DNA of 64,000 bases from positions 124,001 through 188,000 of the forward strand of contig NZ_LZGW01000001.1 of the NCBI RefSeq assembly GCF_001690275.1, written 5' to 3'. Origin of the DNA: Gilliamella sp. WF3-4. Its GTDB lineage: Bacteria; Pseudomonadota; Gammaproteobacteria; Enterobacterales; Orbaceae. Position 1 is the first letter of the stretch; every line of letters begins with the position of its first letter. Below the pieces are notes generated by a model, which made no database searches, was not told the DNA's origin, and worked only from the letters and a program-made list of their open reading frames with translations. Made by a program: the position numbers and the translations under genes. This document shows positions 1 through 64,000 of this stretch, in pieces.

Positions 1-245
1 GATAAGCCTTCAATATGATCTACATCAGGTTTTTCCATTAGTGACAAAAACTGACGAGCATATGCCGATAAAGATTCAACATAACGTCGTTGACCTTCCG
101 CATATAGAGTATCAAATGCTAACGAAGATTTGCCCGATCCCGAAAGACCAGTAATTACAACTAGCTTATCTCTTGGAATGGTTACATTAATGTTTTTTAA
201 ATTATGCGTTCGCGCACCACGAATATCGATATCTTTGATTGACAT
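1..245 (-). CDS. uvrA: UvrA excinuclease subunit A, N-terminal fragment (cut by window edge)
   Basis: UvrA is the damage-recognition ATPase of the UvrABC nucleotide excision repair complex. Only the first 81 or so residues lie in the window; the gene runs off the left edge. Reading the minus strand from the ATG at 243-245 gives a start [18 protein letters not shown], then the ABC-type Walker A motif GLSGSGKSS and the sequence [17 protein letters not shown], all typical of UvrA. A CTG-N10-CAG LexA operator lies about 48 bp upstream, which fits SOS control as known for uvrA in enterobacteria. Identification from these motifs is secure; nothing can be said about the rest of the protein. Confidence 0.95.
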
Positions 246-291
246 AGATCTCTTCTTATATGTGTTTTTAAACTAAATGAATAGAAAACCA

Positions 292-309
292 ACTGTATAT
301 TATACCAGT
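292..309. promoter_or_regulatory. LexA (SOS) box upstream of uvrA
   Basis: Positions 293-308 read CTGTATATTATACCAG, a perfect CTG-N10-CAG with an AT-rich alternating core, and the flanking bases extend the symmetry to ACTG...CAGT. This matches the gammaproteobacterial LexA operator. It lies about 48 bp before the uvrA start codon, where uvrA carries one in enterobacteria. The site is seen directly; LexA binding is inferred. Confidence 0.85.
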
Positions 310-433
310 GGCATTTAATTAAATATACTACTATATAGAGAAATGCATTAATTAAGTGTTTTTATACTCAAACACTAATTTTTCTGAAAATTTTAACAAA
401 ATACTTGTTGCACTTATTTGTTATAACATGAAT

Positions 434-461
434 AAAAACGGTCATTAATGACCGCTTTTTT
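434..461. terminator. Bidirectional Rho-independent terminator
   Basis: A perfect palindrome CGGTCATT/AATGACCG (439-454) is flanked by five A on the left and six T on the right, so it can terminate in both directions. On the minus strand it lies directly after the stop of the 2-keto-3-deoxygluconate kinase gene, its likely target. Confidence 0.85.
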
Positions 462-467
462 GCAAAT

Positions 468-1403
468 TTAATTGATTAATTTAGGTGTGGCATCAACGGG
501 AATAATTGCCCCTCGATATTGTATAACTGTACCAGCAACTAAATGACCTTGCAATGCTGATTGTGTTGGATTCTTTCCGTTTAAACGGGCAGCAAGATAA
601 CCAGCACTAAACGAATCACCAGCTGCTGTGGTATCAATTACATTTTCCTTTGCTATTTTATTAGCTGGAACTTCGAAACGACCTTCAGCAGAATCAATAA
701 TACAACTATCACTGCCACGTTTGATTACAATTTCAGTAACGCCAAACTGCTTTGTACGTTCAATGACTTGCTCATAAGGCAACTTGCCCCATAACAAATC
801 TTCATCATCTAACGTTAAGAATGCAATATCTGTATAGGATAAAATATCGGCATAAACACTACGAGCTAATTCAAGGCTACTCCATAAATGTGGACGGAAA
901 TTATTATCAAAGATGACTTTACCGCCATGAGATTTAACACGTTTTAAAAGTGCTAATAATTTAACAATACTTTCAGCATCTAAAATGGCAATACTAATAC
1001 CACTCAAATAGACATAATCACACTGAGTAATTTGTTGAATGATTTTATCTGCCTCAGATGATTTCAACCAAAATTTAGCGGCAGCATCATTGCGCCAATA
1101 ATAAAATGATCTTTCGCCCTGTTCATCAGTAACAATAGAATAAAGCCCAGGCAGTTTGTCAGGCATTTTTTGTACTAATTCCGTTTGAATATTTTCTTTT
1201 TGCCAACAATTTAACATCTCTTGACTAAAAGGATCAGTGCCAAGCGCTGTGACATAATAAATTGAAAAAACATTATCTTTTAATAAACGTGACAAATAAA
1301 CAGATGTATTAAGTGTATCACCACCAAAGCCTCGTGTAGTCGAATCTTGTCTCATTGAAAGTTCGATCATGCATTCGCCAATAACCGCAATTTTTGTTGC
1401 CAT
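468..1403 (-). CDS. kdgK: 2-dehydro-3-deoxygluconokinase (KDG kinase)
   Basis: A PfkB/ribokinase-family sugar kinase that phosphorylates 2-keto-3-deoxygluconate to KDPG, joining hexuronate and pectin breakdown to the Entner-Doudoroff aldolase step in the cytoplasm. The start IAVIGECMIELS, the GFGGDTLNTSVY substrate-side motif near residue 27 and the C-terminal PfkB signature DTTAAGDSFSAG (257-268, catalytic Asp263) agree closely with E. coli KdgK, as does the length of 311 residues. A YhcH-type gene ends 18 bp upstream on the same strand, so the two are probably co-transcribed. A strong hairpin terminator follows. No KDPG aldolase or uronate isomerase is in view. Confidence 0.93.
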   Translation of the reverse strand: MATKIAVIGECMIELSMRQDSTTRGFGGDTLNTSVYLSRLLKDNVFSIYYVTALGTDPFSQEMLNCWQKENIQTELVQKMPDKLPGLYSIVTDEQGERSFYYWRNDAAAKFWLKSSEADKIIQQITQCDYVYLSGISIAILDAESIVKLLALLKRVKSHGGKVIFDNNFRPHLWSSLELARSVYADILSYTDIAFLTLDDEDLLWGKLPYEQVIERTKQFGVTEIVIKRGSDSCIIDSAEGRFEVPANKIAKENVIDTTAAGDSFSAGYLAARLNGKNPTQSALQGHLVAGTVIQYRGAIIPVDATPKLIN

Positions 1404-1421
1404 AATATTTACCTAAGATCC

Positions 1422-1901
1422 TTATTCTAAATTTAAATAATCAAATGCAATTTTTACCACAACTTTACGAACAGTCACCATTTTGCCATCAATTGCGCAA
1501 AGTGGTTTATGCACTTCATGAGGAAAAAATACAATAAAATCGTTTGGTTGTAAAACTAATATGGTTTCTTCTTTCGGTGTTTCAATGAAAGCAATATCAT
1601 TTTCTGTTAATTTATCATCTAAAATTGTTGTGTGAGGCGGTAACGTGCACACTGCCATTCCTTCTTGTCCTTCTAAAACAATCTGAACGTCAATATATTT
1701 TTCATGATATTCTGGGTTAGCCTCGTTGATGTGACGTGGAGAATTATCCGATACCATAAAAAACATTTTATCGCCATCAATATCATAACGCCCTATAGGA
1801 GTATTCCTATTCACGTTATCTTTAATATATTCAATTGACTGTTTTATTTTTTCTGGAAGATAAGGAACTAACCTTAAATGATTGATATTACCTATAATCA
1901 T
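1422..1901 (-). CDS. YhcH/YjgK/YiaL family protein (DUF386 cupin-like)
   Basis: A 159-residue member of the YhcH/YjgK/YiaL family, cupin-fold proteins usually found with sugar, sialic acid or uronate catabolic genes; an anomerase-type role has been suggested for some members but the reaction here is unknown. The sequence shows the family features: a middle EYHEKYIDVQIVLEG segment and the metal-ligand-like FFPHEVHKP motif near the C terminus. The start has a good ribosome binding site (AAGGATC). It is the first gene of a pair with kdgK, which suggests that it handles a keto-deoxy sugar entering the same route; that is inference from position. Confidence 0.85.
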   Translation of the reverse strand: MIIGNINHLRLVPYLPEKIKQSIEYIKDNVNRNTPIGRYDIDGDKMFFMVSDNSPRHINEANPEYHEKYIDVQIVLEGQEGMAVCTLPPHTTILDDKLTENDIAFIETPKEETILVLQPNDFIVFFPHEVHKPLCAIDGKMVTVRKVVVKIAFDYLNLE

Positions 1902-2364
1902 GCTAAATGATCCTTAAAAATATTGATGAAGATTAATACTGATAATGGCATTAATTGCAACTAACTTACACTATGATAAAGCTAATTAAATTAATAAAGA
2001 GTATATACTTAAGTCGGCTGTTTTTGTAGATCATTTGCTAATAAGTTTTTATCGCCTTTTATAGTTTAGTCATCGCCTGTTTACGGTTATATGAGATACT
2101 AATGTAGAATAATCTACAAAAAACAAAACGAATACTTTATTGCGGTCAAGAAATATAGCGGCTACACCATAAAGAAAATCACCACCATTATCAACGTGTT
2201 AACATCAGTTGTTTAACCATTGAAAAATGGGTTACGCCAATTCTAAATTGGAAAAGATAATAACGAACTAGTTTATTGTAGAGTGTGGCGATAGTATTTC
2301 TTGCCCCCTTTTAACGGGTAAATGCGCAAACTCTGGCGCAGAGAGCCATAAACCACCATGCGTT
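1902..2364. other. Intergenic region with an 11-bp inverted repeat
   Basis: No coding region could be supported on either strand. It should hold the promoter of the yhcH-kdgK pair. A perfect 11-bp inverted repeat, TTTTTGTAGAT at 2021-2031 and ATCTACAAAAA at 2112-2122, brackets 102 bp; the right arm also forms a small hairpin by itself (GTAGA/TCTAC). This could be an operator, a terminator pair or a very small MITE-like unit. The stretch 2200-2360 is somewhat richer in G/C and may be a gene remnant, but no family was recognised. Confidence 0.4.
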
Positions 2365-2973
2365 TTATGGATATTTATAGATCCAAGTAATATTGGGATA
2401 ATTTGCAAATGCTTGGGGAAAGAGATAAAAACCACTTAATGTTGGAAAATGAGTATACTTCCATTCAACATTAAAATCAGGTTGGAATTTAATAATAGAA
2501 TCAAAAAGTAATGTTGTGCAATAAAGATGGGGTTGTTCTCTTGGTGCTAATATAAAAGCTTCTCCTTGTTTAATTAGAAGGTCATTGGCAATTTGCGATC
2601 GCTGCACATCAGACAAAAAATTAGGTCTTGCTATAGCATATTTTTCAGCTAATTCAGGAGTAATAAATTCGTTTAAGGTTGACACAATTACTTGATTGAG
2701 GCGATTATTATCATCACTTGTTGTAGCGTGGATAATTTTAATCTCTGGCTGAATTGATATAATCATACCAATATGTGAGAAATCACCGCCACCTAACTGA
2801 TTGACAATAAAACTATCGGTTTGTATACCTTTCCTAAAAACCCAGTCTCCTACTTTTATAGAATAAGGCAATTCAATGGTTTGATTGGAAGAAGAAGCAA
2901 GCTGATTAGCAAATGCAAAATTTATCAGCATGAGAAAAATAATAGGAAAGAAACGGTAATATTTCATCAACAT
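2365..2973 (-). CDS. YiiX/YebB-like permuted papain-like (NlpC/P60-type) cysteine hydrolase, exported
   Basis: A 202-residue protein with an N-terminal signal peptide (hydrophobic FFPIIFLMLINFAFA) followed by a circularly permuted NlpC/P60 papain-like domain. The start motif GDWVFRKG, the catalytic His67 in GGDFSHIGMI and Cys152 in LYCTTLLFD are in the order expected for the YiiX/YebB family. Members are amidase-like hydrolases of the envelope whose substrates (lipid or peptidoglycan amides) are mostly undefined. Two start codons six bases apart are possible (MLMK); the sequence does not decide between them. It stands alone, with a palindromic terminator just upstream belonging to the next minus-strand gene. 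Confidence 0.8.
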   Translation of the reverse strand: MLMKYYRFFPIIFLMLINFAFANQLASSSNQTIELPYSIKVGDWVFRKGIQTDSFIVNQLGGGDFSHIGMIISIQPEIKIIHATTSDDNNRLNQVIVSTLNEFITPELAEKYAIARPNFLSDVQRSQIANDLLIKQGEAFILAPREQPHLYCTTLLFDSIIKFQPDFNVEWKYTHFPTLSGFYLFPQAFANYPNITWIYKYP

Positions 2974-2985
2974 TGTTTCACAATT

Positions 2986-3010
2986 AAAAAGGGTAAAATT
3001 TTACCCTTTT
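2986..3010. terminator. Palindromic terminator between lipoprotein gene and YiiX-like gene
   Basis: The perfect palindrome GGGTAAAATTTTACCC (2991-3006) has five A to its left and four T to its right. On the minus strand it lies after the stop of the DUF4878 lipoprotein gene and gives a stem followed by T residues. Confidence 0.75.
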
Positions 3011-3046
3011 ATCATTTCTAACATAACAATTAACATTAGCTATAAT

Positions 3047-3469
3047 TTATATTTTCATATTAATTAACCATTTACCATCAACTTTGATTAATGAGATGTT
3101 TTTTTCATCTTTTTTAGTATTATCTTTGAAAGAAGCGATAGCTTGTACTTTAGCCATTGTTTTTTCATCATTGGTATATTCTGCAGGTGCTGTTTCGACT
3201 TTATCAAAACCACCATGTTCATCGGCAAACGCTTTCCCTCTTTTAAGCGCTTCTTGCATTTTACTTTTCATAAGCGTTGTCATATCTATATCTTTGCTAT
3301 CTTCTTTAGGAAAATAGATCAGATCCATAACGGTATCTAAATCACCTTTGTAGATTGCTGTGATAAATTTTTCTGCTACTTGTTCTGGTGTTTTTTCTGA
3401 TGAACAAGCTGTTACCATCAGGGCTAGTAAAAACACACTAAAAAATTTAATAATTGTTTTCATTTTCAT
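3047..3469 (-). CDS. DUF4878 family lipoprotein
   Basis: A 140-residue lipoprotein: signal peptide with lipobox VTAC and lipidated Cys22, then a small alpha+beta domain of the DUF4878 (NTF2/lumazine-binding-like) type, with PEQVAEKFITAIYKGDLD after the linker and a C-terminal ISLIKVDGKWLINMKI strand pair. Such proteins are envelope lipoproteins of unknown function. There is no Asp after the lipid Cys (CSSEK), so the outer membrane is the expected destination by the Lol rule. It is monocistronic, with its own terminator. The family call rests on the pattern at both ends. Confidence 0.8.
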   Translation of the reverse strand: MKMKTIIKFFSVFLLALMVTACSSEKTPEQVAEKFITAIYKGDLDTVMDLIYFPKEDSKDIDMTTLMKSKMQEALKRGKAFADEHGGFDKVETAPAEYTNDEKTMAKVQAIASFKDNTKKDEKNISLIKVDGKWLINMKI

Positions 3470-3619
3470 TCCTATTATAGATTTATTTAAATTTATAAGT
3501 GCTTTCCTAGATAAAATAAAAATGTAGATAAATTAAAAAATGGCATCTAAGGAAAGTGACAAAAATGATACTATGTAATTACCTAAAAAAAAAGCAATTT
3601 CATTAAAGCACAAAAATGG

Positions 3620-4327
3620 TTATTTGAAATTTAATAAGATATTTTGCCAATTAGGATCGAGCGTAGCTTTTAATATTACTTGCTTTTGTTCAATAGGGTG
3701 TGTGATTTTCAGTGTATGGGCATGAAGCATTAATCGTTTAATACCGAAATAATCAGCAAATGCTCGGTTTTGATGAAGGTCGCCGTGTTTACTGTCCCCT
3801 AAAATAGGGTGAAAAATATGTTTCATATGGCGTCTTAATTGATGTTTACGACCTGTTTGTGGTTTTAATTCGACAAAACTGTATCTTACGCTATCAAATT
3901 TCCTCACTTTAATGGGTATTTCAATTTTGCTAATACCTCGGTAAAAAGTCACTGCATTTTGTGCTGGCTTGTTTTTATCAGAAAATTTATCGGCGATTTT
4001 ATCTAATTCCTCAACTAAAGGATAATCGATTATAGCTTCACCTTCCACGTAACCTCGCACAATGGCATAATAAGTTTTTTCAATTTGCTTCGTTGCAAAT
4101 TGTTCAGACATTATTCGTGCTATATCGCTAGAGAGCGCAAATAATAGTACTCCTGATGTTGGTCGATCAAGCCGATGAACGGGAAACACATGTTGACCTA
4201 TCTGATCTCGCAAAGTTTGCATAACAACAACCGTTTCATGTTTATCTAGCCAACTGCGATGTACAAGCCAACCAGATGGCTTGTTAATAGCGATTAGATT
4301 GTCATCTTGGTAAATAATTTCAAACAT
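3620..4327 (-). CDS. truC: tRNA pseudouridine(65) synthase TruC
   Basis: An RluA/RsuA-superfamily pseudouridine synthase that isomerises U65 of tRNA-Ile and tRNA-Asp. The 235-residue protein opens with FEIIYQDDNLIAINKPSGWLVH and contains the catalytic motif HRLDRPTSG with Asp54; the second family motif lies at ELKPQTGRKHQLRRHMKH. Length and the Trp-rich loop near residue 26 agree with E. coli TruC rather than the longer RluA/C/D enzymes, and there is no S4 domain. The neighbouring ybhA gene lies 24 bp upstream on the same strand, so a two-gene transcript is possible. Confidence 0.93.
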   Translation of the reverse strand: MFEIIYQDDNLIAINKPSGWLVHRSWLDKHETVVVMQTLRDQIGQHVFPVHRLDRPTSGVLLFALSSDIARIMSEQFATKQIEKTYYAIVRGYVEGEAIIDYPLVEELDKIADKFSDKNKPAQNAVTFYRGISKIEIPIKVRKFDSVRYSFVELKPQTGRKHQLRRHMKHIFHPILGDSKHGDLHQNRAFADYFGIKRLMLHAHTLKITHPIEQKQVILKATLDPNWQNILLNFK

Positions 4328-4351
4328 ATTTTATTATTACTAACTAATCAA

Positions 4352-5170
4352 TTATAAAAAGAGTTTCTCTAGTTCTATTGCGATGCTTGGGCTATTATTA
4401 TCGCCAATGGCATAACTTGCTTTAGCTTTCACTTCATCATCAGCGTTCCCCATTGCAATTCCTAATCCAGCAACAGATAACATACTGATGTCATTATAAC
4501 TATCGCCAAAAGCAATTATTTCACTTAGATCAATATTTTCGTGCTTTGCCCAATGCGTTAAACCATTACCCTTGGTATTGCCTTTCACTGCAACATCCGC
4601 TCTATTTGACCAAGACCATTCACATGAAAACATATCTAATGCCTCTACTGCATTTGAAAACTGTTGCAATGCAGATATATTATGGCTACTTGTGGCAAAT
4701 TTGAAAATTGAAGCAGATTCATCTATCAGTTTTTCAAAGCTATTCACTTTTTTGATTTCTGGTTGTAAAAAGGTTGGTAATGTATTAACCCACTTAAAAA
4801 AGCTTTCAAGATGATCATCAAGGACTTCATAAGTCATCGATTGATCAGTATAAATTAAAGTATGTATCTTATACTGATTAACTAACTCCAATAATGTTTT
4901 TGCTTGATCTTTTGTCATTGGTTTTCCCGCAAACAATTGCTCATTTTCAAAATTGTAAAGATAAGAGCCATTACAGCAAATTGCTGGCGTCGATAAGTTA
5001 AGTTGGTAATAATAAGGATAAATTACAGAATGATGGCGCCCTGAAACTAAAATCACTTTTACACCTTGATCGCTTATTTTTTTGATCATATTGACTGTTT
5101 CTGGCAGAACTAAACGATTACTAGTAAGTAATGTACCATCCATATCAAAGGCAACGGCTTTATATTTCAT
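4352..5170 (-). CDS. ybhA: HAD-superfamily (Cof type) sugar/pyridoxal phosphatase YbhA
   Basis: A 272-residue Cof-type HAD phosphatase, the same length as E. coli YbhA, which hydrolyses pyridoxal 5'-phosphate and fructose 1,6-bisphosphate. Motif I is FDMDGTLLT (nucleophile Asp9, acid Asp11), motif II SGRHH, motif III KGNTKG and motif IV GDSYNDISML. The stretches TPAICCNGSYLY and CEWSWSNRADVA are specific to the YbhA branch. The substrate is inferred from the homologue. It shares orientation and a short gap with truC. Its 5' flank carries a short tandem repeat. Confidence 0.88.
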   Translation of the reverse strand: MKYKAVAFDMDGTLLTSNRLVLPETVNMIKKISDQGVKVILVSGRHHSVIYPYYYQLNLSTPAICCNGSYLYNFENEQLFAGKPMTKDQAKTLLELVNQYKIHTLIYTDQSMTYEVLDDHLESFFKWVNTLPTFLQPEIKKVNSFEKLIDESASIFKFATSSHNISALQQFSNAVEALDMFSCEWSWSNRADVAVKGNTKGNGLTHWAKHENIDLSEIIAFGDSYNDISMLSVAGLGIAMGNADDEVKAKASYAIGDNNSPSIAIELEKLFL

Positions 5171-5203
5171 ATTTATCCTCTTTGCATAATTATTATGGTC
5201 TAG

Positions 5204-5268
5204 CTAATCATCGCATAACTAACTATTATATAACTAACTAATCATATAACTAACTAATCACATAACTA
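5204..5268. repeat. About 16-bp tandem repeat, four imperfect copies
   Basis: The gap between ybhA and recR contains successive units of the form ACTAATCATATAACTA, with slightly different copies (ATCATCGCATAACTA, ACTATTATATAACTA, ACTAATCATATAACTA, ACTAATCACATAACTA). The unit carries no obvious protein site. It lies just upstream of ybhA, so copy-number changes could alter its 5' region. Confidence 0.75.
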
Positions 5269-5308
5269 ATATGCTATATGATAAACTAGGCCACGAGATC
5301 AAGTCACA

Positions 5309-5914
5309 CTAAAACTCTATTTTTTGACGACCAATAAATGAATGAGAAAGTGTTGTACCATCAACCATTTCGAGTTCACCACCAACTGGTACACCATGAG
5401 CAATTCGAGTTGCTGTTACATTAAACTCTGCGCACATTTGTGCAATGTAATTAGCTGTCACATCGCCTTCAACGGTTGGGTTAGTGGCTAAAATGACTTC
5501 ATTAATTGGTTCTGATGCTAGTTTGATTTTTAATAAATCAAGGCCAATGTCGTTAGGGCCGATACCATCTAATGGTGATAAGTGGCCTAATAATACAAAA
5601 TAACGACCACTATACTGCCCAGTTTGTTCAATGGCAACGATATCAACTGGTGTTTCGACCACACAAAGCTGTCCGCTACTTTGACGGCGAGCATTTTTAC
5701 AAATAGAACAAATATTTTGCTCGGTGAATGTTCGACACTCTTTACAATGGCCTATATTTATCATTGCCTCATGCAATTCATGAGCCAATTTAATACCGCC
5801 TTGTCGATTTCGTTGTAATAAATGAAAGGCCATTCGTTGTGCTGATTTTGGACCAACACCAGGTAAACAACGCAGTGCTTCCATAAGAGATTCTAGTAAT
5901 GGACTTATTTGCAT
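5309..5914 (-). CDS. recR: Recombination mediator RecR
   Basis: RecR acts with RecO and RecF to load RecA on SSB-coated single-stranded DNA. The 201-residue protein has the N-terminal helix-hairpin-helix ([20 protein letters not shown]), a four-Cys zinc finger (Cys57, Cys60, Cys69, Cys72), the TOPRIM domain starting at [10 protein letters not shown] with the acidic EGDVTA segment, and the C-terminal [12 protein letters not shown] Walker B-like motif. The usual partners dnaX and ybaB are not adjacent; the gene stands alone, with 204 bp separating it from plsY. Confidence 0.96.
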
Positions 5915-6118
5915 GAATTAATCTATTTCTCGCAGATTTAAATTGTTAGGTTAATAATACCTTATTTTCAATAATCTATTAAATAAGAATTATTTTAAAG
6001 GTGTATTTAATGTTGGTGAAAATTGAAAAATTGTAGGCAAATTCGTAGGCACAATAGTACTTAGTTGACAACAATTTACATAATAAATTGTTAAATCTAT
6101 ACTTATTATTGATAGATT

Positions 6119-6724
6119 TTAGTCATTTTTTATTTTTGCACGATGATAACTTTTTAATTCATCACCTTTTAAAAGGCGTGCAATATTACTATTATGGCGA
6201 ATAATAATCAAACATGAAAGCATAGAAACGGGTAAAGTAAGCTCAGGTCTAAATAGCCAAACATAAAAAGGTGCCATAAGAAAGCCAACAATCGCAGCCA
6301 CAGATGAATAGCCAGTAATCAATAGCGCCAGTAACCAAGTCAGAATAAAACAACCTGTAAAATCAAAACCTATTGGAATCATCATACCTAAGGCAGTTGC
6401 AACGCCTTTGCCACCACGAAAATGAAAAAAACAGGGAAAGATATGTCCTAAACAAGCAAAAATACCAATAATCCCTAAAAAGAAAGGTGTCACTCCAAGC
6501 CGATAAGCTATATAAACGGGAATGGCACCTTTCAACATATCAAAAATTAAAACAAAAATAGCGGGTAATTTGCCATTCAATCGTAAAATATTGGTTGCTC
6601 CAGGGTTATGTGAGCCATGTTCAGAAGGATCAGGCAACTGCATGATTCGGCTGATAATTATAGCTCCAGAAAGTGATCCCCCAAGATAGGCAATGATAAT
6701 CATCAATATAATTTGTAATATCAA
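6119..6724 (-). CDS. plsY: Glycerol-3-phosphate acyltransferase PlsY
   Basis: An inner-membrane acyltransferase that uses acyl-phosphate to acylate glycerol 3-phosphate, the first committed step of phospholipid synthesis. The 201 residues form about five membrane segments and carry the family motifs: HGSHNPGATNILR (residues about 36-48), the FRGGKGVATALG loop (about 102-113) and RHNSNIARLLKGDE near the C terminus. Length and topology match E. coli PlsY (YgiH). No phospholipid partner gene is adjacent. Confidence 0.95.
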   Translation of the reverse strand: MILQIILMIIIAYLGGSLSGAIIISRIMQLPDPSEHGSHNPGATNILRLNGKLPAIFVLIFDMLKGAIPVYIAYRLGVTPFFLGIIGIFACLGHIFPCFFHFRGGKGVATALGMMIPIGFDFTGCFILTWLLALLITGYSSVAAIVGFLMAPFYVWLFRPELTLPVSMLSCLIIIRHNSNIARLLKGDELKSYHRAKIKND

Positions 6725-7260
6725 AATACAACTCCTTTACTTCTTATAATAATCTTTATTTAATTTAGCATTTAAGTTGTTTGATAACCTAAATGGGAAA
6801 GTTAGAAATGAAGCAAACAGAACAATAATCATAAGTAGCTACTTTCTTGTTGAGCTGTTGGTTAGAATAACCTAATTTTTCATTAGTAACTTTTTCATTA
6901 GTAACATTGCTCATTATTGGGGGGAAAAACTAAATTTGTTATAAAGTATTAAAAAAGAAAGCAGAGACATAAAATCCCCTTTAAATAGTAGCTTGAAGTT
7001 ATCTATTTTTAATACTGTAAGCATAACATTTACATTCGTGTTTGCATATAAATTACCATGGTTTTTCAATTGACCATTTAATCTATTGAGATATTAATTA
7101 TAAGTAACGCTATTTCTAATTAAAGTCATATGTATAATGACTAAGAAACGATTGTTGTATTCTTAACTAAGGTAGCTTGTTTTCTATTGATTTACGAATT
7201 TATTGTTGGTATTTTGTGCGATCATAACCTGCTATTTTGTTAACTAAAAATATTAATCAT
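6725..7260. other. Intergenic region upstream of the broken DUF2867 gene
   Basis: No gene or RNA could be supported here. It must hold the plsY promoter (leftward) and a promoter for the DUF2867 gene (rightward). One weak rightward candidate is TTGACC at 7070-7075 with TATTAA at 7092-7097 (16-bp spacing); nothing stronger was seen. Confidence 0.3.
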
Positions 7261-7782
7261 ATGAGCAGAAAACAAGAAAATATTAAAAAAACACGCCAGA
7301 TATTGCCGAGTAATGCTACTTTAATTGCAAATGAAATAGATTACTTAGATTACCAGAAAAAAGCGATTTCTAAAAATCTGACCGCATATCAAGCCTATGA
7401 AATAATGACATCTCACTAACCTAAATGGTTAGAAATACTCTTTAGAATAAGGGATTGTTTAGTGAAAGCAGTTGGTATTAAGCCTATTAACGGTTTTAGC
7501 CGTTCTCGAAAAGAGAATCATGATTCAAATTTAAACAATATGGTTCATTTTTTTACTATTACAGAGGAAACCGACAATAAACTTACATTAGTTGTAAAAG
7601 ATTCCCATTTGGATGTTTGTGTCTGCATTATTGTTATAGATGAGCACGATAATTCAAATAAAAATACATTATATTTAATTGCCTCAGTTAAAAATCATAA
7701 TATTTGGGGTAAATTATATATGTTGCCAGTTTCTATTTTACATCCTTATATTGTTAAAAGATTATTTCGAAATATTAAATAA
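7261..7782 (+). pseudogene. DUF2867 family gene interrupted by an in-frame TAA
   Basis: Two short open frames (ATG at 7261 to TAA at 7417-7419, and a second from GTG 7462 to 7782) are in the same reading frame, and the bases between them also read on: after the TAA the frame gives PKWLEILFRIRDCLVKAVG and runs into the second part. Joined, they form a protein of about 173 residues with the layout of DUF2867: an N-terminal region ending in AYEIMTSH, the PxWLExLFRIRD core, then the C-terminal HNIWGKLYMLPVSILHPYI segment typical of the family. TAA at codon 53 can arise from CAA (Gln) by one change. The simplest reading is a recent nonsense mutation; a sequencing error or readthrough is possible. 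The ribosome binding site is weak. Confidence 0.75.
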
Positions 7783-8010
7783 TGATAGATATATCTACAC
7801 CGTTACATATATAACAATATTATTGTTATTTAAGAAAATATTAAAGTATTTCACATGCTATAAATTTTTAGCTTTTATTGCGTTTGTTTTATGAACAGAT
7901 TTTATTTGTTATAAACATTTGCTATTATTTAACCAATACAAGTAAATGCCCTATAACGATTTGTTACTTCGTTTAGATTTGTTATAAACCGTGTTAAAAA
8001 GGTGTTATTC

Positions 8011-9000
8011 ATGAAACAAATAAGCAGAAAATGGGTTATTATTGCTGTTGTGGTTGTTGCTATCGTTTTTATTTTATGGCAGCAGTTAAAAACTGATGGA
8101 TATGGCTCGAATTTTATTAGTGGTAATGGGCGTATTGAAGCAACGGAAATCAATATTTCAACTAAACTAGCGGGTAGAATCGAAAAAATTAACGTTGATG
8201 AAGGCGATTTTGTCAAGGTAGGGCAACCACTAGTGGTTATGCAAACTGATACCTTACAAGCACAATTAAATGAAGCCCAAGCTCAACATCGACAAGCTAT
8301 GAGTGATAAAGTTGTTGCTTTAGCGGCTGTTACTCAAAAAGAGAGTGATTTGGATATTGCTAATAAACATTTACAACGTACTCAAGAACTTTATCAAAAA
8401 GGGGCGATTTCGGTTCAGCAATTTGATGATGATACCGCTAAAGTCAATAGTGCAAAGGCGGTGTTAGATTCAGCTAAATCACAAGTTACCACTGCCGATG
8501 CGGCGATTGAAGTTGCGCAGGCAAATATCAATGAAATTCAAGCGAATATTAATGACAGCACCTTAATTGCTCCTGTTGATGGACGTATTCAATATCGTAT
8601 TGCGCAACTGGGGGAAGTTTTACCTTCAGGTGGTAAGGTATTGAATCTGGTTAATCTGTCCGACGTTTATTTAACATTCTTTTTGCCAGAAACAGTCGCT
8701 GGTAAAGTTGGTATTGGTGACGAAGTAAGACTGGTTCTTGATGCTTTACCCGATAAAGCGATTTCAGCCAAAATATCATTTGTATCAAGTGTTGCTCAAT
8801 TTACGCCAAAAACAGTTGAAACAAAAGATGAACGTCAAAAATTGATGTTTAGAGTTAAAGCACAATTAGATCCTCAATTATTAAAATGCTTTATTTCTCA
8901 AGTTAAAACGGGATTACCTGGCATTGCTTGGGTTAGGTTAGATACGAATACACCATGGCCAGCCGGCTTATCTGATGTTGCAAAATGTCCAACAAAATAA
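8011..9000 (+). CDS. yhiI: HlyD-family membrane fusion protein (YhiI-like)
   Basis: A periplasmic adaptor anchored by one N-terminal membrane segment ([16 protein letters not shown]). It has the biotinyl-lipoyl-like first half-motif ([37 protein letters not shown]), a long coiled-coil hairpin of about 110 residues rich in Ala, Gln and Lys, and the second half-motif ([25 protein letters not shown]). The ATG at 8011 is preferred to a GTG nine bases earlier because AAAAAGG lies 8 bp before it. rbbA starts 13 bp after the stop and yhhJ follows, the E. coli yhiI-rbbA-yhhJ order. It probably links the ABC permeases to an outer-membrane partner not encoded here. Confidence 0.9.
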
Positions 9001-9013
9001 TTGGAGACAGCAT

Positions 9014-11812
9014 ATGTCAGATTCAGACAATAAGGATTTAGCTTTACTTAACGAAACTAAATCCCTTGATGATGCAGTAGTAAAAGTAAGTAATGTAACG
9101 CTACACTACAAAAAAAACTGTGCGCTTGATAATATTAATCTTTTGATTCCACCGCGTTGTATGGTTGGATTTATTGGCCCTGATGGTGTGGGTAAATCGA
9201 GTTTATTATCGCTCATTGCTGGTGCTCATGTTATTCAAGACGGTTCTGTTTATGTATTAGATGGTGATATGAAGGATAAATCACACCGTAAAAATGTGTG
9301 TACCCGAATTGCCTATATGCCACAAGGGTTAGGAAAAAATTTGTATCCTACATTATCAGTAGAAGAAAATTTACAATTTTTTGCTCGTTTATTTGGGAAT
9401 GATGCCGCAGAGCGCAGGCGCCGTATTGATGAGTTAACCCATAGTACTGGATTATATCCTTTTTTATCAAGACCCGCAGGGCGCTTATCTGGCGGTATGA
9501 AGCAAAAAGTGAGCTTATGTTCTGCATTAATTCATGATCCTGATTTATTAATTTTGGATGAGCCTACAACAGGGGTTGATCCGCTTTCTCGAGCTCAATT
9601 TTGGCAATTGATTAATAAAATTCGTAAACAAAGGCCACAAATGAGCGTGATTGTGGCAACCGCCTATATGGATGAAGCGCAAAACTTTGATTGGTTGGTG
9701 GCAATGTATGGTGGAAAGATTCTTGAAACAGGCACACCAAAATCATTATTATCTCAAACAAATAAAGATAATTTAGATGATGCCTTTATTCAGTTAATGC
9801 CCGAAAGTGCCAAACAAGCTTATCAAGCTGTTGAAATTCCTCCTTTAGATGTTAATCAAGATTTACAAATAGCAATAGAAGCCAAAAATTTAACTAAACA
9901 ATTTGGCAACTTTATTGCTGTTGATCATGTTAATTTTTCAATTAAACAAGGTGAGATATTTGGCTTTTTAGGCTCAAATGGTTGTGGTAAATCGACAACC
10001 ATGAAAATGCTAACGGGATTATTGCCGATCTCATCAGGAGAGGCTTGGCTATTTGGCAAACCAATTGATGCCAGTGATATTAACGTTAGACGGCATTTAG
10101 GTTACATGTCTCAAGCCTTTTCTTTATATAATGAATTAACCGTTGAACAAAATTTGGTATTACATGCGCGCTTGTTTGGTCTTGAGGAAAGTAAAATCCC
10201 CGCTCGAGTTGCGGAACTGCTTAAACGTTTTGGCTTAGAACAAGAGTCACAAAATCTACCCGATAGCTTACCTTTAGGGGTAAAACAACGACTCTCATTA
10301 TCAGTTGCTGTTGTACATAACCCACAGATCCTTATTCTTGATGAGCCTACATCAGGTGTTGATCCCATTGCCCGTGATGATTTTTGGCGTTTAATTATCG
10401 AGCTTTCTAGAAAAGATAAAGTCACCGTGTTTATCACAACTCACTTTATGAACGAAGCAGCTAGATGCGATCGAATTTCTTTAATGCATGCCGGTAAAGT
10501 GTTAGCGAGTGATACACCAGATAATATAATTAGTGCAAAAAAGGCCAACACATTAGAAGAAGCATTTATTCGTTATCTTGTTGATGCTGGGGCTGATAAT
10601 AGTCATAGTGAAGAACAATTGATTGAAACGCCGAAAACAACAACTAATCATGCTACTGAAACATCAGCAAAGCAACCTTTCCAAGGATTTAGCACCAGAC
10701 GTATGATAGGGTGTATATGGCGTGAAACACTAGAATTATCTCGAGATCCTTTGCGTGCTTTATTAGCTTTATTAGGTTCAGCCATTTTAATGTTGGTTAT
10801 GGGATATGGCATTACCATGGATGTTGAAGACTTACGTTTTGCTGTACTTGATCGGGATCAAAGTATAATCAGTAAAAACTATACCCTTAATTTATCGGGC
10901 TCTAAACGATATTTTATTGAAAGGGAACCAATTACTGACTATAACAACATGGATGCACGATTACGCAGTAATGATATTGCTCTAGCGATTGAAATCCCAC
11001 CGAATTTTGGACGAGATATACAACGAGGTGATCCCGTTGATATTGCAATTTGGATTGATGGCGCAATGCCTTTGCGCGCTGAAACCATTAAAGGCTACGT
11101 CCAAGGTATGCATCTTGCGTGGTTAAGCGAAAAAGTCAAAGAGACAACAGGGCAAGCCTCAACTAGCCTTGCAAATATAGAAGCAAGGTACCGTTATAAT
11201 CCAGATGTTAAAAGTTTACCAGCAATGGTACCAGCGGTAATACCTATTTTATTATTAATGATCCCATCAATGTTAGCAGCTTTATCTGTTGTACGTGAAA
11301 AAGAGATGGGATCGATTATCAATTTATATGTGACACCAGTAACTAAAGCTGAATTTTTATTGGGAAAACAAGTACCTTATATCATTATTTCAATGTTCAG
11401 TTTTTTATTACTACTCGTTATGGCAGTCACTATTTTTGGTGTTCCCATAAAAGGAAGCCTGTTTACTTTGTGCCTAGCAGCATTTGCTTATTGTATTATT
11501 GCAACAGGATTAGGTTTATTGGCTTCAACTGTCACCCGTAGCCAAATTGCCGTTATCTTCCTAACTTGCGTGGGAACCATGTTACCGGCAATTCAATTTT
11601 CAGGATTACTTAATCCTATCACCTCATTAGAAGGGGGTGGACGCTATATAGGTGAAGTTTACCCAACAACGCATATGCTAATTATTGCTCGTGGTGTGTT
11701 TAATAAAGCACTTAGTTTTATAGAGTTGCATAATTCAATATTGGTTTTATTGCTCACAATACCTATTGTGCTTGGCACAAGTATTTTTCTTCTCAAAAAG
11801 CAAGAAGGATAG
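9014..11812 (+). CDS. rbbA: RbbA: tandem-ATPase ABC transporter fused to ABC-2 permease
   Basis: A 932-residue fusion: ATPase domain 1 with Walker [10 protein letters not shown] and signature LSGGMKQK; ATPase domain 2 with GSNGCGKST, a variant signature LPLGVKQR and [12 protein letters not shown]; then an ABC-2 membrane domain starting near residue 560 with a large extracytoplasmic loop and a cluster of membrane helices ending in LLKKQEG. E. coli RbbA (911 residues) has the same architecture; it was described as ribosome-associated ATPase but sits in a transport operon. Start at ATG 9014 with GGAGAC before it; an earlier ATG at 8975 lies inside yhiI and lacks a site. Confidence 0.93.
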
Positions 11813-11817
11813 ATATT

Positions 11818-12948
11818 ATGCAAAGTTTAACTAATATTTATCGTTTAGGGATTAAAGAATTATGGGGATTATTGCGTGATCCGATCATGCTATTATTGAT
11901 TGCCTATTGCTTTACTTTTGATATTTATATTGCTGCAACCGCAACCTCTGATTCCCTAAATCATGCTTCTATAGCAGTGGTTGACGAAGATGATTCGCCT
12001 TTATCGAGACAAATAATTGCCGCGTTTTATCCGCCAATGTTTAATCATCCTGTTAAATTAAATTCAATGAATGAAGTCGATCATGGCATGGATACCGATA
12101 ACTTTACATTTGCTTTAAATATCCCCCCTAATTTTCAGCGCGATGTGCTCAATAACCAAAGTCCAAACATTCAGCTAAATATTGATGCAACACGAATGGG
12201 ACAAGCTTTTGTTGGTAATGGCTACATCACACAAATTATCACAGGTGAAGTAACCGAATATGTAAATCGTTATAGTCAAGCAACTAATTTACCCGTTAAT
12301 ATACAAGTGCGCACCGTTTTTAACCCTAATTTAACACGATCTTGGTTTGGTTCAGTTATGGAAATTATTAACATAGTGACCACTTTATCCATTATTTTAA
12401 CAGGTGCCGCCTTAATGAAAGAGCGCGAGCATGGAACCATTGATCATCTCCTTGCCATGCCAGTGACTCCATTTGAAATTATGATATCAAAAGTATGGTC
12501 GATGGGGCTTGTGGTATTAATCTCAACGTGGATAGCCTTATTACTTGTGGTGCATAGCTGGTTAAATGTGCCAATTGCAGGTTCGGTAACCTTATTTTTA
12601 ATCGGGGCAGCGCTACACTTATTTGTGACAACATCACTAGGTATTTTCATGGCAACGGTTGCAAAATCAACAGCGCAATTTGCAATGTTACTTATTTTAA
12701 TTCTGTTACCACTGCAAATGCTGTCTGGTGGTAGTACCCCGCGTGAAAGTATGCCCGAAATTGTTCAAAATATTATGCTATTTGCTCCAACTACACACTT
12801 TGTTGAATTAGGGCAGGCTATTTTGTATCGCGGAGCGGGGTTAAGTGTTGTTTGGACGTCTTATGCGTGGTTATTAGCAATTGGTACAGTATTTTTTTTA
12901 ATTGCGTTAAAACGTTTTCGTAACTCGATTGTGAATATGGGCTCATAA
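11818..12948 (+). CDS. yhhJ: ABC-2 type permease YhhJ
   Basis: A 376-residue ABC-2 permease with one N-terminal membrane segment, a long periplasmic domain (about residues 45-170) and five C-terminal membrane segments including the conserved ALMKEREHGTIDHLLAMPVTPFEIMISK loop. It starts 5 bp after the rbbA stop, so the three genes form one operon. It should pair with the membrane half of RbbA and the adaptor YhiI to make an export complex; the substrate is unknown. There is no clear terminator after the stop. Confidence 0.92.
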   Translation: MQSLTNIYRLGIKELWGLLRDPIMLLLIAYCFTFDIYIAATATSDSLNHASIAVVDEDDSPLSRQIIAAFYPPMFNHPVKLNSMNEVDHGMDTDNFTFALNIPPNFQRDVLNNQSPNIQLNIDATRMGQAFVGNGYITQIITGEVTEYVNRYSQATNLPVNIQVRTVFNPNLTRSWFGSVMEIINIVTTLSIILTGAALMKEREHGTIDHLLAMPVTPFEIMISKVWSMGLVVLISTWIALLLVVHSWLNVPIAGSVTLFLIGAALHLFVTTSLGIFMATVAKSTAQFAMLLILILLPLQMLSGGSTPRESMPEIVQNIMLFAPTTHFVELGQAILYRGAGLSVVWTSYAWLLAIGTVFFLIALKRFRNSIVNMGS

Positions 12949-13917
12949 GTGAATTATAATATTTAATATCTAAAACTGTTACTATGTTGCATTTAACTTT
13001 GATTTGAAAAATAAGAAAATCTTTATCGACAAAATTAGTTAAGCTTTAAAATTATTGTTTTCACTTTTTCTTCTATATAGATTTAGTGGAAGCCATTGTG
13101 ACATTCACTAAAAGCAATCTTGATAGGAGCTTATGCACAACAGTATTAAAATAAGGAGTGTCACTAATTATTGCTGATGCATTAAAAATGATAAGTAAGA
13201 TGCTTATATCGTCAAATTAGCGCAAAGTAGCATTACTCATTTTACAATAGCGAATAAATGATTTACATTATGTTAGTCATTAATTGATTTTTTCGAAACA
13301 AACTTTACCGTATATTGTTTCTTTATTCATTGTCATTATATAAATATCAACAATAAAGCTTTACAGCAACAATTCTATATAAATAAATTAAATCAAATTA
13401 TTAACTATGATAGGTGTGTTTTTTTATAACGAATAACGCATTATAAAAAACAGCATTTAGGTAATTTTTAGCGCAATATTAATTTTTACTATACTTTAAC
13501 ACTCATTTTTTATTTTTGCTTATTCCTTGTTTTTTAATGAACTAATATAAATTATTCATCAATATAAGACCTATTTGTAATGGTTTTATGGGTTTTTAGG
13601 ACAGCTAGCTGAAAGGGGGGTTTACACAAGTTCGAGAAGAGTAAGTATAATGATCTGTAAGTTTATATATTTTACATTTAAATATAATTAAAGGTTGTCA
13701 TATTAATCGTGTTTTTAAGCAATTATACACGGTGTGAAATAACATATTAATAATATCCAGTTTCAAGAAAAAAATGCCGTTTTATAGGTAATAAAAAATA
13801 TTTGATTTTGTTACCCAGTTATTTTGCTTCGGTTTATAAATATAATATCTAATCTGAAGTTACCGGCCAATTACCGAATTTGTATTTTAAGTAATATTAT
13901 TTTAGGAGTTTTAAAAA
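12949..13917. other. 970-bp AT-rich intergenic region
   Basis: No open frame with protein-like composition and no RNA gene were recognised. It ends in a good ribosome binding site (TAGGAG) for the AEC carrier gene. A TTATAA-type inverted repeat around 13425-13447 is the only obvious small structure. It may be a gene graveyard or a long regulatory region. Confidence 0.35.
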
Positions 13918-14901
13918 ATGAATCTAATCTGGTCTGCAGTTGGGCAAGTTGTAAGTTCTTGTCTTCCAGTTTTTTTATTAATTTTTCTTGGTTGGTTATG
14001 TGTACAACAAGGGATCTTTACAAAAGATGCTAAAAAATTATTATCAGGGCTTGTCTCAAACTTTGTCTTCCCAGCGTTACTTTTTGTGCATACTTCGCAT
14101 GCTAAACCTTCGCAAATATTTAATGGTATTTGGATGTTTGCGTTTTTCTGTACTATGTCATTTTTATGGATAATTTGTTTTTTAACCAATAAGTACATAT
14201 TACATAAAGATTTAAAGTCAACGGCTATGAATACTATGTTGTGCTGCTTTCCAAACATGGGGGGAATGGGGGTACCTTTCTTAACGTTGATGTTAGGTGC
14301 GGCTTCTACTATTTCAGTTGCGATTGCTAATTTTGTTGTGGCGTTATCATTGATTCCAATGACAATATTTCTGTTAGAGTTATGCGATACCAAAATGTCT
14401 GGTGGTAAGGTAACTGGTGATATGATATTTAGTGCAGTCAAAAACTCACTGATGAAGCCAATGTTTTTAGCTGTTATTTTAGGGTTAATTGTGAGCGTTA
14501 CCGATGGCACAAAATGGTTACCTCATTTTGTGTTTAATACCTTTGATATTATGTCTAATGCTTGTAACTTTATTTCGCTTATTGCAGTTGGTGTTGGTAT
14601 TCATGGTGTTAAATTAACATTATCTAAACCATTAATGATCAATGTGATATTAAAAAGTTTTATTACACCTGTGGTGGCGCTTATTTCTGTATATTTATTT
14701 GGTATTACCGGTATGGAAGCTGAAGAACTGGTCTTTTTATTAGCAATGCCAACGGCATCAACGGCTGTTATTTTGGCTTATAATTGGAATGTCGAGCAAG
14801 AACAAGCGTCAAGTATTTTCTTTGTATCAACAGTTTTATCTATTTTTATTTTACCAACGTTATTACTCATTATGGATTTCACCATTCCTGGCGTTGCTTA
14901 A
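13918..14901 (+). CDS. AEC-family transporter (auxin efflux carrier / malonate carrier-like)
   Basis: A 327-residue membrane protein with about ten hydrophobic segments arranged as two inverted five-helix repeats, as in the AEC family (bacterial MdcF-like carriers). Features include the N-terminal PVFLLIFLGWLCVQQGIF, the FPNMGGMGVPFL turn in the first half and LAMPTASTAVILAYNW near the end, which correspond to the broken-helix crossing positions. The likely substrates are small organic acids, but none can be assigned because no metabolic gene is adjacent. The start at 13918 is supported by TAGGAG upstream. Confidence 0.87.
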   Translation: MNLIWSAVGQVVSSCLPVFLLIFLGWLCVQQGIFTKDAKKLLSGLVSNFVFPALLFVHTSHAKPSQIFNGIWMFAFFCTMSFLWIICFLTNKYILHKDLKSTAMNTMLCCFPNMGGMGVPFLTLMLGAASTISVAIANFVVALSLIPMTIFLLELCDTKMSGGKVTGDMIFSAVKNSLMKPMFLAVILGLIVSVTDGTKWLPHFVFNTFDIMSNACNFISLIAVGVGIHGVKLTLSKPLMINVILKSFITPVVALISVYLFGITGMEAEELVFLLAMPTASTAVILAYNWNVEQEQASSIFFVSTVLSIFILPTLLLIMDFTIPGVA

Positions 14902-14915
14902 TAAATGCCGAATAT

Positions 14916-14950
14916 AATGCTCTCATTGCTTTTAACAAGGTGAGAGCATT
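14916..14950 (+). terminator. Hairpin after the AEC carrier gene
   Basis: AATGCTCTCA (14916-14925) and TGAGAGCATT (14941-14950) form a perfect 10-bp stem 14 bp after the stop codon. There is no T-run after it, so it is a weak intrinsic terminator or a 3'-end stabilising hairpin. Confidence 0.5.
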
Positions 14951-15141
14951 AGCAATAAAAATCCCAATCTAATTTGATATTCAAAAAGTAACTTAACAAT
15001 CGATTGTTCAATATGTGGTTCTAGTGACAGTTAACGCTGCCACTAAATTCTATAATTATAGATGTGAATTGTGAACTTAAATTGGTTTGTGCGCCTTGCT
15101 AGTAATATTTTTTTATATCCAAATAAGAAAAGCACGCTTAT

Positions 15142-15192
15142 GCCATTTTGTTTATTTGTTAAAAATCAGTCAGAAAAACCATTGATTTTATT
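15142..15192 (+). repeat. Dispersed intergenic repeat, copy 1
   Basis: One of three related stretches in the window sharing the core TCAGAAAAACCATTGAT followed by TTATT, preceded by an A/T-rich CATTTT...AAAAATC segment. The others are near 18901 (plus) and 33471 (minus). All are intergenic. Confidence 0.55.
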
Positions 15193-15437
15193 GAAGTTTT
15201 TTATTGGTGTGTTTTAGGGCGCTGTGCTAGGGGTTGTTTATCCTTTTAACCATAAGATTTACAGTTAACATCAATGTTTGTTTTTTTATATCCTATTTAC
15301 CTCATTATTCTATTATTGCTTATCGTGTTCTGTTTTAATCATTTTGCAATTTTTTTTGCAAAAATACCAACTAGGTAAGCCAATTTATATCGCTTATACT
15401 TAATTTATAAAGTAAATAGGTGAATATGGATCGGCTA

Positions 15438-16400
15438 TGTAAATATCCCCCCAAAGTTAGTATAAGATTCAGGTAGAAAATTACGCTGCTTGCTTGAATA
15501 TAATCTATGGTTATACCATGTAATTTTGCCCAGCCGATGAATGTTTTTCCTGTGAATTCCGGTCCGTTATCTACTCATATTTCGAGTTGATAACCATGAT
15601 ATCTGGTCAGTTTATTCTGATAACGGGTAATCCTACCTGTCGGTAAACTGATCGCAATATCAATGCCTAACGCCTCACAATTAAAGTCATCGATGACATT
15701 GAAGGTTCTAAACCGGCGTTGATTGCGACTGCTGTCACTCATAAAATCCATTCATCAACATTCACCTAGCTTATTTGGTACTGATAGTTTTTCTGGGCTT
15801 CGCGGAGGAATACGTTGTTTACGCTTTACCCTGAGATTAAGCTTTAACTGGCAGTATATTCGATAAATACACTTATGATTCCATTTCTAGCCGCGCTTTC
15901 TGATACGATTAAAACACTGAAGAAGACCCCGCGTAAATGTCTATCCGTGATAACTTAGCACTAACATAATCATCGAATCATCCGGTAATTTAGGTTGATA
16001 ATAGTAAGCTCAGCTGCTTAAACTAACAATAGCGCAGCTCATGGCAATAGTAATAGAATGATTTTATTGCAGTTGCACAGCTCAGGCTTTACGTGCTTGA
16101 GTTGGCACTATAGCTTTTTATGATTTCCTCCTGAAGCTGAGATTTTAAATTTAGCTCAACAAACATCTGCTTAAGCTTACGATTTTCAGCTTCTAGTTGT
16201 TTTAAGCGTTTGATATCTGAGATTTCCATACTATCGTATTTATCACGCCATTTATAGAAAGTTGAATTCCCATACCCTATTTACGGCAAAGCTCTTTGAC
16301 GGGGGATACCGGCTTCGGATTCTTTTAAATTAGCTACGATTTGTCGATAATCTTATCGGAAAAAGCAAGTGGACAATCTATTGGTTTGCGCTCTTTCGTA
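15438..16400 (-). mobile_element. Decayed IS3-family element (orfA and orfB remnants)
   Basis: Minus-strand translation in changing frames gives a recognisable IS3 orfA remnant (about 16100-16390; WRDKYDSMEISDIKRLKQLE then a leucine-zipper-like LEAENRKLKQMF), followed by orfB pieces such as CFNRIRKRG, RVKRKQRIPPRSPEKL, SSRNQRRFRTFNVIDDFN and VDNGPEFTGKTFIGWAKLHG. There are several stops and shifts. Compared with the copy at 47.8-48.6 kb, the end of orfB is deleted from just after DYIQ to the last codons, removing the catalytic Glu of the DDE triad. The terminus near 15438 (TGTAAATATCCCC) matches the ends at 47808 and 18682. It is non-functional. Confidence 0.85.
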
Positions 16401-16995
16401 ATAAAAAATTATAGATAAATTTCCAATAAAAACGCGGCTAATATTATTTTTATTGGAAATAATATAATTGTTTTTTCTCAAACCTGCTTGCAAATGGATG
16501 CAAAGATTTACAGTTAATATTGCAGTTAATTTAACGGCTAAGATTCTAAAGGAAGGTAATACGATAGTCGTTGTTGCTTTAGTGCATTGAGTAATAATCT
16601 AAAGCAATTTCGAGTTGGTTTTATGTCATCATTAATGTTATTTTATCGCCACAATCATTATTGTTTTTCATTGTTGTAATTTTTAACTAATATTGCATAA
16701 TAGAAATAAGTTATCGCAATCAAAGTAATAATCTTATAAATTATTTAAATTTTAGAGTACAATAATAATTGTTTATCTTAATGATCATGTCTTATTTTGG
16801 TTTTTTACTCATAAAATAAATATGAGTTGATTGTCAATTACACAAAAGTTACACCGATTTTTATATAAATTGTTACCTGTTCCAATTTGGAAGTTTTGTT
16901 TAATTCTGTATTTGGAATTGTAGTTCAACATATCATGTTTGGTTAGGATCAAAATCAGCTTAATATAAAGTAGGGCAGGCTGAATTAGGGGCTAT

Positions 16996-17541
16996 TTACT
17001 CAAACGTAAAAAAGGTATTAGGAACAGTATGGGTTAACCAAACACCATTATCAGCTAAATAGAACTTGAAGCCTTGTTGATGCATTAACAAAGCTTTTAC
17101 TTTTAATACAATCGGTTTACCATGTCGTTTGCCTACAGCATTAGCTGTCTGTTCATCGAAAGATAAGTGAACATAATGGCGGTCACCTGCAATTAACCCT
17201 TGTTCTTTAATTAAATCAATAAAACGAGTGGCCGTCCCATGATACAAAAATTCTGGTGGGATTTGTTGTTGATATTTGATTTCAACCTGTTTAGTTGAAT
17301 GTCCTTGTGCAGCACGAATTTTTAACCCATCTTCTGAAATTGTAAAACGTTTTTTATCGCTTGTTTTAACAACTTCTTCAATTAGATCTCTGGTAAGATA
17401 TTCACCATGTTGATTAGCTTGCATAATTAGCGTTTCAATCTCAATCCACCCATTAGAATCTAAAGCTATACCTATAGCTTCAGGTTGATGTCTTAAAATG
17501 TAACTTAGAAATTTACTCGTTTTTTCTAGATTTTTGTTCAT
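16996..17541 (-). CDS. kptA: RNA 2'-phosphotransferase KptA/Tpt1
   Basis: A 181-residue Tpt1/KptA enzyme, which in eukaryotes transfers the splice-junction 2'-phosphate of tRNA to NAD, giving ADP-ribose 1'',2''-cyclic phosphate. The N-terminal winged-helix part shows [21 protein letters not shown] and [12 protein letters not shown]; the C-terminal NAD-binding part shows [16 protein letters not shown] and [13 protein letters not shown]. The full family length is present and no key motif is missing. Bacteria have no such tRNA splicing, so the natural role is unsettled. It is isolated between an IS relic and a hypothetical gene; AAGGGG precedes the start. Confidence 0.93.
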
Positions 17542-17965
17542 GCTTTACCCCTTAACTTTCTAAACTAGCACTTGAGGATATTTTTTAACATCTTTATATC
17601 AACAAGATAAATTCAATAATGACTTACTTTATTCTATTTCAATTAGCACAAAACATTCTAATTTATCTTTGCATCGCTTAAAATTTTTATTTGCTATTTT
17701 TACTCAGAGGCAAATTAATTCAATAATATTTTCAAAGGTGAAATCGTTGATTATAATTAACGCCATGTTTTTATACCTATTATTAATGTAATTACTATCA
17801 TTAGCTATTTAATTGTGGCACAAAAATTATTATTAAATTGAAAAGCAGTACTTATAGAATCATGTTTTTGCGATAAGATGATTTTGAAAAAAGCGACACA
17901 ATTAATGTTCAAAAATAGGGTTTATATATTTATAGAACGGCAAAATAAGCAGCTTAATTTTTTAG
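17542..17965. other. Intergenic region between kptA and a hypothetical gene
   Basis: This divergent intergenic region must contain the kptA promoter (leftward) and possibly that of the next gene (rightward). No gene, repeat or clear -35/-10 pair was identified. Confidence 0.3.
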
Positions 17966-18361
17966 GTGAATTATGTATTAAGTAGGGTATTTACAATATT
18001 TTACCGCTCATTTTATCAATATGGGCAAATAATATGGGCGAATAAAATGATGAAAGATGACAATCTTAAACTTGTAGATGTTAATCTATCCCGATTCGAT
18101 TTAGATCTAAATCAAAATTTAATTATACTTGAAATTTTGAACATGAATGATGGCGGTGAAATTTGTACTATTAAGATAAATACTATCATTGATCTGAAAT
18201 ATGAAAATAATATAGATGAAGATGATATTTTACCTGTATATATAGGTGAACTTGAAATATCAAAAAACATTGATACAGCATATTATCACCTTAAAATGCA
18301 AGGGGGGATAGATTTGTCTATAACTAGCTTACACTGTTTTATTAGCTATCCTAATTTGTAA
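17966..18361 (+). CDS. Hypothetical protein
   Basis: No family was recognised. From the GTG at 17966 it is 131 residues; a start at the ATG pair at 18047/18050 would leave about 103 residues and drop an atypical aromatic N-terminal stretch. The main part alternates short hydrophobic strands with acidic turns (LIILEILNMNDGGEICTIKI, YENNIDEDDILPVYIGELEI), suggesting a small beta-rich, acidic cytoplasmic protein; it resembles small immunity- or prophage-type proteins in composition only. An inverted repeat follows the stop. It lies between decayed IS elements, so it may be accessory. Confidence 0.55.
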   Translation: MNYVLSRVFTIFYRSFYQYGQIIWANKMMKDDNLKLVDVNLSRFDLDLNQNLIILEILNMNDGGEICTIKINTIIDLKYENNIDEDDILPVYIGELEISKNIDTAYYHLKMQGGIDLSITSLHCFISYPNL

Positions 18362-18366
18362 TATAT

Positions 18367-18397
18367 AGCATTTTCTACATTATTAGGCGAAAATGCT
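18367..18397 (+). terminator. Hairpin after hypothetical gene
   Basis: AGCATTTTC (18367-18375) and GAAAATGCT (18389-18397) form a perfect 9-bp stem with a 13-base loop directly after the stop codon. There is no T-run, so it is a candidate terminator only. Confidence 0.45.
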
Positions 18398-18419
18398 GTA
18401 ATAATATGCATAAAAATTC

Positions 18420-18685
18420 AAGATTAACGCCTTATCATCGAGAAGCGGTTTAGTGTATTACAATAAAGAAAAAACATAGCCACTGATTTAGCGTTGATAT
18501 TTAATGCTTGTCGTTTCACCATTTATAAAGTATCAAAACTTTGCTGTCGCAAGCTTTTTAAGCCATAATTAAACCCCCAATTAACGTTACAAAACAATAA
18601 AATATGGCTTTAAAAGTCTGGTTAAAGTTGAGAAAACGATAGAAGCGCGTCTAAAACAGTAAGCAAAGCGTTACAACAAATTTAA
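18420..18685 (+). mobile_element. IS481-like transposase N-terminal relic
   Basis: Plus-strand translation in shifting frames gives RLTPYHREAV, then FNACRFTIYKVSK, then YKTIKYGFKSLVKVEKTIEA and AKRYNK. The first resembles the start of an IS481-like transposase, the second its helix-turn-helix and the third its Lys-rich linker, as far as I recall the family. Several stops and at least two frameshifts separate them and no catalytic domain is left. The fragment runs directly into an IS3-family end at 18682, so it was probably truncated by that insertion or by a deletion between elements. Confidence 0.6.
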
Positions 18686-18735
18686 ATACTCCAAACTTAG
18701 TACACAATTCACGTAGAAAATTAAGCTACTTATTT
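18682..18735. repeat. Solo IS3-family end
   Basis: The stretch starting TTTAAATACTCCAAACTTAG and continuing through ACGTAGAAAATTAAGCT is a near copy of the terminus of the IS3-family element at 47808-47860 and of the decayed one at 15438. No transposase sequence follows it here, so it is a relic end left by deletion. Confidence 0.75.
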
Positions 18736-18750
18736 GTAATAGCCTTTATT

Positions 18751-18793
18751 TAATCTGACGGACACCCAATAAAAACGGGTAACTGTCAGATTA
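18751..18793. repeat. Large hairpin with IS-end-like arms
   Basis: TAATCTGACGGACACCC (18751-18767) and GGGTAACTGTCAGATTA (18777-18793) pair over 17 bases with two mismatches and one G-T pair around a nine-base AT-rich loop. The TAATCTGAC/GTCAGATTA outer arms look like terminal inverted repeats of an insertion sequence brought together by internal deletion. It could alternatively act as a terminator, though no T-run follows. Confidence 0.6.
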
Positions 18794-18900
18794 GGTTTGA
18801 GTTAGTACAAATTATAATCTTTCAATTTATCTCACTTTATACTTTATAATACTTATTTCTCCTGCCTAAAATATTACAAAAACAAACGCATTCTCCTTTT

Positions 18901-18943
18901 ATTATTTATTCAAAAAATGTTCAGAAAAGACATTGATTTTATT
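18901..18943 (+). repeat. Dispersed intergenic repeat, copy 2
   Basis: Contains TTCAGAAAAGACATTGATTT followed by TATTAG, matching the core of the repeats at 15142 and (inverted) 33471 with one or two differences. Confidence 0.5.
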
Positions 18944-18981
18944 AGTTTTTTGTTTTTACAATCTCGATTTTTTGATAAAAA

Positions 18982-19923
18982 TCAATCTCCCTTTAATAAC
19001 GCTACAATTTGCTTAATATCACTCGGTGTTGTTTGACAACAACCACCAATTAATTTAGCCCCTAATTTAATCCAAGTCGGTAATTGATTGCTAAACGTAC
19101 AATTATGTTGATGGTTTTTATGCCATTGTTTGGTAGTTGGATCGTATTGTTCGCCTGAATTTGGGTAGACTATTAGCGGCTTAGTGGTAAGTTTATTTAG
19201 TACCTCTAATGCTGGAGTGACGTTTTCTAATGCAATACAGTTAATGCCAATACTGACAATTTGCTCGATATTGTTTAAATAGTTGATAACTTGTGATAAT
19301 GGTGTGCCATCACTAAGGTGCTTTGAGTCTTTTAGCGTTAATGAAAACCAACATGCCATTGTCGGGAATTGTGCGATAAGCGTAGTTAATGCTTTGATTT
19401 CTGCAAATGAAGGTAGGGTTTCACAAGCAAGAATATCAACTTTGGCTTCAATCAATGCTTGAATTCTGTCTTGATGAAAAGCAATAAAAGCCTCTTTATC
19501 AAGATGATAATCGCCTGTGTATTCTGAACCATTGGCAAGATATGCGCCGTAAGGCCCCACTGATCCGGCTATTAATAAAAGTTTGTTTTGTTTGGTATCC
19601 GTTAAATACTGTTGTTTAGCTTGTTTTGCAAGTTCAACGCTGGTTTTAATTAGTTTGATAGATTCATCAAGCGCAATGCCTTTTTGGGAAAACCCTAATG
19701 GTGTAGCTTGGTAGCTGGCGGTGATGGCGCAATTCGCACCAGCTTTAAAATAATCATAATGGACTTGGCGGATTAATTCTGGTTTTTCAATTAATATTTT
19801 TGCCGACCATAAACTATCGTTAAGATCGCATCCGCGGCGTTGTAGTTCACTAGCCAGCGCGCCATCAATAATAATGTGTGTTTTTTGCTTTAAGAGCGAG
19901 TGAATTAAATTATTATTGGTCAT
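18982..19923 (-). CDS. mmuM: Homocysteine S-methyltransferase MmuM
   Basis: A zinc-dependent methyltransferase that uses S-methylmethionine (or S-adenosylmethionine) to methylate homocysteine, giving methionine. The 313-residue protein has the N-terminal [13 protein letters not shown] motif and the zinc ligands of the family: Cys in [10 protein letters not shown] and the paired Cys in IGGCCQTTP near the C terminus. It overlaps the upstream permease gene by 11 bp, so the two form an operon as in E. coli mmuPM. The pair lets the cell use plant-derived S-methylmethionine, which would suit a gut symbiont of a plant or pollen feeder; that last point is inference. Confidence 0.94.
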
Positions 19924-21313
19924 ATTTTGTCACTCGCTTTTGGTAGGTTTGGGTAAAGTGGTGGGCAATAAAGCAAACAATCACAAATGGAATACCACAA
20001 TAAAGCGCTATGCGTTGTTGAGGATCGAAAGCTAAGCCAATGCAGGCAATCAAACATAAAATAAAACCTAAAATTGGCACAAGTGGATAAAATGGTGCTT
20101 TATATTTTAGTGTGTTTTGTTCGGTTGTAGATAATTGCTTTCTAAAAAAGTAATGTGAAGCGCAAATGCTTAACCAAACAGCAACAACGGCAAAGCCTGA
20201 AATAGCTGTTAATGCCACAAATACGGTATTAGGAGCGATAACGCTTGTGAGCAATGCAAGTAATCCGCCTAACATACTCATTGTGATAGCAAATGCGGGA
20301 ATACCATCTTTGGTCAGTTTGCTAAAGCATTTGGGTAATGTTCCTTGATTGGATAGCGACCATAGCATACGTCCTGATGCATAAAGGCCTGAATTAGCAG
20401 CAGATAAAATTGCAGTTAAAATCACAAAGTTAAGCATATCAGCAGCATAAGGCAGGCCAATGTTTTCAAAAACAGTGACAAAAGGGCTTTTTATCACGCC
20501 TGCTTGTTCCATTGGTAAAAGAGCCGCAAGAACAAAAATTGTGCCAATAAAGAATATAATAAGCCGTAAAATAGTGGTTTTGATAGCTAATGGGATGGTT
20601 TTTTCTGGTTGTTGGGTTTCGCCTGCTGCAATGCCTATTAATTCAGTACCTGAAAAGGCAAAATTGACTGATACCATCGTCATAATAATCGGAGTGATGC
20701 CGTTAGGAAACCAACCATTATCGGTAATATTGTGCAAAAATGGGGCTGGCATGTTGTCTTTCATTGGGATAATGCCAAAAATGGCTGCTGCACCAGCAAT
20801 AATAAAAATGACAATAGTAAGCACTTTGATAATTGAAAACCAAAATTCACTTTCAGCAAAAAATTGTGCAGTTATAATGTTTAATACAAAGATCACAATG
20901 CAAAATATTAAACACCAAATCCAGACTGAAACAGAAGGGAACCAGTATTGCATACATAAGCCTGCTGCAGTTAGGCTTGAGCCCAGTGCAACTGTCCAAG
21001 TTAGCCAATATAGCCACGCAACAGTATAACCTGTGCCAGGGCTAATAAAACGTGATGCATAAGTGTGAAAAGCGCCTGTTTCGGGCATGGCAACCGCTAG
21101 CTCTCCAAGGCATAACATAACTAAATAAACCACTAGTGCGCCAATTAAATAAGCAATAATTGTGCCGATAGCACCAGCGGTTGCAATAATATATCCAGTA
21201 TTAAAAAATAAACCAGTACCAATCACACCACCGAGTGATAGCATAATTAAATGCCTAGTTTTCATGGTTCGTTTGAACTGGTTTTTATTTGATGCGTTGA
21301 CCTGAGTGTTCAT
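19913..21313 (-). CDS. mmuP: S-methylmethionine permease (APC family) MmuP
   Basis: A 466-residue amino-acid permease of the APC superfamily (AAT group) with twelve predicted membrane segments. The first is preceded by [22 protein letters not shown], the unwound helix-1 motif that binds the substrate amino group; [21 protein letters not shown] in the middle is the conserved helix 6 region. Specificity for S-methylmethionine is inferred from the 11-bp overlap with mmuM. On sequence alone it could also be a general AAT-type permease. Confidence 0.88.
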
Positions 21314-21344
21314 AAGAATGTTTTATTCGGTTAGTTTAAATCAC

Positions 21345-21369
21345 ATTCCGCCAATAAAACTGGCGGAAT
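21345..21369. terminator. Hairpin between the YdgA-like gene and mmuP
   Basis: ATTCCGCCA (21345-21353) and TGGCGGAAT (21361-21369) form a perfect 9-bp stem with a 7-base loop. It lies downstream of the minus-strand YdgA-like gene and upstream of mmuP. The T-run is poor, so it could terminate the first or regulate the second. Confidence 0.5.
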
Positions 21370-21402
21370 AATTAGGAAGTTAATTGAATTTATATTGATA
21401 AT

Positions 21403-22923
21403 TTACTGAAGACTATTTAAAAATGCTTTTTTAGTCATTGTCTTATCATTTACCTTGACGTTGTCAAGGGCACGAGAATATTCAATGTCGGTGAATATAC
21501 CTTGTTTACCGTCTTTACTGAAATTAACTATTGGTGAATTATATAAAAACATTTTGCTCATCATGACTAGATTCGAGCTTGCTTTATTAATTTGTTCTGG
21601 TGTGACGTTATCGGTATTTGGATGTTCTATTTGTGCTGAAATACGTCCTAATACATCAAATGGTGCGCTAAGCTGTAGTTTTAGGCGATCTATTTTATCA
21701 ACATTATTATTATTATTTTCTAATGCATCTTTGCCTATATCTTTTACATCCATCACAAAATTGAAATTGATATCTCCAGCCGCGTTGTGCCAATTAAATT
21801 TGTTTAGTGAAAATTTTGTATGAACTGGGCGACTGCTATCAATAATTTCATCAAAGTCTTCAAGGCTAAATTGATCAGAAAATAGATCTTTATCGGCACC
21901 TTGGAAATTAAAGTCTAATGATACTTTTCCTAGATTTTGTTGTCCCCACAGAATTGAATCTATGCTACTAAATAATGAACCATCTACGGTATTAGCATTA
22001 TTTAATGTGCTTTTTTGGTTTACAATCATGTTATTGATTACTACCGATTGAACTTTTGAAAATGAAGCGGTAGCAAAGGTGAATGCTAATTTATCGACGC
22101 TACTTTGTGTATCACCATTTTGGTTTTTGTAGTTAAAATTACCTTTTGATTGGAAATTATCAATATTAACCGTACTTTTTGTTATGCCATCTAGCGTGTA
22201 TTTAGCATGTCCAATATTAAATTGGTATTCAAAGTCTTCTAGTGTATTAAGTGGTTTTAGCGATACATTAACATCTTTCAAACTATAATTGTTATCATCT
22301 GAAATGTAATCTAATTTATCCAATTGCACTTTAGCTTTTACGTCGGTAGCATCCGCATAGCCACTGAAGGTATAACTCCCATTACTTACATTGAGTAAGC
22401 CATTATCGATGGTGGGTATTTCGCTTTGTGTGACTTGAATTGCTTTATTGGCTAATTTAAGCGTGATATATTCGCCATAGCTTATTCCTATATGCCCAGC
22501 AATAAATGGTTGATTACCAGCAAGTTTCCAAAGTGTTGGATTGCTTTGTTCTGTCATTTCGTATTCTAGCCAAGCTTTTTGTGGGGCTAATGTCCCTTTA
22601 GCAAGCGCTGCAATAGGGAAAGGACCATGGTGGATAGTTATATCATCGTCAAATAAGGTTTTAGGCTTAGCATTTTCATCTAAGGTATTTTGAGGTGATA
22701 CTGTTACAGTTAAATGTAATTTAGTTGAAAATATATTTTTTTCATAATTGCTTTTCATTACTGACACTGTAAAATCATCTTGAAATTCGTTAATTTTGGC
22801 TGTTATTTGTGCTAATTGATTATCGATATTATTTTCAATGATATTACCTGTTTGCCATGCTATGCCTACGTAGGCAACGCCTAATACAGCAACGATTCCT
22901 ATTGCAAGTGTTGTTTTTTTCAT
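21403..22923 (-). CDS. YdgA family protein (DUF945), copy 1
   Basis: A 506-residue envelope protein of the YdgA/DUF945 family. It starts with a single membrane segment or uncleaved signal (TLAIGIVAVLGVAYVGIAWQTG), followed by a long soluble region of beta-strand character, with the conserved ITIHHGPFPIAALAKGTLAPQ and LWKLAGNQPFIAGHIGISY segments. E. coli YdgA is a poorly characterised inner-membrane protein. A paralogue with the same layout lies 270 bp upstream on the same strand. Confidence 0.88.
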   Translation of the reverse strand: MKKTTLAIGIVAVLGVAYVGIAWQTGNIIENNIDNQLAQITAKINEFQDDFTVSVMKSNYEKNIFSTKLHLTVTVSPQNTLDENAKPKTLFDDDITIHHGPFPIAALAKGTLAPQKAWLEYEMTEQSNPTLWKLAGNQPFIAGHIGISYGEYITLKLANKAIQVTQSEIPTIDNGLLNVSNGSYTFSGYADATDVKAKVQLDKLDYISDDNNYSLKDVNVSLKPLNTLEDFEYQFNIGHAKYTLDGITKSTVNIDNFQSKGNFNYKNQNGDTQSSVDKLAFTFATASFSKVQSVVINNMIVNQKSTLNNANTVDGSLFSSIDSILWGQQNLGKVSLDFNFQGADKDLFSDQFSLEDFDEIIDSSRPVHTKFSLNKFNWHNAAGDINFNFVMDVKDIGKDALENNNNNVDKIDRLKLQLSAPFDVLGRISAQIEHPNTDNVTPEQINKASSNLVMMSKMFLYNSPIVNFSKDGKQGIFTDIEYSRALDNVKVNDKTMTKKAFLNSLQ

Positions 22924-23193
22924 TATGAGTCTCTTAGTTATTTTTGCTAAATTTAATATATTATTTTGATAATTTTAATCGATTTATACCTTATAGGCGA
23001 TATTTTTTTAATATATTGAAAAATATTTATTTCTATATTTATTTCTATTTAGTTTACATGCCTTGTTTATATACGAATGTAAAGTGCCTAAATAGGCATG
23101 ATTAAATTTGCATTTAAATATCGATACAATCAGTCAATGCAATCACGTTAGCAATTTAATTTATTCATTATTATTGTGTTTTAAAAAAATAAA

Positions 23194-24750
23194 TTATAAA
23201 AAATTTTCAAAAAAATCTCTTTTATCTAATAGATGTCCATTTACGGTCACGTTCTGATCTCCTTTAGTGTATTTGATATCAGAATAATAACCTTCATTTT
23301 GATCTTTATTAAACGTAAACATTTTTGATTTACCAAATAGCTTTTTTGCATTCGTTTTTAATGTCGCAAAGGCGTTGGTTAGCTGTTCTTGGGTAACTTC
23401 GTTTGCATTGGGGGTTTTTATTTGCGCTAAATAATAGGCTAATACATTAAATGGCGCATCAATTTTTAACTTTAAACTATCAATGTTATCAATACCTAGC
23501 ATGAGTTGTTGTAGTTCTGCCCATTCACCAGATATGTTACAGAAAAAATTCGCATTAATATCACCGGCTGGGTTTTGCCAATGTAGTTTATTTAATGCCA
23601 ATTTGATGTTGGCTGGTGCTTGTTGATTAACATCGGCTTCATAAAGGTCTATATCAAAATTGTTTAATATCATGGCAATATTAATACCTTGGTAGCTAAG
23701 ATCTAAAGAACCATTACCTAAATGTTGTTGCCCAAACAATACTGATTGGGCGTCTACTTTTAACCAACCATCTATCGTATTAACCGTGCTTAAGGTATTT
23801 TCTTCTGCAATGGTGAGTTTTTCAATCATGATTGATGAGTCATTAAACTGGTTAATGTCAGGCTCAAATGTTATTTTATCTATTGTGACATGCGCATTAG
23901 GAGCTTGATATTTATTATTTAAACTCCCTTGGTATTTTAGGTGATCAAGTGTAAGGCGTGATGCTGAATATTCATCGATCAGAAAGGCTATTTTATTAGC
24001 GTTTATGGTGTAATTAACGCCTTTTTTTTCTGGTCTAGGCTCAGCTAATAAGTTGAATTTATTTAAAGTAATTATTGGTTCTTTAGGATTGTCATAATAA
24101 TTAAATTTATCAATATTGGCTTTGGCAACGATACTTGAAAAATCTTCATTGCTTTCAATTATAACATTGCCATCAGAGATATCTAAACCACCATGAATAA
24201 AATAATTAGCATCAAAATGTGAAGTGAATGCTGAATCAGTCAGTTTAAGCGCTTTATTAGTCAGTTTAATGGTGAGATATTCGTGATAACTTATCCCCAT
24301 ATTGGCGGTGATAAACGATTGGTTACCCGCTAATTTCCAAAGCTCGGGCGCTGATTTTTCAGGCATTGCATAGTTGATCCATGCTATTTGTGGTGTAAAT
24401 TTTCCTTCAGCTAGTGCCATCATAGGAAATGGCCCATGATGAATTGTAATTTCATCATTAAAAATAGTTGTTTCTGCTTGCTTTTTGTCTTGTTCAAGTT
24501 GCAAATCGGTATCTTTGGGCACTAATTTAATGGTAAGGTGAAGTTGCGTTGAAAAAATAGCTTTTTGGTAATCGCTATATTCAATCACCACGTTAAACAA
24601 ATTTTGATAATTATCAACTTGTTTTGTGATTTGTTGTATTTTATTGTCGATATTAGCTTCAATCATATTGCCAGTGTGCCAAGATGCGCCTATGTATCCT
24701 GAACCTAATACAGCAATAATTGCTGTGGTAATAATGCTTTTTTTTATCAT
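23194..24750 (-). CDS. YdgA family protein (DUF945), copy 2
   Basis: A 518-residue paralogue of the gene downstream, sharing the ITTAIIAVLGSGYIGASWHTG membrane anchor, the DEITIHHGPFPMMALAEGKF segment, LWKLAGNQSFITANMGISYH and a C-terminal NLKW/AGDIN-type repeat region. The two have clearly diverged, so the duplication is not recent. Function is unknown. mfd ends 36 bp downstream of this gene's start on the same strand. Confidence 0.88.
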   Translation of the reverse strand: MIKKSIITTAIIAVLGSGYIGASWHTGNMIEANIDNKIQQITKQVDNYQNLFNVVIEYSDYQKAIFSTQLHLTIKLVPKDTDLQLEQDKKQAETTIFNDEITIHHGPFPMMALAEGKFTPQIAWINYAMPEKSAPELWKLAGNQSFITANMGISYHEYLTIKLTNKALKLTDSAFTSHFDANYFIHGGLDISDGNVIIESNEDFSSIVAKANIDKFNYYDNPKEPIITLNKFNLLAEPRPEKKGVNYTINANKIAFLIDEYSASRLTLDHLKYQGSLNNKYQAPNAHVTIDKITFEPDINQFNDSSIMIEKLTIAEENTLSTVNTIDGWLKVDAQSVLFGQQHLGNGSLDLSYQGINIAMILNNFDIDLYEADVNQQAPANIKLALNKLHWQNPAGDINANFFCNISGEWAELQQLMLGIDNIDSLKLKIDAPFNVLAYYLAQIKTPNANEVTQEQLTNAFATLKTNAKKLFGKSKMFTFNKDQNEGYYSDIKYTKGDQNVTVNGHLLDKRDFFENFL

Positions 24751-24785
24751 GATTTTCCGCTTATTTGGTTTAATTAATATTTGTT

Positions 24786-27700
24786 TTATTGAGCTGGTTC
24801 TTGATGCTCAGAAAACGCTTTTAATAAAGTTTTAATGTAGTCTATTCGTTCTGTTGATTGTAATTGTGAACGAAGTAATTTTAATCTATTGGCGCTTTCC
24901 AAACGGTAATTTTTCGGTTCTTTTTGAATGATTTCAATTAAATAATCAACCGATACCTTATTATTGCTACCAAATTCAATATAGCCACCTTTTTCACCAA
25001 ATTCGATTTTTGTGATGCCTAATTGATTGGCGTGATAACGAATTTTGGTGGTTTCCAATAAAAATAGTACCGCATCGGGTAATTGACCAAAGCGATCTCG
25101 CATTTCGATTTGAATTTCTGTTAGCTCATCAAGGCTATTAATACTTGCAATACGTTTATAAAGCGATAATCGTGTATTTACATCAGGAATAAAATCATCA
25201 GGGATGAGTGTTGGTAAACGTAACTCGATTTCGGTTTGTTGGTTGTTGAGTAATGATTCAAGGGTTGGCTCTTTGCCTTCTTTGAGTGATTTAACGGCGT
25301 CTTCAAGCAATTCGATATAAAGATTAAAACCAATGGTTTCAATTTGTCCACTTTGATCGCTACCTAATAGTTCGCCTGCACCACGAATTTCAAGATCATG
25401 TGTCGCTAGGGCAAATCCTGCACCTAAATCTTCAAGCGAGGCAATGGCTTCAAGGCGCTTTTTAGCATCTTTGCTGAGCAATTTAGGGTGAGGTGTTAAT
25501 AAGTATGCATAAGCTTGATGATAAGAACGACCAACACGCCCACGCAATTGGTGCAACTGAGCTAAACCAAATTTATCGGCTCGATCAATAATAATGGTAT
25601 TAGCGTTAGGAATATCAATACCTGTTTCAACAATTGTTGTGCAAACTAGTACATTATAGCGTTGATGATGAAAGTCATTCATGACGCGCTCTAAGTCACG
25701 TTCATGCATTTGTCCATGACCAATGGTAATGCGTGCTTCGGGAACCAATTTTGCTAATTCTTCGCTGACTTTTTCGATATCTGATACATCATTATGTAAA
25801 TAATAGATTTGACCACCACGCAAAATCTCACGCAAAATGGCTTCTCTAATCACAAGATCATCATATTCTCGAACAAAGGTTTTTACCGCTAACCTGCGAG
25901 CTGGTGGTGTTGCAATAATAGAAAGATCTCGCATACCCGTCATTGCCATGTTGAGCGTTCTTGGAATTGGGGTGGCTGTTAGGGTTAAAATATCGATGTT
26001 TGCTCGCATTGCTTTGATGCGTTCTTTTTGACGTACGCCAAAACGATGTTCTTCATCAACAATTAATAAACCTAAATCTTTCCATTTGATATCTTCTTGT
26101 AATAATTTATGTGTACCAATGACGATATCAATTTTTCCCTCTCCAAGTGCTTCAATAATAGCTTTTTGCTGTTTGGCGGTCTTAAAGCGAGATAGGCTTT
26201 CGATGCGAATTGGCCAGTTGGCGAAACGATCGCAAAAGCTTTCATAGTGTTGTTCTGCAAGGAGTGTTGTAGGGACTAAAACAGCGGTTTGTTTATGATT
26301 AATTACCGCTAAAAAAGCAGCACGAATTGCTACTTCTGTTTTACCAAATCCAACATCACCACAGACTAATCTGTCCATGGCATAAGGCGAACACATATCG
26401 CCAATGACTGCACCAATAGCATTTTGTTGATCGTCGGTTTCTTGATAAGGGAATCCTTGGCAAAATAACTCATAGTGTTCTCGATCTTGTTTAAACTCGA
26501 AACCTGGTTTGCTTTCACGTTCAGCATAAATATCCAGTAGTTCAGCTGCGACATCTCGCACTTTTTCGGCCGCTTTTTGCCGTGCTTTACTCCATGTATC
26601 GGTGCCTAATTTATTTAGTGGCGCATTTTCTTCATCCCCACCAGAATAGCGGCTAATTAAATTTAATGACGCAACAGGGACATAAAGTTTGGTATCGTTA
26701 GCATAGAGTAATATAAGGTATTCGGCTGTAATGCCACCTGTTTCTAATGTGGTGAGTCCTGCATATCGACCTACACCATGTTCCAAATGAACAACAGGTT
26801 TACCCGGTGTTAGCTCAGCTAAACTACGAATAAGTGAGTCAGTATTAATGGCCTGTTTGTGTTCTTTTTTACGACGAATAATGCGTCTGCCTAGTAGCTC
26901 ATTTTCGGTAATAAATGCAAAATTATCTTGCTGATTAATAAAACCTTGTTCACTAGCACCAATCATTAGGTAAAAACGATTGTTGTTGCTTTGTTGCTCG
27001 TCAAGTTCATTGAGGGGCGTTGGGTGAATTCTAATTCGTCCTAAAATTTCTTGTAATGCTTCTTTACGTCCTTCTGATTCAACCGAAAATATGATTTTTC
27101 CTGTAAAATCTGCAATAAATTTTTCAAACTGTAAATAAGGATCTTTTTGCTGACTTTGAATGGCTATTTCTGGTAAAGCACAATAAGGTAGATTGATGTT
27201 TCTATTTGACTCAATAATTGGCTCGTGGGTTAAAACCATGCGTGGATATTGTTTGAAATAAGCAAATATTTCATCAGTTTTAGACCAGATCAAGTTAGGC
27301 TCTAAAAGTGGCCTCATTGGATCAACACCACGGCTATCAAAACGTTGACGAATATCATGCCAATATTTATTAGCGTATTGTTCAATATTGGCGGTATTGA
27401 TGATGAGTGTCTTATCAAGAAAATAAGAACAAAGCGAGGTTAATGGCTCACTGAAAAACAGAGCTTGCCAATACTCAATACCTGTTGGCAAAATATTTTT
27501 ACTCACTTGCTGGTAAATACTTTCTGGCTCTAATCTGACTTCAAACTTTTCGCGCCATTGGCTTCGAAATAGCTCAATAGCTGCTTTATCAAAGGGAAAC
27601 TCATGAGCAGGTAGCAATTGGATTTGTTCTATTTCATCAAGTGTTCGTTGAGTTTCGGCATTAAAAGTGCGAATGCTGTCAATCTCATCATCAAAAAAAT

Positions 27701-28253
27701 CAATTCGATAAGGGTGATCACTTCCCATCGGGTAGATATCAAATAGGGCACCGCGAGTGGCGTATTCACCATGTTCCATAACTTGGCTTACTGAACGATA
27801 TCCTGCATTTTCAAGTTGTAAACGTAGGTTCTCTCGACTAATTTGTAAGCCTTGTTTCATTATAAACACATGCCCATTTAAATAGCTTTTAGGGCAGACT
27901 TTTTGCATTAATGTATTGATGGGTAAAATTAAAGCCCCTTTTTTTAGATGAGCTAAATGATACAAGCAAGACAAACGCTCAGAGATGATGTCTTGGTGTG
28001 GCGAAAAGCTATCATAAGGTAATGTTTCCCAATCGGGAAAAGAGATCGAAGGGAAAGGCGAGAACTGCTTTAGCTCTTCATCAATACGCGAGGCTTGTTG
28101 CATATCATCAGTAATAATCACAACTAAGCCATCATGAATATTTACGATTTGTGCACAAAGTTGTGATAAAGATGAGCCAACAAGTTGCCCAATGTGCTTT
28201 ACTTCACCTGATTTTTTAGGTATTAACGTTGAAATATTTTGTGTTTTAGGCAT
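24786..28253 (-). CDS. mfd: Transcription-repair coupling factor Mfd
   Basis: Mfd displaces RNA polymerase stalled at DNA damage and recruits UvrA. The 1155-residue protein (E. coli 1148) has the UvrB-like N-terminal module, the RNA-polymerase-interacting domain around residue 480-550 (GKPVVHLEHGVGRYAGL), superfamily II helicase motifs (CGDVGFGKTEVAIRAAF Walker A, VDEEHRFG box, LTATPIPRTL, QLRGRVGRS) and the C-terminal TRCF domain ending near LLKAFSEHQ. All helicase motifs are intact. lolCDE are divergent, an arrangement close to that of E. coli, where mfd and lolCDE are also neighbours. Confidence 0.97.
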   Translation of the reverse strand: MPKTQNISTLIPKKSGEVKHIGQLVGSSLSQLCAQIVNIHDGLVVIITDDMQQASRIDEELKQFSPFPSISFPDWETLPYDSFSPHQDIISERLSCLYHLAHLKKGALILPINTLMQKVCPKSYLNGHVFIMKQGLQISRENLRLQLENAGYRSVSQVMEHGEYATRGALFDIYPMGSDHPYRIDFFDDEIDSIRTFNAETQRTLDEIEQIQLLPAHEFPFDKAAIELFRSQWREKFEVRLEPESIYQQVSKNILPTGIEYWQALFFSEPLTSLCSYFLDKTLIINTANIEQYANKYWHDIRQRFDSRGVDPMRPLLEPNLIWSKTDEIFAYFKQYPRMVLTHEPIIESNRNINLPYCALPEIAIQSQQKDPYLQFEKFIADFTGKIIFSVESEGRKEALQEILGRIRIHPTPLNELDEQQSNNNRFYLMIGASEQGFINQQDNFAFITENELLGRRIIRRKKEHKQAINTDSLIRSLAELTPGKPVVHLEHGVGRYAGLTTLETGGITAEYLILLYANDTKLYVPVASLNLISRYSGGDEENAPLNKLGTDTWSKARQKAAEKVRDVAAELLDIYAERESKPGFEFKQDREHYELFCQGFPYQETDDQQNAIGAVIGDMCSPYAMDRLVCGDVGFGKTEVAIRAAFLAVINHKQTAVLVPTTLLAEQHYESFCDRFANWPIRIESLSRFKTAKQQKAIIEALGEGKIDIVIGTHKLLQEDIKWKDLGLLIVDEEHRFGVRQKERIKAMRANIDILTLTATPIPRTLNMAMTGMRDLSIIATPPARRLAVKTFVREYDDLVIREAILREILRGGQIYYLHNDVSDIEKVSEELAKLVPEARITIGHGQMHERDLERVMNDFHHQRYNVLVCTTIVETGIDIPNANTIIIDRADKFGLAQLHQLRGRVGRSYHQAYAYLLTPHPKLLSKDAKKRLEAIASLEDLGAGFALATHDLEIRGAGELLGSDQSGQIETIGFNLYIELLEDAVKSLKEGKEPTLESLLNNQQTEIELRLPTLIPDDFIPDVNTRLSLYKRIASINSLDELTEIQIEMRDRFGQLPDAVLFLLETTKIRYHANQLGITKIEFGEKGGYIEFGSNNKVSVDYLIEIIQKEPKNYRLESANRLKLLRSQLQSTERIDYIKTLLKAFSEHQEPAQ

Positions 28254-28403
28254 GATGAGTTCGTTGAAATTGCTACAAGATTATAGGTTAGATTATAACG
28301 TAAGTACGTGGTTGTTTTCTATAACTGTTTAATCCTGTATGATAAGCACCTTGCATTTAACTCGTAAAACTTTGTCAAAAAGTTTCAGGTAATATATACG
28401 TTT

Positions 28404-29615
28404 ATGTCAAAAATATTTCGCCCATTAGTGTTTTATATCGGTTTGCGTTATGTATATGGGCAAAAAACCGATGGTTTTGGTCGTTTTGTATCATGGTTAT
28501 CAATGATTGGAATTATGCTGGGTTCTATTGGTCTAATCGTTGTACTATCTGTGATGAATGGATTAGAAGATCAAATGCAAAACAGTATTTTAAAGTTTTT
28601 TCCTCAAGCTCAAATTACCTCTAATCAAGGAAGAATTGATCCCAATGTCATTTTAAGTTCACCTTTTGAAAAGATTACAGGTGTTAATCGCATTACGCCT
28701 TTAGTCACTAGTGATGTAGTATTACAAAGCGAACAAAGTATTACTGTCAGTACTTTAATGGGGGTAAAACCGGAAGATGAAGACCCAATAAGTGATTATA
28801 TTTACATGGGTTCAATTTCGGATCTACAAGCAGGACAATATAATGTTATTTTAGGGCAAACGCTTGCCAATCAGTTAGGTGTTACAATAGGCGATAAAAT
28901 TCGATTAATGGTGACAGATGCAAGCCAAATAACTCCAGTTGGGCGGATTCCTTCGCAACGTTTGTTTAATGTGGTTGGACTGTTTTCAGTTAATCATGAT
29001 ATTAATCAATCTCTTATTTATGTTAATCAATCTGATGCAAGAAATTTGTTACGTTATCCTGCCAATATGATCACTAGCTGGCGCTTATTCTTAGACAAAC
29101 CCCTTGATATTGCATCGGTCACTAATACCGCATTACCAGAAGGGTTAGTGTTTAATGATTGGCGTGCAAAACGCGGTGAATTATTTCAAGCCATTAAAAT
29201 GGAAAAGAATGTCATGGGATTATTGATTAGTTTAATTGTTATTGTTGCCGCTTTTAATATTATTACTTCATTAAGTTTACTGGTAATGGAAAAGCAAGGT
29301 GAAGTAGCTATTTTGAAAACGCAAGGTCTATCGCGATTTAAAATTATGTTCATTTTTATTATTCAAGGTGCAAGCTCCGGCATAATTGGCACGCTCTTAG
29401 GGAGTGTTTTAGGATTGTTACTTGCAGTCAACTTAAATGAAATCATGCAAGCGTTGGGTTTATCTTTAGCGGGTATTTTGCTACCGTCGCTCGTTGAGCC
29501 ATCGCAAATTATTTTAATTATTATTGGATTGCTTATGTTATCGTTAATTTCAACTATTTATCCTGCATACCGTGCAGCCAATATTCAACCTGCTGAGGCT
29601 TTACGTTATGAATAA
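28404..29615 (+). CDS. lolC: Lipoprotein-releasing ABC transporter permease LolC
   Basis: One of the two membrane subunits of LolCDE, which extracts outer-membrane lipoproteins from the inner membrane and hands them to LolA. The 403-residue protein has an N-terminal membrane helix ([26 protein letters not shown]), a periplasmic MacB-like domain (about 50-250) and three C-terminal helices ending in [21 protein letters not shown], the conserved coupling-helix end. The overlap with lolD (ATGAATAA) indicates translational coupling. Confidence 0.95.
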
Positions 29616-30324
29616 TTCTGAAAAATTACTATCAGCAAACAATCTTTATAAAACTTATAAAGAAGGCAAAATGGTAACGGAAGTTTTAAAAGATGTTTCA
29701 TTTGATATTTACCCAAAGTCGTTACTTGCCATTATTGGTAGCTCAGGCTCAGGTAAAAGTACATTATTACATTTACTTGGTGGGCTTGATAAACCTACTT
29801 CAGGTGATATCACTTTTAAATCACAGCAGTTAAATCAATTATCTGAACAAGAAAAAGCGCGATTACGCAATCAAGAAATTGGCTTTGTTTATCAATTCCA
29901 TCATCTATTACCTGATTTTACGGCATTAGAAAATGTAGCTATGCCACTGTTAATTGGTGGTGTTTCGCCAAATGAAGCAAAACAACGTGCTAGGGCAATG
30001 TTAGAATCCGTTAACTTAGTAAAACGAGCTAACCACCGTCCTTCTGAACTGTCTGGTGGTGAACGCCAACGTGTAGCAATAGGGCGAGCATTAATTAATA
30101 ATCCCGCTTTAGTTATGGCTGATGAACCGACGGGTAATCTTGATAAATCAACGGCAGATTCTATCTTTGAGCTATTGATTAAATTAAATCGTGAACATGG
30201 CACTGCATTTTTAGTTGTTACGCATGATCTAGAGTTAGCCAGTAAACTTGATAAACAGTTGGTGATGAGAGATGGCAAACTATCTGATAGCGTATCATCA
30301 GATAAAAAGCTAATGGATAACTAA
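29608..30324 (+). CDS. lolD: Lipoprotein-releasing ABC transporter ATPase LolD
   Basis: The ATPase of the LolCDE complex. Walker A is GSSGSGKST, the signature [17 protein letters not shown], Walker [13 protein letters not shown] and the H-loop VVTHD. The start is taken as the ATG at 29608, eight bases inside the end of lolC, giving 238 residues, close to E. coli LolD; an upstream in-frame start would lie deep inside lolC. lolE starts one base after its stop, so lolCDE is one tightly coupled operon. Confidence 0.96.
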
Positions 30325-30325
30325 T

Positions 30326-31567
30326 ATGAATTTATCTTTAATTACCGCCATCAAATTTCGAAAAGGGCGCCGTAAAAGTGGCATGGTGTCATTAATATCT
30401 ATCATTTCAACATTAAGTATTGCTATTGGTATAGCGGCATTAATCATTGGCTTAAGTGCCATGAACGGCTTTGAGCGAGAGCTACATAACCGCGTGTTAT
30501 CTGTTGTGCCTCATGGTCAATTGTATCTTGATTCTGGCAATTTAGAGAATTGGCGCCATGTACAGCAAGAGCTTACAGAAAATAAAAATATTGTATCAGC
30601 CGTTCCATTTGTTAGTTTTACTGGGCTTATTGAAAACGGTAGTAAACTCGGTGCTGTTGAAGTACAAGGGCTTGATCCTGAGCAAGAACAGCAAATTAGT
30701 GCATTACCTAACTATGTGCTCAATCATAAATGGCAAGAATTTAAGGCAGATAATCAACAAGTTATTATTGGTTCTGGTTTAGCAAAATCTTTAGCGGTAA
30801 AAGAGGGGGCTTGGGTTTCTTTATTAATTCCTGTATCAGCAAGTGGATCAACTCAACTCAAACCACCTAAGCGAGTTCGCTTACAGGTTATTGGTATTTT
30901 GGATTTAAGTGGTAGTTTAAGTAATAACGTTGCTCTATTGCCTTTAGTTGATGCGCAAAAACTACTCAATATAGGTGACAGTGTCACTGGGATAATGATT
31001 AATGTCAATGATGTATACCGAGCTAATCAAATTATAGGTCAAGCTGCATTGAGCTTAGATGACACCTTATCATTTAATAGCTGGGAAAATTCATTTGGTT
31101 TTATGTATCGCGATATTCAGATGATACGACAAATTATGTATCTGGCAATGATTGTGGTCATCGGTGTTGCTTGTTTTAATATTGTATCAACGTTAGTTAT
31201 TGCTGTTAAAGACAAACAACGTGACATCGCCATATTGAAAACATTAGGTGCAACTAATCGATTAATCAAACATATTTTTATTTGGTATGGGGTAATTTCT
31301 GGATTAATTGGTAGTTTAATTGGTGTTATTTTAGGTGTGATATTGTCATGGCAACTTTCCAACATCATGGGGGGCCTTGAATCATTAATGGGACATAAAA
31401 TTTTAAACAGTAATATCTATTTTATCGATTTTTTACCATCTGAAATTCACTTCTTTGATGTGGCGATAGTGTTTATAACTGCCATGTTACTTAGCTTAAT
31501 TGCTAGCTACTATCCTGCTAAACGAGCTTGTAAAATTGAGCCAGCTCGAATCTTAAATAGCTTTTAA
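30326..31567 (+). CDS. lolE: Lipoprotein-releasing ABC transporter permease LolE
   Basis: The second membrane subunit of LolCDE, 413 residues, with the same layout as LolC: an N-terminal helix after RRKSGMVSLISIISTLSIAIGIAALIIG, a periplasmic domain that receives the lipoprotein, and three helices at the C terminus with the SYYPAKRACKIEPARIL ending. It ends the operon; a strong terminator follows 15 bp downstream. Confidence 0.95.
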   Translation: MNLSLITAIKFRKGRRKSGMVSLISIISTLSIAIGIAALIIGLSAMNGFERELHNRVLSVVPHGQLYLDSGNLENWRHVQQELTENKNIVSAVPFVSFTGLIENGSKLGAVEVQGLDPEQEQQISALPNYVLNHKWQEFKADNQQVIIGSGLAKSLAVKEGAWVSLLIPVSASGSTQLKPPKRVRLQVIGILDLSGSLSNNVALLPLVDAQKLLNIGDSVTGIMINVNDVYRANQIIGQAALSLDDTLSFNSWENSFGFMYRDIQMIRQIMYLAMIVVIGVACFNIVSTLVIAVKDKQRDIAILKTLGATNRLIKHIFIWYGVISGLIGSLIGVILGVILSWQLSNIMGGLESLMGHKILNSNIYFIDFLPSEIHFFDVAIVFITAMLLSLIASYYPAKRACKIEPARILNSF

Positions 31568-31581
31568 CAGTTAGCTTAAAT

Positions 31582-31627
31582 AAAACGCTGTTTGATTGGT
31601 TATCATCAGCGTTTTTTATTATTAATT
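31582..31627 (+). terminator. Rho-independent terminator after lolE
   Basis: AAAACGCTG (31582-31590) pairs with CAGCGTTTT (31617-31625), followed by more T residues. It lies between the converging lolE and rhomboid genes. Confidence 0.8.
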
Positions 31628-32356
31628 ATAGATATAATAGCCATTAGGTAAGGCATAATGCATATATACTGTATATATTGCCAATGCAGTAGTAATCAAT
31701 AATAGGCTAATAATAAGTAACGCTAGCTTACTTGGATATTTAAAAATTTTAAGACACAATGAAATTAGCCCACCAAGAACAAATCCAGTACAAGCACCAC
31801 CGATATGTGCCATATTATCAATTGAAGGCAATAATCCTAATCCAGCGGTTAAAATTAAACTTAGTAGCATTGCCTTAACTGGCATTTCTTGTATATTGGT
31901 TTTAAACACTAAGCTATAGGCTAATAATGCAGTAATAACACCTAAAATAGCACCTGATGCACCACAACTAATTACATTATGGTGAATTGTGGCAATATCG
32001 CTTGATAAGCTTCCTACTAAACCAGAGAAAAAATAAACACCAATAAAAGCAATGCGAGGTATACGCTGTTCTAAAATTGGTCCAATACTCCATAATGCCA
32101 GCATGTTCATGGCTAAGTGAGTAAAACCTACGTGCATAAATAAATTGGTAAACATACGCCAATATTGACCAGAAAAAGTCAGTTCTGCCACATCGGCTCC
32201 CCAATCAATTAAAAAATGATTTTCATACAAGGTTGAAAAACCTCGGCTATCAAGCAATCTAAATGCAAAAAAGCAAAAAATGTTTACAACAACCAAGGTT
32301 GAAGTGATTTTAGATTGATTTGCGTAATATTTAAGGTCATTTAAAGCGCTCATCAA
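31622..32356 (-). CDS. Rhomboid family intramembrane serine protease
   Basis: A 244-residue membrane protease of the rhomboid family. Segments seen: helix 1, the L1 loop with WRMFTNLFMHVGFTHLAMNMLALW (His and Asn forming the oxyanion side), the nucleophile motif CGASGAILG, and the catalytic His in DNMAHIGGACTGF, so the Ser-His dyad is complete. It lacks the long N-terminal cytoplasmic domain of GlpG. Substrates are unknown. The start could also be the second Met. The gene's end runs into the terminator shared with lolE. Confidence 0.92.
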   Translation of the reverse strand: MMSALNDLKYYANQSKITSTLVVVNIFCFFAFRLLDSRGFSTLYENHFLIDWGADVAELTFSGQYWRMFTNLFMHVGFTHLAMNMLALWSIGPILEQRIPRIAFIGVYFFSGLVGSLSSDIATIHHNVISCGASGAILGVITALLAYSLVFKTNIQEMPVKAMLLSLILTAGLGLLPSIDNMAHIGGACTGFVLGGLISLCLKIFKYPSKLALLIISLLLITTALAIYTVYMHYALPNGYYIYN

Positions 32357-32429
32357 AAAATCCTTTTAAATCGTTTTATATCATTAAATGGTATATTAAT
32401 AATAAATGGCATATTAACAATGTGCAGGC

Positions 32430-32924
32430 TTAATTTAGTCGTTTACCTAATATCAGCAAATCACACTGAACATTATCAAGTTCAGCAATTTTGGGAAGAA
32501 AGCCCCATTGTTCATATTGCATTTTTTTAAATAAATTAACGCTAGGTAAATTATGCCCAAAAACGTAGCTAAAAATTGCCTCAATTCCAGTTTTTTGGGC
32601 AAATTTTTCAATTTCAGCTACCATAAATTGGCCAATTTTTTTACCACGAAAATCTTGATGAAGATATAAGCTAATCTCAACAGTTTTATAAAATGCAGGA
32701 CGACCATAAAACGAAGATAAACTAATCCAACCACAAGGTTGATCTTGGTATTTTATTAGCCAAATTGGACGATCATGTTGATTATGTTGGTGAAACCAGT
32801 CTAATCGACTCTCAACAGAAACCGGCTCCGTGTCGGCAGTAACTTGCCTGCCGGCAATTGTTGAATTATAAACATCAACAATAAAAGGCAAATCGGTTAA
32901 TGTGGCATCTTGATAAGTAATCAT
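32430..32924 (-). CDS. GNAT family N-acetyltransferase
   Basis: A 164-residue GNAT-fold acetyltransferase close in layout to phosphinothricin/methionine-sulfone acetyltransferases: YQDATLTDLPFIVDVYNST at the start, QPCGWISLSSF, EISLYLHQDFRGKKIGQFMVAE with the R/Q-x-x-G-x-G/A acetyl-CoA loop (FRGKKIGQ), and FGHNLPSVNLFKKMQYEQWG. The acceptor is probably a small amine, but it cannot be assigned from sequence. The gene stands alone. Confidence 0.87.
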   Translation of the reverse strand: MITYQDATLTDLPFIVDVYNSTIAGRQVTADTEPVSVESRLDWFHQHNQHDRPIWLIKYQDQPCGWISLSSFYGRPAFYKTVEISLYLHQDFRGKKIGQFMVAEIEKFAQKTGIEAIFSYVFGHNLPSVNLFKKMQYEQWGFLPKIAELDNVQCDLLILGKRLN

Positions 32925-33060
32925 AGCTTTTGTTATAAGTGATTAAAGTAATTTTATTGTAGTTTTATTATTTGTTTTAGGCAATAAAAGATATTTTTTC
33001 AACAAAGAAGATAAAAGCCAATCGTTTGTTATTTTATCAAATAATATTAGGATAATATTG

Positions 33061-33250
33061 TTTAATAATACTGGATGCTGACCAAATGGGTTGTTATCAT
33101 CCTACCAAAATCCTTGCCAACCCTTTTTTTTAACAATAAATTAAAGTAAATAAAAACAAATAGTTAAAGTGATGCCTAATAAAAGGGTTTTTGAAGATAA
33201 AAATCTTATTTGCCTTTTATTAAACAACGTTTATAGTATATTCGATTCTA
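33061..33250 (+). promoter_or_regulatory. Probable CRISPR leader
   Basis: An AT-rich, non-coding stretch directly before the first repeat, with AAAAGGGTTTTTGAAGATAA around 33180-33200. The degenerate repeat lies at the other end of the array, so leader-side placement here is consistent. It is identified by position only. Confidence 0.55.
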
Positions 33251-33398
33251 GTTTACCGCCGTGTAGGCGGTTTAGAAAGTTAACTCTAATGTTTGTACAG
33301 GGCGAGCGGGGTTTACCGCCGTGTAGGCGGTTTAGAAAATAGCTAAACCCTCCAATAGTGATACTTGAATGTTTACCGCCGTGTAGGCGGTTTAAATA
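33251..33398 (+). CRISPR. Orphan CRISPR array, I-F-type repeats, two spacers
   Basis: Three 28-bp repeats start at 33251, 33311 and 33371 with exact 60-bp spacing, leaving two 32-bp spacers (33279-33310 and 33339-33370). The repeat begins GTTTACCGCCGTGTAGGCGG and ends TTTAGAAA, with the CCGCC/GGCGG stem; this agrees with the I-F repeat class (28-bp repeat, 32-bp spacer, 3' end AGAAA). The third repeat has two changes in its last eight bases, as expected for the leader-distal end. No cas gene lies in the window, so any processing would need Cas proteins encoded elsewhere. Confidence 0.93.
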
Positions 33399-33896
33399 TT
33401 TTTCTTTATTGTTATATAGATCATGCCTGCCTGCTAATATATAACCGTATTTCGCTAATTAAAAAATTAAATAAAATCAATGGTTTTTCTGAACGATTTT
33501 TATGTGTAAAATGGACTAATTTTTATATTTATTTTTGTTAGTTAACTCACATTATTTTTAAGTCAATTCATCTTCTCTTTAAATTAGAAAACATAAAATA
33601 TTGTAATGTTAAATAAATATGTTAATGTGCCTTATGTTGCTTTTTATCTATAAAAGCAATATTTTTTTGTTAAAAATTTTATACAGAAAGTTAAAATAGT
33701 CAGTAGAAAGTTATTACGTATTTTTGAAAAAAGCTTTTAATTAAATTTGATGATAGAGGTGAAATTTTTATTAGTATGATTTTATACCATTAAAACAACA
33801 TAAAGTCGATTTTATACAATATGTTATGCTGTTTTAATGGGACATATTTAATATAATGCGTAAAAATAGCAATTTTGAGTGGCTTAATTACCTATA
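33399..33896. other. Intergenic region after the CRISPR array, with an inverted repeat
   Basis: No gene was seen. It contains a copy of the dispersed repeat (33471-33515) and a perfect 11-bp inverted repeat, CCATTAAAACA at 33787-33797 and TGTTTTAATGG at 33830-33840. The latter lies downstream of the minus-strand TM2 gene, without the T-run of a normal terminator. Confidence 0.4.
33471..33515 (-). repeat. Dispersed intergenic repeat, copy 3 (inverted)
   Basis: On the minus strand it reads ...TTCAGAAAAACCATTGATTT then TATTT, preceded by ATAAAAATCG. It is the closest match to the copy at 15142. Confidence 0.55.
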
Positions 33897-34145
33897 TTAT
33901 TTATCACTATTGATGAATGTATTTACTGTAACATTTTGTGATTTATTGAATTTAGAATTATCAATTAAGTTAGCATAATCAACCATACCACTAGTTAGGA
34001 AAAGATCTAAAAACCAACCAATTCCAAAAACTCCACAAGTAAATAACCAAACAAAACCTGTTATCCACTTACCACAATACATACGATGGATACCCATAAA
34101 ACCCAAAAAGAACCACAATACATAAGCAATACCTTTGTTTCGCAT
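33897..34145 (-). CDS. TM2 domain protein
   Basis: An 82-residue small membrane protein: a first helix IAYVLWFFLGFMGIHRMY, a short Gly/Lys loop (CGKWITG), and a second helix FVWLFTCGVFGIGWFLDLFL, which is the TM2 domain signature (two helices with the conserved G-x-x-G-x-H-R-x-Y and D-L-F). The tail is short and polar. Function in bacteria is unknown. Confidence 0.88.
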   Translation of the reverse strand: MRNKGIAYVLWFFLGFMGIHRMYCGKWITGFVWLFTCGVFGIGWFLDLFLTSGMVDYANLIDNSKFNKSQNVTVNTFINSDK

Positions 34146-34338
34146 GACTTCTCTCCATTTAAAAAAGACAAATTGTATACGATAATAAATCGAATAACAA
34201 TATATTATTCATATAGTAACCTTCATAAGAGGGTGTTGGCTAAATTCAATAATAGCTCAATAACGTTAATGAAAAATGGCATTTTTTCGATGATACCTAT
34301 ATGTATAGGTAGAAAGGGTGAGCTAGTTTTTCTCTTTT

Positions 34339-34920
34339 TTACAACTCGATAATAACGCGCCCACGGGTGATATCACAGAGAGTTTTTTGTAATAATTGGG
34401 ACTTGTTTTGTGTTATTCCTATAGCTACTTTGACACCTTCGGCATCAAAATCTTGTTGTTCAATCAAGGCCCCAAGTTCTTTTAGGCGATTTTCAATAAT
34501 TGGCCATTCGCTATAATAACAGTGAAATTGAAGCGTAATACGGGCAATGAGTTCAATAAGTTCGCCTTGTTGTAAACAGTGACTGGCCGCACCGCCATAG
34601 GCTCGCATTAACCCACCAGTACCTAGTTTTATTCCACCAAAGTAGCGAGTTACAACAACCACAATTTGATCGCAATCTTGTCCTTCAATAGCTGAAAGGA
34701 TAGGGCGCCCAGCGGTGCTTGTCGGTTCACCATCATCATTAAAACGGTATTGCTGCCCAATTTTCCAAGCCCAACAATTATGTGTTGCATTGAGATCGCT
34801 TACTTGATTAATAAAATTGGTTGCTTGCTCGGCCGTGGTAACTGGTGCAGCATTAACAATAAAACGGCTTTTTTTGATTTCTTCTGTTAAGTTGATTGGA
34901 TTTACTAATGTATATGGCAT
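34339..34920 (-). CDS. yigZ: YigZ/IMPACT family protein
   Basis: A 193-residue protein of the IMPACT/YigZ family, with a UPF0029 N-terminal domain containing KKSRFIVNAAPV, HNCWAWKIG, FNDDGEPTSTAGRPIL and VVVTRYFGGIKLGTGGLMRAYG (the family's most conserved part), then a smaller EF-G-V-like C-terminal domain. YigZ-like proteins may act on translation or as an RNA-binding factor; the role is not established. It is divergent from nfi, 53 bp apart. Confidence 0.92.
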   Translation of the reverse strand: MPYTLVNPINLTEEIKKSRFIVNAAPVTTAEQATNFINQVSDLNATHNCWAWKIGQQYRFNDDGEPTSTAGRPILSAIEGQDCDQIVVVVTRYFGGIKLGTGGLMRAYGGAASHCLQQGELIELIARITLQFHCYYSEWPIIENRLKELGALIEQQDFDAEGVKVAIGITQNKSQLLQKTLCDITRGRVIIEL

Positions 34921-34973
34921 ATTAATTTGTTACAATTGGTTCATTGCGGTTAATCATACTCAGCAGATTTAAA

Positions 34974-35645
34974 ATGTCTATCAATTTACAACAATTAAAA
35001 CAAATTCAACAGACGTTAGCCAAGCAAATTAAATTAACAGATGCGTTTAATCAATCCGTTAAATTTATTGGTGGAACCGATGTGGGCTTTGAAAATGGTG
35101 GTGATATTACCCGAGCGGCTATTGTTATTCTTACTTATCCAGATTTTAATGTTGTGGAATATCATATCGCTCGAATAAAAACGCAATTTCCTTATATTCC
35201 TGGTTATTTATCTTTTCGTGAATATCCTGCGCTTATTGAGGCATGGCAACAAATAACACAGAAACCGGATTTATTGTTAGTCGATGGACAGGGCTTTGCT
35301 CATCCTCGGCGTTTAGGTATTGCAAGTCATTTAGGTTTATTACTAGATATGCCAACAATTGGTGTAGCTAAAAAAAGATTATGTGGTCAGTTTGAGCCAT
35401 TGTCAAAACGGGCTGGTAGTGTAACACCATTGCAAGATCAGCAAGAACAAATTGGCTGGGTATTGTGTAGTAAAGATAATTGTAATCCTTTATTTATTTC
35501 GGCTGGTCATCGAATAAGTCAAGATAGTGCATTAAAATGGGTAAATTTATGTTTACGAGGTTATCGATTACCTGAACCTACTCGTTGGGCTGATGCGATT
35601 GCATCAAATAAACCACTGTTTAAGAAATTTAACCATGATAGCTAG
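34974..35645 (+). CDS. nfi: Endonuclease V (deoxyinosine 3'-endonuclease)
   Basis: Endonuclease V nicks DNA one base 3' of deoxyinosine as the first step of deamination repair. The start at ATG 34974 gives 223 residues, the length of E. coli Nfi; an earlier TTG at 34944 lacks support. Catalytic features: IGGTDVGFE with the first Asp, the [15 protein letters not shown] wedge motif and [21 protein letters not shown] with the second acidic site. trmN6 overlaps the last 11 bases, so the two are coupled. Confidence 0.95.
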
Positions 35646-36384
35646 CCACCAAACACCTTTGAGAAAAGGCGGTTTTACCTTTAAACGTTTTTTTGTTGCA
35701 CACAATAAAAGCCCTATGAAAGTTACAACTGACAGTTGTTTATTAGGGGCATGGGTTCCCATTGAAGTTATTCCACAAAAAGTGTTAGATATTGGTACGG
35801 GGTGTGGTGTAATTGCATTGATGTTAGCTCAACGGTTAGAAAATACGCATTGCAAGATTGACGCAATTGATATTGATCATCATGCTATTGCACAATGTAA
35901 TGAAAATAGCAAACAAGCCTCATTTTATTCTATTTGTGCCAAGCACGCAGATATTAATCAATTTCGACTTAATCAACCGGCTTGTTATGATTTAATTGTA
36001 AGCAACCCACCTTATTTTGAATCGGCTGTAGATTGCCGAGATATACAAAGGCAATTAGCTCGTTATACCGAGAGTTTGAGCTATCAGCAATTGATTAATG
36101 CTGTTAAACGATTATTAACACCAAAAGGGCAATTTTGCTTAGTTTTGCCTTATCATCTATCAAATCATTTTAGATTTTTGTGTGAATCAAATTTTTTATA
36201 TTTAACTCAGGTGATGAATGTTAGGTATTCGAGTAAAAAAGATTTTTCGTTGGCGTTGATGGCTTTTTCATTAAGCCGAGCTGATTTGATCATTGAGGAT
36301 CAACTTTGTATGCGAGATGATGATGGGTGCTATTCGCAATCATTTAAGCAGTTGTTAGCTGATTTCTACCTATTTCGAAAATAG
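35635..36384 (+). CDS. trmN6: tRNA1(Val) (adenine(37)-N6)-methyltransferase TrmN6
   Basis: A Rossmann-fold methyltransferase that makes m6A37 in tRNA-Val(cmo5UAC). The start at ATG 35635 (within the nfi end) gives 249 residues, close to E. coli YfiC (245). Motifs: [18 protein letters not shown] for SAM binding, the acidic [13 protein letters not shown] loop, and the N6-adenine catalytic motif NPPY in [11 protein letters not shown], followed by [17 protein letters not shown] link with cmoA/cmoB in the same window is that both act on the same tRNA class. Confidence 0.93.
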
Positions 36385-36410
36385 CACCCAGATGTCATCT
36401 CCATGACCAT

Positions 36411-37820
36411 TTAATTTGGTAATATATAAAAATAGACAATGGCAATTAGCGCAAGTGTGATGATGAAAAAGGCATACACTTTGTCGTGAAAGTAACTAAA
36501 TACGGGTAAAGAGCGTTGCTTTCTAGCATAGAGGTAAAAAAGTAGTCCTATACTATAAAGTATCATCGACAGTAATAAGTAAGATATACCGCCAGCATAA
36601 ATTAGCCATACCCCATATGTCGATCCAAATGCACCTATTATGATTAAATAGACTTTACGCCTTTGTATAGCTAATTTGAAAACAAAAAGTGCTGCAAGTA
36701 AATAAGGGATGAGCACCATTGAGGTTGATAGCTGGATTAAGGTATTATAGCCCGATTGGTAAAAGTGAGAAAGAATCAGCAAAATTGTTATGAAGCTCGT
36801 TGTTAACCATAATGCGTTAGCAGGCGTGCCGGTTTTATTAAGCTTGCCAAAGCATTTTGGCACGGTGTGCTGGTTGCCCTGACCACTTAAAAATAGCATT
36901 TCAGCTGCTAGCATTAACCACGATAATAATCCACCACTAACCGATACAATTAAACCAATATTAATTAGGGTTGCTCCCCAGCTACCAATGACACGTTCAA
37001 TCACTAAAGCCATTGATGGGTTTTTCATTTGGGCAAGTTCTTGTTGTGGCACAATACCAAGAGATAATACTGATACGCAAACAAGCAATAGGCTAGTAAT
37101 GGCAAAGCCAAAAAAGGTTGCACGGCTAATACTGATGATATTTTTGGCTCTTGCCGCATAAACCGTTGCGCTTTCAATGCCCAAATAAACCCATACGGTG
37201 TAGAGCATGGTGTTTTCAACTTGTTTTATCATTGAGCCTAACTGAGGTGTTCCCCAAAAGTCCATTTTGAATGTCGAAATTTTAAATGCAAGGCTAATAC
37301 AAACGATAAATAAACTGATGGGGACAATTTTAGCCAGTGTAACAAGGCAGTTTAATAAAAAAGCTCGATATATTCCTTTTAGTACAAAATAATGTACTAT
37401 CCATAATAATAAAATAGCAGTAAAAACAGCTGGCAACGTAGTGCCGTGACCAAAGAAGCTTAAGCAATCAAAAGATCCTAATGCACTAAATAAAATAACT
37501 AAGTAACTGGTGCACGACATCCATGCTGATATCCAATAACCCCATGCGGCATTAAAACCGATATAGTCACCAAAGCCTTCTCGCACATAGCCGTATAAAC
37601 CATCGTTGATTTTGTAAAATCGAATCGATAAATACTGGAATATTCGTGTTAACATTAGCATGCCAAATAGGGTTATTATCCATGCGATTAAAATAGCTCC
37701 AGTCCCAGCCCCTTCGGCCATATTTTGTGGTAGGCTAAAAATCCCACTTCCTACAATGCTACCCACCACCAACAGTGTAAGGGGGAGGGTGCCTAGTTTT
37801 TTTCTTGCTGGTGTATTCAT
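36411..37820 (-). CDS. Basic amino-acid antiporter (APA family, ArcD-like)
   Basis: A 469-residue, twelve-segment transporter of the APC superfamily. LVVGSIVGSGIFSLPQNMAEGAG at the start is the unwound helix-1 motif of the basic amino acid/polyamine antiporters; GFNAAWGYWISAWM and WVYLGIESATVYAARAKN (helix 6) agree with the arginine:ornithine/agmatine group. It lies 46 bp downstream of the dimethylargininase gene on the same strand, so the two are likely one operon. Exchange of arginine derivatives for citrulline or ornithine would fit the neighbour; that is inference. Confidence 0.86.
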   Translation of the reverse strand: MNTPARKKLGTLPLTLLVVGSIVGSGIFSLPQNMAEGAGTGAILIAWIITLFGMLMLTRIFQYLSIRFYKINDGLYGYVREGFGDYIGFNAAWGYWISAWMSCTSYLVILFSALGSFDCLSFFGHGTTLPAVFTAILLLWIVHYFVLKGIYRAFLLNCLVTLAKIVPISLFIVCISLAFKISTFKMDFWGTPQLGSMIKQVENTMLYTVWVYLGIESATVYAARAKNIISISRATFFGFAITSLLLVCVSVLSLGIVPQQELAQMKNPSMALVIERVIGSWGATLINIGLIVSVSGGLLSWLMLAAEMLFLSGQGNQHTVPKCFGKLNKTGTPANALWLTTSFITILLILSHFYQSGYNTLIQLSTSMVLIPYLLAALFVFKLAIQRRKVYLIIIGAFGSTYGVWLIYAGGISYLLLSMILYSIGLLFYLYARKQRSLPVFSYFHDKVYAFFIITLALIAIVYFYILPN

Positions 37821-37866
37821 CTTGTCGTCTTATTATGTGGTTTTAGGTTTGATTAATATCGATAGA

Positions 37867-38637
37867 TTAGAATCGTAACGACATGCAACTTACCCCTCCA
37901 TCAATTTTTTGATATTCCGAGGTATCCACTTCAATAACCTGATAACCAAGTTGCTCAATTTTAGCTTTAGTTATTCGATAGCCAGCAGGCATAATTACCC
38001 GATCATTTACCCAGATGCAGTTAGCGGCATAACTTTCTTGTTCTGGGATCTCAATAATATTAAATTTCTGAAATTCAGGTTTAGTGATAAATTCGCCTGC
38101 TGCTAGTAAGTTATTATTTTCTAAATAAGCTAAACCTGTTTTTAGATGGAGCACTTTTTCGAGTTCAACAACCGAGCCGGTTAATCCGTATTTTTCTAAA
38201 ATAGCGATCATTTGATTAGCGCCAACTTGATTGGTTCTTGCTGATAAACCAATGTAATAGTGGTCTTCCACCATCATAATATCACCTGCTTCAACGGTAC
38301 CTGGTGCGGTAATTTGTTCAACTTTATTAGGATAAAACCGCTCAATTGTACTTGATATGATTTCAGTTTCTGCTCGGCGACTTTCAGCACCTGGTCTTGT
38401 AATAATGGCACAATGTGGTGTGCAAAGCACTGTGTCTTCAACAAATACCGAATCAGGAAAGCGCTCATCGGGAGGCAAAATGGTAATATCAACATCACAA
38501 TGCTGTAGTGCACGAATATAATTGTTATGCTGCTCTAGAGCTTTTTGATAATCAGGCTTACCTAAATTTGATGAGGTTAAACCATTAATAAGAGATTTGG
38601 CAGGTGTTCTTGCAATAATATGGTTAAATTTTTTCAT
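37867..38637 (-). CDS. ddaH: Dimethylargininase (DDAH), amidinotransferase superfamily
   Basis: A 256-residue enzyme of the pentein fold that hydrolyses N-methylated arginines to citrulline and methylamines. The FPDSVFVEDTVLC segment carries the substrate-binding Asp/Glu, VEAGDIMMV a second acidic site, the catalytic His is in KVLHLKTGLAYL, and the nucleophilic Cys is near the end in GGVSCMSLRF. The length agrees with bacterial DDAH rather than arginine deiminase (about 400 residues). The source of methylated arginine would be degraded host or dietary protein. Confidence 0.9.
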   Translation of the reverse strand: MKKFNHIIARTPAKSLINGLTSSNLGKPDYQKALEQHNNYIRALQHCDVDITILPPDERFPDSVFVEDTVLCTPHCAIITRPGAESRRAETEIISSTIERFYPNKVEQITAPGTVEAGDIMMVEDHYYIGLSARTNQVGANQMIAILEKYGLTGSVVELEKVLHLKTGLAYLENNNLLAAGEFITKPEFQKFNIIEIPEQESYAANCIWVNDRVIMPAGYRITKAKIEQLGYQVIEVDTSEYQKIDGGVSCMSLRF

Positions 38638-38889
38638 TTCATCCCTCTTTAAATTAATTGATTAATTATGCTTTATTGTTGAATAATAATTCACTTTTAA
38701 AACCTTATCAAGTAGAAAAGTGTATTTATATTCATTTTTTAAATATTTATTGTTAAAGTCTTATTTTAATTAAAAATTTGAATTTAAATGAAATGAAAGG
38801 AAGAAATGCATATTTATTATTTTGTATGCAGTAAAATTAACTAATTATTTTTATTTAAGAAAGAACAAGAGGTAACGGCATTTAAAATG

Positions 38890-38914
38890 AAAAAAGGGCA
38901 CCAAATGTGCCCTT
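38890..38914. terminator. Terminator downstream of apt
   Basis: GGGCAC (38896-38901) and GTGCCC (38907-38912) form a short GC-rich stem preceded on the plus strand by an A-run, which is a T-run on the minus strand. It follows the apt stop codon by about 12 bases. Confidence 0.75.
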
Positions 38915-38925
38915 AATGATAATTC

Positions 38926-39477
38926 TTATTCACCATCAAAATTAACTAAAGTAAAGCAATCAATCCCCATATCAGCTAATTTTGTTTCACCCCCTAAATC
39001 AGGTAGATTTATTACAAATGCGGCATTTTCGGCAATACCCCCTGCCTTACGAATTAAATTAGCCGTTGCAGCTATTGTTCCACCTGTAGCCAGTAAATCA
39101 TCAACAATGAGTACACGTTCACCGGGTTTAATGGCATCAGTGTGGATTTCTAAAGTATCTGTACCATACTCAAGTTGATATTCTTCTTTAAATACGTGAC
39201 GAGGTAATTTGTTAGGCTTACGAACGGGAATAAAGCCAACCCCCAGTGCTAGCGCAATTGGTGCTGCAAAAATAAAGCCTCGAGCTTCTGTGCCAACGAC
39301 TTTATCAATTTTTTTATTACGATAATGATCAATTAATAACTCAACAGTGGTTTTAAATGCAATAGGATCAGCAAGTAAACTGGTGATATCGCGAAATAAT
39401 ACCCCTTCTTTTGGGTAATTGGGAATGGTAAGAATACTGTCTTTAATTAATGAAAGTTTTTGTTGTAACTGATTCAT
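38926..39477 (-). CDS. apt: Adenine phosphoribosyltransferase
   Basis: Converts adenine and PRPP to AMP in purine salvage. The 183-residue protein has the N-terminal [11 protein letters not shown] motif, [19 protein letters not shown], the flexible-loop [20 protein letters not shown], and the PRPP-binding site [15 protein letters not shown]. The length equals that of E. coli Apt. It is monocistronic here, without dnaX or recR next to it. Confidence 0.96.
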
Positions 39478-39898
39478 TTAAATGCTCTCTAAGTCTTTTC
39501 TATAAGAGTTGCCAATGTTTCATTATATACCTGCAATCTTTTTTGTTGCAATAACGAAACCATAATATCATACTGAAATCTAGCCATACTTATAACTTAA
39601 TATCATAAGTATGTAAGCCATCAATAGTTAAGTTAATATATATAGTAAAAAATGCTTTGTAAGCTCTTTCAATTTTCACAAATAAATACAATATGTAGGT
39701 AGTTTAATTTGAAAAAAGAAGATAATTGAATAAAGTTCATAAAAAAGCACTAAGAAATTTATAAAACCACTTATCATTATAGTGTTTTTCGTTGGAAGTT
39801 TGGATATTAAATGCATATGACTTACTAGATATTTAAATCTTGATTCTGTTAACAAAACACCTTACCCGTTAATGATATTTGTTGATTAAAGTGTTTGT
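39478..39898. other. Intergenic region between ispE end and apt start
   Basis: It contains the apt promoter region but no gene or RNA that could be supported. Runs of A and T predominate. Confidence 0.3.
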
Positions 39899-40738
39899 TT
39901 AACTTTCATATAAAGGCGAAACGTTTAATGATTTAGTCACAAAACTATGAACTGATAGTGCTTTAAGCTTTGATTGAATCGCTAAAGCTTGTTGTTTAGA
40001 TTCGCATTGTGTAAAAACACATGCTCCAGTGCCAGTTAATCGAGTTGTGCCATATTGTGAAAGATAAGTAATAATATTATCTACCTTTGGATAACGTTTT
40101 CGAACGACATTTTCACAATCATTTTTAAATTCGCTAAACGGTAAAGAAAGCAAATCAGTTATATTCTGGATAGGCGTATCACGGGTTAATTCAGGATCAT
40201 TAAATACCTTAACTGTAGATATTTCAATATTAGGATAAGCAACTAGATACCAATATTCAGGAATATCTATAGGGGAAAATTGATCGCCAATCCCCTCGGC
40301 AAACGCAGCATGCCCATAAATAAAAATGGGCACATCAGCGCCAATTGTGCGGCCAATTTCAATTAATTCATCCAGTGATAAATTTAATTGCCATAACTGA
40401 TTAAGCGCAACTAATACCGTCGCTGCATTAGATGAGGCACCGCCAAGACCACCACCCATTGGAATCTTTTTATCAATGGCAATGTCTACTCCCAGTTTTG
40501 TTAGTTTGACATAAGATTTTAATCGTTCTGCGGCAATTATGATTAGATTTTTATCATCTGGAATATTTGCAAATGATGTCAATAGGTTAACTTGATCATC
40601 TTGGCGGAGGGTAAATGATAAGTTGTCACAGTAATCAATAAATTGAAATAATGTCTGTAAATTATGGTAATTATCAGCACGACGACCAGTAATATACAAA
40701 AATAAATTTAATTTAGCTGGCGATAACCATTGTTTCAT
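39899..40738 (-). CDS. ispE: 4-diphosphocytidyl-2-C-methyl-D-erythritol kinase
   Basis: A GHMP-family kinase of the MEP isoprenoid pathway. The 279-residue protein begins SPAKLNLFLYITGRRADNYHNL, has the ATP loop PMGGGLGGASSNAAT (about residue 90) and the third GHMP motif TRLTGTGACVFTQ near the C terminus. lolB lies 12 bp upstream on the same strand, and hemA is divergent, as in E. coli; prs, normally next, is not present. Confidence 0.95.
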   Translation of the reverse strand: MKQWLSPAKLNLFLYITGRRADNYHNLQTLFQFIDYCDNLSFTLRQDDQVNLLTSFANIPDDKNLIIIAAERLKSYVKLTKLGVDIAIDKKIPMGGGLGGASSNAATVLVALNQLWQLNLSLDELIEIGRTIGADVPIFIYGHAAFAEGIGDQFSPIDIPEYWYLVAYPNIEISTVKVFNDPELTRDTPIQNITDLLSLPFSEFKNDCENVVRKRYPKVDNIITYLSQYGTTRLTGTGACVFTQCESKQQALAIQSKLKALSVHSFVTKSLNVSPLYES

Positions 40739-40750
40739 AACTATTACCCG

Positions 40751-41371
40751 TTATCGTAAAATCCAGTTACTAATTTTTAAGCGGATAACTTCATCATCAT
40801 GTGTAAGCTCAATCGCTGCAGGTAAGTCAATCTTTTTATTTTTATAGGTGTAAGTCGCATAACTTGGAATTTTTAATGCCCATTTGTTATTATTTTGCAT
40901 AAATACAGTTGAAGTTAATCGCCCAGCATTATCTATTTTGTCTGTATTTACGTTGTCTGAAAATCCTTTTAGCCAATTATGTAAAGAATTCAGCGGAATG
41001 TTTACGTTAGATATTTTTTTCATAAGATTTTCAATATTGACATCTTGATAGCTTCCACCATTTTGATCAACTAATTGAGCATTGTCAGGCTCCACGCTTA
41101 ACGTCAAAATGTTGGTACCAACAGGTGTAGTTAATTTGACTTCGTAATTATCTGTTGACTGTTGGGTAATTAAAAATCGACCATAATTTCGAGATTTATC
41201 ACTTATATGAGCTATACTGCCTTTAACTTGGAATGCATTTATTTGCTTGAGATTTTGTTGATGTGCTTGCCATTGTTGTTCAACTGATGCCGTATTTTGT
41301 GATTTAGTTGCTTGGCATGCGGTGATAAGTAAAAGCAACATGATAATAAAAGCATATTTAATTTTAGACAT
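40751..41371 (-). CDS. lolB: Outer-membrane lipoprotein receptor LolB
   Basis: LolB receives lipoproteins from LolA and inserts them in the outer membrane. The 206-residue precursor has the signal peptide YAFIIMLLLLITAC with lipid Cys19, then the half-barrel fold typical of LolA/LolB: NAFQVKGSIAHI, GRFLITQQSTDNYEVKLTTPVGTNIL and WLKGFSD, ending in VIRLKISNWILR. Position and context (lolB-ispE, divergent from hemA) confirm the call. It complements lolCDE elsewhere in the window. Confidence 0.93.
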   Translation of the reverse strand: MSKIKYAFIIMLLLLITACQATKSQNTASVEQQWQAHQQNLKQINAFQVKGSIAHISDKSRNYGRFLITQQSTDNYEVKLTTPVGTNILTLSVEPDNAQLVDQNGGSYQDVNIENLMKKISNVNIPLNSLHNWLKGFSDNVNTDKIDNAGRLTSTVFMQNNNKWALKIPSYATYTYKNKKIDLPAAIELTHDDEVIRLKISNWILR

Positions 41372-41460
41372 GAAATAACTCTTTAGTTGTTAGTTTCAAA
41401 GATTGCAATATTATAACTGATAATTGTCGGAATAAGAAAAAGAACCTTTGTGGTTTTTTA

Positions 41461-41468
41461 TGTATAAT
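41461..41468 (+). promoter_or_regulatory. Candidate -10 for hemA
   Basis: TGTATAAT at 41461-41468 contains a consensus TATAAT (41463-41468) with TG directly before it, about 68 bp upstream of the hemA start. No good -35 hexamer is at the usual distance, so this is a candidate only. Confidence 0.4.
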
Positions 41469-41535
41469 ACAAATTTTAAAGAAACGCTTAATAAAATAAT
41501 TATACCTAACAGAACCTATAAAAAGAAGCGATGCA

Positions 41536-42807
41536 ATGTCAATTACAATTTTTGGTGTTAATCATAAAACTGCGTCGGTCTCTTTAAGAGAAAAGCTTGC
41601 TTTTCCTACTGAGATTGTCGATAAAGCGCTATACAGCTTATACCAACACCCTTTGGTTGAAGGGTGTGCTATTTTGTCTACCTGTAATCGAACAGAAATT
41701 TATCTTAGTTATGAACATCCAACTGATTATCTAAGATTAAAACAATCAGTCGAAAGTTGGTTAGGGCAATTTCATCATATTGATATTAATCTTTATCGAG
41801 ATTCACTTTATTGGCATGATGGACAAGGTGCTGTTGAACATTTAATGGCAGTGGCAAGTGGTTTAGACTCTATGATCATTGGTGAACCACAAATTTTAGG
41901 ACAAGTTAAACAAGCATATCGTTTTGCTCAACAACAAGCTTGTTTGTCTGTTCAATTAAAAAAGCTTTTTCAAACTACATTTCATGTAGCCAAAATGGTT
42001 CGTAGTGAAACCAATATTGGTGCAAATACTGCATCTGTTGCTTATGCTTCTTGTTTAGTTGCTCGCCATCTTTTTGTTGATACCTCAAGTTTAAATATTA
42101 TGCTTGTTGGGGCAGGGGAAACGATAGAGCTTATCTCTCGTTACTTAAAGCCACATGGATTTAATCAAGTTATTATTGCCAATCGAACTCGCGAAAAAGC
42201 ATTGAAACTTGCTTCTGATATTGATGCAGAAATCATTTCATTGCCTGATATTGCTAACCGACTTAAGGATGTTGATATTGTGATTAGTTCAACAGCGAGC
42301 CCCCTACCTATTATTGGTAAAGGTATGGTTGAACGAACCTTGCGGGCTAGAAATTATCGTCAAATGTTATTTATTGACTTAGCGGTTCCCCGTGATGTTG
42401 AAGAAGAAGTTAATCAACTTGATAATGTACACCTCTATACTATTGATGATTTACAAAAAACAGTTGAAAGTAATTTAGAGCAACGAGCCATTGCCGCTAA
42501 AGAGGCACAATACCTTATTCAAGAGCAAGCAGAACATTTTATAAGTTGGCTTAAGGCTAGACATGCGGTTGCTTATGTTAAGCAGTATCGTAGTAATGCT
42601 GAAAGTATTAAACGTGAGCTACAAATAAAAGCTTTAAATGCGATCAAACAAGGTGCCAATATTGATGATGTTTTTGCTGAGTTTTCACATCGTTTAACCA
42701 ATAAATTAATTCATGCACCAACGCAAACATTACTCCATGCTGCGAGACACGATTGCGATGGCTGTTTTAAAGTGCTAAGTAAAGGTTTAGGGTTAAAAGA
42801 ACATTAG
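41536..42807 (+). CDS. hemA: Glutamyl-tRNA reductase
   Basis: The first committed enzyme of C5-pathway tetrapyrrole synthesis; it reduces glutamyl-tRNA to glutamate-1-semialdehyde. The 423-residue protein shows GVNHKTASVSLREKLAF, the catalytic Cys50 in LSTCNRTEIY, GLDSMIIGEPQILGQVK, the NADPH-binding GAGETIELISRYL, and the C-terminal dimerisation region LTNKLIHAPTQTLLHAA. prfA and prmC, which follow hemA in E. coli, are absent here. Confidence 0.97.
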   Translation: MSITIFGVNHKTASVSLREKLAFPTEIVDKALYSLYQHPLVEGCAILSTCNRTEIYLSYEHPTDYLRLKQSVESWLGQFHHIDINLYRDSLYWHDGQGAVEHLMAVASGLDSMIIGEPQILGQVKQAYRFAQQQACLSVQLKKLFQTTFHVAKMVRSETNIGANTASVAYASCLVARHLFVDTSSLNIMLVGAGETIELISRYLKPHGFNQVIIANRTREKALKLASDIDAEIISLPDIANRLKDVDIVISSTASPLPIIGKGMVERTLRARNYRQMLFIDLAVPRDVEEEVNQLDNVHLYTIDDLQKTVESNLEQRAIAAKEAQYLIQEQAEHFISWLKARHAVAYVKQYRSNAESIKRELQIKALNAIKQGANIDDVFAEFSHRLTNKLIHAPTQTLLHAARHDCDGCFKVLSKGLGLKEH

Positions 42808-42842
42808 TCAATTTTGGTGTCGCCTAAAGGGGAAATGATAAG

Positions 42843-43100
42843 TTGGATCAAATAGAATTTTTTGATATTCCAAGTCCTTGTAAGCGTGTTTGTCAAACAG
42901 ATAAACAAGGTTATTGTATTACCTGTTATCGTTCCAGAGAAGAAAGATTTAAATGGTTAACCTTTAATGATAGGCAAAAACAAGAAATCTTACGCTTGTG
43001 CAAACAACGGGCGTTAAGACGACGTTATCTATTATCACAACAGCAACACCAGCATCAGCAATTAAATCCAGTTACATCACAAATTGAGCTCAATTTTTAA
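42843..43100 (+). CDS. DUF1289 family protein (zinc-type)
   Basis: An 85-residue protein with SPCKRVCQTDKQGYCITCYRSREERFKW, the four-Cys pattern of DUF1289 (YdhL-like), followed by a basic helix LRLCKQRALRRRYLL and a Gln/His-rich tail. It probably binds zinc or another metal; function is unknown. The start is TTG at 42843 because AAGGGG lies about ten bases before it and no ATG is in frame. Confidence 0.82.
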   Translation: MDQIEFFDIPSPCKRVCQTDKQGYCITCYRSREERFKWLTFNDRQKQEILRLCKQRALRRRYLLSQQQHQHQQLNPVTSQIELNF

Positions 43101-43219
43101 GATAAACGTATCTATTTTTAATGCTATCTTGTAATTTTGTTTAACTAGGAGTAGGATTTTTAGCAAGATAAGGCAGGCAATTATTTAACTACCTTTTTAA
43201 TCTAATTGGAATCTAAAAC

Positions 43220-43462
43220 ATGAAAATGTGTATTGCCTGTGGCATGCCAATGACCGCAATTAGTGACTATCCGCTACTTGATATGTCGAAAAGTTATTGT
43301 AAGCATTGTGCTCATAAAGACGGCACAATGAAAACATTTGACGAAAAATGGTATGAAGTTGCATTACAATATGCCAATAATCACAATGTAGATAAAGCCG
43401 TAGCTAAACAAACAGCTTATATCATTCTTAAAAAATTACCTGCTTGGAAACGTAAGTGGTAG
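43220..43462 (+). CDS. Zinc-ribbon domain protein
   Basis: An 80-residue protein starting MKMCIACGMPMTAISDYP, continuing with KSYCKHCAHKDGTM, a C-x2-C...C-x2-C zinc ribbon (Zn_ribbon_2-like), then a helical tail ending KLPAWKRKW. The domain is known from small proteins of unassigned function. It lies 120 bp after the DUF1289 gene on the same strand; a shared transcript is possible but not shown. Confidence 0.8.
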   Translation: MKMCIACGMPMTAISDYPLLDMSKSYCKHCAHKDGTMKTFDEKWYEVALQYANNHNVDKAVAKQTAYIILKKLPAWKRKW

Positions 43463-43504
43463 CTTGTTTTTTAGGCAAATGAAATGCCTTACAGCTAATA
43501 TCTG

Positions 43505-43533
43505 TTGGCAGATATAGTAAAGCTCAGTATAAT
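43505..43533 (+). promoter_or_regulatory. Sigma70 promoter of tRNA-Leu
   Basis: TTGGCA at 43505-43510 and a perfect TATAAT at 43528-43533 are separated by exactly 17 bp, about 30 bp before the 5' end of the mature tRNA. This is the best promoter seen in the window. Confidence 0.85.
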
Positions 43534-43562
43534 GCCAACGTTTACTTGTTTTCACGTTTAGT

Positions 43563-43649
43563 GCCAGTGTGGCGAAATTGGTAGACGCAGCGGATTCAAA
43601 ATCCGCCGCCCTTAAAAGCGTGTCGGTTCGAGTCCGACCACTGGCACCA
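43563..43649 (+). tRNA. tRNA-Leu (anticodon CAA)
   Basis: The acceptor stem GCCAGTG/CACTGGC closes an 87-base class II tRNA with the long variable arm typical of Leu (CCGCCCTTAAAAGCGTG region). The D-arm GGCGAAATTGGTAGACGC is the usual Leu form, the anticodon loop TTCAAAA gives CAA, and the T-arm is GTCGGTTCGAGTCCGAC. The terminal CCA is encoded (ends at 43649). The prophage-like region starts directly downstream. Confidence 0.97.
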
Positions 43650-44026
43650 ATAAAATCAATATTTCATCTTAACTTTTCTTCTGTTGTAAATTATCAAAAA
43701 ATAATAAGTGGCGGTAAAATGGCTGTTGATTTAGATAAATAAAAAGCAACTCCGCACATTGAAGCGCATGCAATAAATCTATCAATGTTATTGTAAGGCT
43801 CGCACGGCAAAGCATCATATGTCTTAGCTGTTAAATTAACTATGATTGTGCAGCGAATTTTAGCCCCATCTTTTTTGTAGCCAGCCTATAAGCCGATCTA
43901 TCACAATTGCAATAGGCCATGATAGATACGCCATTGAGAGCCATTGTTGAAATGTAATGTGAGAATTTAAAACCTTTCATAATATTTATCTTTTAAGTAA
44001 TTCTGGAATCAGTCAGCTCAGTTGAG
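43650..44026 (-). other. Decayed short phage-like ORFs downstream of tRNA-Leu
   Basis: The minus strand holds short open frames, for example from an ATG near 43978 (MKGFKFSHYISTMALNGVSI, ending after about 46 codons) and an overlapping frame that reads AKTYDALPCEPYNNIDRFIA. They resemble the small overlapping ORFs common beside prophage immunity regions, but no family was assigned. No integrase gene was found. Confidence 0.35.
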
Positions 44027-44212
44027 CTATGTCTTAACTCTGAATACATGACACAATGTCGCACACCACTGGTTAACTATTCTTTTTACTTTGTTTAATT
44101 TTTCTTTTAAAAGTTTTAAACCTTCAAATATTGTAGCTTTTTGAGAGCCGTAAGTAACAGCTAGTTCTTTTAATAATGCGCTCTCTTCTTCTGTCAAGTA
44201 CGCGCTGGGCAA
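44027..44212 (-). CDS. Small RHH-like (CopG-type) phage/plasmid protein, possibly truncated
   Basis: A 61-residue ORF with SAYLTEEESALLKELAVTYG and FEGLKLLKEKLNK, consistent with a ribbon-helix-helix type DNA-binding segment as found in small prophage or plasmid proteins. The C-terminal part (VNQWCATLCHVFRVKT) does not look like a normal end and may come from a frameshift. Low certainty. Confidence 0.4.
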   Translation of the reverse strand: MPSAYLTEEESALLKELAVTYGSQKATIFEGLKLLKEKLNKVKRIVNQWCATLCHVFRVKT

Positions 44213-44269
44213 ACGCAGTCATCCTGCATTCCGCGGTCGGTACGCCTGTTAGTGTTTTGTTGCTTTTCT

Positions 44270-44554
44270 CTATTCATTATTCAGCGCATCATCTGCAGAA
44301 ATGTAGCAATCGTCACCCGTTTTCGATTGATAACGATATACATTAATTTTTTTACTGTTACAAGTCATTAATAAAAGATGTTTGTTATCATAATGTTGAT
44401 GATACAGTTGCCAAAAAGCCGCTTTTGCTATCTCAAAGTTGGTAGTATTAGTCCTTGTTTCTAAAAGAATTTCACTACCACCTCTTCTTTGCTTTAATAC
44501 GTAGACTCTGTATGTTTTTAAATCCGTAGATGCTGCCACTCTCTTCCCCCTCAA
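44270..44554 (-). CDS. Hypothetical phage-associated protein
   Basis: A 94-residue protein, not assigned to a family. It is a mixed alpha/beta sequence with KTYRVYVLKQRRGGSEILLE and FWQLYHQHYDNKHLLLMTCN, typical in size and composition of early-region prophage hypotheticals. It overlaps no other gene and follows the ORF at 44580-44768 in the same direction. Confidence 0.5.
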   Translation of the reverse strand: MRGKRVAASTDLKTYRVYVLKQRRGGSEILLETRTNTTNFEIAKAAFWQLYHQHYDNKHLLLMTCNSKKINVYRYQSKTGDDCYISADDALNNE

Positions 44555-44579
44555 ATCGTTGTAACGTTCTGTTGTTGTG

Positions 44580-44768
44580 CTATATATTGTGAATAAGCAG
44601 AGCTTGCGTATTGATTCCTTGTTGTTTGTATAATTTTTCTGTCAATGGACTTATTTCAAAAAAAGCGGGCGGGTTATATTTTCCCCAGTACTCTAGCAAA
44701 AATAACTCGTCTCGTAATTTACAAAAATCTCTATTGACTCGGCAATATGCGACTCGTTTATTTTTCAA
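44580..44768 (-). CDS. Hypothetical small protein
   Basis: A 62-residue ORF (MKNKRVAYCRVNRDFCKLRD...). It has two Cys and a hydrophobic middle (ELFLLEYWGKYNPPAFFEIS). Function is unknown; it is part of the phage-like minus-strand run with the preceding ORF. Confidence 0.4.
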   Translation of the reverse strand: MKNKRVAYCRVNRDFCKLRDELFLLEYWGKYNPPAFFEISPLTEKLYKQQGINTQALLIHNI

Positions 44769-44894
44769 TTCAATAAAATTGTTGTTCTTCGCCTGACACC
44801 TCTATTATATCACGTAGTAACATCAATTATATTTGAATATAAATTATTTTCGAAACGCCGGCGTATTTCGGACTTAAATAGGCTGCGTAGCTCA

Positions 44895-45140
44895 TTATTC
44901 CGCTCCTTTAATGTCATTTGTTAGATTGTCGTTAAAACCACGGCAACCCTCAATAGTGAGAGCGACCATATTACTCAAAAACGTTTCTCCGCTTGTTTTA
45001 CCCACTTTACTGGTTTTTTTGCGGATTGGGAACTCGTCTCTTTGAATTTTGTTTTTAGCTGTCGCAGGTATACCCGTCAGTTCAGCAAATTTTTGTGTAG
45101 TAACAAAAGGGACTTGTGGTGCTATTGCAATTTTTGGAAT
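44895..45140 (-). pseudogene. Cox/Apl-like phage regulator fragment, no canonical start
   Basis: The minus strand encodes PFVTTQKFAELTGIPATAKN, QRDEFPIRKKTSKVGKTSG and VALTIEGCRGFNDN before the TAA at 44895-44897. This is the layout of small excisive/Cox-type helix-turn-helix regulators of temperate phages. No ATG, GTG or TTG exists in frame upstream of the conserved part before a stop; the best possible start is an ATT near 45140. It is therefore either broken or has an unusual start. It is divergent from the CI-like repressor, as in a P2/HP1-type switch. Confidence 0.5.
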
Positions 45141-45277
45141 TATGGTTAATAATCCTATATTTAAACTTATTGATGTTTATTGGTGCTTGCTTTCCATCCG
45201 TTTTGTTATGTTTTTGGGATTGCCATAGCACATTGTTGTGTTTCAATAACAATTTGTTAATATTTTTGAGGTTATAA

Positions 45278-45633
45278 ATGGAATATGATTCAAATATTCG
45301 AAATATTATTGAACGCATCATGATTGCTTATGAAAAAACAATAAAAGGAATTGCAGATCTAATGAATGCCTCAGCGAGCGTAATAGGGAACAGAATCCAC
45401 AGGAGTCGTTTCCACATGATCTTGTCTTGAGTTGTATTGTGGATACAGGAATAAATCCGCAATGGTTTTGTACGGGCGAGGGCGCTCCAACATTGACGGT
45501 ATCAAAATAGAAAAAATCAATTGATGTTACAAATGAAGCATTAGAAAAATTAGAACGTATCGCAACATTAAAAAGCCGTGGCGCTATTGTTACTGATAAA
45601 AAATCTAATGTATTAAAGACTAAATTGATTTGA
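45278..45633 (+). pseudogene. CI-type phage repressor, frameshifted, with SHOCT-like tail
   Basis: An ATG at 45278 preceded by GAGG starts SNIRNIIERIMIAYEKTIKG, then IADLMNASASVIGNRIH, the CI-repressor N-terminal helix-turn-helix. The frame must shift by one base near 45404 to continue as ESFPHDLVLSCIVDTGINPQ then WFCTGEGAP, the typical end of that domain. That frame meets TAG at 45508, after which the same frame gives EALEKLERIATLKSRGAIVT, a SHOCT-like segment, ending at 45633. So the gene carries one frameshift and one stop. It should have been the immunity repressor of a lysogenic phage. Confidence 0.7.
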
Positions 45634-45646
45634 TAGGAAATAAATA

Positions 45647-46264
45647 ATGTCTACAAAAAAATCTAAGATCACAGTAAAAAAGGTTTTTATTTTTAGTTTA
45701 ATAATTTTTGCCATCTATATCATTACTTTTCCTAAAGACGATTCACCACCTAATTCAATTATGGTTACTTTAGGTGGTGTTTCTCTTTGTTCATTTGTTA
45801 TTTGTGGTTTAATTTTGTTAGGTCGAGCAATCTTCGGACAAGGCAACAGAAATGGACGAATTGAAAAATGTAGGGCTTGTTGTTGTTGTACTAAAAAAGC
45901 TTCAGTTCAAACTGCTTCATATAACGATTCAAACTATACCGATAATAATGAATACGAACAGAAAGAACAAGATTTTGAAAAATTTAAAAATAGCTTAACC
46001 ACAATTTGGAGTTCAGGCTTATTTTCAATTTCATTTGAATATTCCGATGGCAAAAGAGAATTATTATTAGATAAAGTGCAAATAAACTCATATAACGAAG
46101 TTTATTTTTCTGGTTACTGTTTTGACAGCAACGATCAACGTACATTTAAAACAGACTGCTTGGAATCTTATATTGAATATGCAGAAAAAGAATACAGCCC
46201 ACGCCGCTTTTTAACCGAAGCCCTTGGGTTGGATTTAGAGTATGTTAAAGAGTTGAAAGTTTAA
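45647..46264 (+). CDS. Membrane protein with Cys-rich motif and WYL-like C-terminal domain
   Basis: A 205-residue protein with two membrane helices (VFIFSLIIFAIYIITF and VTLGGVSLCSFVICGLILLG), a striking KCRACCCCTKK cluster just after the second, a Asn/Asp-rich linker, and a C-terminal domain FSISFEYSDGKRELLLDKVQ...FSGYCFDSNDQRTFKTDCLESYI. The last part resembles the small SH3-like beta-barrel of WYL-type domains seen in prophage proteins. No function is assigned. A good ribosome binding site (ATAGGAAATAA) precedes the ATG, 13 bases after the SHOCT-like tail of the repressor pseudogene. Confidence 0.65.
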   Translation: MSTKKSKITVKKVFIFSLIIFAIYIITFPKDDSPPNSIMVTLGGVSLCSFVICGLILLGRAIFGQGNRNGRIEKCRACCCCTKKASVQTASYNDSNYTDNNEYEQKEQDFEKFKNSLTTIWSSGLFSISFEYSDGKRELLLDKVQINSYNEVYFSGYCFDSNDQRTFKTDCLESYIEYAEKEYSPRRFLTEALGLDLEYVKELKV

Positions 46265-46288
46265 TTAAAAACTAGCTTTATTCTATAG

Positions 46289-46369
46289 CTGGAAAACTTG
46301 AAAGAAAAGGGTGCGATTACTGATGATGAATATCAGCTATTGCAAGGTAGTATCTTAAAGACAAACTAA
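46289..46369 (+). pseudogene. SHOCT-like fragment
   Basis: After an in-frame TAG the plus strand reads LENLKEKGAITDDEYQLLQG then SILKTN and TAA, a 27-codon piece matching the SHOCT (short C-terminal) module. It has no start codon and no N-terminal domain. It follows the WYL-like gene by 24 bp, so it may be a former tail of that protein separated by a stop. Confidence 0.55.
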
Positions 46370-46394
46370 CTTTAATCATCGAAAAAGGGAAAAA

Positions 46395-46955
46395 ATGATT
46401 GATTATAAAACAGCAACAAAACAGCAACTATTAGCAGAATTTGAACGATTAAAAAAGCTATCTAAAGATAGTGGTTTTTTTACTAAAAAGGAGTTTTTGC
46501 ATTTTCCAGAAATTGCAATGCCTGATGAAACGCCTATCGCAATATCGTCTGGACACATGGATGGCAAAACGTGGTTAATTATATTAACAAATCACCGAGT
46601 GATTTTTTTAGATAAAGGTATGTTTTTTGGTTTAAAACAAATAGCGATAAACCTAAGCCACATCTCATCTGTTGGCGGACAAACAAAAATATTATTTGGT
46701 CAAATTGTAATAGCGGCAGACGGGCATACGTACACAGTCGAAAATGTAGATAAAGATAATGTAATTCCGTTTACAAACATGGTTAAAGAAGCAATGGAAG
46801 CCGTAAAACAAAATGGAACTAACACCCAGCAAATACAACAACAAAACGCAAATAACGACCCGTACGAGAGATTAGAAAAATTAGCAACATTGAAAGAAAA
46901 AGGTATCATCACAGAAGAAGAGTTTCAAGCGCAAAAAGCAAAAATCTTGGGGTGA
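46395..46955 (+). CDS. PH domain protein with SHOCT tail (prophage-type)
   Basis: A 186-residue protein: a short N-terminal helix, a bacterial PH domain (YokE-type) with PIAISSGHMDGKTWLIILTN, HRVIFLDKGMFFGLKQIAI and SHISSVGGQTKILFGQIVI, a Gln/Asn-rich linker, and a C-terminal SHOCT module YERLEKLATLKEKGIITEEE then FQAQKAKIL. Proteins of this architecture are common near immunity regions of prophages; their function is unknown. AAAAAGGGAAAAA precedes the ATG. It is intact, unlike most of its neighbours. Confidence 0.75.
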   Translation: MIDYKTATKQQLLAEFERLKKLSKDSGFFTKKEFLHFPEIAMPDETPIAISSGHMDGKTWLIILTNHRVIFLDKGMFFGLKQIAINLSHISSVGGQTKILFGQIVIAADGHTYTVENVDKDNVIPFTNMVKEAMEAVKQNGTNTQQIQQQNANNDPYERLEKLATLKEKGIITEEEFQAQKAKILG

Positions 46956-46965
46956 TTTAGTACAC

Positions 46966-47215
46966 GGCTAGACACGAGGGTTTAGCTTTATATTAGAATT
47001 GCGTGCAACTGCACCCTGCCCACTAATCTCGTAAAGCACACTTAAATGGGGTATGAGCAATTATGGCAGGGTCTTCAAAAACTAGACACGGTTTATAATT
47101 TTTATTAGAATTGTTCGCAACATGCGTTGTGTAGGTGCAAACCGGTCGGCGATACGTATAGGGCTTTCTACTTATATCGTAAAAATCAATCAATTACTGC
47201 TGTGCTTATTTAATT
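46966..47215 (+). other. Degenerate repeated segment, possible Ash-like prophage remnant
   Basis: Two related stretches occur: CTAGACACG at 46969 followed by TTTATATTAGAATTG and GCAAC, and CTAGACACG at 47082 followed by TTTTTATTAGAATTG and GCAAC, about 113 bp apart. The second is followed by frames reading CSQHALCRCKPVGDTYRAFY and LYRKNQS, which I recall from small overlapping ORFs in Pasteurellaceae-type prophages (Ash-like). No intact gene is present. Confidence 0.4.
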
Positions 47216-47358
47216 ATAGATAGTGTTACATGATTTTATACTCATCATCCTCATTTTAAATTTGTGACAAATGGTATAAAAAATTTATAGTTAAATGATT
47301 TTTATACCATTTACGGTAATATTCTCTTCCCTTTTACATGCTTATAAAAATTAATGCG

Positions 47359-47810
47359 GTGAAAAAACGAACTATTCTTTATTGTCAGTTTACCACATAG
47401 CGTTGGTGGGTTGTTTTGATTCGGGTAGTCTTTTGTCTAGTTCTATTGATCGTATGATTGACAATCCTACCGTTAATGAAATAAAAATAACGATTGATAG
47501 AAAAGAGTTAACAATTCCTGCAAAACTAAGTGTTAATTATACATTTGAGTATGGTAAACATATGTTATCTTATGGTGATCAATCATTAAATTTTATTGTA
47601 AAACCTTCGATATCTAATACTTCAGGGTTAATTAATCCAACACAAAGCAACTATTATTTATTTACCACTTTCTATACAACGGCTAATGTGAGTGATGAAG
47701 CTTACGATAAGTTAATATCTAGTCATTTTAATTCTGTTCCAGTTGTTATTAATGGTGAAAATAAGAGGTTGAACTTCCTGTTAAAATTATTAATGGTGTG
47801 TTTATTGTGT
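47359..47810 (+). pseudogene. Lipoprotein-like gene, frameshifted and cut by an IS
   Basis: A frame open from 47382 contains HIALVGCFDSGSLLSSSIDR followed by about 130 residues of beta-rich sequence (ITIDRKELTIPAKLSVNYTF, QSNYYLFTTFYTTANVSDEA) and runs into the IS end at 47808. A GTG at 47359 starts KKRTILY in another frame; a single-base shift would join it to SVYHIALVGC, giving a good lipobox (LVGC). I infer a lipoprotein gene with a frameshift in its signal peptide, truncated by the IS. No family was recognised. Confidence 0.5.
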
Positions 47811-48600
47811 AAATACCCCAAACTTATTACACAACTCACGTAGAAAATCATGCTGCTTGTTTTAGTGTTTTATACTCAATCGGTGTCATGTTATTTAATG
47901 CCTCATGCGGTCTTTCGGTGTTATAAATCGTTAACCATTCTTCAGTTATTCTCCTTGCTTGCGCTAAGTTGTTAAAAAGATATAAATCGAGTACTTCAGT
48001 ACGATAGGTACGATTAAATCGTTCAATATAGCCATTTTGATAAGGGCTACCGGGCTGGATATAATCAATGGTTATACCATGTAATTTAGCCCAGTTGGTA
48101 AAGGTTTTTCCTGTAAATTCTGGCCCATTATCGACCCGTATTTTTAATGGATACCCATGATATTCGGCCAGTTTATCTAAGTAACGGGTAATCCTTCCTA
48201 CTGGTAAGCTTACTGCAATATCAATACCTAACGCCTCACGATTAAAGTCATCGATGACATTGAATGTCCTAAAGCGACGTTGATTACGGCTACTGTCACT
48301 CCTAAAATCTATTGACCAACATTCACCTTGTTTATTGGGGACTAATAACCTTTCCGGGCATCGTGGAGGAATGCGTTTTTTACGCTTTACCCTGAGATTA
48401 AGCTTTAATTCACAATACACCCGATATACCCGTTTATGATTCCATTGATAGCCGAGCTTTCTGATACGATTAAAACATTTAGGAAAGCCCCAGCGTAAAT
48501 GCCGGTCTGTGATAGCATTCAACACCGAAACAATCATCGAATCATCCTGTAACCAAACCCACCGCCTAAATTCGCCGAGATTAAAAAAATACGATACCAA
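47808..48600 (-). mobile_element. IS3-family transposase orfB, 5'-truncated copy
   Basis: A 250-codon open frame (47848-48600) encodes most of an IS3-family OrfB: HLRWGFPKCFNRIRKLGYQW in the first part, then all three DDE residues: Asp in ECWSIDFRSDSS, Asp in VDNGPEFTGKTF and Glu in NGYIERFNRTYR, followed by HEALNNMTPIEYKTLKQAA. The usual orfA and the first residues of orfB are missing, and the frame's first 20 or so residues come from flanking DNA. The right terminus, starting TGTAAATACCCCAAACTTAT at 47808, matches relics at 15438 and 18682. It is probably not mobile by itself. Confidence 0.88.
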
Positions 48601-48639
48601 ATATCTAGTTAGATACGATTGTTTGTGAGAAAGGTCGAG

Positions 48640-48872
48640 TATTTTTAGAAAATCAGTTAAATGATTGAAATAAATTTTTTACTTTAATAGGTAAAGATTT
48701 AGACTCATTATATAAACAGTTAACATCTAGTAAAACTTTCCAAACAAAACATAATATAATGAAAGAATGTTCAAGATAAAAAGATCCACTTCTAAGTTAT
48801 CATGGGGCGACAAGAGCGTTTGAACAAGCATTTGATGAAACTAGAAAAATCAATTCTTTTGTTGCTGATTAA
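48640..48872 (+). pseudogene. C-terminal gene fragment beyond the IS
   Basis: One plus-strand frame with two internal stops reads NKFFTLIGKDLDSLYKQLTS, then KDPLLSYHGATRAFEQAFDE and TRKINSFVAD before TAA at 48870-48872. It has the same direction as the lipoprotein-like fragment left of the IS and may be the other end of the same gene, though this cannot be shown from sequence alone. Confidence 0.45.
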
Positions 48873-48926
48873 GTGTATTATCGATATCGTTATTTAGTTT
48901 TATTAATATAAAGTTTAGTTAGGCAT

Positions 48927-48958
48927 AAAAAGCTATGTTTTGAAACATAGCTTTTTTT
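48927..48958 (+). terminator. Strong Rho-independent terminator
   Basis: AAAAGCTATGTTT and AAACATAGCTTTT form a long stem with a tiny loop followed by a T-run (48951-48958). It ends the plus-strand remnants of the island. Confidence 0.85.
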
Positions 48959-48977
48959 ATATATTCAATATATATTG

Positions 48978-49000
48978 AAAAAACGGGCTTAAGCCCGTTT
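48978..49000. terminator. Terminator downstream of the alpha-2-macroglobulin gene
   Basis: AAACGGGCTTAAGCCCGTTT (48981-49000) is a perfect palindrome preceded by A residues, giving a T-run on the minus strand. It lies about 30 bases after the stop of the large minus-strand gene. Confidence 0.8.
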
Positions 49001-49030
49001 GGAAAATGGATAAGTAGTTGTAAAATATTG

Positions 49031-52000
49031 CTACGGGATGATAGTTATTTTCTGCCCACCTTTGGATACAGCTTGAATATCACGATCATACATTGCTTCA
49101 CCGAATGCAGGTGGAATACTATAAGTGCCCACATTAGTTGCTTTGATTTGATAAGTGAATTTTTGTATTTTACTATTATAAGTTTCTCCATAAATAATAA
49201 CACGATCTTCACGTACATCGGTATATTCAGGATACCAAGTACCAGTTTTTGTAGCAATTGGTGAAACCCAGTTATAACCACTGTATTCATGGTTGTCATA
49301 TTCCTCATATTCTTCATATTCCTCACTGGCATCTTCCTGATTAGATATAGGTTGTTGTACAACTTCAAAGCCGCCAGGTAGCAAATCAACAATTGCTATA
49401 TTCGTTATTCCATCATCTGATACCGCACGGAGTTGAATCGTCACGTTGATTTTATCGCCCAGCTTAACTTGTTCAACGGATTTGCCCTCAAGGTCTGTGA
49501 ATTCACGATAGATTTCAAGACCGCGTTTAATTGGTTCTTTAGGCGGTGTTGTGTCATAACCTTGCTCTGAAAGCATGTACCAAGCAGGTAAATCTGATTT
49601 ATTTGTTACATTGATTTTAGTATCTTGAGCATCAAATTTACCTTTGGCTAGAATTCCATTTAAATTCGCAATGATTTTTTGTTTTTCTCCTTCTTTAGGT
49701 ATTGCACTAATTTGGAGAGCATCATTAGATAAATTAGATTTATCAATACTTGACGAATAACTACTCAAAGCAAGGATAGTCATTGCAGCGGATTGAGTTG
49801 TGTATTTTTGTTTGTTAAGCATGATAACCATATTTTCAAGTGCTTGAGCTGGAATCATTTTTGCCTTTTCAGGAAAATGTTTGCTAATTAAATAGATCCT
49901 TCCTGCATCAACAACTAGTGGGTCATAATATTTGTTTGTCCACCAAGCATGATCGTATGCTGTTTCTAGTTGTTGCCAAATTGGTTTAAGTAATTTATTG
50001 GCTTCTTTATCCATTTTTAGCATTTTATATGATGAGGCTAAATACATTGCTATGATATCTTTTTTCCATTGCGTATTTGAATTTCTATTTAGATCTGCAA
50101 TTATAGATGCTAAATAACTTGTAGTTACTTGATTTTGGCGTGTTAATAGATAGATTGCATGAGATCGAATTTTAAAGCCATAATTGTCATAGTAACTAGA
50201 GTTAGCAATTTTCTGTAAATATTTATTTGCATTGTTTAGCATTTTTTCTGGAACTTTATATCCCATTTCTTTAGCTTCAAGCATAAAGTTTACTGCATAT
50301 AATGTAATAAATGGATCAACATTATTCGTTGAGTACCACAAGCCAATTGCTCCCTCACTATTTTGGCGAGATTGAAGTACTTGAAATAATTCTGATAAAG
50401 GTGTTAGCCCCTGTTTCGAAATTAAATCAAAATCGCGATATTTGCCAGCTATCAAAATAGGCGTTGCTCTACTGACAATTTGTTCAGAGCAGTAGTGTGG
50501 GTAATCTTGTAAATAGGTGCTTAAACCTTTACTTAGTATAAATGGTGAATAAGAGGCAGCAGCTTCACGTTTACTTAAGCTGCCATACATATCTCTAAAG
50601 CCGCTAAAGATTTCATTCTTACTTGCCATTCTTCCCATTTTAGTAATTAACCTATACTCAGTTAACGGCCTTATTGAAAGACTAATATCACGAGTAATTG
50701 TAATATCATTGTAATTAGCTGAAAAATGAAGATCTGCATTTCCTAAATTGTCGGTTGCTTTAAAGTTAAATTTCAAAACACCATCTTTACCATTAGCCAG
50801 CTCAATTGTTTTTTTGTTATCTCCATTAATTGATAAATTAGGTGATGTTAAAACCTTAACATTGATTGGAATGACTTTGTCGCCGATTTTTTCTATCAAA
50901 TTAGTTACATTAAGTGTAACTTCAAATTCATCATTTGGTGCAGCAAAATATGGGGCGTTAGGTTGTAAAACAATATCATTATGTACAGTTGTTGACATTT
51001 GGTTATGTCCCATTGTTTTATCGCCAACCGATACAGCCATGATACGAATTTTACCATTAAAATAATCCGGCACTTTATATTCAACCGTTTTATCCCCATC
51101 TATGTCAATAATACCTGACCAATAGGCAACAGGCTCATCTATTTTTCGTTTAAACGGATTTAAATGATTTGATAATACATCATTATTATCTCCATCACCT
51201 CCAGGAGCGGAAGCCGTTATTAAATGACGAAATTCTGGCAATATAAGATCTAATATTTGCGATGTACTTACCGATAATGCTTTCTTGCGTAAGAAGCTGT
51301 TTAATGGATCTTTAAGTTTATAATTTGCAACCTGTAAAATGCCTTCATCTATAGCAAAGATAACCGCTTTTTGAGGCGTATTAGTATGTAAAGTAATTGG
51401 CAGTGTTTCTCCTGGTTTTATAAGTGAGGGTGCTTGTAAAACGATTTTATCGTTAAATTGTTCATTTGAAATTTTAAATGGTATAACGCCGTAACTAAGT
51501 GGACTCATAAAAATTTCATCTGAATTTGGGTCACGAATAAATTGGACATTAATATACCCGTTACCACCAATATTTTTAGGGAGTTTTATTTTTTGTACCG
51601 AGCTTGTTGTGTCAGTATGGAACCACTTCCAAGTGTAAACTTTGTCACGCTCAATAGTAATAATACCGCTGCCTACATATGGTGCAGTGATTGACACTTC
51701 TATTTCATCACCTGGCTTATATTCAGCTTCTTTAATTTTTAGCGCTAGTTCGGCATTACGATCTAAATTGCGAGTAACATTAGCTGTACCAACAATTGCA
51801 TATTTTCCTTGGTAAAGTAAATTATCCTCTTTATCTTTGATTTGAATAATATAATTGCCTGGATTTTTGCTATCTAATTGATAACGGGTTTTATCTTGAT
51901 TGATCTTAAATGATTGTTCTGAGATGACTGATTCTTTACGACGGGACTCATATTTATAAAGACCAGAAGCTTGTTTGACTAAAATCGATAAATAAGTTTC

Positions 52001-55000
52001 TTCAAGTAAAACCAGTTTTAAGTCTGCTAGTTCTATTTTATCTAAAGCTGGATTAATTGCGATAAAATCAATATGGCGAACAGAATCTTTGTTAATGTAT
52101 CTTAAATTACCGTCAGCTTTGGCTCCGACTAAATAATCACTCGCAGATATAAAAGCACTTGCAGTAGCAGCAACGCTGCGGCCACTTTCTGGTTCAAAGA
52201 CATCCGTTAACATTCTTAGTGTATAGTTACCCTCAAAGCTTTCCATATTATCATTGAGGTTAATTTTGACTAGGCCATTTTCGTCTGTTTTTTCTTCATC
52301 TAACTCAACTTTAAAACTAGTCCTCTGGCTAGAAATATTTTGATAAAAATAGTAATCTTCATATTTTTTAAAATAAGGAGAAGATGGTTCTAGAATTAAT
52401 GTATTTGTTACTCGACGATTAGCTGCATCTGTACCAATTAGATTTTTGGCTTTAATTTCAGCTTGGATATTTTCAGGTTTTAACCAACCATCTTTTATTT
52501 CTGGTAACAACTTAAGCGATACGGTTGTTTTATCTGGCTCAAACTCACGAATGACAATGGAGCTAGAACCTAATAGTATACGAGAATCTTCATCATCCCC
52601 GTCATTGTCATTTTTTAAGTATAAATTAATATACCAATTACCAGTAGGCGATTCATAACTGGTTTTATAGCTAAGTTCATTAAATCCTGATTTGTCCAGT
52701 ACAATTGGTTTTTTTAGTACTAAATTGGATTTTGGATCGTAAATTTCCGCTTCTACAGAAACTCCCGCCAATGAATTAGTCCATTTTTGTGCCCTTACGA
52801 TAGTACCGATATGAAATGTGTCACCAGGGCGATAAACTCCTCGATCTGAAAAGATATGAGCTCGTAATTCTCCTCCTTCGATAGTTTCACGAATACCGCC
52901 GATATCAAAACGAGATAGATTTAAATTCCTTTCATAACTTTTAATTGGTAAAAATGATAGGTCACGACCTTTTTCAACAACGTATAAAAGTGGTTTGATA
53001 CCTCGATAATATTCAGACAATGGAGCAAAACGGACATGTCCATCGCTATCAGTCATTTTAGACGTAATTGTGACCCCATTCATTCCAAGTACAGAAACTT
53101 TCGCACCATTAATTGGTTTGCCAGAGCTTATTGATTGAATAAAGAGATCATTAGATTGATCGAGCGACTTTTTGGCTATAATACCTAAATCGGTAACAAC
53201 AATAAAGCGAGAAGCCATAAACTCATATTTAGCGTCCTTTTTATCTTTTCCATAAAGCCTTAATAAGAAAACACCACGATTTTTATTGCCATTTGTGTCG
53301 GCTGTTAAGTAACGAGTTAAGTCGACATTTGTGTATTTAACTTCTTCTGGAGCACCTTTAAAATTTTCAGTCACTGTGTATTTTTCCACAAAATGATCAT
53401 TATTAAGCTCTCCAAAATCCATATCTGTAAATTCATAGTTTGTATTAAATGCCACCAAATGTTGAAGTTGCGATGGTATAACGCGATCTATTTCTAGCTT
53501 CATATTTTCTACGTTGCGCGAAACGATAGGTAGTTTCTTCTCACCTGATAGGGATAACAGCGATCCTTTTGCCGCAAAATCAAGATAGGTTGGGTAGTTA
53601 GGCACGGTTAATACTTGGTGATACTGTTCTTTTAGAAAGTAACCATCTTGAGACGATAAAGGTTGATTAACTTCAATATATAACTCAGAATTTTGTTCTG
53701 TTTTAAATTCAAAACTAATTTGGTTTTGATAAGTAAGTTCAGTGTCAATTGGCTTTATTGATAAAGGAATGGCTTTTTTGAGTATTTCTGGTGTTACATT
53801 GAATTTTGTTTCATAACGGTAAGAATTGTCGTTGTAATATCGTTCCTTATATGAGCGACCTTGATTTTCAGGTAATTTCCAGACTTTAATGACTTTCGAT
53901 ACATCCTCTGATTTAACCGCATGGCTTAATGATAAAATTAATACTTGTTGTATTTTTTCATTACTTTTTTCAACTAAGGTAAGCTCAGTTTTGGTAACGC
54001 TTAAATGATATTTATCGGGGATATTTATTGTGCTAGTTATATCAGAATTTATTGGATTTCCTTCTAACGTTGAAGTCACACCTTTATTAATTGTTATTTT
54101 TAAATAACCCTCCTTATCGAGCAAAGGAATAGGTGCACTTTTTACATAGGCAATTTTGTCATTATTTCCATAGGTAACAGTAAAATTGATATTTTTTAAA
54201 AAGATATCATTTTCATATTCATAAAGCGATAAAATGATGTTTTTTTCAAAACTTTCTCTATCGACAGGATGGCTAAATTTGATTGTATTAACAACATTTC
54301 TAATATTAAGTTGTGTAGGATCTGAATAAAGTTCACCATGATTTTTAAATCTATAGCTAAAGTTAGGTGAATAAAAAGTTATATGACTCTCTTCAAGCTT
54401 ACTATTTTCAGCTAATAGTTTTTCCTGATCTAATTCAACGGTATATTTAATGCCAAGTGGCCATGTTGTATTTTGGGGTATAAAAATTAAGGTTGAATCG
54501 TTCTGCCATTTCCATCGTCCCTCAATATTTGGCGAAATAGAAATACCTTCAGTTATTTCTTCTTTATTAAGTGATTCTAGCGGAACAGGAGAACGAAGTG
54601 AGTCAGTAATAAATTTAATCGATAAACTGTCTTGATTTGTAGTCGGAGCACTCAATTTAGGATAATAGGTACTAACAACAATAGAAGCTGGCTCAATTGG
54701 TTTAGGACGGTTTAAATACCAATGATAAGTATAATTACCAGAAAAATAAGCAATGAAACCAAAAATAATACTTGCACCAATTAAGGTTTTTATTTTATTT
54801 AATGCTGAACCAATTCTATTATAAAATGCTTTTGCATTAGGTAACCAGCTAGGTGTTGACCATTTTATATCGCCAATAATTGGGCTAAATAACCAAAAAA
54901 TACCTTTTATTAAAACCAATAAAAAAATGATAAAATAGCTAATTATTTCCTCAATTTTTTGCAAAATATAAAAAGGTAGCTGCAAGATTAATTTAAGCAA

Positions 55001-55006
55001 TCCCAT
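49031..55006 (-). CDS. Bacterial alpha-2-macroglobulin with thioester motif
   Basis: A 1991-residue inner-membrane-anchored protein: two hydrophobic segments at the N terminus (IISYFIIFLLVLIKGIFWLF and LIGASIIFGFIAYFSG), then a chain of macroglobulin-like MG domains, the bait region, an A2M core (FSDRGVYRPGDTFHIGTIVR), and the thioester domain with Cys1506-Ser-Glu-Gln in DYPHYCSEQIVSRATP, followed by the alpha-alpha barrel and receptor-binding-like end. Such proteins trap foreign proteases in the periplasm. It is longer than E. coli YfhM (about 1650 residues) and keeps the CxEQ thioester that YfaS lacks. pbpC, the usual neighbour, is missing. The acidic repeat EEYEEYEEYDNHEY near 1915 is unusual. 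Confidence 0.92.
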   Translation of the reverse strand: MGLLKLILQLPFYILQKIEEIISYFIIFLLVLIKGIFWLFSPIIGDIKWSTPSWLPNAKAFYNRIGSALNKIKTLIGASIIFGFIAYFSGNYTYHWYLNRPKPIEPASIVVSTYYPKLSAPTTNQDSLSIKFITDSLRSPVPLESLNKEEITEGISISPNIEGRWKWQNDSTLIFIPQNTTWPLGIKYTVELDQEKLLAENSKLEESHITFYSPNFSYRFKNHGELYSDPTQLNIRNVVNTIKFSHPVDRESFEKNIILSLYEYENDIFLKNINFTVTYGNNDKIAYVKSAPIPLLDKEGYLKITINKGVTSTLEGNPINSDITSTINIPDKYHLSVTKTELTLVEKSNEKIQQVLILSLSHAVKSEDVSKVIKVWKLPENQGRSYKERYYNDNSYRYETKFNVTPEILKKAIPLSIKPIDTELTYQNQISFEFKTEQNSELYIEVNQPLSSQDGYFLKEQYHQVLTVPNYPTYLDFAAKGSLLSLSGEKKLPIVSRNVENMKLEIDRVIPSQLQHLVAFNTNYEFTDMDFGELNNDHFVEKYTVTENFKGAPEEVKYTNVDLTRYLTADTNGNKNRGVFLLRLYGKDKKDAKYEFMASRFIVVTDLGIIAKKSLDQSNDLFIQSISSGKPINGAKVSVLGMNGVTITSKMTDSDGHVRFAPLSEYYRGIKPLLYVVEKGRDLSFLPIKSYERNLNLSRFDIGGIRETIEGGELRAHIFSDRGVYRPGDTFHIGTIVRAQKWTNSLAGVSVEAEIYDPKSNLVLKKPIVLDKSGFNELSYKTSYESPTGNWYINLYLKNDNDGDDEDSRILLGSSSIVIREFEPDKTTVSLKLLPEIKDGWLKPENIQAEIKAKNLIGTDAANRRVTNTLILEPSSPYFKKYEDYYFYQNISSQRTSFKVELDEEKTDENGLVKINLNDNMESFEGNYTLRMLTDVFEPESGRSVAATASAFISASDYLVGAKADGNLRYINKDSVRHIDFIAINPALDKIELADLKLVLLEETYLSILVKQASGLYKYESRRKESVISEQSFKINQDKTRYQLDSKNPGNYIIQIKDKEDNLLYQGKYAIVGTANVTRNLDRNAELALKIKEAEYKPGDEIEVSITAPYVGSGIITIERDKVYTWKWFHTDTTSSVQKIKLPKNIGGNGYINVQFIRDPNSDEIFMSPLSYGVIPFKISNEQFNDKIVLQAPSLIKPGETLPITLHTNTPQKAVIFAIDEGILQVANYKLKDPLNSFLRKKALSVSTSQILDLILPEFRHLITASAPGGDGDNNDVLSNHLNPFKRKIDEPVAYWSGIIDIDGDKTVEYKVPDYFNGKIRIMAVSVGDKTMGHNQMSTTVHNDIVLQPNAPYFAAPNDEFEVTLNVTNLIEKIGDKVIPINVKVLTSPNLSINGDNKKTIELANGKDGVLKFNFKATDNLGNADLHFSANYNDITITRDISLSIRPLTEYRLITKMGRMASKNEIFSGFRDMYGSLSKREAAASYSPFILSKGLSTYLQDYPHYCSEQIVSRATPILIAGKYRDFDLISKQGLTPLSELFQVLQSRQNSEGAIGLWYSTNNVDPFITLYAVNFMLEAKEMGYKVPEKMLNNANKYLQKIANSSYYDNYGFKIRSHAIYLLTRQNQVTTSYLASIIADLNRNSNTQWKKDIIAMYLASSYKMLKMDKEANKLLKPIWQQLETAYDHAWWTNKYYDPLVVDAGRIYLISKHFPEKAKMIPAQALENMVIMLNKQKYTTQSAAMTILALSSYSSSIDKSNLSNDALQISAIPKEGEKQKIIANLNGILAKGKFDAQDTKINVTNKSDLPAWYMLSEQGYDTTPPKEPIKRGLEIYREFTDLEGKSVEQVKLGDKINVTIQLRAVSDDGITNIAIVDLLPGGFEVVQQPISNQEDASEEYEEYEEYDNHEYSGYNWVSPIATKTGTWYPEYTDVREDRVIIYGETYNSKIQKFTYQIKATNVGTYSIPPAFGEAMYDRDIQAVSKGGQKITIIP

Positions 55007-55628
55007 TGTTTATTCCCTATTTTTAATATGTAATTTTTGAAATTAATTTATTATGTTTAAACATTTATTTTTCTGAAAGCTTTTATAAATTTTCTGACAG
55101 CTTATTTTTATAATGAGTGATAATTTCCAGAAAATCTTTGTATAGTATAATTATATGGATAAAAAATCTACTTGTAATATACCTAATTGTTTGAGTTGAA
55201 TATAAATATCCAGCGAACATTAGTTAACTTTTTATTTTTACAAACCATTTAAACTGAAATTTTAAGCTAATTTAAATGAATAAGTGATCAGAGGAATTTT
55301 AATAGAACAATAATTGAGTTAGATGATTATAGACATTAGATATGCTCGTAAGTAAGTCATACATTTAAAATATGATAATCTTATCTTAGGTAATAAGATA
55401 ACATATTGCTATCATCAAGCTGGTCGGTAGCTAACCAACTTTCTTTTAATTTAATAATATGCTTTTAATTTAATAATATGTTAGAGGATTTTACAAAGTG
55501 TTTTGCATTGGATAACTGTATATTCTTCATCAAAATGTAATAAGCTAGCCACTCTTGTTTTAGGTTATTTTTACACATTTAACTGTAATGTTATATTACA
55601 GCTGTGGCTACCTATATACTGATTTGTC
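55007..55628. other. Intergenic region between the A2M gene and cmoB
   Basis: No gene is seen. It includes the A2M promoter region, a 19-bp tandem duplication (see separate entry) and the small stem CTGTAAT/ATTACAG at 55583-55601, which may help terminate cmoB. Confidence 0.35.
55443..55480. repeat. 19-bp tandem duplication
   Basis: CTTTTAATTTAATAATATG occurs twice in direct succession (55443-55461 and 55462-55480). It looks like a recent replication slippage. Confidence 0.85.
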
Positions 55629-56597
55629 TTATTTTTTAGCGATAAAAACAGCCCGCATTGGCGCAGGGTATCCTTCAATGGTTTTGGTTGGATCATCAGG
55701 ATCTAAAAAATTAGCAAGCGAATCCGATTCCATCCATTCAGTTTTGCGTTGTTCATCTAAGCTAGTTTGTGAAATGTCGATCTCTTTTATATCCGAAAAA
55801 CCACATTTATTGAGCCAATTAATCATGGTTGGAACCGATGGAATAAAGTAGACATTACGCATTTGTGCATAGCGATCACCTGGCATTAATGCTTGATGTT
55901 CATCTCCATCGATGATTAAAGTTTCCAGAATTAACTGACCTCCTTCAACTAGCTGATCTTTTAATTGGAATAAATGATCAAGTGGAGACCTACGATGGTA
56001 TAACACCCCCATTGAAAATACCGTATCAAAAGCATTAAGTTTAGGGAGTTGCTCAATGCCTAAAGGCAATAAATGCGCTCTTTGATCGTTACCCAAAAGT
56101 TTGCGAATAGCTTCAAATTGGCATAGATAAAGTGCCATTGGATCAATTCCAACAGCCAGTTCTGCCCCTGCACCAATCATTCGCCATAAATGATAACCAC
56201 TATTGCAACCTACATCTAAAACAATTTTTCCTTCTAGGCTATCGATATGATTAATTAGGCGCTCCCATTTCCAATCAGAACGCCATTCAGTATCAATATC
56301 GATACCATATAAGTGAAAAGGGCCTTTACGCCATGGCATCATGGTTTTCAGTAGTTGGGTAATTCGTTGTTGCTCGCCTGAAGATATAGGGTATTCACTA
56401 TTGACAGTTACACTATGTAGTAAATCAATTTGAAAAGGGATTTTAGATGGTAAGTGTTTAATACTATTTAGCCATTGATTGAAGCGGTTATCGTTATTTT
56501 GTCTTTGCCAATTTGCGAGCTGAGCTGGCAACACTTCTAGCCAGTGGCTAAGTTTATTTTTTGCAATAATTTGGTAAAAATCACCAAAATCAATCAT
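55629..56597 (-). CDS. cmoB: tRNA U34 carboxymethyltransferase CmoB
   Basis: CmoB transfers the carboxymethyl group of carboxy-SAM to 5-hydroxyuridine 34 of tRNA, giving cmo5U. The 322-residue protein has a helical N-terminal part, then the methyltransferase fold: [57 protein letters not shown] and [11 protein letters not shown], ending [20 protein letters not shown]. The length equals that of E. coli CmoB. It lies 36 bp downstream of cmoA on the same strand. Confidence 0.96.
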
Positions 56598-56633
56598 TTT
56601 TTCATCCTTATCAATTGCGCTGAAATTAATTGG

Positions 56634-57413
<780 letters not shown>

Positions 57414-57437
57414 TTATATTCAACTGCTCGGATAATT

Positions 57438-58592
57438 ATGGGGTTTGTCAATTTTATTACTATTTTTATAGTATTTGTGGTTAGTGTTTTAGCAACCATC
57501 TATCTGGGAAAACGATGGCTGTTTTGGTTTGATTTTTATGTCACAGGTTGTTGTCGGTTTATTTATTGGATTGTTGTTTTTATAGCGGGACTATCGCTCA
57601 TTTTTTTAAAAATAGTGAATGGTATTTCAACTTATTGGTTACCTTTGTTTTGTAATACTATTACTGGCTTAATAATTTGTTGCTTTTTTGTATTGCTTAT
57701 TTTTGATACTGTACGTTGGCTAAGTAAAAAACAAGTAAAACCTAATCTATGGCTTAAAATTGCATATATCGTTATAGTAGTATTATTATTTTGCTTTGGT
57801 CATGAAATGGCAATTAACCCCAAGATTGTTTATTATCAGGTTAAGATAAATAAACCAGCTAATACCGAGCATTTACGTATTGTACAGCTTTCTGATATTC
57901 ATATTAATGAGTTAACTACACACCAATTTATTCAACAAATGGTTGTTGATGTCAATAAGCTTAATGCTGATTTTATTGTTATTACTGGAGATACATTGGA
58001 TAAACGCTTAAAACCTTTTATCCAAAATGATTTTGATCTGCAATTTCGACAATTAAAAGCTAAATATGGTACTTATGTCATATTCGGTAATCATGAGTAT
58101 TTAGCGACAAATGAAGTAAATAACCGAGAAGAAGATATTATTAGCGCTTTTAGGCAAGCAGGTATGAAAGTCTTAAAGGATGATATTATTTCTTTTGATG
58201 ATTTAGGTATCACGATAGTTGGCCGAGATGATTTTTCTTCATTTCTCTATGATGTGAAACGGGCATCATTATCCGATTTGATTATGTTTACTGATACCAA
58301 TACACCAATTATTTTACTCGATCATCAACCCAAAGATCTTAATGAACCAGCAGAATTAGGTGTTGATTTGATGATTTCTGGCCATACCCATGCAGGACAA
58401 ATATTTCCGATCAATCTCGTTGAAAAATTAATGTATAAAAATACTTATGGTTTGTACCAAAATCAAGATCATCATTTTACTAGTATTGTCAGTAGCGGGT
58501 ATGGTTTTTGGGGACCACCAATTCGGCTAATGACACGTTCTGAGATTGTAGTAATTGATATAGAATTTGAAAAAAGCATACACAAAGAATAA
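57438..58592 (+). CDS. Membrane-anchored metallophosphoesterase
   Basis: A 384-residue protein with four N-terminal membrane helices and a C-terminal calcineurin-like phosphoesterase domain: LSDIHINEL (first metal site), FIVITGDTLDKRL, VIFGNHEYLATNE and LMISGHTHAGQIFPINLV. This is the YkuE/YaeI-like layout. The substrate may be a lipid or nucleotide, but is not assigned. All metal ligand motifs are present. It is divergent from cmoA and precedes rnd by 18 bp, so the two may share a transcript. Confidence 0.88.
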   Translation: MGFVNFITIFIVFVVSVLATIYLGKRWLFWFDFYVTGCCRFIYWIVVFIAGLSLIFLKIVNGISTYWLPLFCNTITGLIICCFFVLLIFDTVRWLSKKQVKPNLWLKIAYIVIVVLLFCFGHEMAINPKIVYYQVKINKPANTEHLRIVQLSDIHINELTTHQFIQQMVVDVNKLNADFIVITGDTLDKRLKPFIQNDFDLQFRQLKAKYGTYVIFGNHEYLATNEVNNREEDIISAFRQAGMKVLKDDIISFDDLGITIVGRDDFSSFLYDVKRASLSDLIMFTDTNTPIILLDHQPKDLNEPAELGVDLMISGHTHAGQIFPINLVEKLMYKNTYGLYQNQDHHFTSIVSSGYGFWGPPIRLMTRSEIVVIDIEFEKSIHKE

Positions 58593-58616
58593 ACATATTT
58601 TAATAGGAGTTTGATT

Positions 58617-59699
58617 TTGTCTTATCAACTTATTGTAACTAATGATCAGTTAGCTGATTATTGTTCAAAAATTGAAAATAGCTCAGCAATTGCTTTAGAT
58701 ACTGAATTTGTTCGGACTCGAACTTTTTATCCTCACTTAGGACTATTACAAGTGTTTGATGGTAAATGTGCTGCGTTAATTGATCCTATTAATATTACTG
58801 ATTGGCAACCTTTTTTAGTGATGTTAAATGATCCTAAAATTGAAAAATATTTTCATTCGTGCAGTGAGGATATCGAAGTTTTTCTTCATCATTTTGGTAT
58901 TGTGCCGACTCCAATTATCGATAGCCAAATATTAGCTTCTTTTTTAGATAATCCTTTAAGTAGTGGTTATGCTAGCTTGGTAAAAAAATATTTAGAAGTT
59001 GAGCTTGATAAGAGTGAAACTCGAACAGATTGGTTAAAACGGCCCTTAACTGAAAAGCAGTGTAACTATGCTATTAACGATGTATTATACCTTTTTCCAT
59101 TAATCAACATTTTAAAGGAAAAATTAACTACTAATCATTATTTACAAGCAGCTTATCAAGAGTGCCAAATGGCAGTAGATCGGAAATGTGAAATAATGGA
59201 TCCAAACGATGCTTATTTAAACATTAAAAATAGTTGGCAACTGAAAGGTAAAAGTTTAGGGCAATTGTATAAATTAGCGAGTTGGCGATACAGACTGGCT
59301 AAAGAGCAAGATATTGCTTTAAATTTTGTGATTCGTGAAGAAGTATTATGGAAAATAGCTCGTTACTTGCCCACTTCATTAGCTGAACTTGACAAGCTAG
59401 GTGTAAAGGGGAAGGAAATTCGGTTATATGGGCAAGCAATTTTAGATATTTTAGCGACCCCTACACCCGACATTTCAACTATCTGCCGAGTGAATAGTTA
59501 CCCCGATTATAAAAAAATTACCGAAGAACTAAAACAAGCAGCACAGACTATTTCTTTAAAAACAAAGCTTAATGAGGATTTATTGCTTTCAAGGCGCTTA
59601 ATTAATCAGTATGTAAAATGGAAAGTAGACAAAAAGGGCAATGAGCCTGAATTATTAACAGGCTGGCGTAAATCTTTATTTAAACCATATTGCTCTTAA
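58617..59699 (+). CDS. rnd: Ribonuclease D
   Basis: A DEDDy 3'-5' exoribonuclease for tRNA 3'-end maturation. The start is taken as the TTG at 58617, 7 bp after TAGGAG, giving a start like the E. coli protein (MSYQLIVT); the TTG at 58611 is too close to that site. Features: ALDTEFVRTRTFYPHLGLLQ (Asp and Glu ligands), HSCSEDIEVFLHHFG, the Tyr-containing YAINDVLYLFPL, then the HRDC domain with WRYRLAKEQDIALNFVIREE. 360 residues, close to the family norm. Confidence 0.95.
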   Translation: MSYQLIVTNDQLADYCSKIENSSAIALDTEFVRTRTFYPHLGLLQVFDGKCAALIDPINITDWQPFLVMLNDPKIEKYFHSCSEDIEVFLHHFGIVPTPIIDSQILASFLDNPLSSGYASLVKKYLEVELDKSETRTDWLKRPLTEKQCNYAINDVLYLFPLINILKEKLTTNHYLQAAYQECQMAVDRKCEIMDPNDAYLNIKNSWQLKGKSLGQLYKLASWRYRLAKEQDIALNFVIREEVLWKIARYLPTSLAELDKLGVKGKEIRLYGQAILDILATPTPDISTICRVNSYPDYKKITEELKQAAQTISLKTKLNEDLLLSRRLINQYVKWKVDKKGNEPELLTGWRKSLFKPYCS

Positions 59700-59731
59700 T
59701 TATTGGTTGCGTGTAGGTTTTATTTTGAGGT

Positions 59732-60358
59732 TTAAGTATTTTTTAATCCAATAATAGGTAAAGTGAGTTTACGATAAATAGCCAATAATCGAATAATAAG
59801 CGTGGTAATAATACCAATTAATGTTGAATATTCCAATGGGAGTTTGAGTGCATTATAGGCGATAACATGAGTTGCACCGCCAATTAAGCAAGCCGTAGCA
59901 TAAATGTCGGTTTTAAATACCATTGGAATATCTCGAGCTAGCACATCTCTAAGAATACCGCCACCAACACCCGTCATTACTCCCATACATACAGCTACTA
60001 AGCTATTTACATTAGAATCAATGGCTTTATTCACACCGATGCCTACAAATACTGCAAGCCCGATAGCATCTAATACAGAAAATAACCATTTAGGTATCGT
60101 GATTGAAGGTGAATAACGTAATAAAAGCATTGTCACTAACGAGGTAACGATAGCAACATACAAATCAGTCGAATCAGAGATCCAAAAGATTGGTCCATGA
60201 TTTAAAACTATATCGCGAATGGTGCCACCACCAATGGCGGTGATAACAGCTAAAACTAAAGCGCCAATGGGATCCATTTCTTTTTTGGCTGCTAATAATA
60301 CGCCAGAAATAGCAAATACAATAGTCCCTAATATGTCAAACCAGAAAAGATAATTCAC
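59732..60358 (-). CDS. yadS: TRIC-family cation channel (YadS)
   Basis: A 208-residue membrane protein made of two repeats of the UPF0126/TRIC domain: [20 protein letters not shown] and [20 protein letters not shown] are the two conserved Gly-rich kinked-helix motifs. Such proteins form potassium-selective trimeric channels. It overlaps mtnN by four bases (ATGA), so it is translated from the same transcript. In E. coli btuF lies between mtn and yadS; here it is absent. Confidence 0.9.
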
Positions 60359-61047
60359 GCAAGCTCACTTAGCATTGCTTCAACTATCAACGACGATTGT
60401 TTTGCGGCTAATTTTAAAAAGGCTTGAAAATCAACAGCAGATTCACTATCTCCATTATCTGAAATAGCTCGAACAACGACAAATGGCACTTTAAATAGCC
60501 AACAAACATGCCCAATGGCAGCCGCTTCCATTTCAACAGCAATGGCATGAGGGAAAGTTTGTTTTATTCTTGCCAAATTGCTTTTCCCATTGATAAATGC
60601 ATCGCCACTACCAATAGAGCCTTCAATTGCATTAACGCCGTGTTTTTCGATACAATTTTTAGCTAATGATTGATATTTAGGCTCTGCGGCAAATGCCACA
60701 GGGCAACCAGACATTTGCCCTGGTTTGTAGCCAAAAGCGGTTAAATCAACATCATGATAAAAAACATCTTTTGAAACAATAATATCACCAATATTGAGGC
60801 TAGAAGATAGCCCGCCAGCCGACCCTGTATTGATAACGGCATCAACTTTATAATTGTTTAATAATAATGTTGTTCCTGATGCTGCAGCGACTTTACCAAT
60901 ACCTGATTGCAGTAACACAATGTCACAGCCCGCAATTTGCCCACAGTGAAAATCACAACCTAAATAGTGCTCAACATGATAATTGGTGATTTTACTTTTT
61001 AAAATGGTGACTTCTTCTTCCATGGCTGCAATAATGGCGATTTTCAT
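60355..61047 (-). CDS. mtnN: 5'-methylthioadenosine/S-adenosylhomocysteine nucleosidase
   Basis: Hydrolyses MTA and SAH to adenine and a sugar, supporting methyl and quorum-signal recycling. The ATG at 61047 (after AGAGGATCGT) gives 230 residues, close to E. coli MtnN (232); a longer frame to 61155 is not credible. Motifs: [11 protein letters not shown] with the catalytic Glu, [28 protein letters not shown] and [10 protein letters not shown] with the catalytic Asp. Confidence 0.95.
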
Positions 61048-61124
61048 ACGATCCTCTGGGCTTTGTTTGGGTAACTTTAATTTAGATGTGCTATCATAAT
61101 TTGAGAAGATAAATTTGACAATAT

Positions 61125-61916
61125 ATGAATCAATCGGAGCTGAAATTGCGAACAATTTTTATCACAGGGTGCTCAAGTGGAATAGGGCTTATTTCGGCAA
61201 TTGCATTAAAAAAACGCGGTTATCGTGTTATAGCGTCGTGTCGAAAATTATCAGATCAGCAAAAACTTATCGAGCAAGGGTTTGAAACAGTGTTGCTTGA
61301 TCTTGATAATCCAGAATCAGTTAAACAAGCTGCCCAAACGGTTATAGCCTTAACAGAAGGTAAATTATATGCGTTATTTAATAATGCCGGTTTTGGTGTT
61401 TATGGACGATTAAACACGATCAGCCGTGAACAATTAGAATCTCAATTCTCTACGAATTTTTTTGGTGTACATCAGTTGACGCAATTATTACTTCCTGCCA
61501 TGCTGGCACAAAATGAAGGGCGTATTATTCAAACAAGTTCTATTGTTGGAATAGTTGCAACGCCTGGGCGAGGGGCTTATTCAGCGAGTAAATATGCATT
61601 AGAAGCGTGGTCTGATGTATTAAGGCTGGAATTGGCTAAGACCAATATCAAGGTTAGTTTAATTGAGCCAGGACCATTAAAAACTTACTTTTCGAATAAT
61701 GTTAATCAGGTTGAAAAGGAAAAAATTGTAAAAAATCCGCCTATAGCTAAACGGTTCACTTTACCGCCTGAAGCCATTTTACCTTATTTATATCATGCGT
61801 TAGAGCACGCTAAGCCAAAAATCCGTTACAGGGTAACAAAAATAACTAAGATAGCAGCTATTGCTAAACGTTTGCTTCCTGATAGATTAATGGATAAAAT
61901 TCTAAACAACAAGTAA
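61125..61916 (+). CDS. ybbO: SDR family oxidoreductase YbbO
   Basis: A 263-residue short-chain dehydrogenase. [20 protein letters not shown] is the NADP-binding Gly motif, [10 protein letters not shown] the NNAG motif, SSIVG carries the catalytic Ser and [11 protein letters not shown] the Tyr-x-x-x-Lys pair. The C-terminal [16 protein letters not shown] and [10 protein letters not shown] are characteristic of the YbbO branch, which acts on aldehydes. cnoX follows 27 bp downstream as in E. coli. The gene is divergent from mtnN. Confidence 0.9.
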
Positions 61917-61943
61917 TAACCGATCATATCCCTAGGACATAAT

Positions 61944-62813
61944 ATGCAAAATCAATTTATTTTTGATGTTAATGAGCAAAATATTCAAGAGGTGATTGAA
62001 CGATCATCTCAATCTCCCGTGTTGTTTTATTTTTGGTCAGCAAGAAGTCCAAATTATGAGGCGATGACTCAAATATTAACTAAATTAGCTAATCAACATC
62101 ATGGGCAATTTATTTTAGCGAGTGTTAACTGTGATGAGCAACAAATGCTCGCAGCTCAATTTGGATTACGAGCGATCCCAACCGTTTACTTATTTCAAAA
62201 TGGGCAACCTGTTGATGGATTTCAGGGGCCACAACCTGAGGAAGCAATTAATGATTTTCTAAAAAAAGTGCTGCCGAATGAGGATGAACTTAAGTTAGTT
62301 GAAGCACAAAATTTATTTAATGAAAAAAAATATCAAGAAGCTTTGCCTTTATTAAAAGAGACGTGGAAATCGTTAACTGACCATCTAGGTAAGCCAAGAA
62401 CTGATATTGCACTATTGTTGATAAAAGCGTATATACAATTAAAACAATTAAGCGAAGCAAAAGAAGTGCTTGCAACCATCCCTTTGCAAGATCAAGGTGC
62501 TGATTATCATAGTTTGCAAGCAGAGATCGAACTGCTTGAACAAGCGGCTAATTCGCCAGAGCTTCAGCAGTTACAAAATCAACTAGCCAAGCAACCAGGC
62601 AATATTGAACTTATGATTCAATTAGCGTCACAATTAATGTCGGTAGGCCGCCATGAGGAAGCACTTGAATTGCTTTTTAACCCATTAACTAAAGATCTTA
62701 ATGCTGGTGACGGACAGTTAAAAAAAGCGTTACTTGATTTACTTGCAGCACTAGGTACAAGTAATCCACTAGCAAGCGGTTATCGACGCAAGTTATACAC
62801 ATTATTGTATTAA
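61944..62813 (+). CDS. cnoX: Thioredoxin-like co-chaperone CnoX (YbbN)
   Basis: A 289-residue protein with an N-terminal thioredoxin-fold domain (about 1-110) and a C-terminal TPR domain. In E. coli, CnoX is a chlorine-activated holdase that forms mixed disulfides with clients and passes them to GroEL and DnaK. The thioredoxin active site here is SARSPNY in place of SERSQHC: the redox Cys38 is Tyr38. Cys63 in [10 protein letters not shown] is kept. The rest matches closely ([23 protein letters not shown] repeats, end [10 protein letters not shown]). Confidence 0.93.
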
Positions 62814-62842
62814 AAACTAAATTGTATTAAAAACTAAGCGCT

Positions 62843-63037
62843 ATGAAATTTAAATTAGAACGAATTTTTAAGAGATTGCTGATAATGTTGTTAAGTACAA
62901 ATCAGGGGACTGCAATTTCCTGTGCTGCTTATATTAAATCTCTGAAAAAAGATATACATAGAAGTAAAATAGATGAGTTAAATAAAAAGTTAGCGCAAAA
63001 AAACGCTAATATAAATATTATAGATAGAGATTTATAA
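62843..63037 (+). CDS. Small basic protein, function unknown
   Basis: A 64-residue ORF, MKFKLERIFKRLLIMLLSTN at the start, followed by a predicted helical Lys-rich part (KSLKKDIHRSKIDELNKKLA). A short hydrophobic segment could be a membrane anchor. It lies between cnoX and a strong terminator, same strand as cnoX, and may be real, but no family was recognised. Confidence 0.4.
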   Translation: MKFKLERIFKRLLIMLLSTNQGTAISCAAYIKSLKKDIHRSKIDELNKKLAQKNANINIIDRDL

Positions 63038-63044
63038 AATGGAG

Positions 63045-63079
63045 AGATTCAACAATAACATATTGTTGAATCTTTTTTT
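63045..63079 (+). terminator. Strong terminator between the small ORF and map
   Basis: GATTCAACAATA (63046-63057) and TATTGTTGAATC (63061-63072) form a perfect 12-bp stem with a 3-base loop, followed by seven T. It ends the ybbO-cnoX transcript and lies just before the convergent map gene. Confidence 0.9.
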
Positions 63080-63081
63080 AC

Positions 63082-63870
63082 TTAGTGTTCAATAATACGA
63101 GGAAAATCTTCGTTGCTACGTAGCGTCAACACTTCAACACCATTGTCTGTCACTAAAATGGTATGTTCATATTGCGCAGAAAGACCATGATCTTTCGTTT
63201 TGACAGTCCAACCATCTTTCATGGTTCGAGTGCGCCAGTCACCAGTATTTACCATAGGTTCAATCGTAAAGGTCATACCTGGTTTTAAAATGACACCGCC
63301 ATCATCTGCATCATAATGTAAAACTTGTGGTTCGTCATGATAGACTTCACCAATACCATGGCCACAATATTCACGTACCGATGAGAAACCGAACTTATCT
63401 ACATACTTTTGTATCGTTTTACCAATTTCTTTTAAACGAATACCTGGTTTTATGATTTTAATTGCTTCGTAGAGACTTTCTTGTGTAACTTGGCATAGCT
63501 TTTCACCTGTAATTGTTGGCTTTCCTGCAATATACATTCTAGAGGTATCGCCATGAAAACCATCTTTGATAACAGTCACATCGATATTTAAAATATCACC
63601 ATCTTTCAGCTTTTTATCAAAACTTGGGATGCCATGGCAAACAACATCATTAATTGAAATACAACTCGTGTGTTGATAACCATGGTAACCAATATTAGCA
63701 GGTATGGCTTTTTGTACGTTGATAATATAATCGTAACAAATTTTATCTAATTCACCTGTACTAATGCCTGGTTTTACATAGGCTTCAATCATTTCTAAAA
63801 CTTCAGCCGCCAGCTTACCAGCTATGCGCATTTTTTCGATTTCTGCGGGGGTTTTTAACTTAATAGACAT
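63082..63870 (-). CDS. map: Methionine aminopeptidase type I
   Basis: Removes the initiator methionine from nascent proteins. The ATG at 63870 (after AGGAAGAATTTA) gives 262 residues, close to E. coli Map (264); a further in-frame ATG upstream lacks support. The metal site is complete: Asp in LNIDVTVIKDGFHGDTSRMY (two Asp), His in GHGIGEVYHDEPQVLHY, Glu in FTIEPMVNTGDW and Glu in QYEHTILVTD. rpsB, usually divergent upstream, is beyond the window. Confidence 0.96.
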   Translation of the reverse strand: MSIKLKTPAEIEKMRIAGKLAAEVLEMIEAYVKPGISTGELDKICYDYIINVQKAIPANIGYHGYQHTSCISINDVVCHGIPSFDKKLKDGDILNIDVTVIKDGFHGDTSRMYIAGKPTITGEKLCQVTQESLYEAIKIIKPGIRLKEIGKTIQKYVDKFGFSSVREYCGHGIGEVYHDEPQVLHYDADDGGVILKPGMTFTIEPMVNTGDWRTRTMKDGWTVKTKDHGLSAQYEHTILVTDNGVEVLTLRSNEDFPRIIEH

Positions 63871-64000
63871 TAAATTCTTCCTGTAATAGTAATGACAATA
63901 TCCTATCATACACCGCTATTTCGTCAAATCATACTAGCGGATTAAATGGGTATTTTACTTAATATTTTTGTAAAAAAGTTTCAAGAAGCTATATGTTTTA

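Follow-up and report, generated by a model that had tools for sequence, protein, structure and literature searches.

The array lies at 33251-33398 of the window, by which we mean the whole 64,000-nucleotide stretch of Gilliamella sp. WF3-4 DNA analyzed here. It consists of three repeats of 28 nt and two spacers of 32 nt, with a repeat period of exactly 60 nt (Table 1). Repeats 1 and 2 are identical and were both called by the Rfam model RF01317 (CRISPR-DR4), which we take to be the I-F repeat class, above its gathering score of 35. Repeat 3, which deviates at two positions close to its 3′ end, is absent from the RF01317 listing at that score. CRISPR arrays commonly close with a degenerate repeat on their trailer side. 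Hairpins were predicted for the full repeat as well as for the degenerate one. With 28-nt hairpin repeats of the I-F class and 32-nt spacers, as expected for type I-F1, this is a real I-F-class CRISPR array; its description as a real mini-array with a degenerate last repeat in a first-pass annotation of this DNA is borne out by repeat spacing, Rfam match, and predicted hairpins. A plasmid search with the array region returned a single match (75%), in Thauera, spanning repeat 1 to repeat 2.

Table 1. The CRISPR array, its leader, and the flanking genes in the window.
Feature	Position	Strand	Characteristics
GNAT acetyltransferase gene	32430..32924	-	Pfam PF00583; marks conserved array site
Leader	33119..33250	+	Inverted repeat 33119-33130 / 33178-33189; promoter-like TTGCCT-16-TATAGT 33210-33237; TTCTA end at first repeat
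CRISPR repeat 1, type I-F class	33251..33278	+	Rfam RF01317, 37 bits
Spacer 1	33279..33310	+	31/32 to Mu-like phage tail-sheath gene, 5′-CC PAM
CRISPR repeat 2	33311..33338	+	Rfam RF01317, 37 bits
Spacer 2	33339..33370	+	No target found
CRISPR repeat 3, terminal	33371..33398	+	2 changes at 3′ end, stem intact; not listed by Rfam at gathering score
TM2-domain gene	33897..34145	-	Pfam PF05154

The flanking genes are those named in the first-pass annotation, a GNAT gene and a TM2 gene, and both were confirmed by Pfam. Its claim that cas genes are absent near the array also holds for 24000-44000, where no cas gene was recognized among open reading frames of at least 70 aa, read by eye, with three proteins run through Pfam. 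All 35 genus genomes matched the GNAT gene (G002 weakly and partially), and 10 of 35 matched the TM2 gene, two of these ten matches being weak. Relatives of the GNAT protein at 11 loci of named genomes comprised seven from Gilliamella (85-87% identity), two from other Orbaceae (71 and 74%), and two distant ones (30 and 34%). The window also contains a 1991-aa open frame at 49031-55006 on the minus strand.

The assembly comprises 2,847,396 bases in 61 contigs. One of these, C30, carries a complete I-F operon encoding Cas1f, Cas2-3 (Cas3f model), Csy1, Csy2, Csy3, and Csy4; each gene is an open frame, and all six proteins exceed their NCBIfam cut-offs. Thus, cas1, cas2-3, and csy1-4 occur within the same genome as the array, as in type I-F1 systems. 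Between cas2-3 and csy1, a 106-aa open frame had no NCBIfam match (L029:11802-12122). The first-pass annotation had called the array an orphan, which is correct locally and not at the genome level. Of the explanations it offered, that of cas genes lying elsewhere proved right, and the genome-wide search it had proposed recovered all six genes on C30. The absence of Cas6f from the species, which it had named, together with identical, non-matching spacers in all strains, as a ground for giving up its reading, is contradicted by the Cas6f match in this genome (E = 1.3e-42).

In total, five arrays with eight spacers of one repeat class were found in the genome, window array included, a count obtained with repeat patterns that more strongly changed repeats could escape. 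A one-spacer array adjoins the cas operon on C30, and three further arrays with two, one, and two spacers are located on contig C7. The repeat variants CCGCC/GGCGG and CTGCC/GGCAG preserve the stem through paired changes, while the two variants of array C7c fold less well. An initial repeat pattern, taken from other I-F systems, gave no match in the genome because other variants are used here.

All five leaders of the genome contain ACCCTTTTTTT, followed roughly 60 nt downstream by AAAAGGGT, and a CTA end abutting the first repeat. The inverted repeat is present in each of them and in the leaders of relatives. Of the four other leaders, three are 75-81% identical to the window leader, and the cas-adjacent one, the most diverged of the five, is 58% identical; the DNA preceding each leader showed 45-54%, and 24 randomly chosen pairs with comparable AT content gave a mean of 49% and a maximum of 54%. 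A comparable picture was obtained between genomes: the window leader shares 69-84% identity with same-site leaders of five relatives, versus 38-57% for the preceding DNA, where the lowest value compares stretches of unequal length (134 vs. 269 bases). In type I-F systems, conserved inverted repeats are contacted by Cas2 and IHF folds the leader, according to the available part of PMC12259127; the motifs of the leaders described here may be of the same kind. The promoter-like element of the window leader recurs in the C7b and C7c leaders and, with GATAGT as its second half, in C7a; no element of this type was seen in the cas-adjacent leader. Since a promoter scan of the region detected no more elements than chance would produce (7, with 7.6 expected), it is conservation that suggests a putative promoter in the window leader.

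To place the array within the genus, we compared loci from 30 of 35 genus genomes (all except G002, G026, G027, G029, and G034), covering up to 1500 bp upstream of the GNAT gene; three of the 30 loci offered less than 500 bp. Seven loci, window included, carry repeats at this site, with 1-10 repeats each: three in the window, three in L088, one (altered) in L089, ten in L090, six in L091, eight in L094, and two in L109, the latter about 860 bp further out. Locus L093 retains the leader motif and has no repeats, and L092 shows unrelated DNA at the site. Among the spacers listed, those of L088, L089, L090, and L091 differ, and both window spacers are absent from the other 34 genus genomes at ≤3 mismatches. 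Neither occurs outside the array in the 35 genomes at this threshold, which gives no indication of recent acquisition. Cas6f was detected in the genomes of all seven repeat-bearing loci, but also in those of 13 of the 23 loci without repeats; with 20 of 30 loci coming from Cas6f genomes, the complete co-occurrence is weak evidence of a link. Loci L062, L067, and L068 are from Gilliamella that possess Cas6f and lack an array at the site. Taken together, these comparisons are best interpreted by an array locus upstream of the GNAT gene that is inherited while its content changes.

Repeats of the window class were found in 22 of the 35 genus genomes, Cas6f in 21, and both in 18. Three genomes (G010, G025, and G026) have Cas6f and no match to the repeat pattern. 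Conversely, repeats without Cas6f were detected in G008 and G020 (100% complete) and in G030 and G034 (67 and 81% complete). The I-F-class repeats of G008 and G020, which gave no Cas6f match, may be true orphan arrays.

The target of spacer 1 was found in the viral record IMGVR_UViG_2849458003_000005, where 31 of 32 bases match and CC stands on the 5′ flank; the runner-up place in that 4.5-kb stretch matches 17 bases. The target gene encodes a tail sheath protein and adjoins genes for Mu gpT, Gp36, and Gp37. The sole mismatch is at position 30; type I guides leave every sixth base unpaired. Weaker targets of spacer 1 were present in the sheath genes of two genus genomes, L118 (26/32, beside CC) and L119 (25/32, beside CA), and the only match to the target sheath protein in the own genome has 37% identity. 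One of the two spacers thus corresponds to foreign DNA beside a 5′-CC PAM, as expected of a type I-F1 system. Spacer 2 had no match in the phage BLAST, the viral contigs (5′ and 3′ parts), the 35 genus genomes (outside the array itself, at ≤3 mismatches), or the two phage records. The BLAST, covering the two window spacers and none of the six from the other arrays, gave only partial matches of 17-20 bases (E = 3) against 50,697 phage records.

For the other arrays, viral contigs were scanned with the first 22-23 bases of five of the six spacers, leaving out spacer 1 of C7c. Two of the five matched, both from C7a, in scans that demand exact letters outside N positions and hence miss diverged targets. 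The two C7a spacers match the same phage record as spacer 1 (32/32 and 30/32), and a second record, IMGVR_UViG_2854134697_000002 (32/32 and 32/32), in both cases beside CT, not CC. Reversed spacers, used as a control, gave no match at ≤6 mismatches.

A broader sample of flanks was obtained from 303 distinct spacers, drawn from the loci examined rather than from every array in the genus, and searched for in 15 phage or sheath loci with ≤6 mismatches allowed. Nine distinct spacers matched. Six of them have a target beside CC, and one of these six has a further target beside AA; the remaining three, the two C7a spacers and an L050 spacer, have CT. The CT-flanked matches of these three spacers, in the phage records L116 and L128, comprise 28-32 of 32 bases. 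Either the phages escaped through a changed PAM, or the PAM requirement is looser; both are possible. A shortage of CC in the phage sequences was considered as a cause of the CT flanks and rejected (observed/expected ratio of 0.73-0.87).

The spacer 1 site is destroyed in the second phage record (L130, G045). Four bases of the first record (L083) are missing from it where the target begins, on the PAM-proximal side. The loss shifts the frame of the sheath gene, while the remaining target matches spacer 1, position 30 included. The loss looks like an escape scar, escape being its presumed cause.

Based on (i) array anatomy, (ii) the complete cas operon, (iii) the related leaders, (iv) same-site arrays of other content, and (v) one CC-flanked phage target, we regard the window array as a satellite array that relies in trans on a standard chromosomal type I-F1 system, with a probability of roughly 0.9. 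Counting against this are the presence of only two spacers, the lack of a match for spacer 2, a promoter scan at chance level, and C7a matches beside CT. The array would be transcribed from its own leader, and Cas6f (Csy4), encoded by the operon on C30, would cleave the transcript at the hairpin of every repeat. The resulting guides would be loaded into the Csy complex, and Cas2-3 would then be recruited to destroy phage DNA bearing the target. Cas1 and Cas2-3 would also be able to add spacers at the window leader as at the other arrays.

Arrangements of this kind have precedents. I-F systems typically have at least two arrays, and for I-F, among other types, arrays farther from the cas genes are shorter, as stated in the available part of PMC12814883. 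CRISPR1-3 of Pectobacterium atrosepticum are alike in comprising several arrays with one Cas6f, mostly 32-nt spacers, and a 5′-protospacer-GG-3′ PAM, i.e. CC on the other strand; one of the three is weakly expressed, and all are processed by Cas6f (PMC4117759, available part). In contrast, the five Gilliamella arrays found are limited to one or two spacers apiece, and the exact repeat of the cas-adjacent array recurs in none of the other four. According to the same part of PMC4117759, the weakly expressed Pectobacterium CRISPR3 acquires spacers but gave no interference. Given this precedent, activity of the window array is a prediction.

The first-pass annotation had also considered a relic, a transposon-linked function, and a regulatory function, none of which is supported. 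A decaying array, no longer used or extended, would fit the small number of spacers and the degenerate last repeat, and loss does occur at this site in relatives, as indicated by the single altered repeat of L089 and the bare leader motif of L093. However, repeats 1 and 2 are identical, the stems are intact, the degeneracy is of the kind usual at a trailer end, and conservation is higher in the leader than in the DNA preceding it. Moreover, other spacers occupy the same site in relatives, and spacer 1 still matches its CC-flanked phage target almost perfectly. We therefore consider decay improbable. Guidance of a CRISPR-associated transposon of the I-F3 type is barely conceivable. Such transposons use short I-F-like arrays; they lack cas1, cas2-3, and separate csy1 and csy2 genes. 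The only I-F operon detected in the genome includes cas1, cas2-3, and separate csy1 and csy2 genes, and spacer 1 targets a phage gene. A TniQ search was silent in the own genome, but equally so in all 14 control genomes.

The location of the array between host genes could suggest that it regulates them, or that it guards against incoming cas genes as orphan I-F arrays of E. coli do. The E. coli case is described in the available part of PMC12814883: the anti-cas array CRISPR4 is likewise a short I-F-type array apart from cas genes, I-F cas genes are missing from genomes with these orphan arrays, and most spacers target those absent genes. In contrast, the Gilliamella genome has cas genes, and they are unmatched by the window spacers; neither spacer matches elsewhere in the own genome, cas operon included, at ≤3 mismatches. 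As spacer 1 matches a phage and the spacers of relatives at the site differ, a regulatory or guarding role is very unlikely.

As a probable satellite array of a type I-F1 system, the locus is ordinary in kind: it is one of five arrays found in a genome with one I-F operon and not an orphan, and the apparent oddity of a lone array is removed. What makes it noteworthy is that the site recurs, that the leader next to the cas operon shows no promoter-like element, and that a phage record carries a lesion in the seed. A search of one literature collection found nothing combining Gilliamella, CRISPR, and type I-F. It is conceivable, though we would not expect it, that part of the genus keeps its I-F memory in several small modules, each a leader with its array, at constant chromosomal positions that are inherited. 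As the promoter-like leader is common to the remote modules and missing at the cas-adjacent array, expression of the remote modules may not depend on the cas operon, and these modules may divide among them the memory against a single group of Mu-like phages; the phages would escape by small seed or PAM lesions. The matches reported here link the CRISPR memory of Gilliamella to Mu-like phages, one record of which has lost a few bases where the target begins, and this link could help studies of phages and their hosts in the bee gut.
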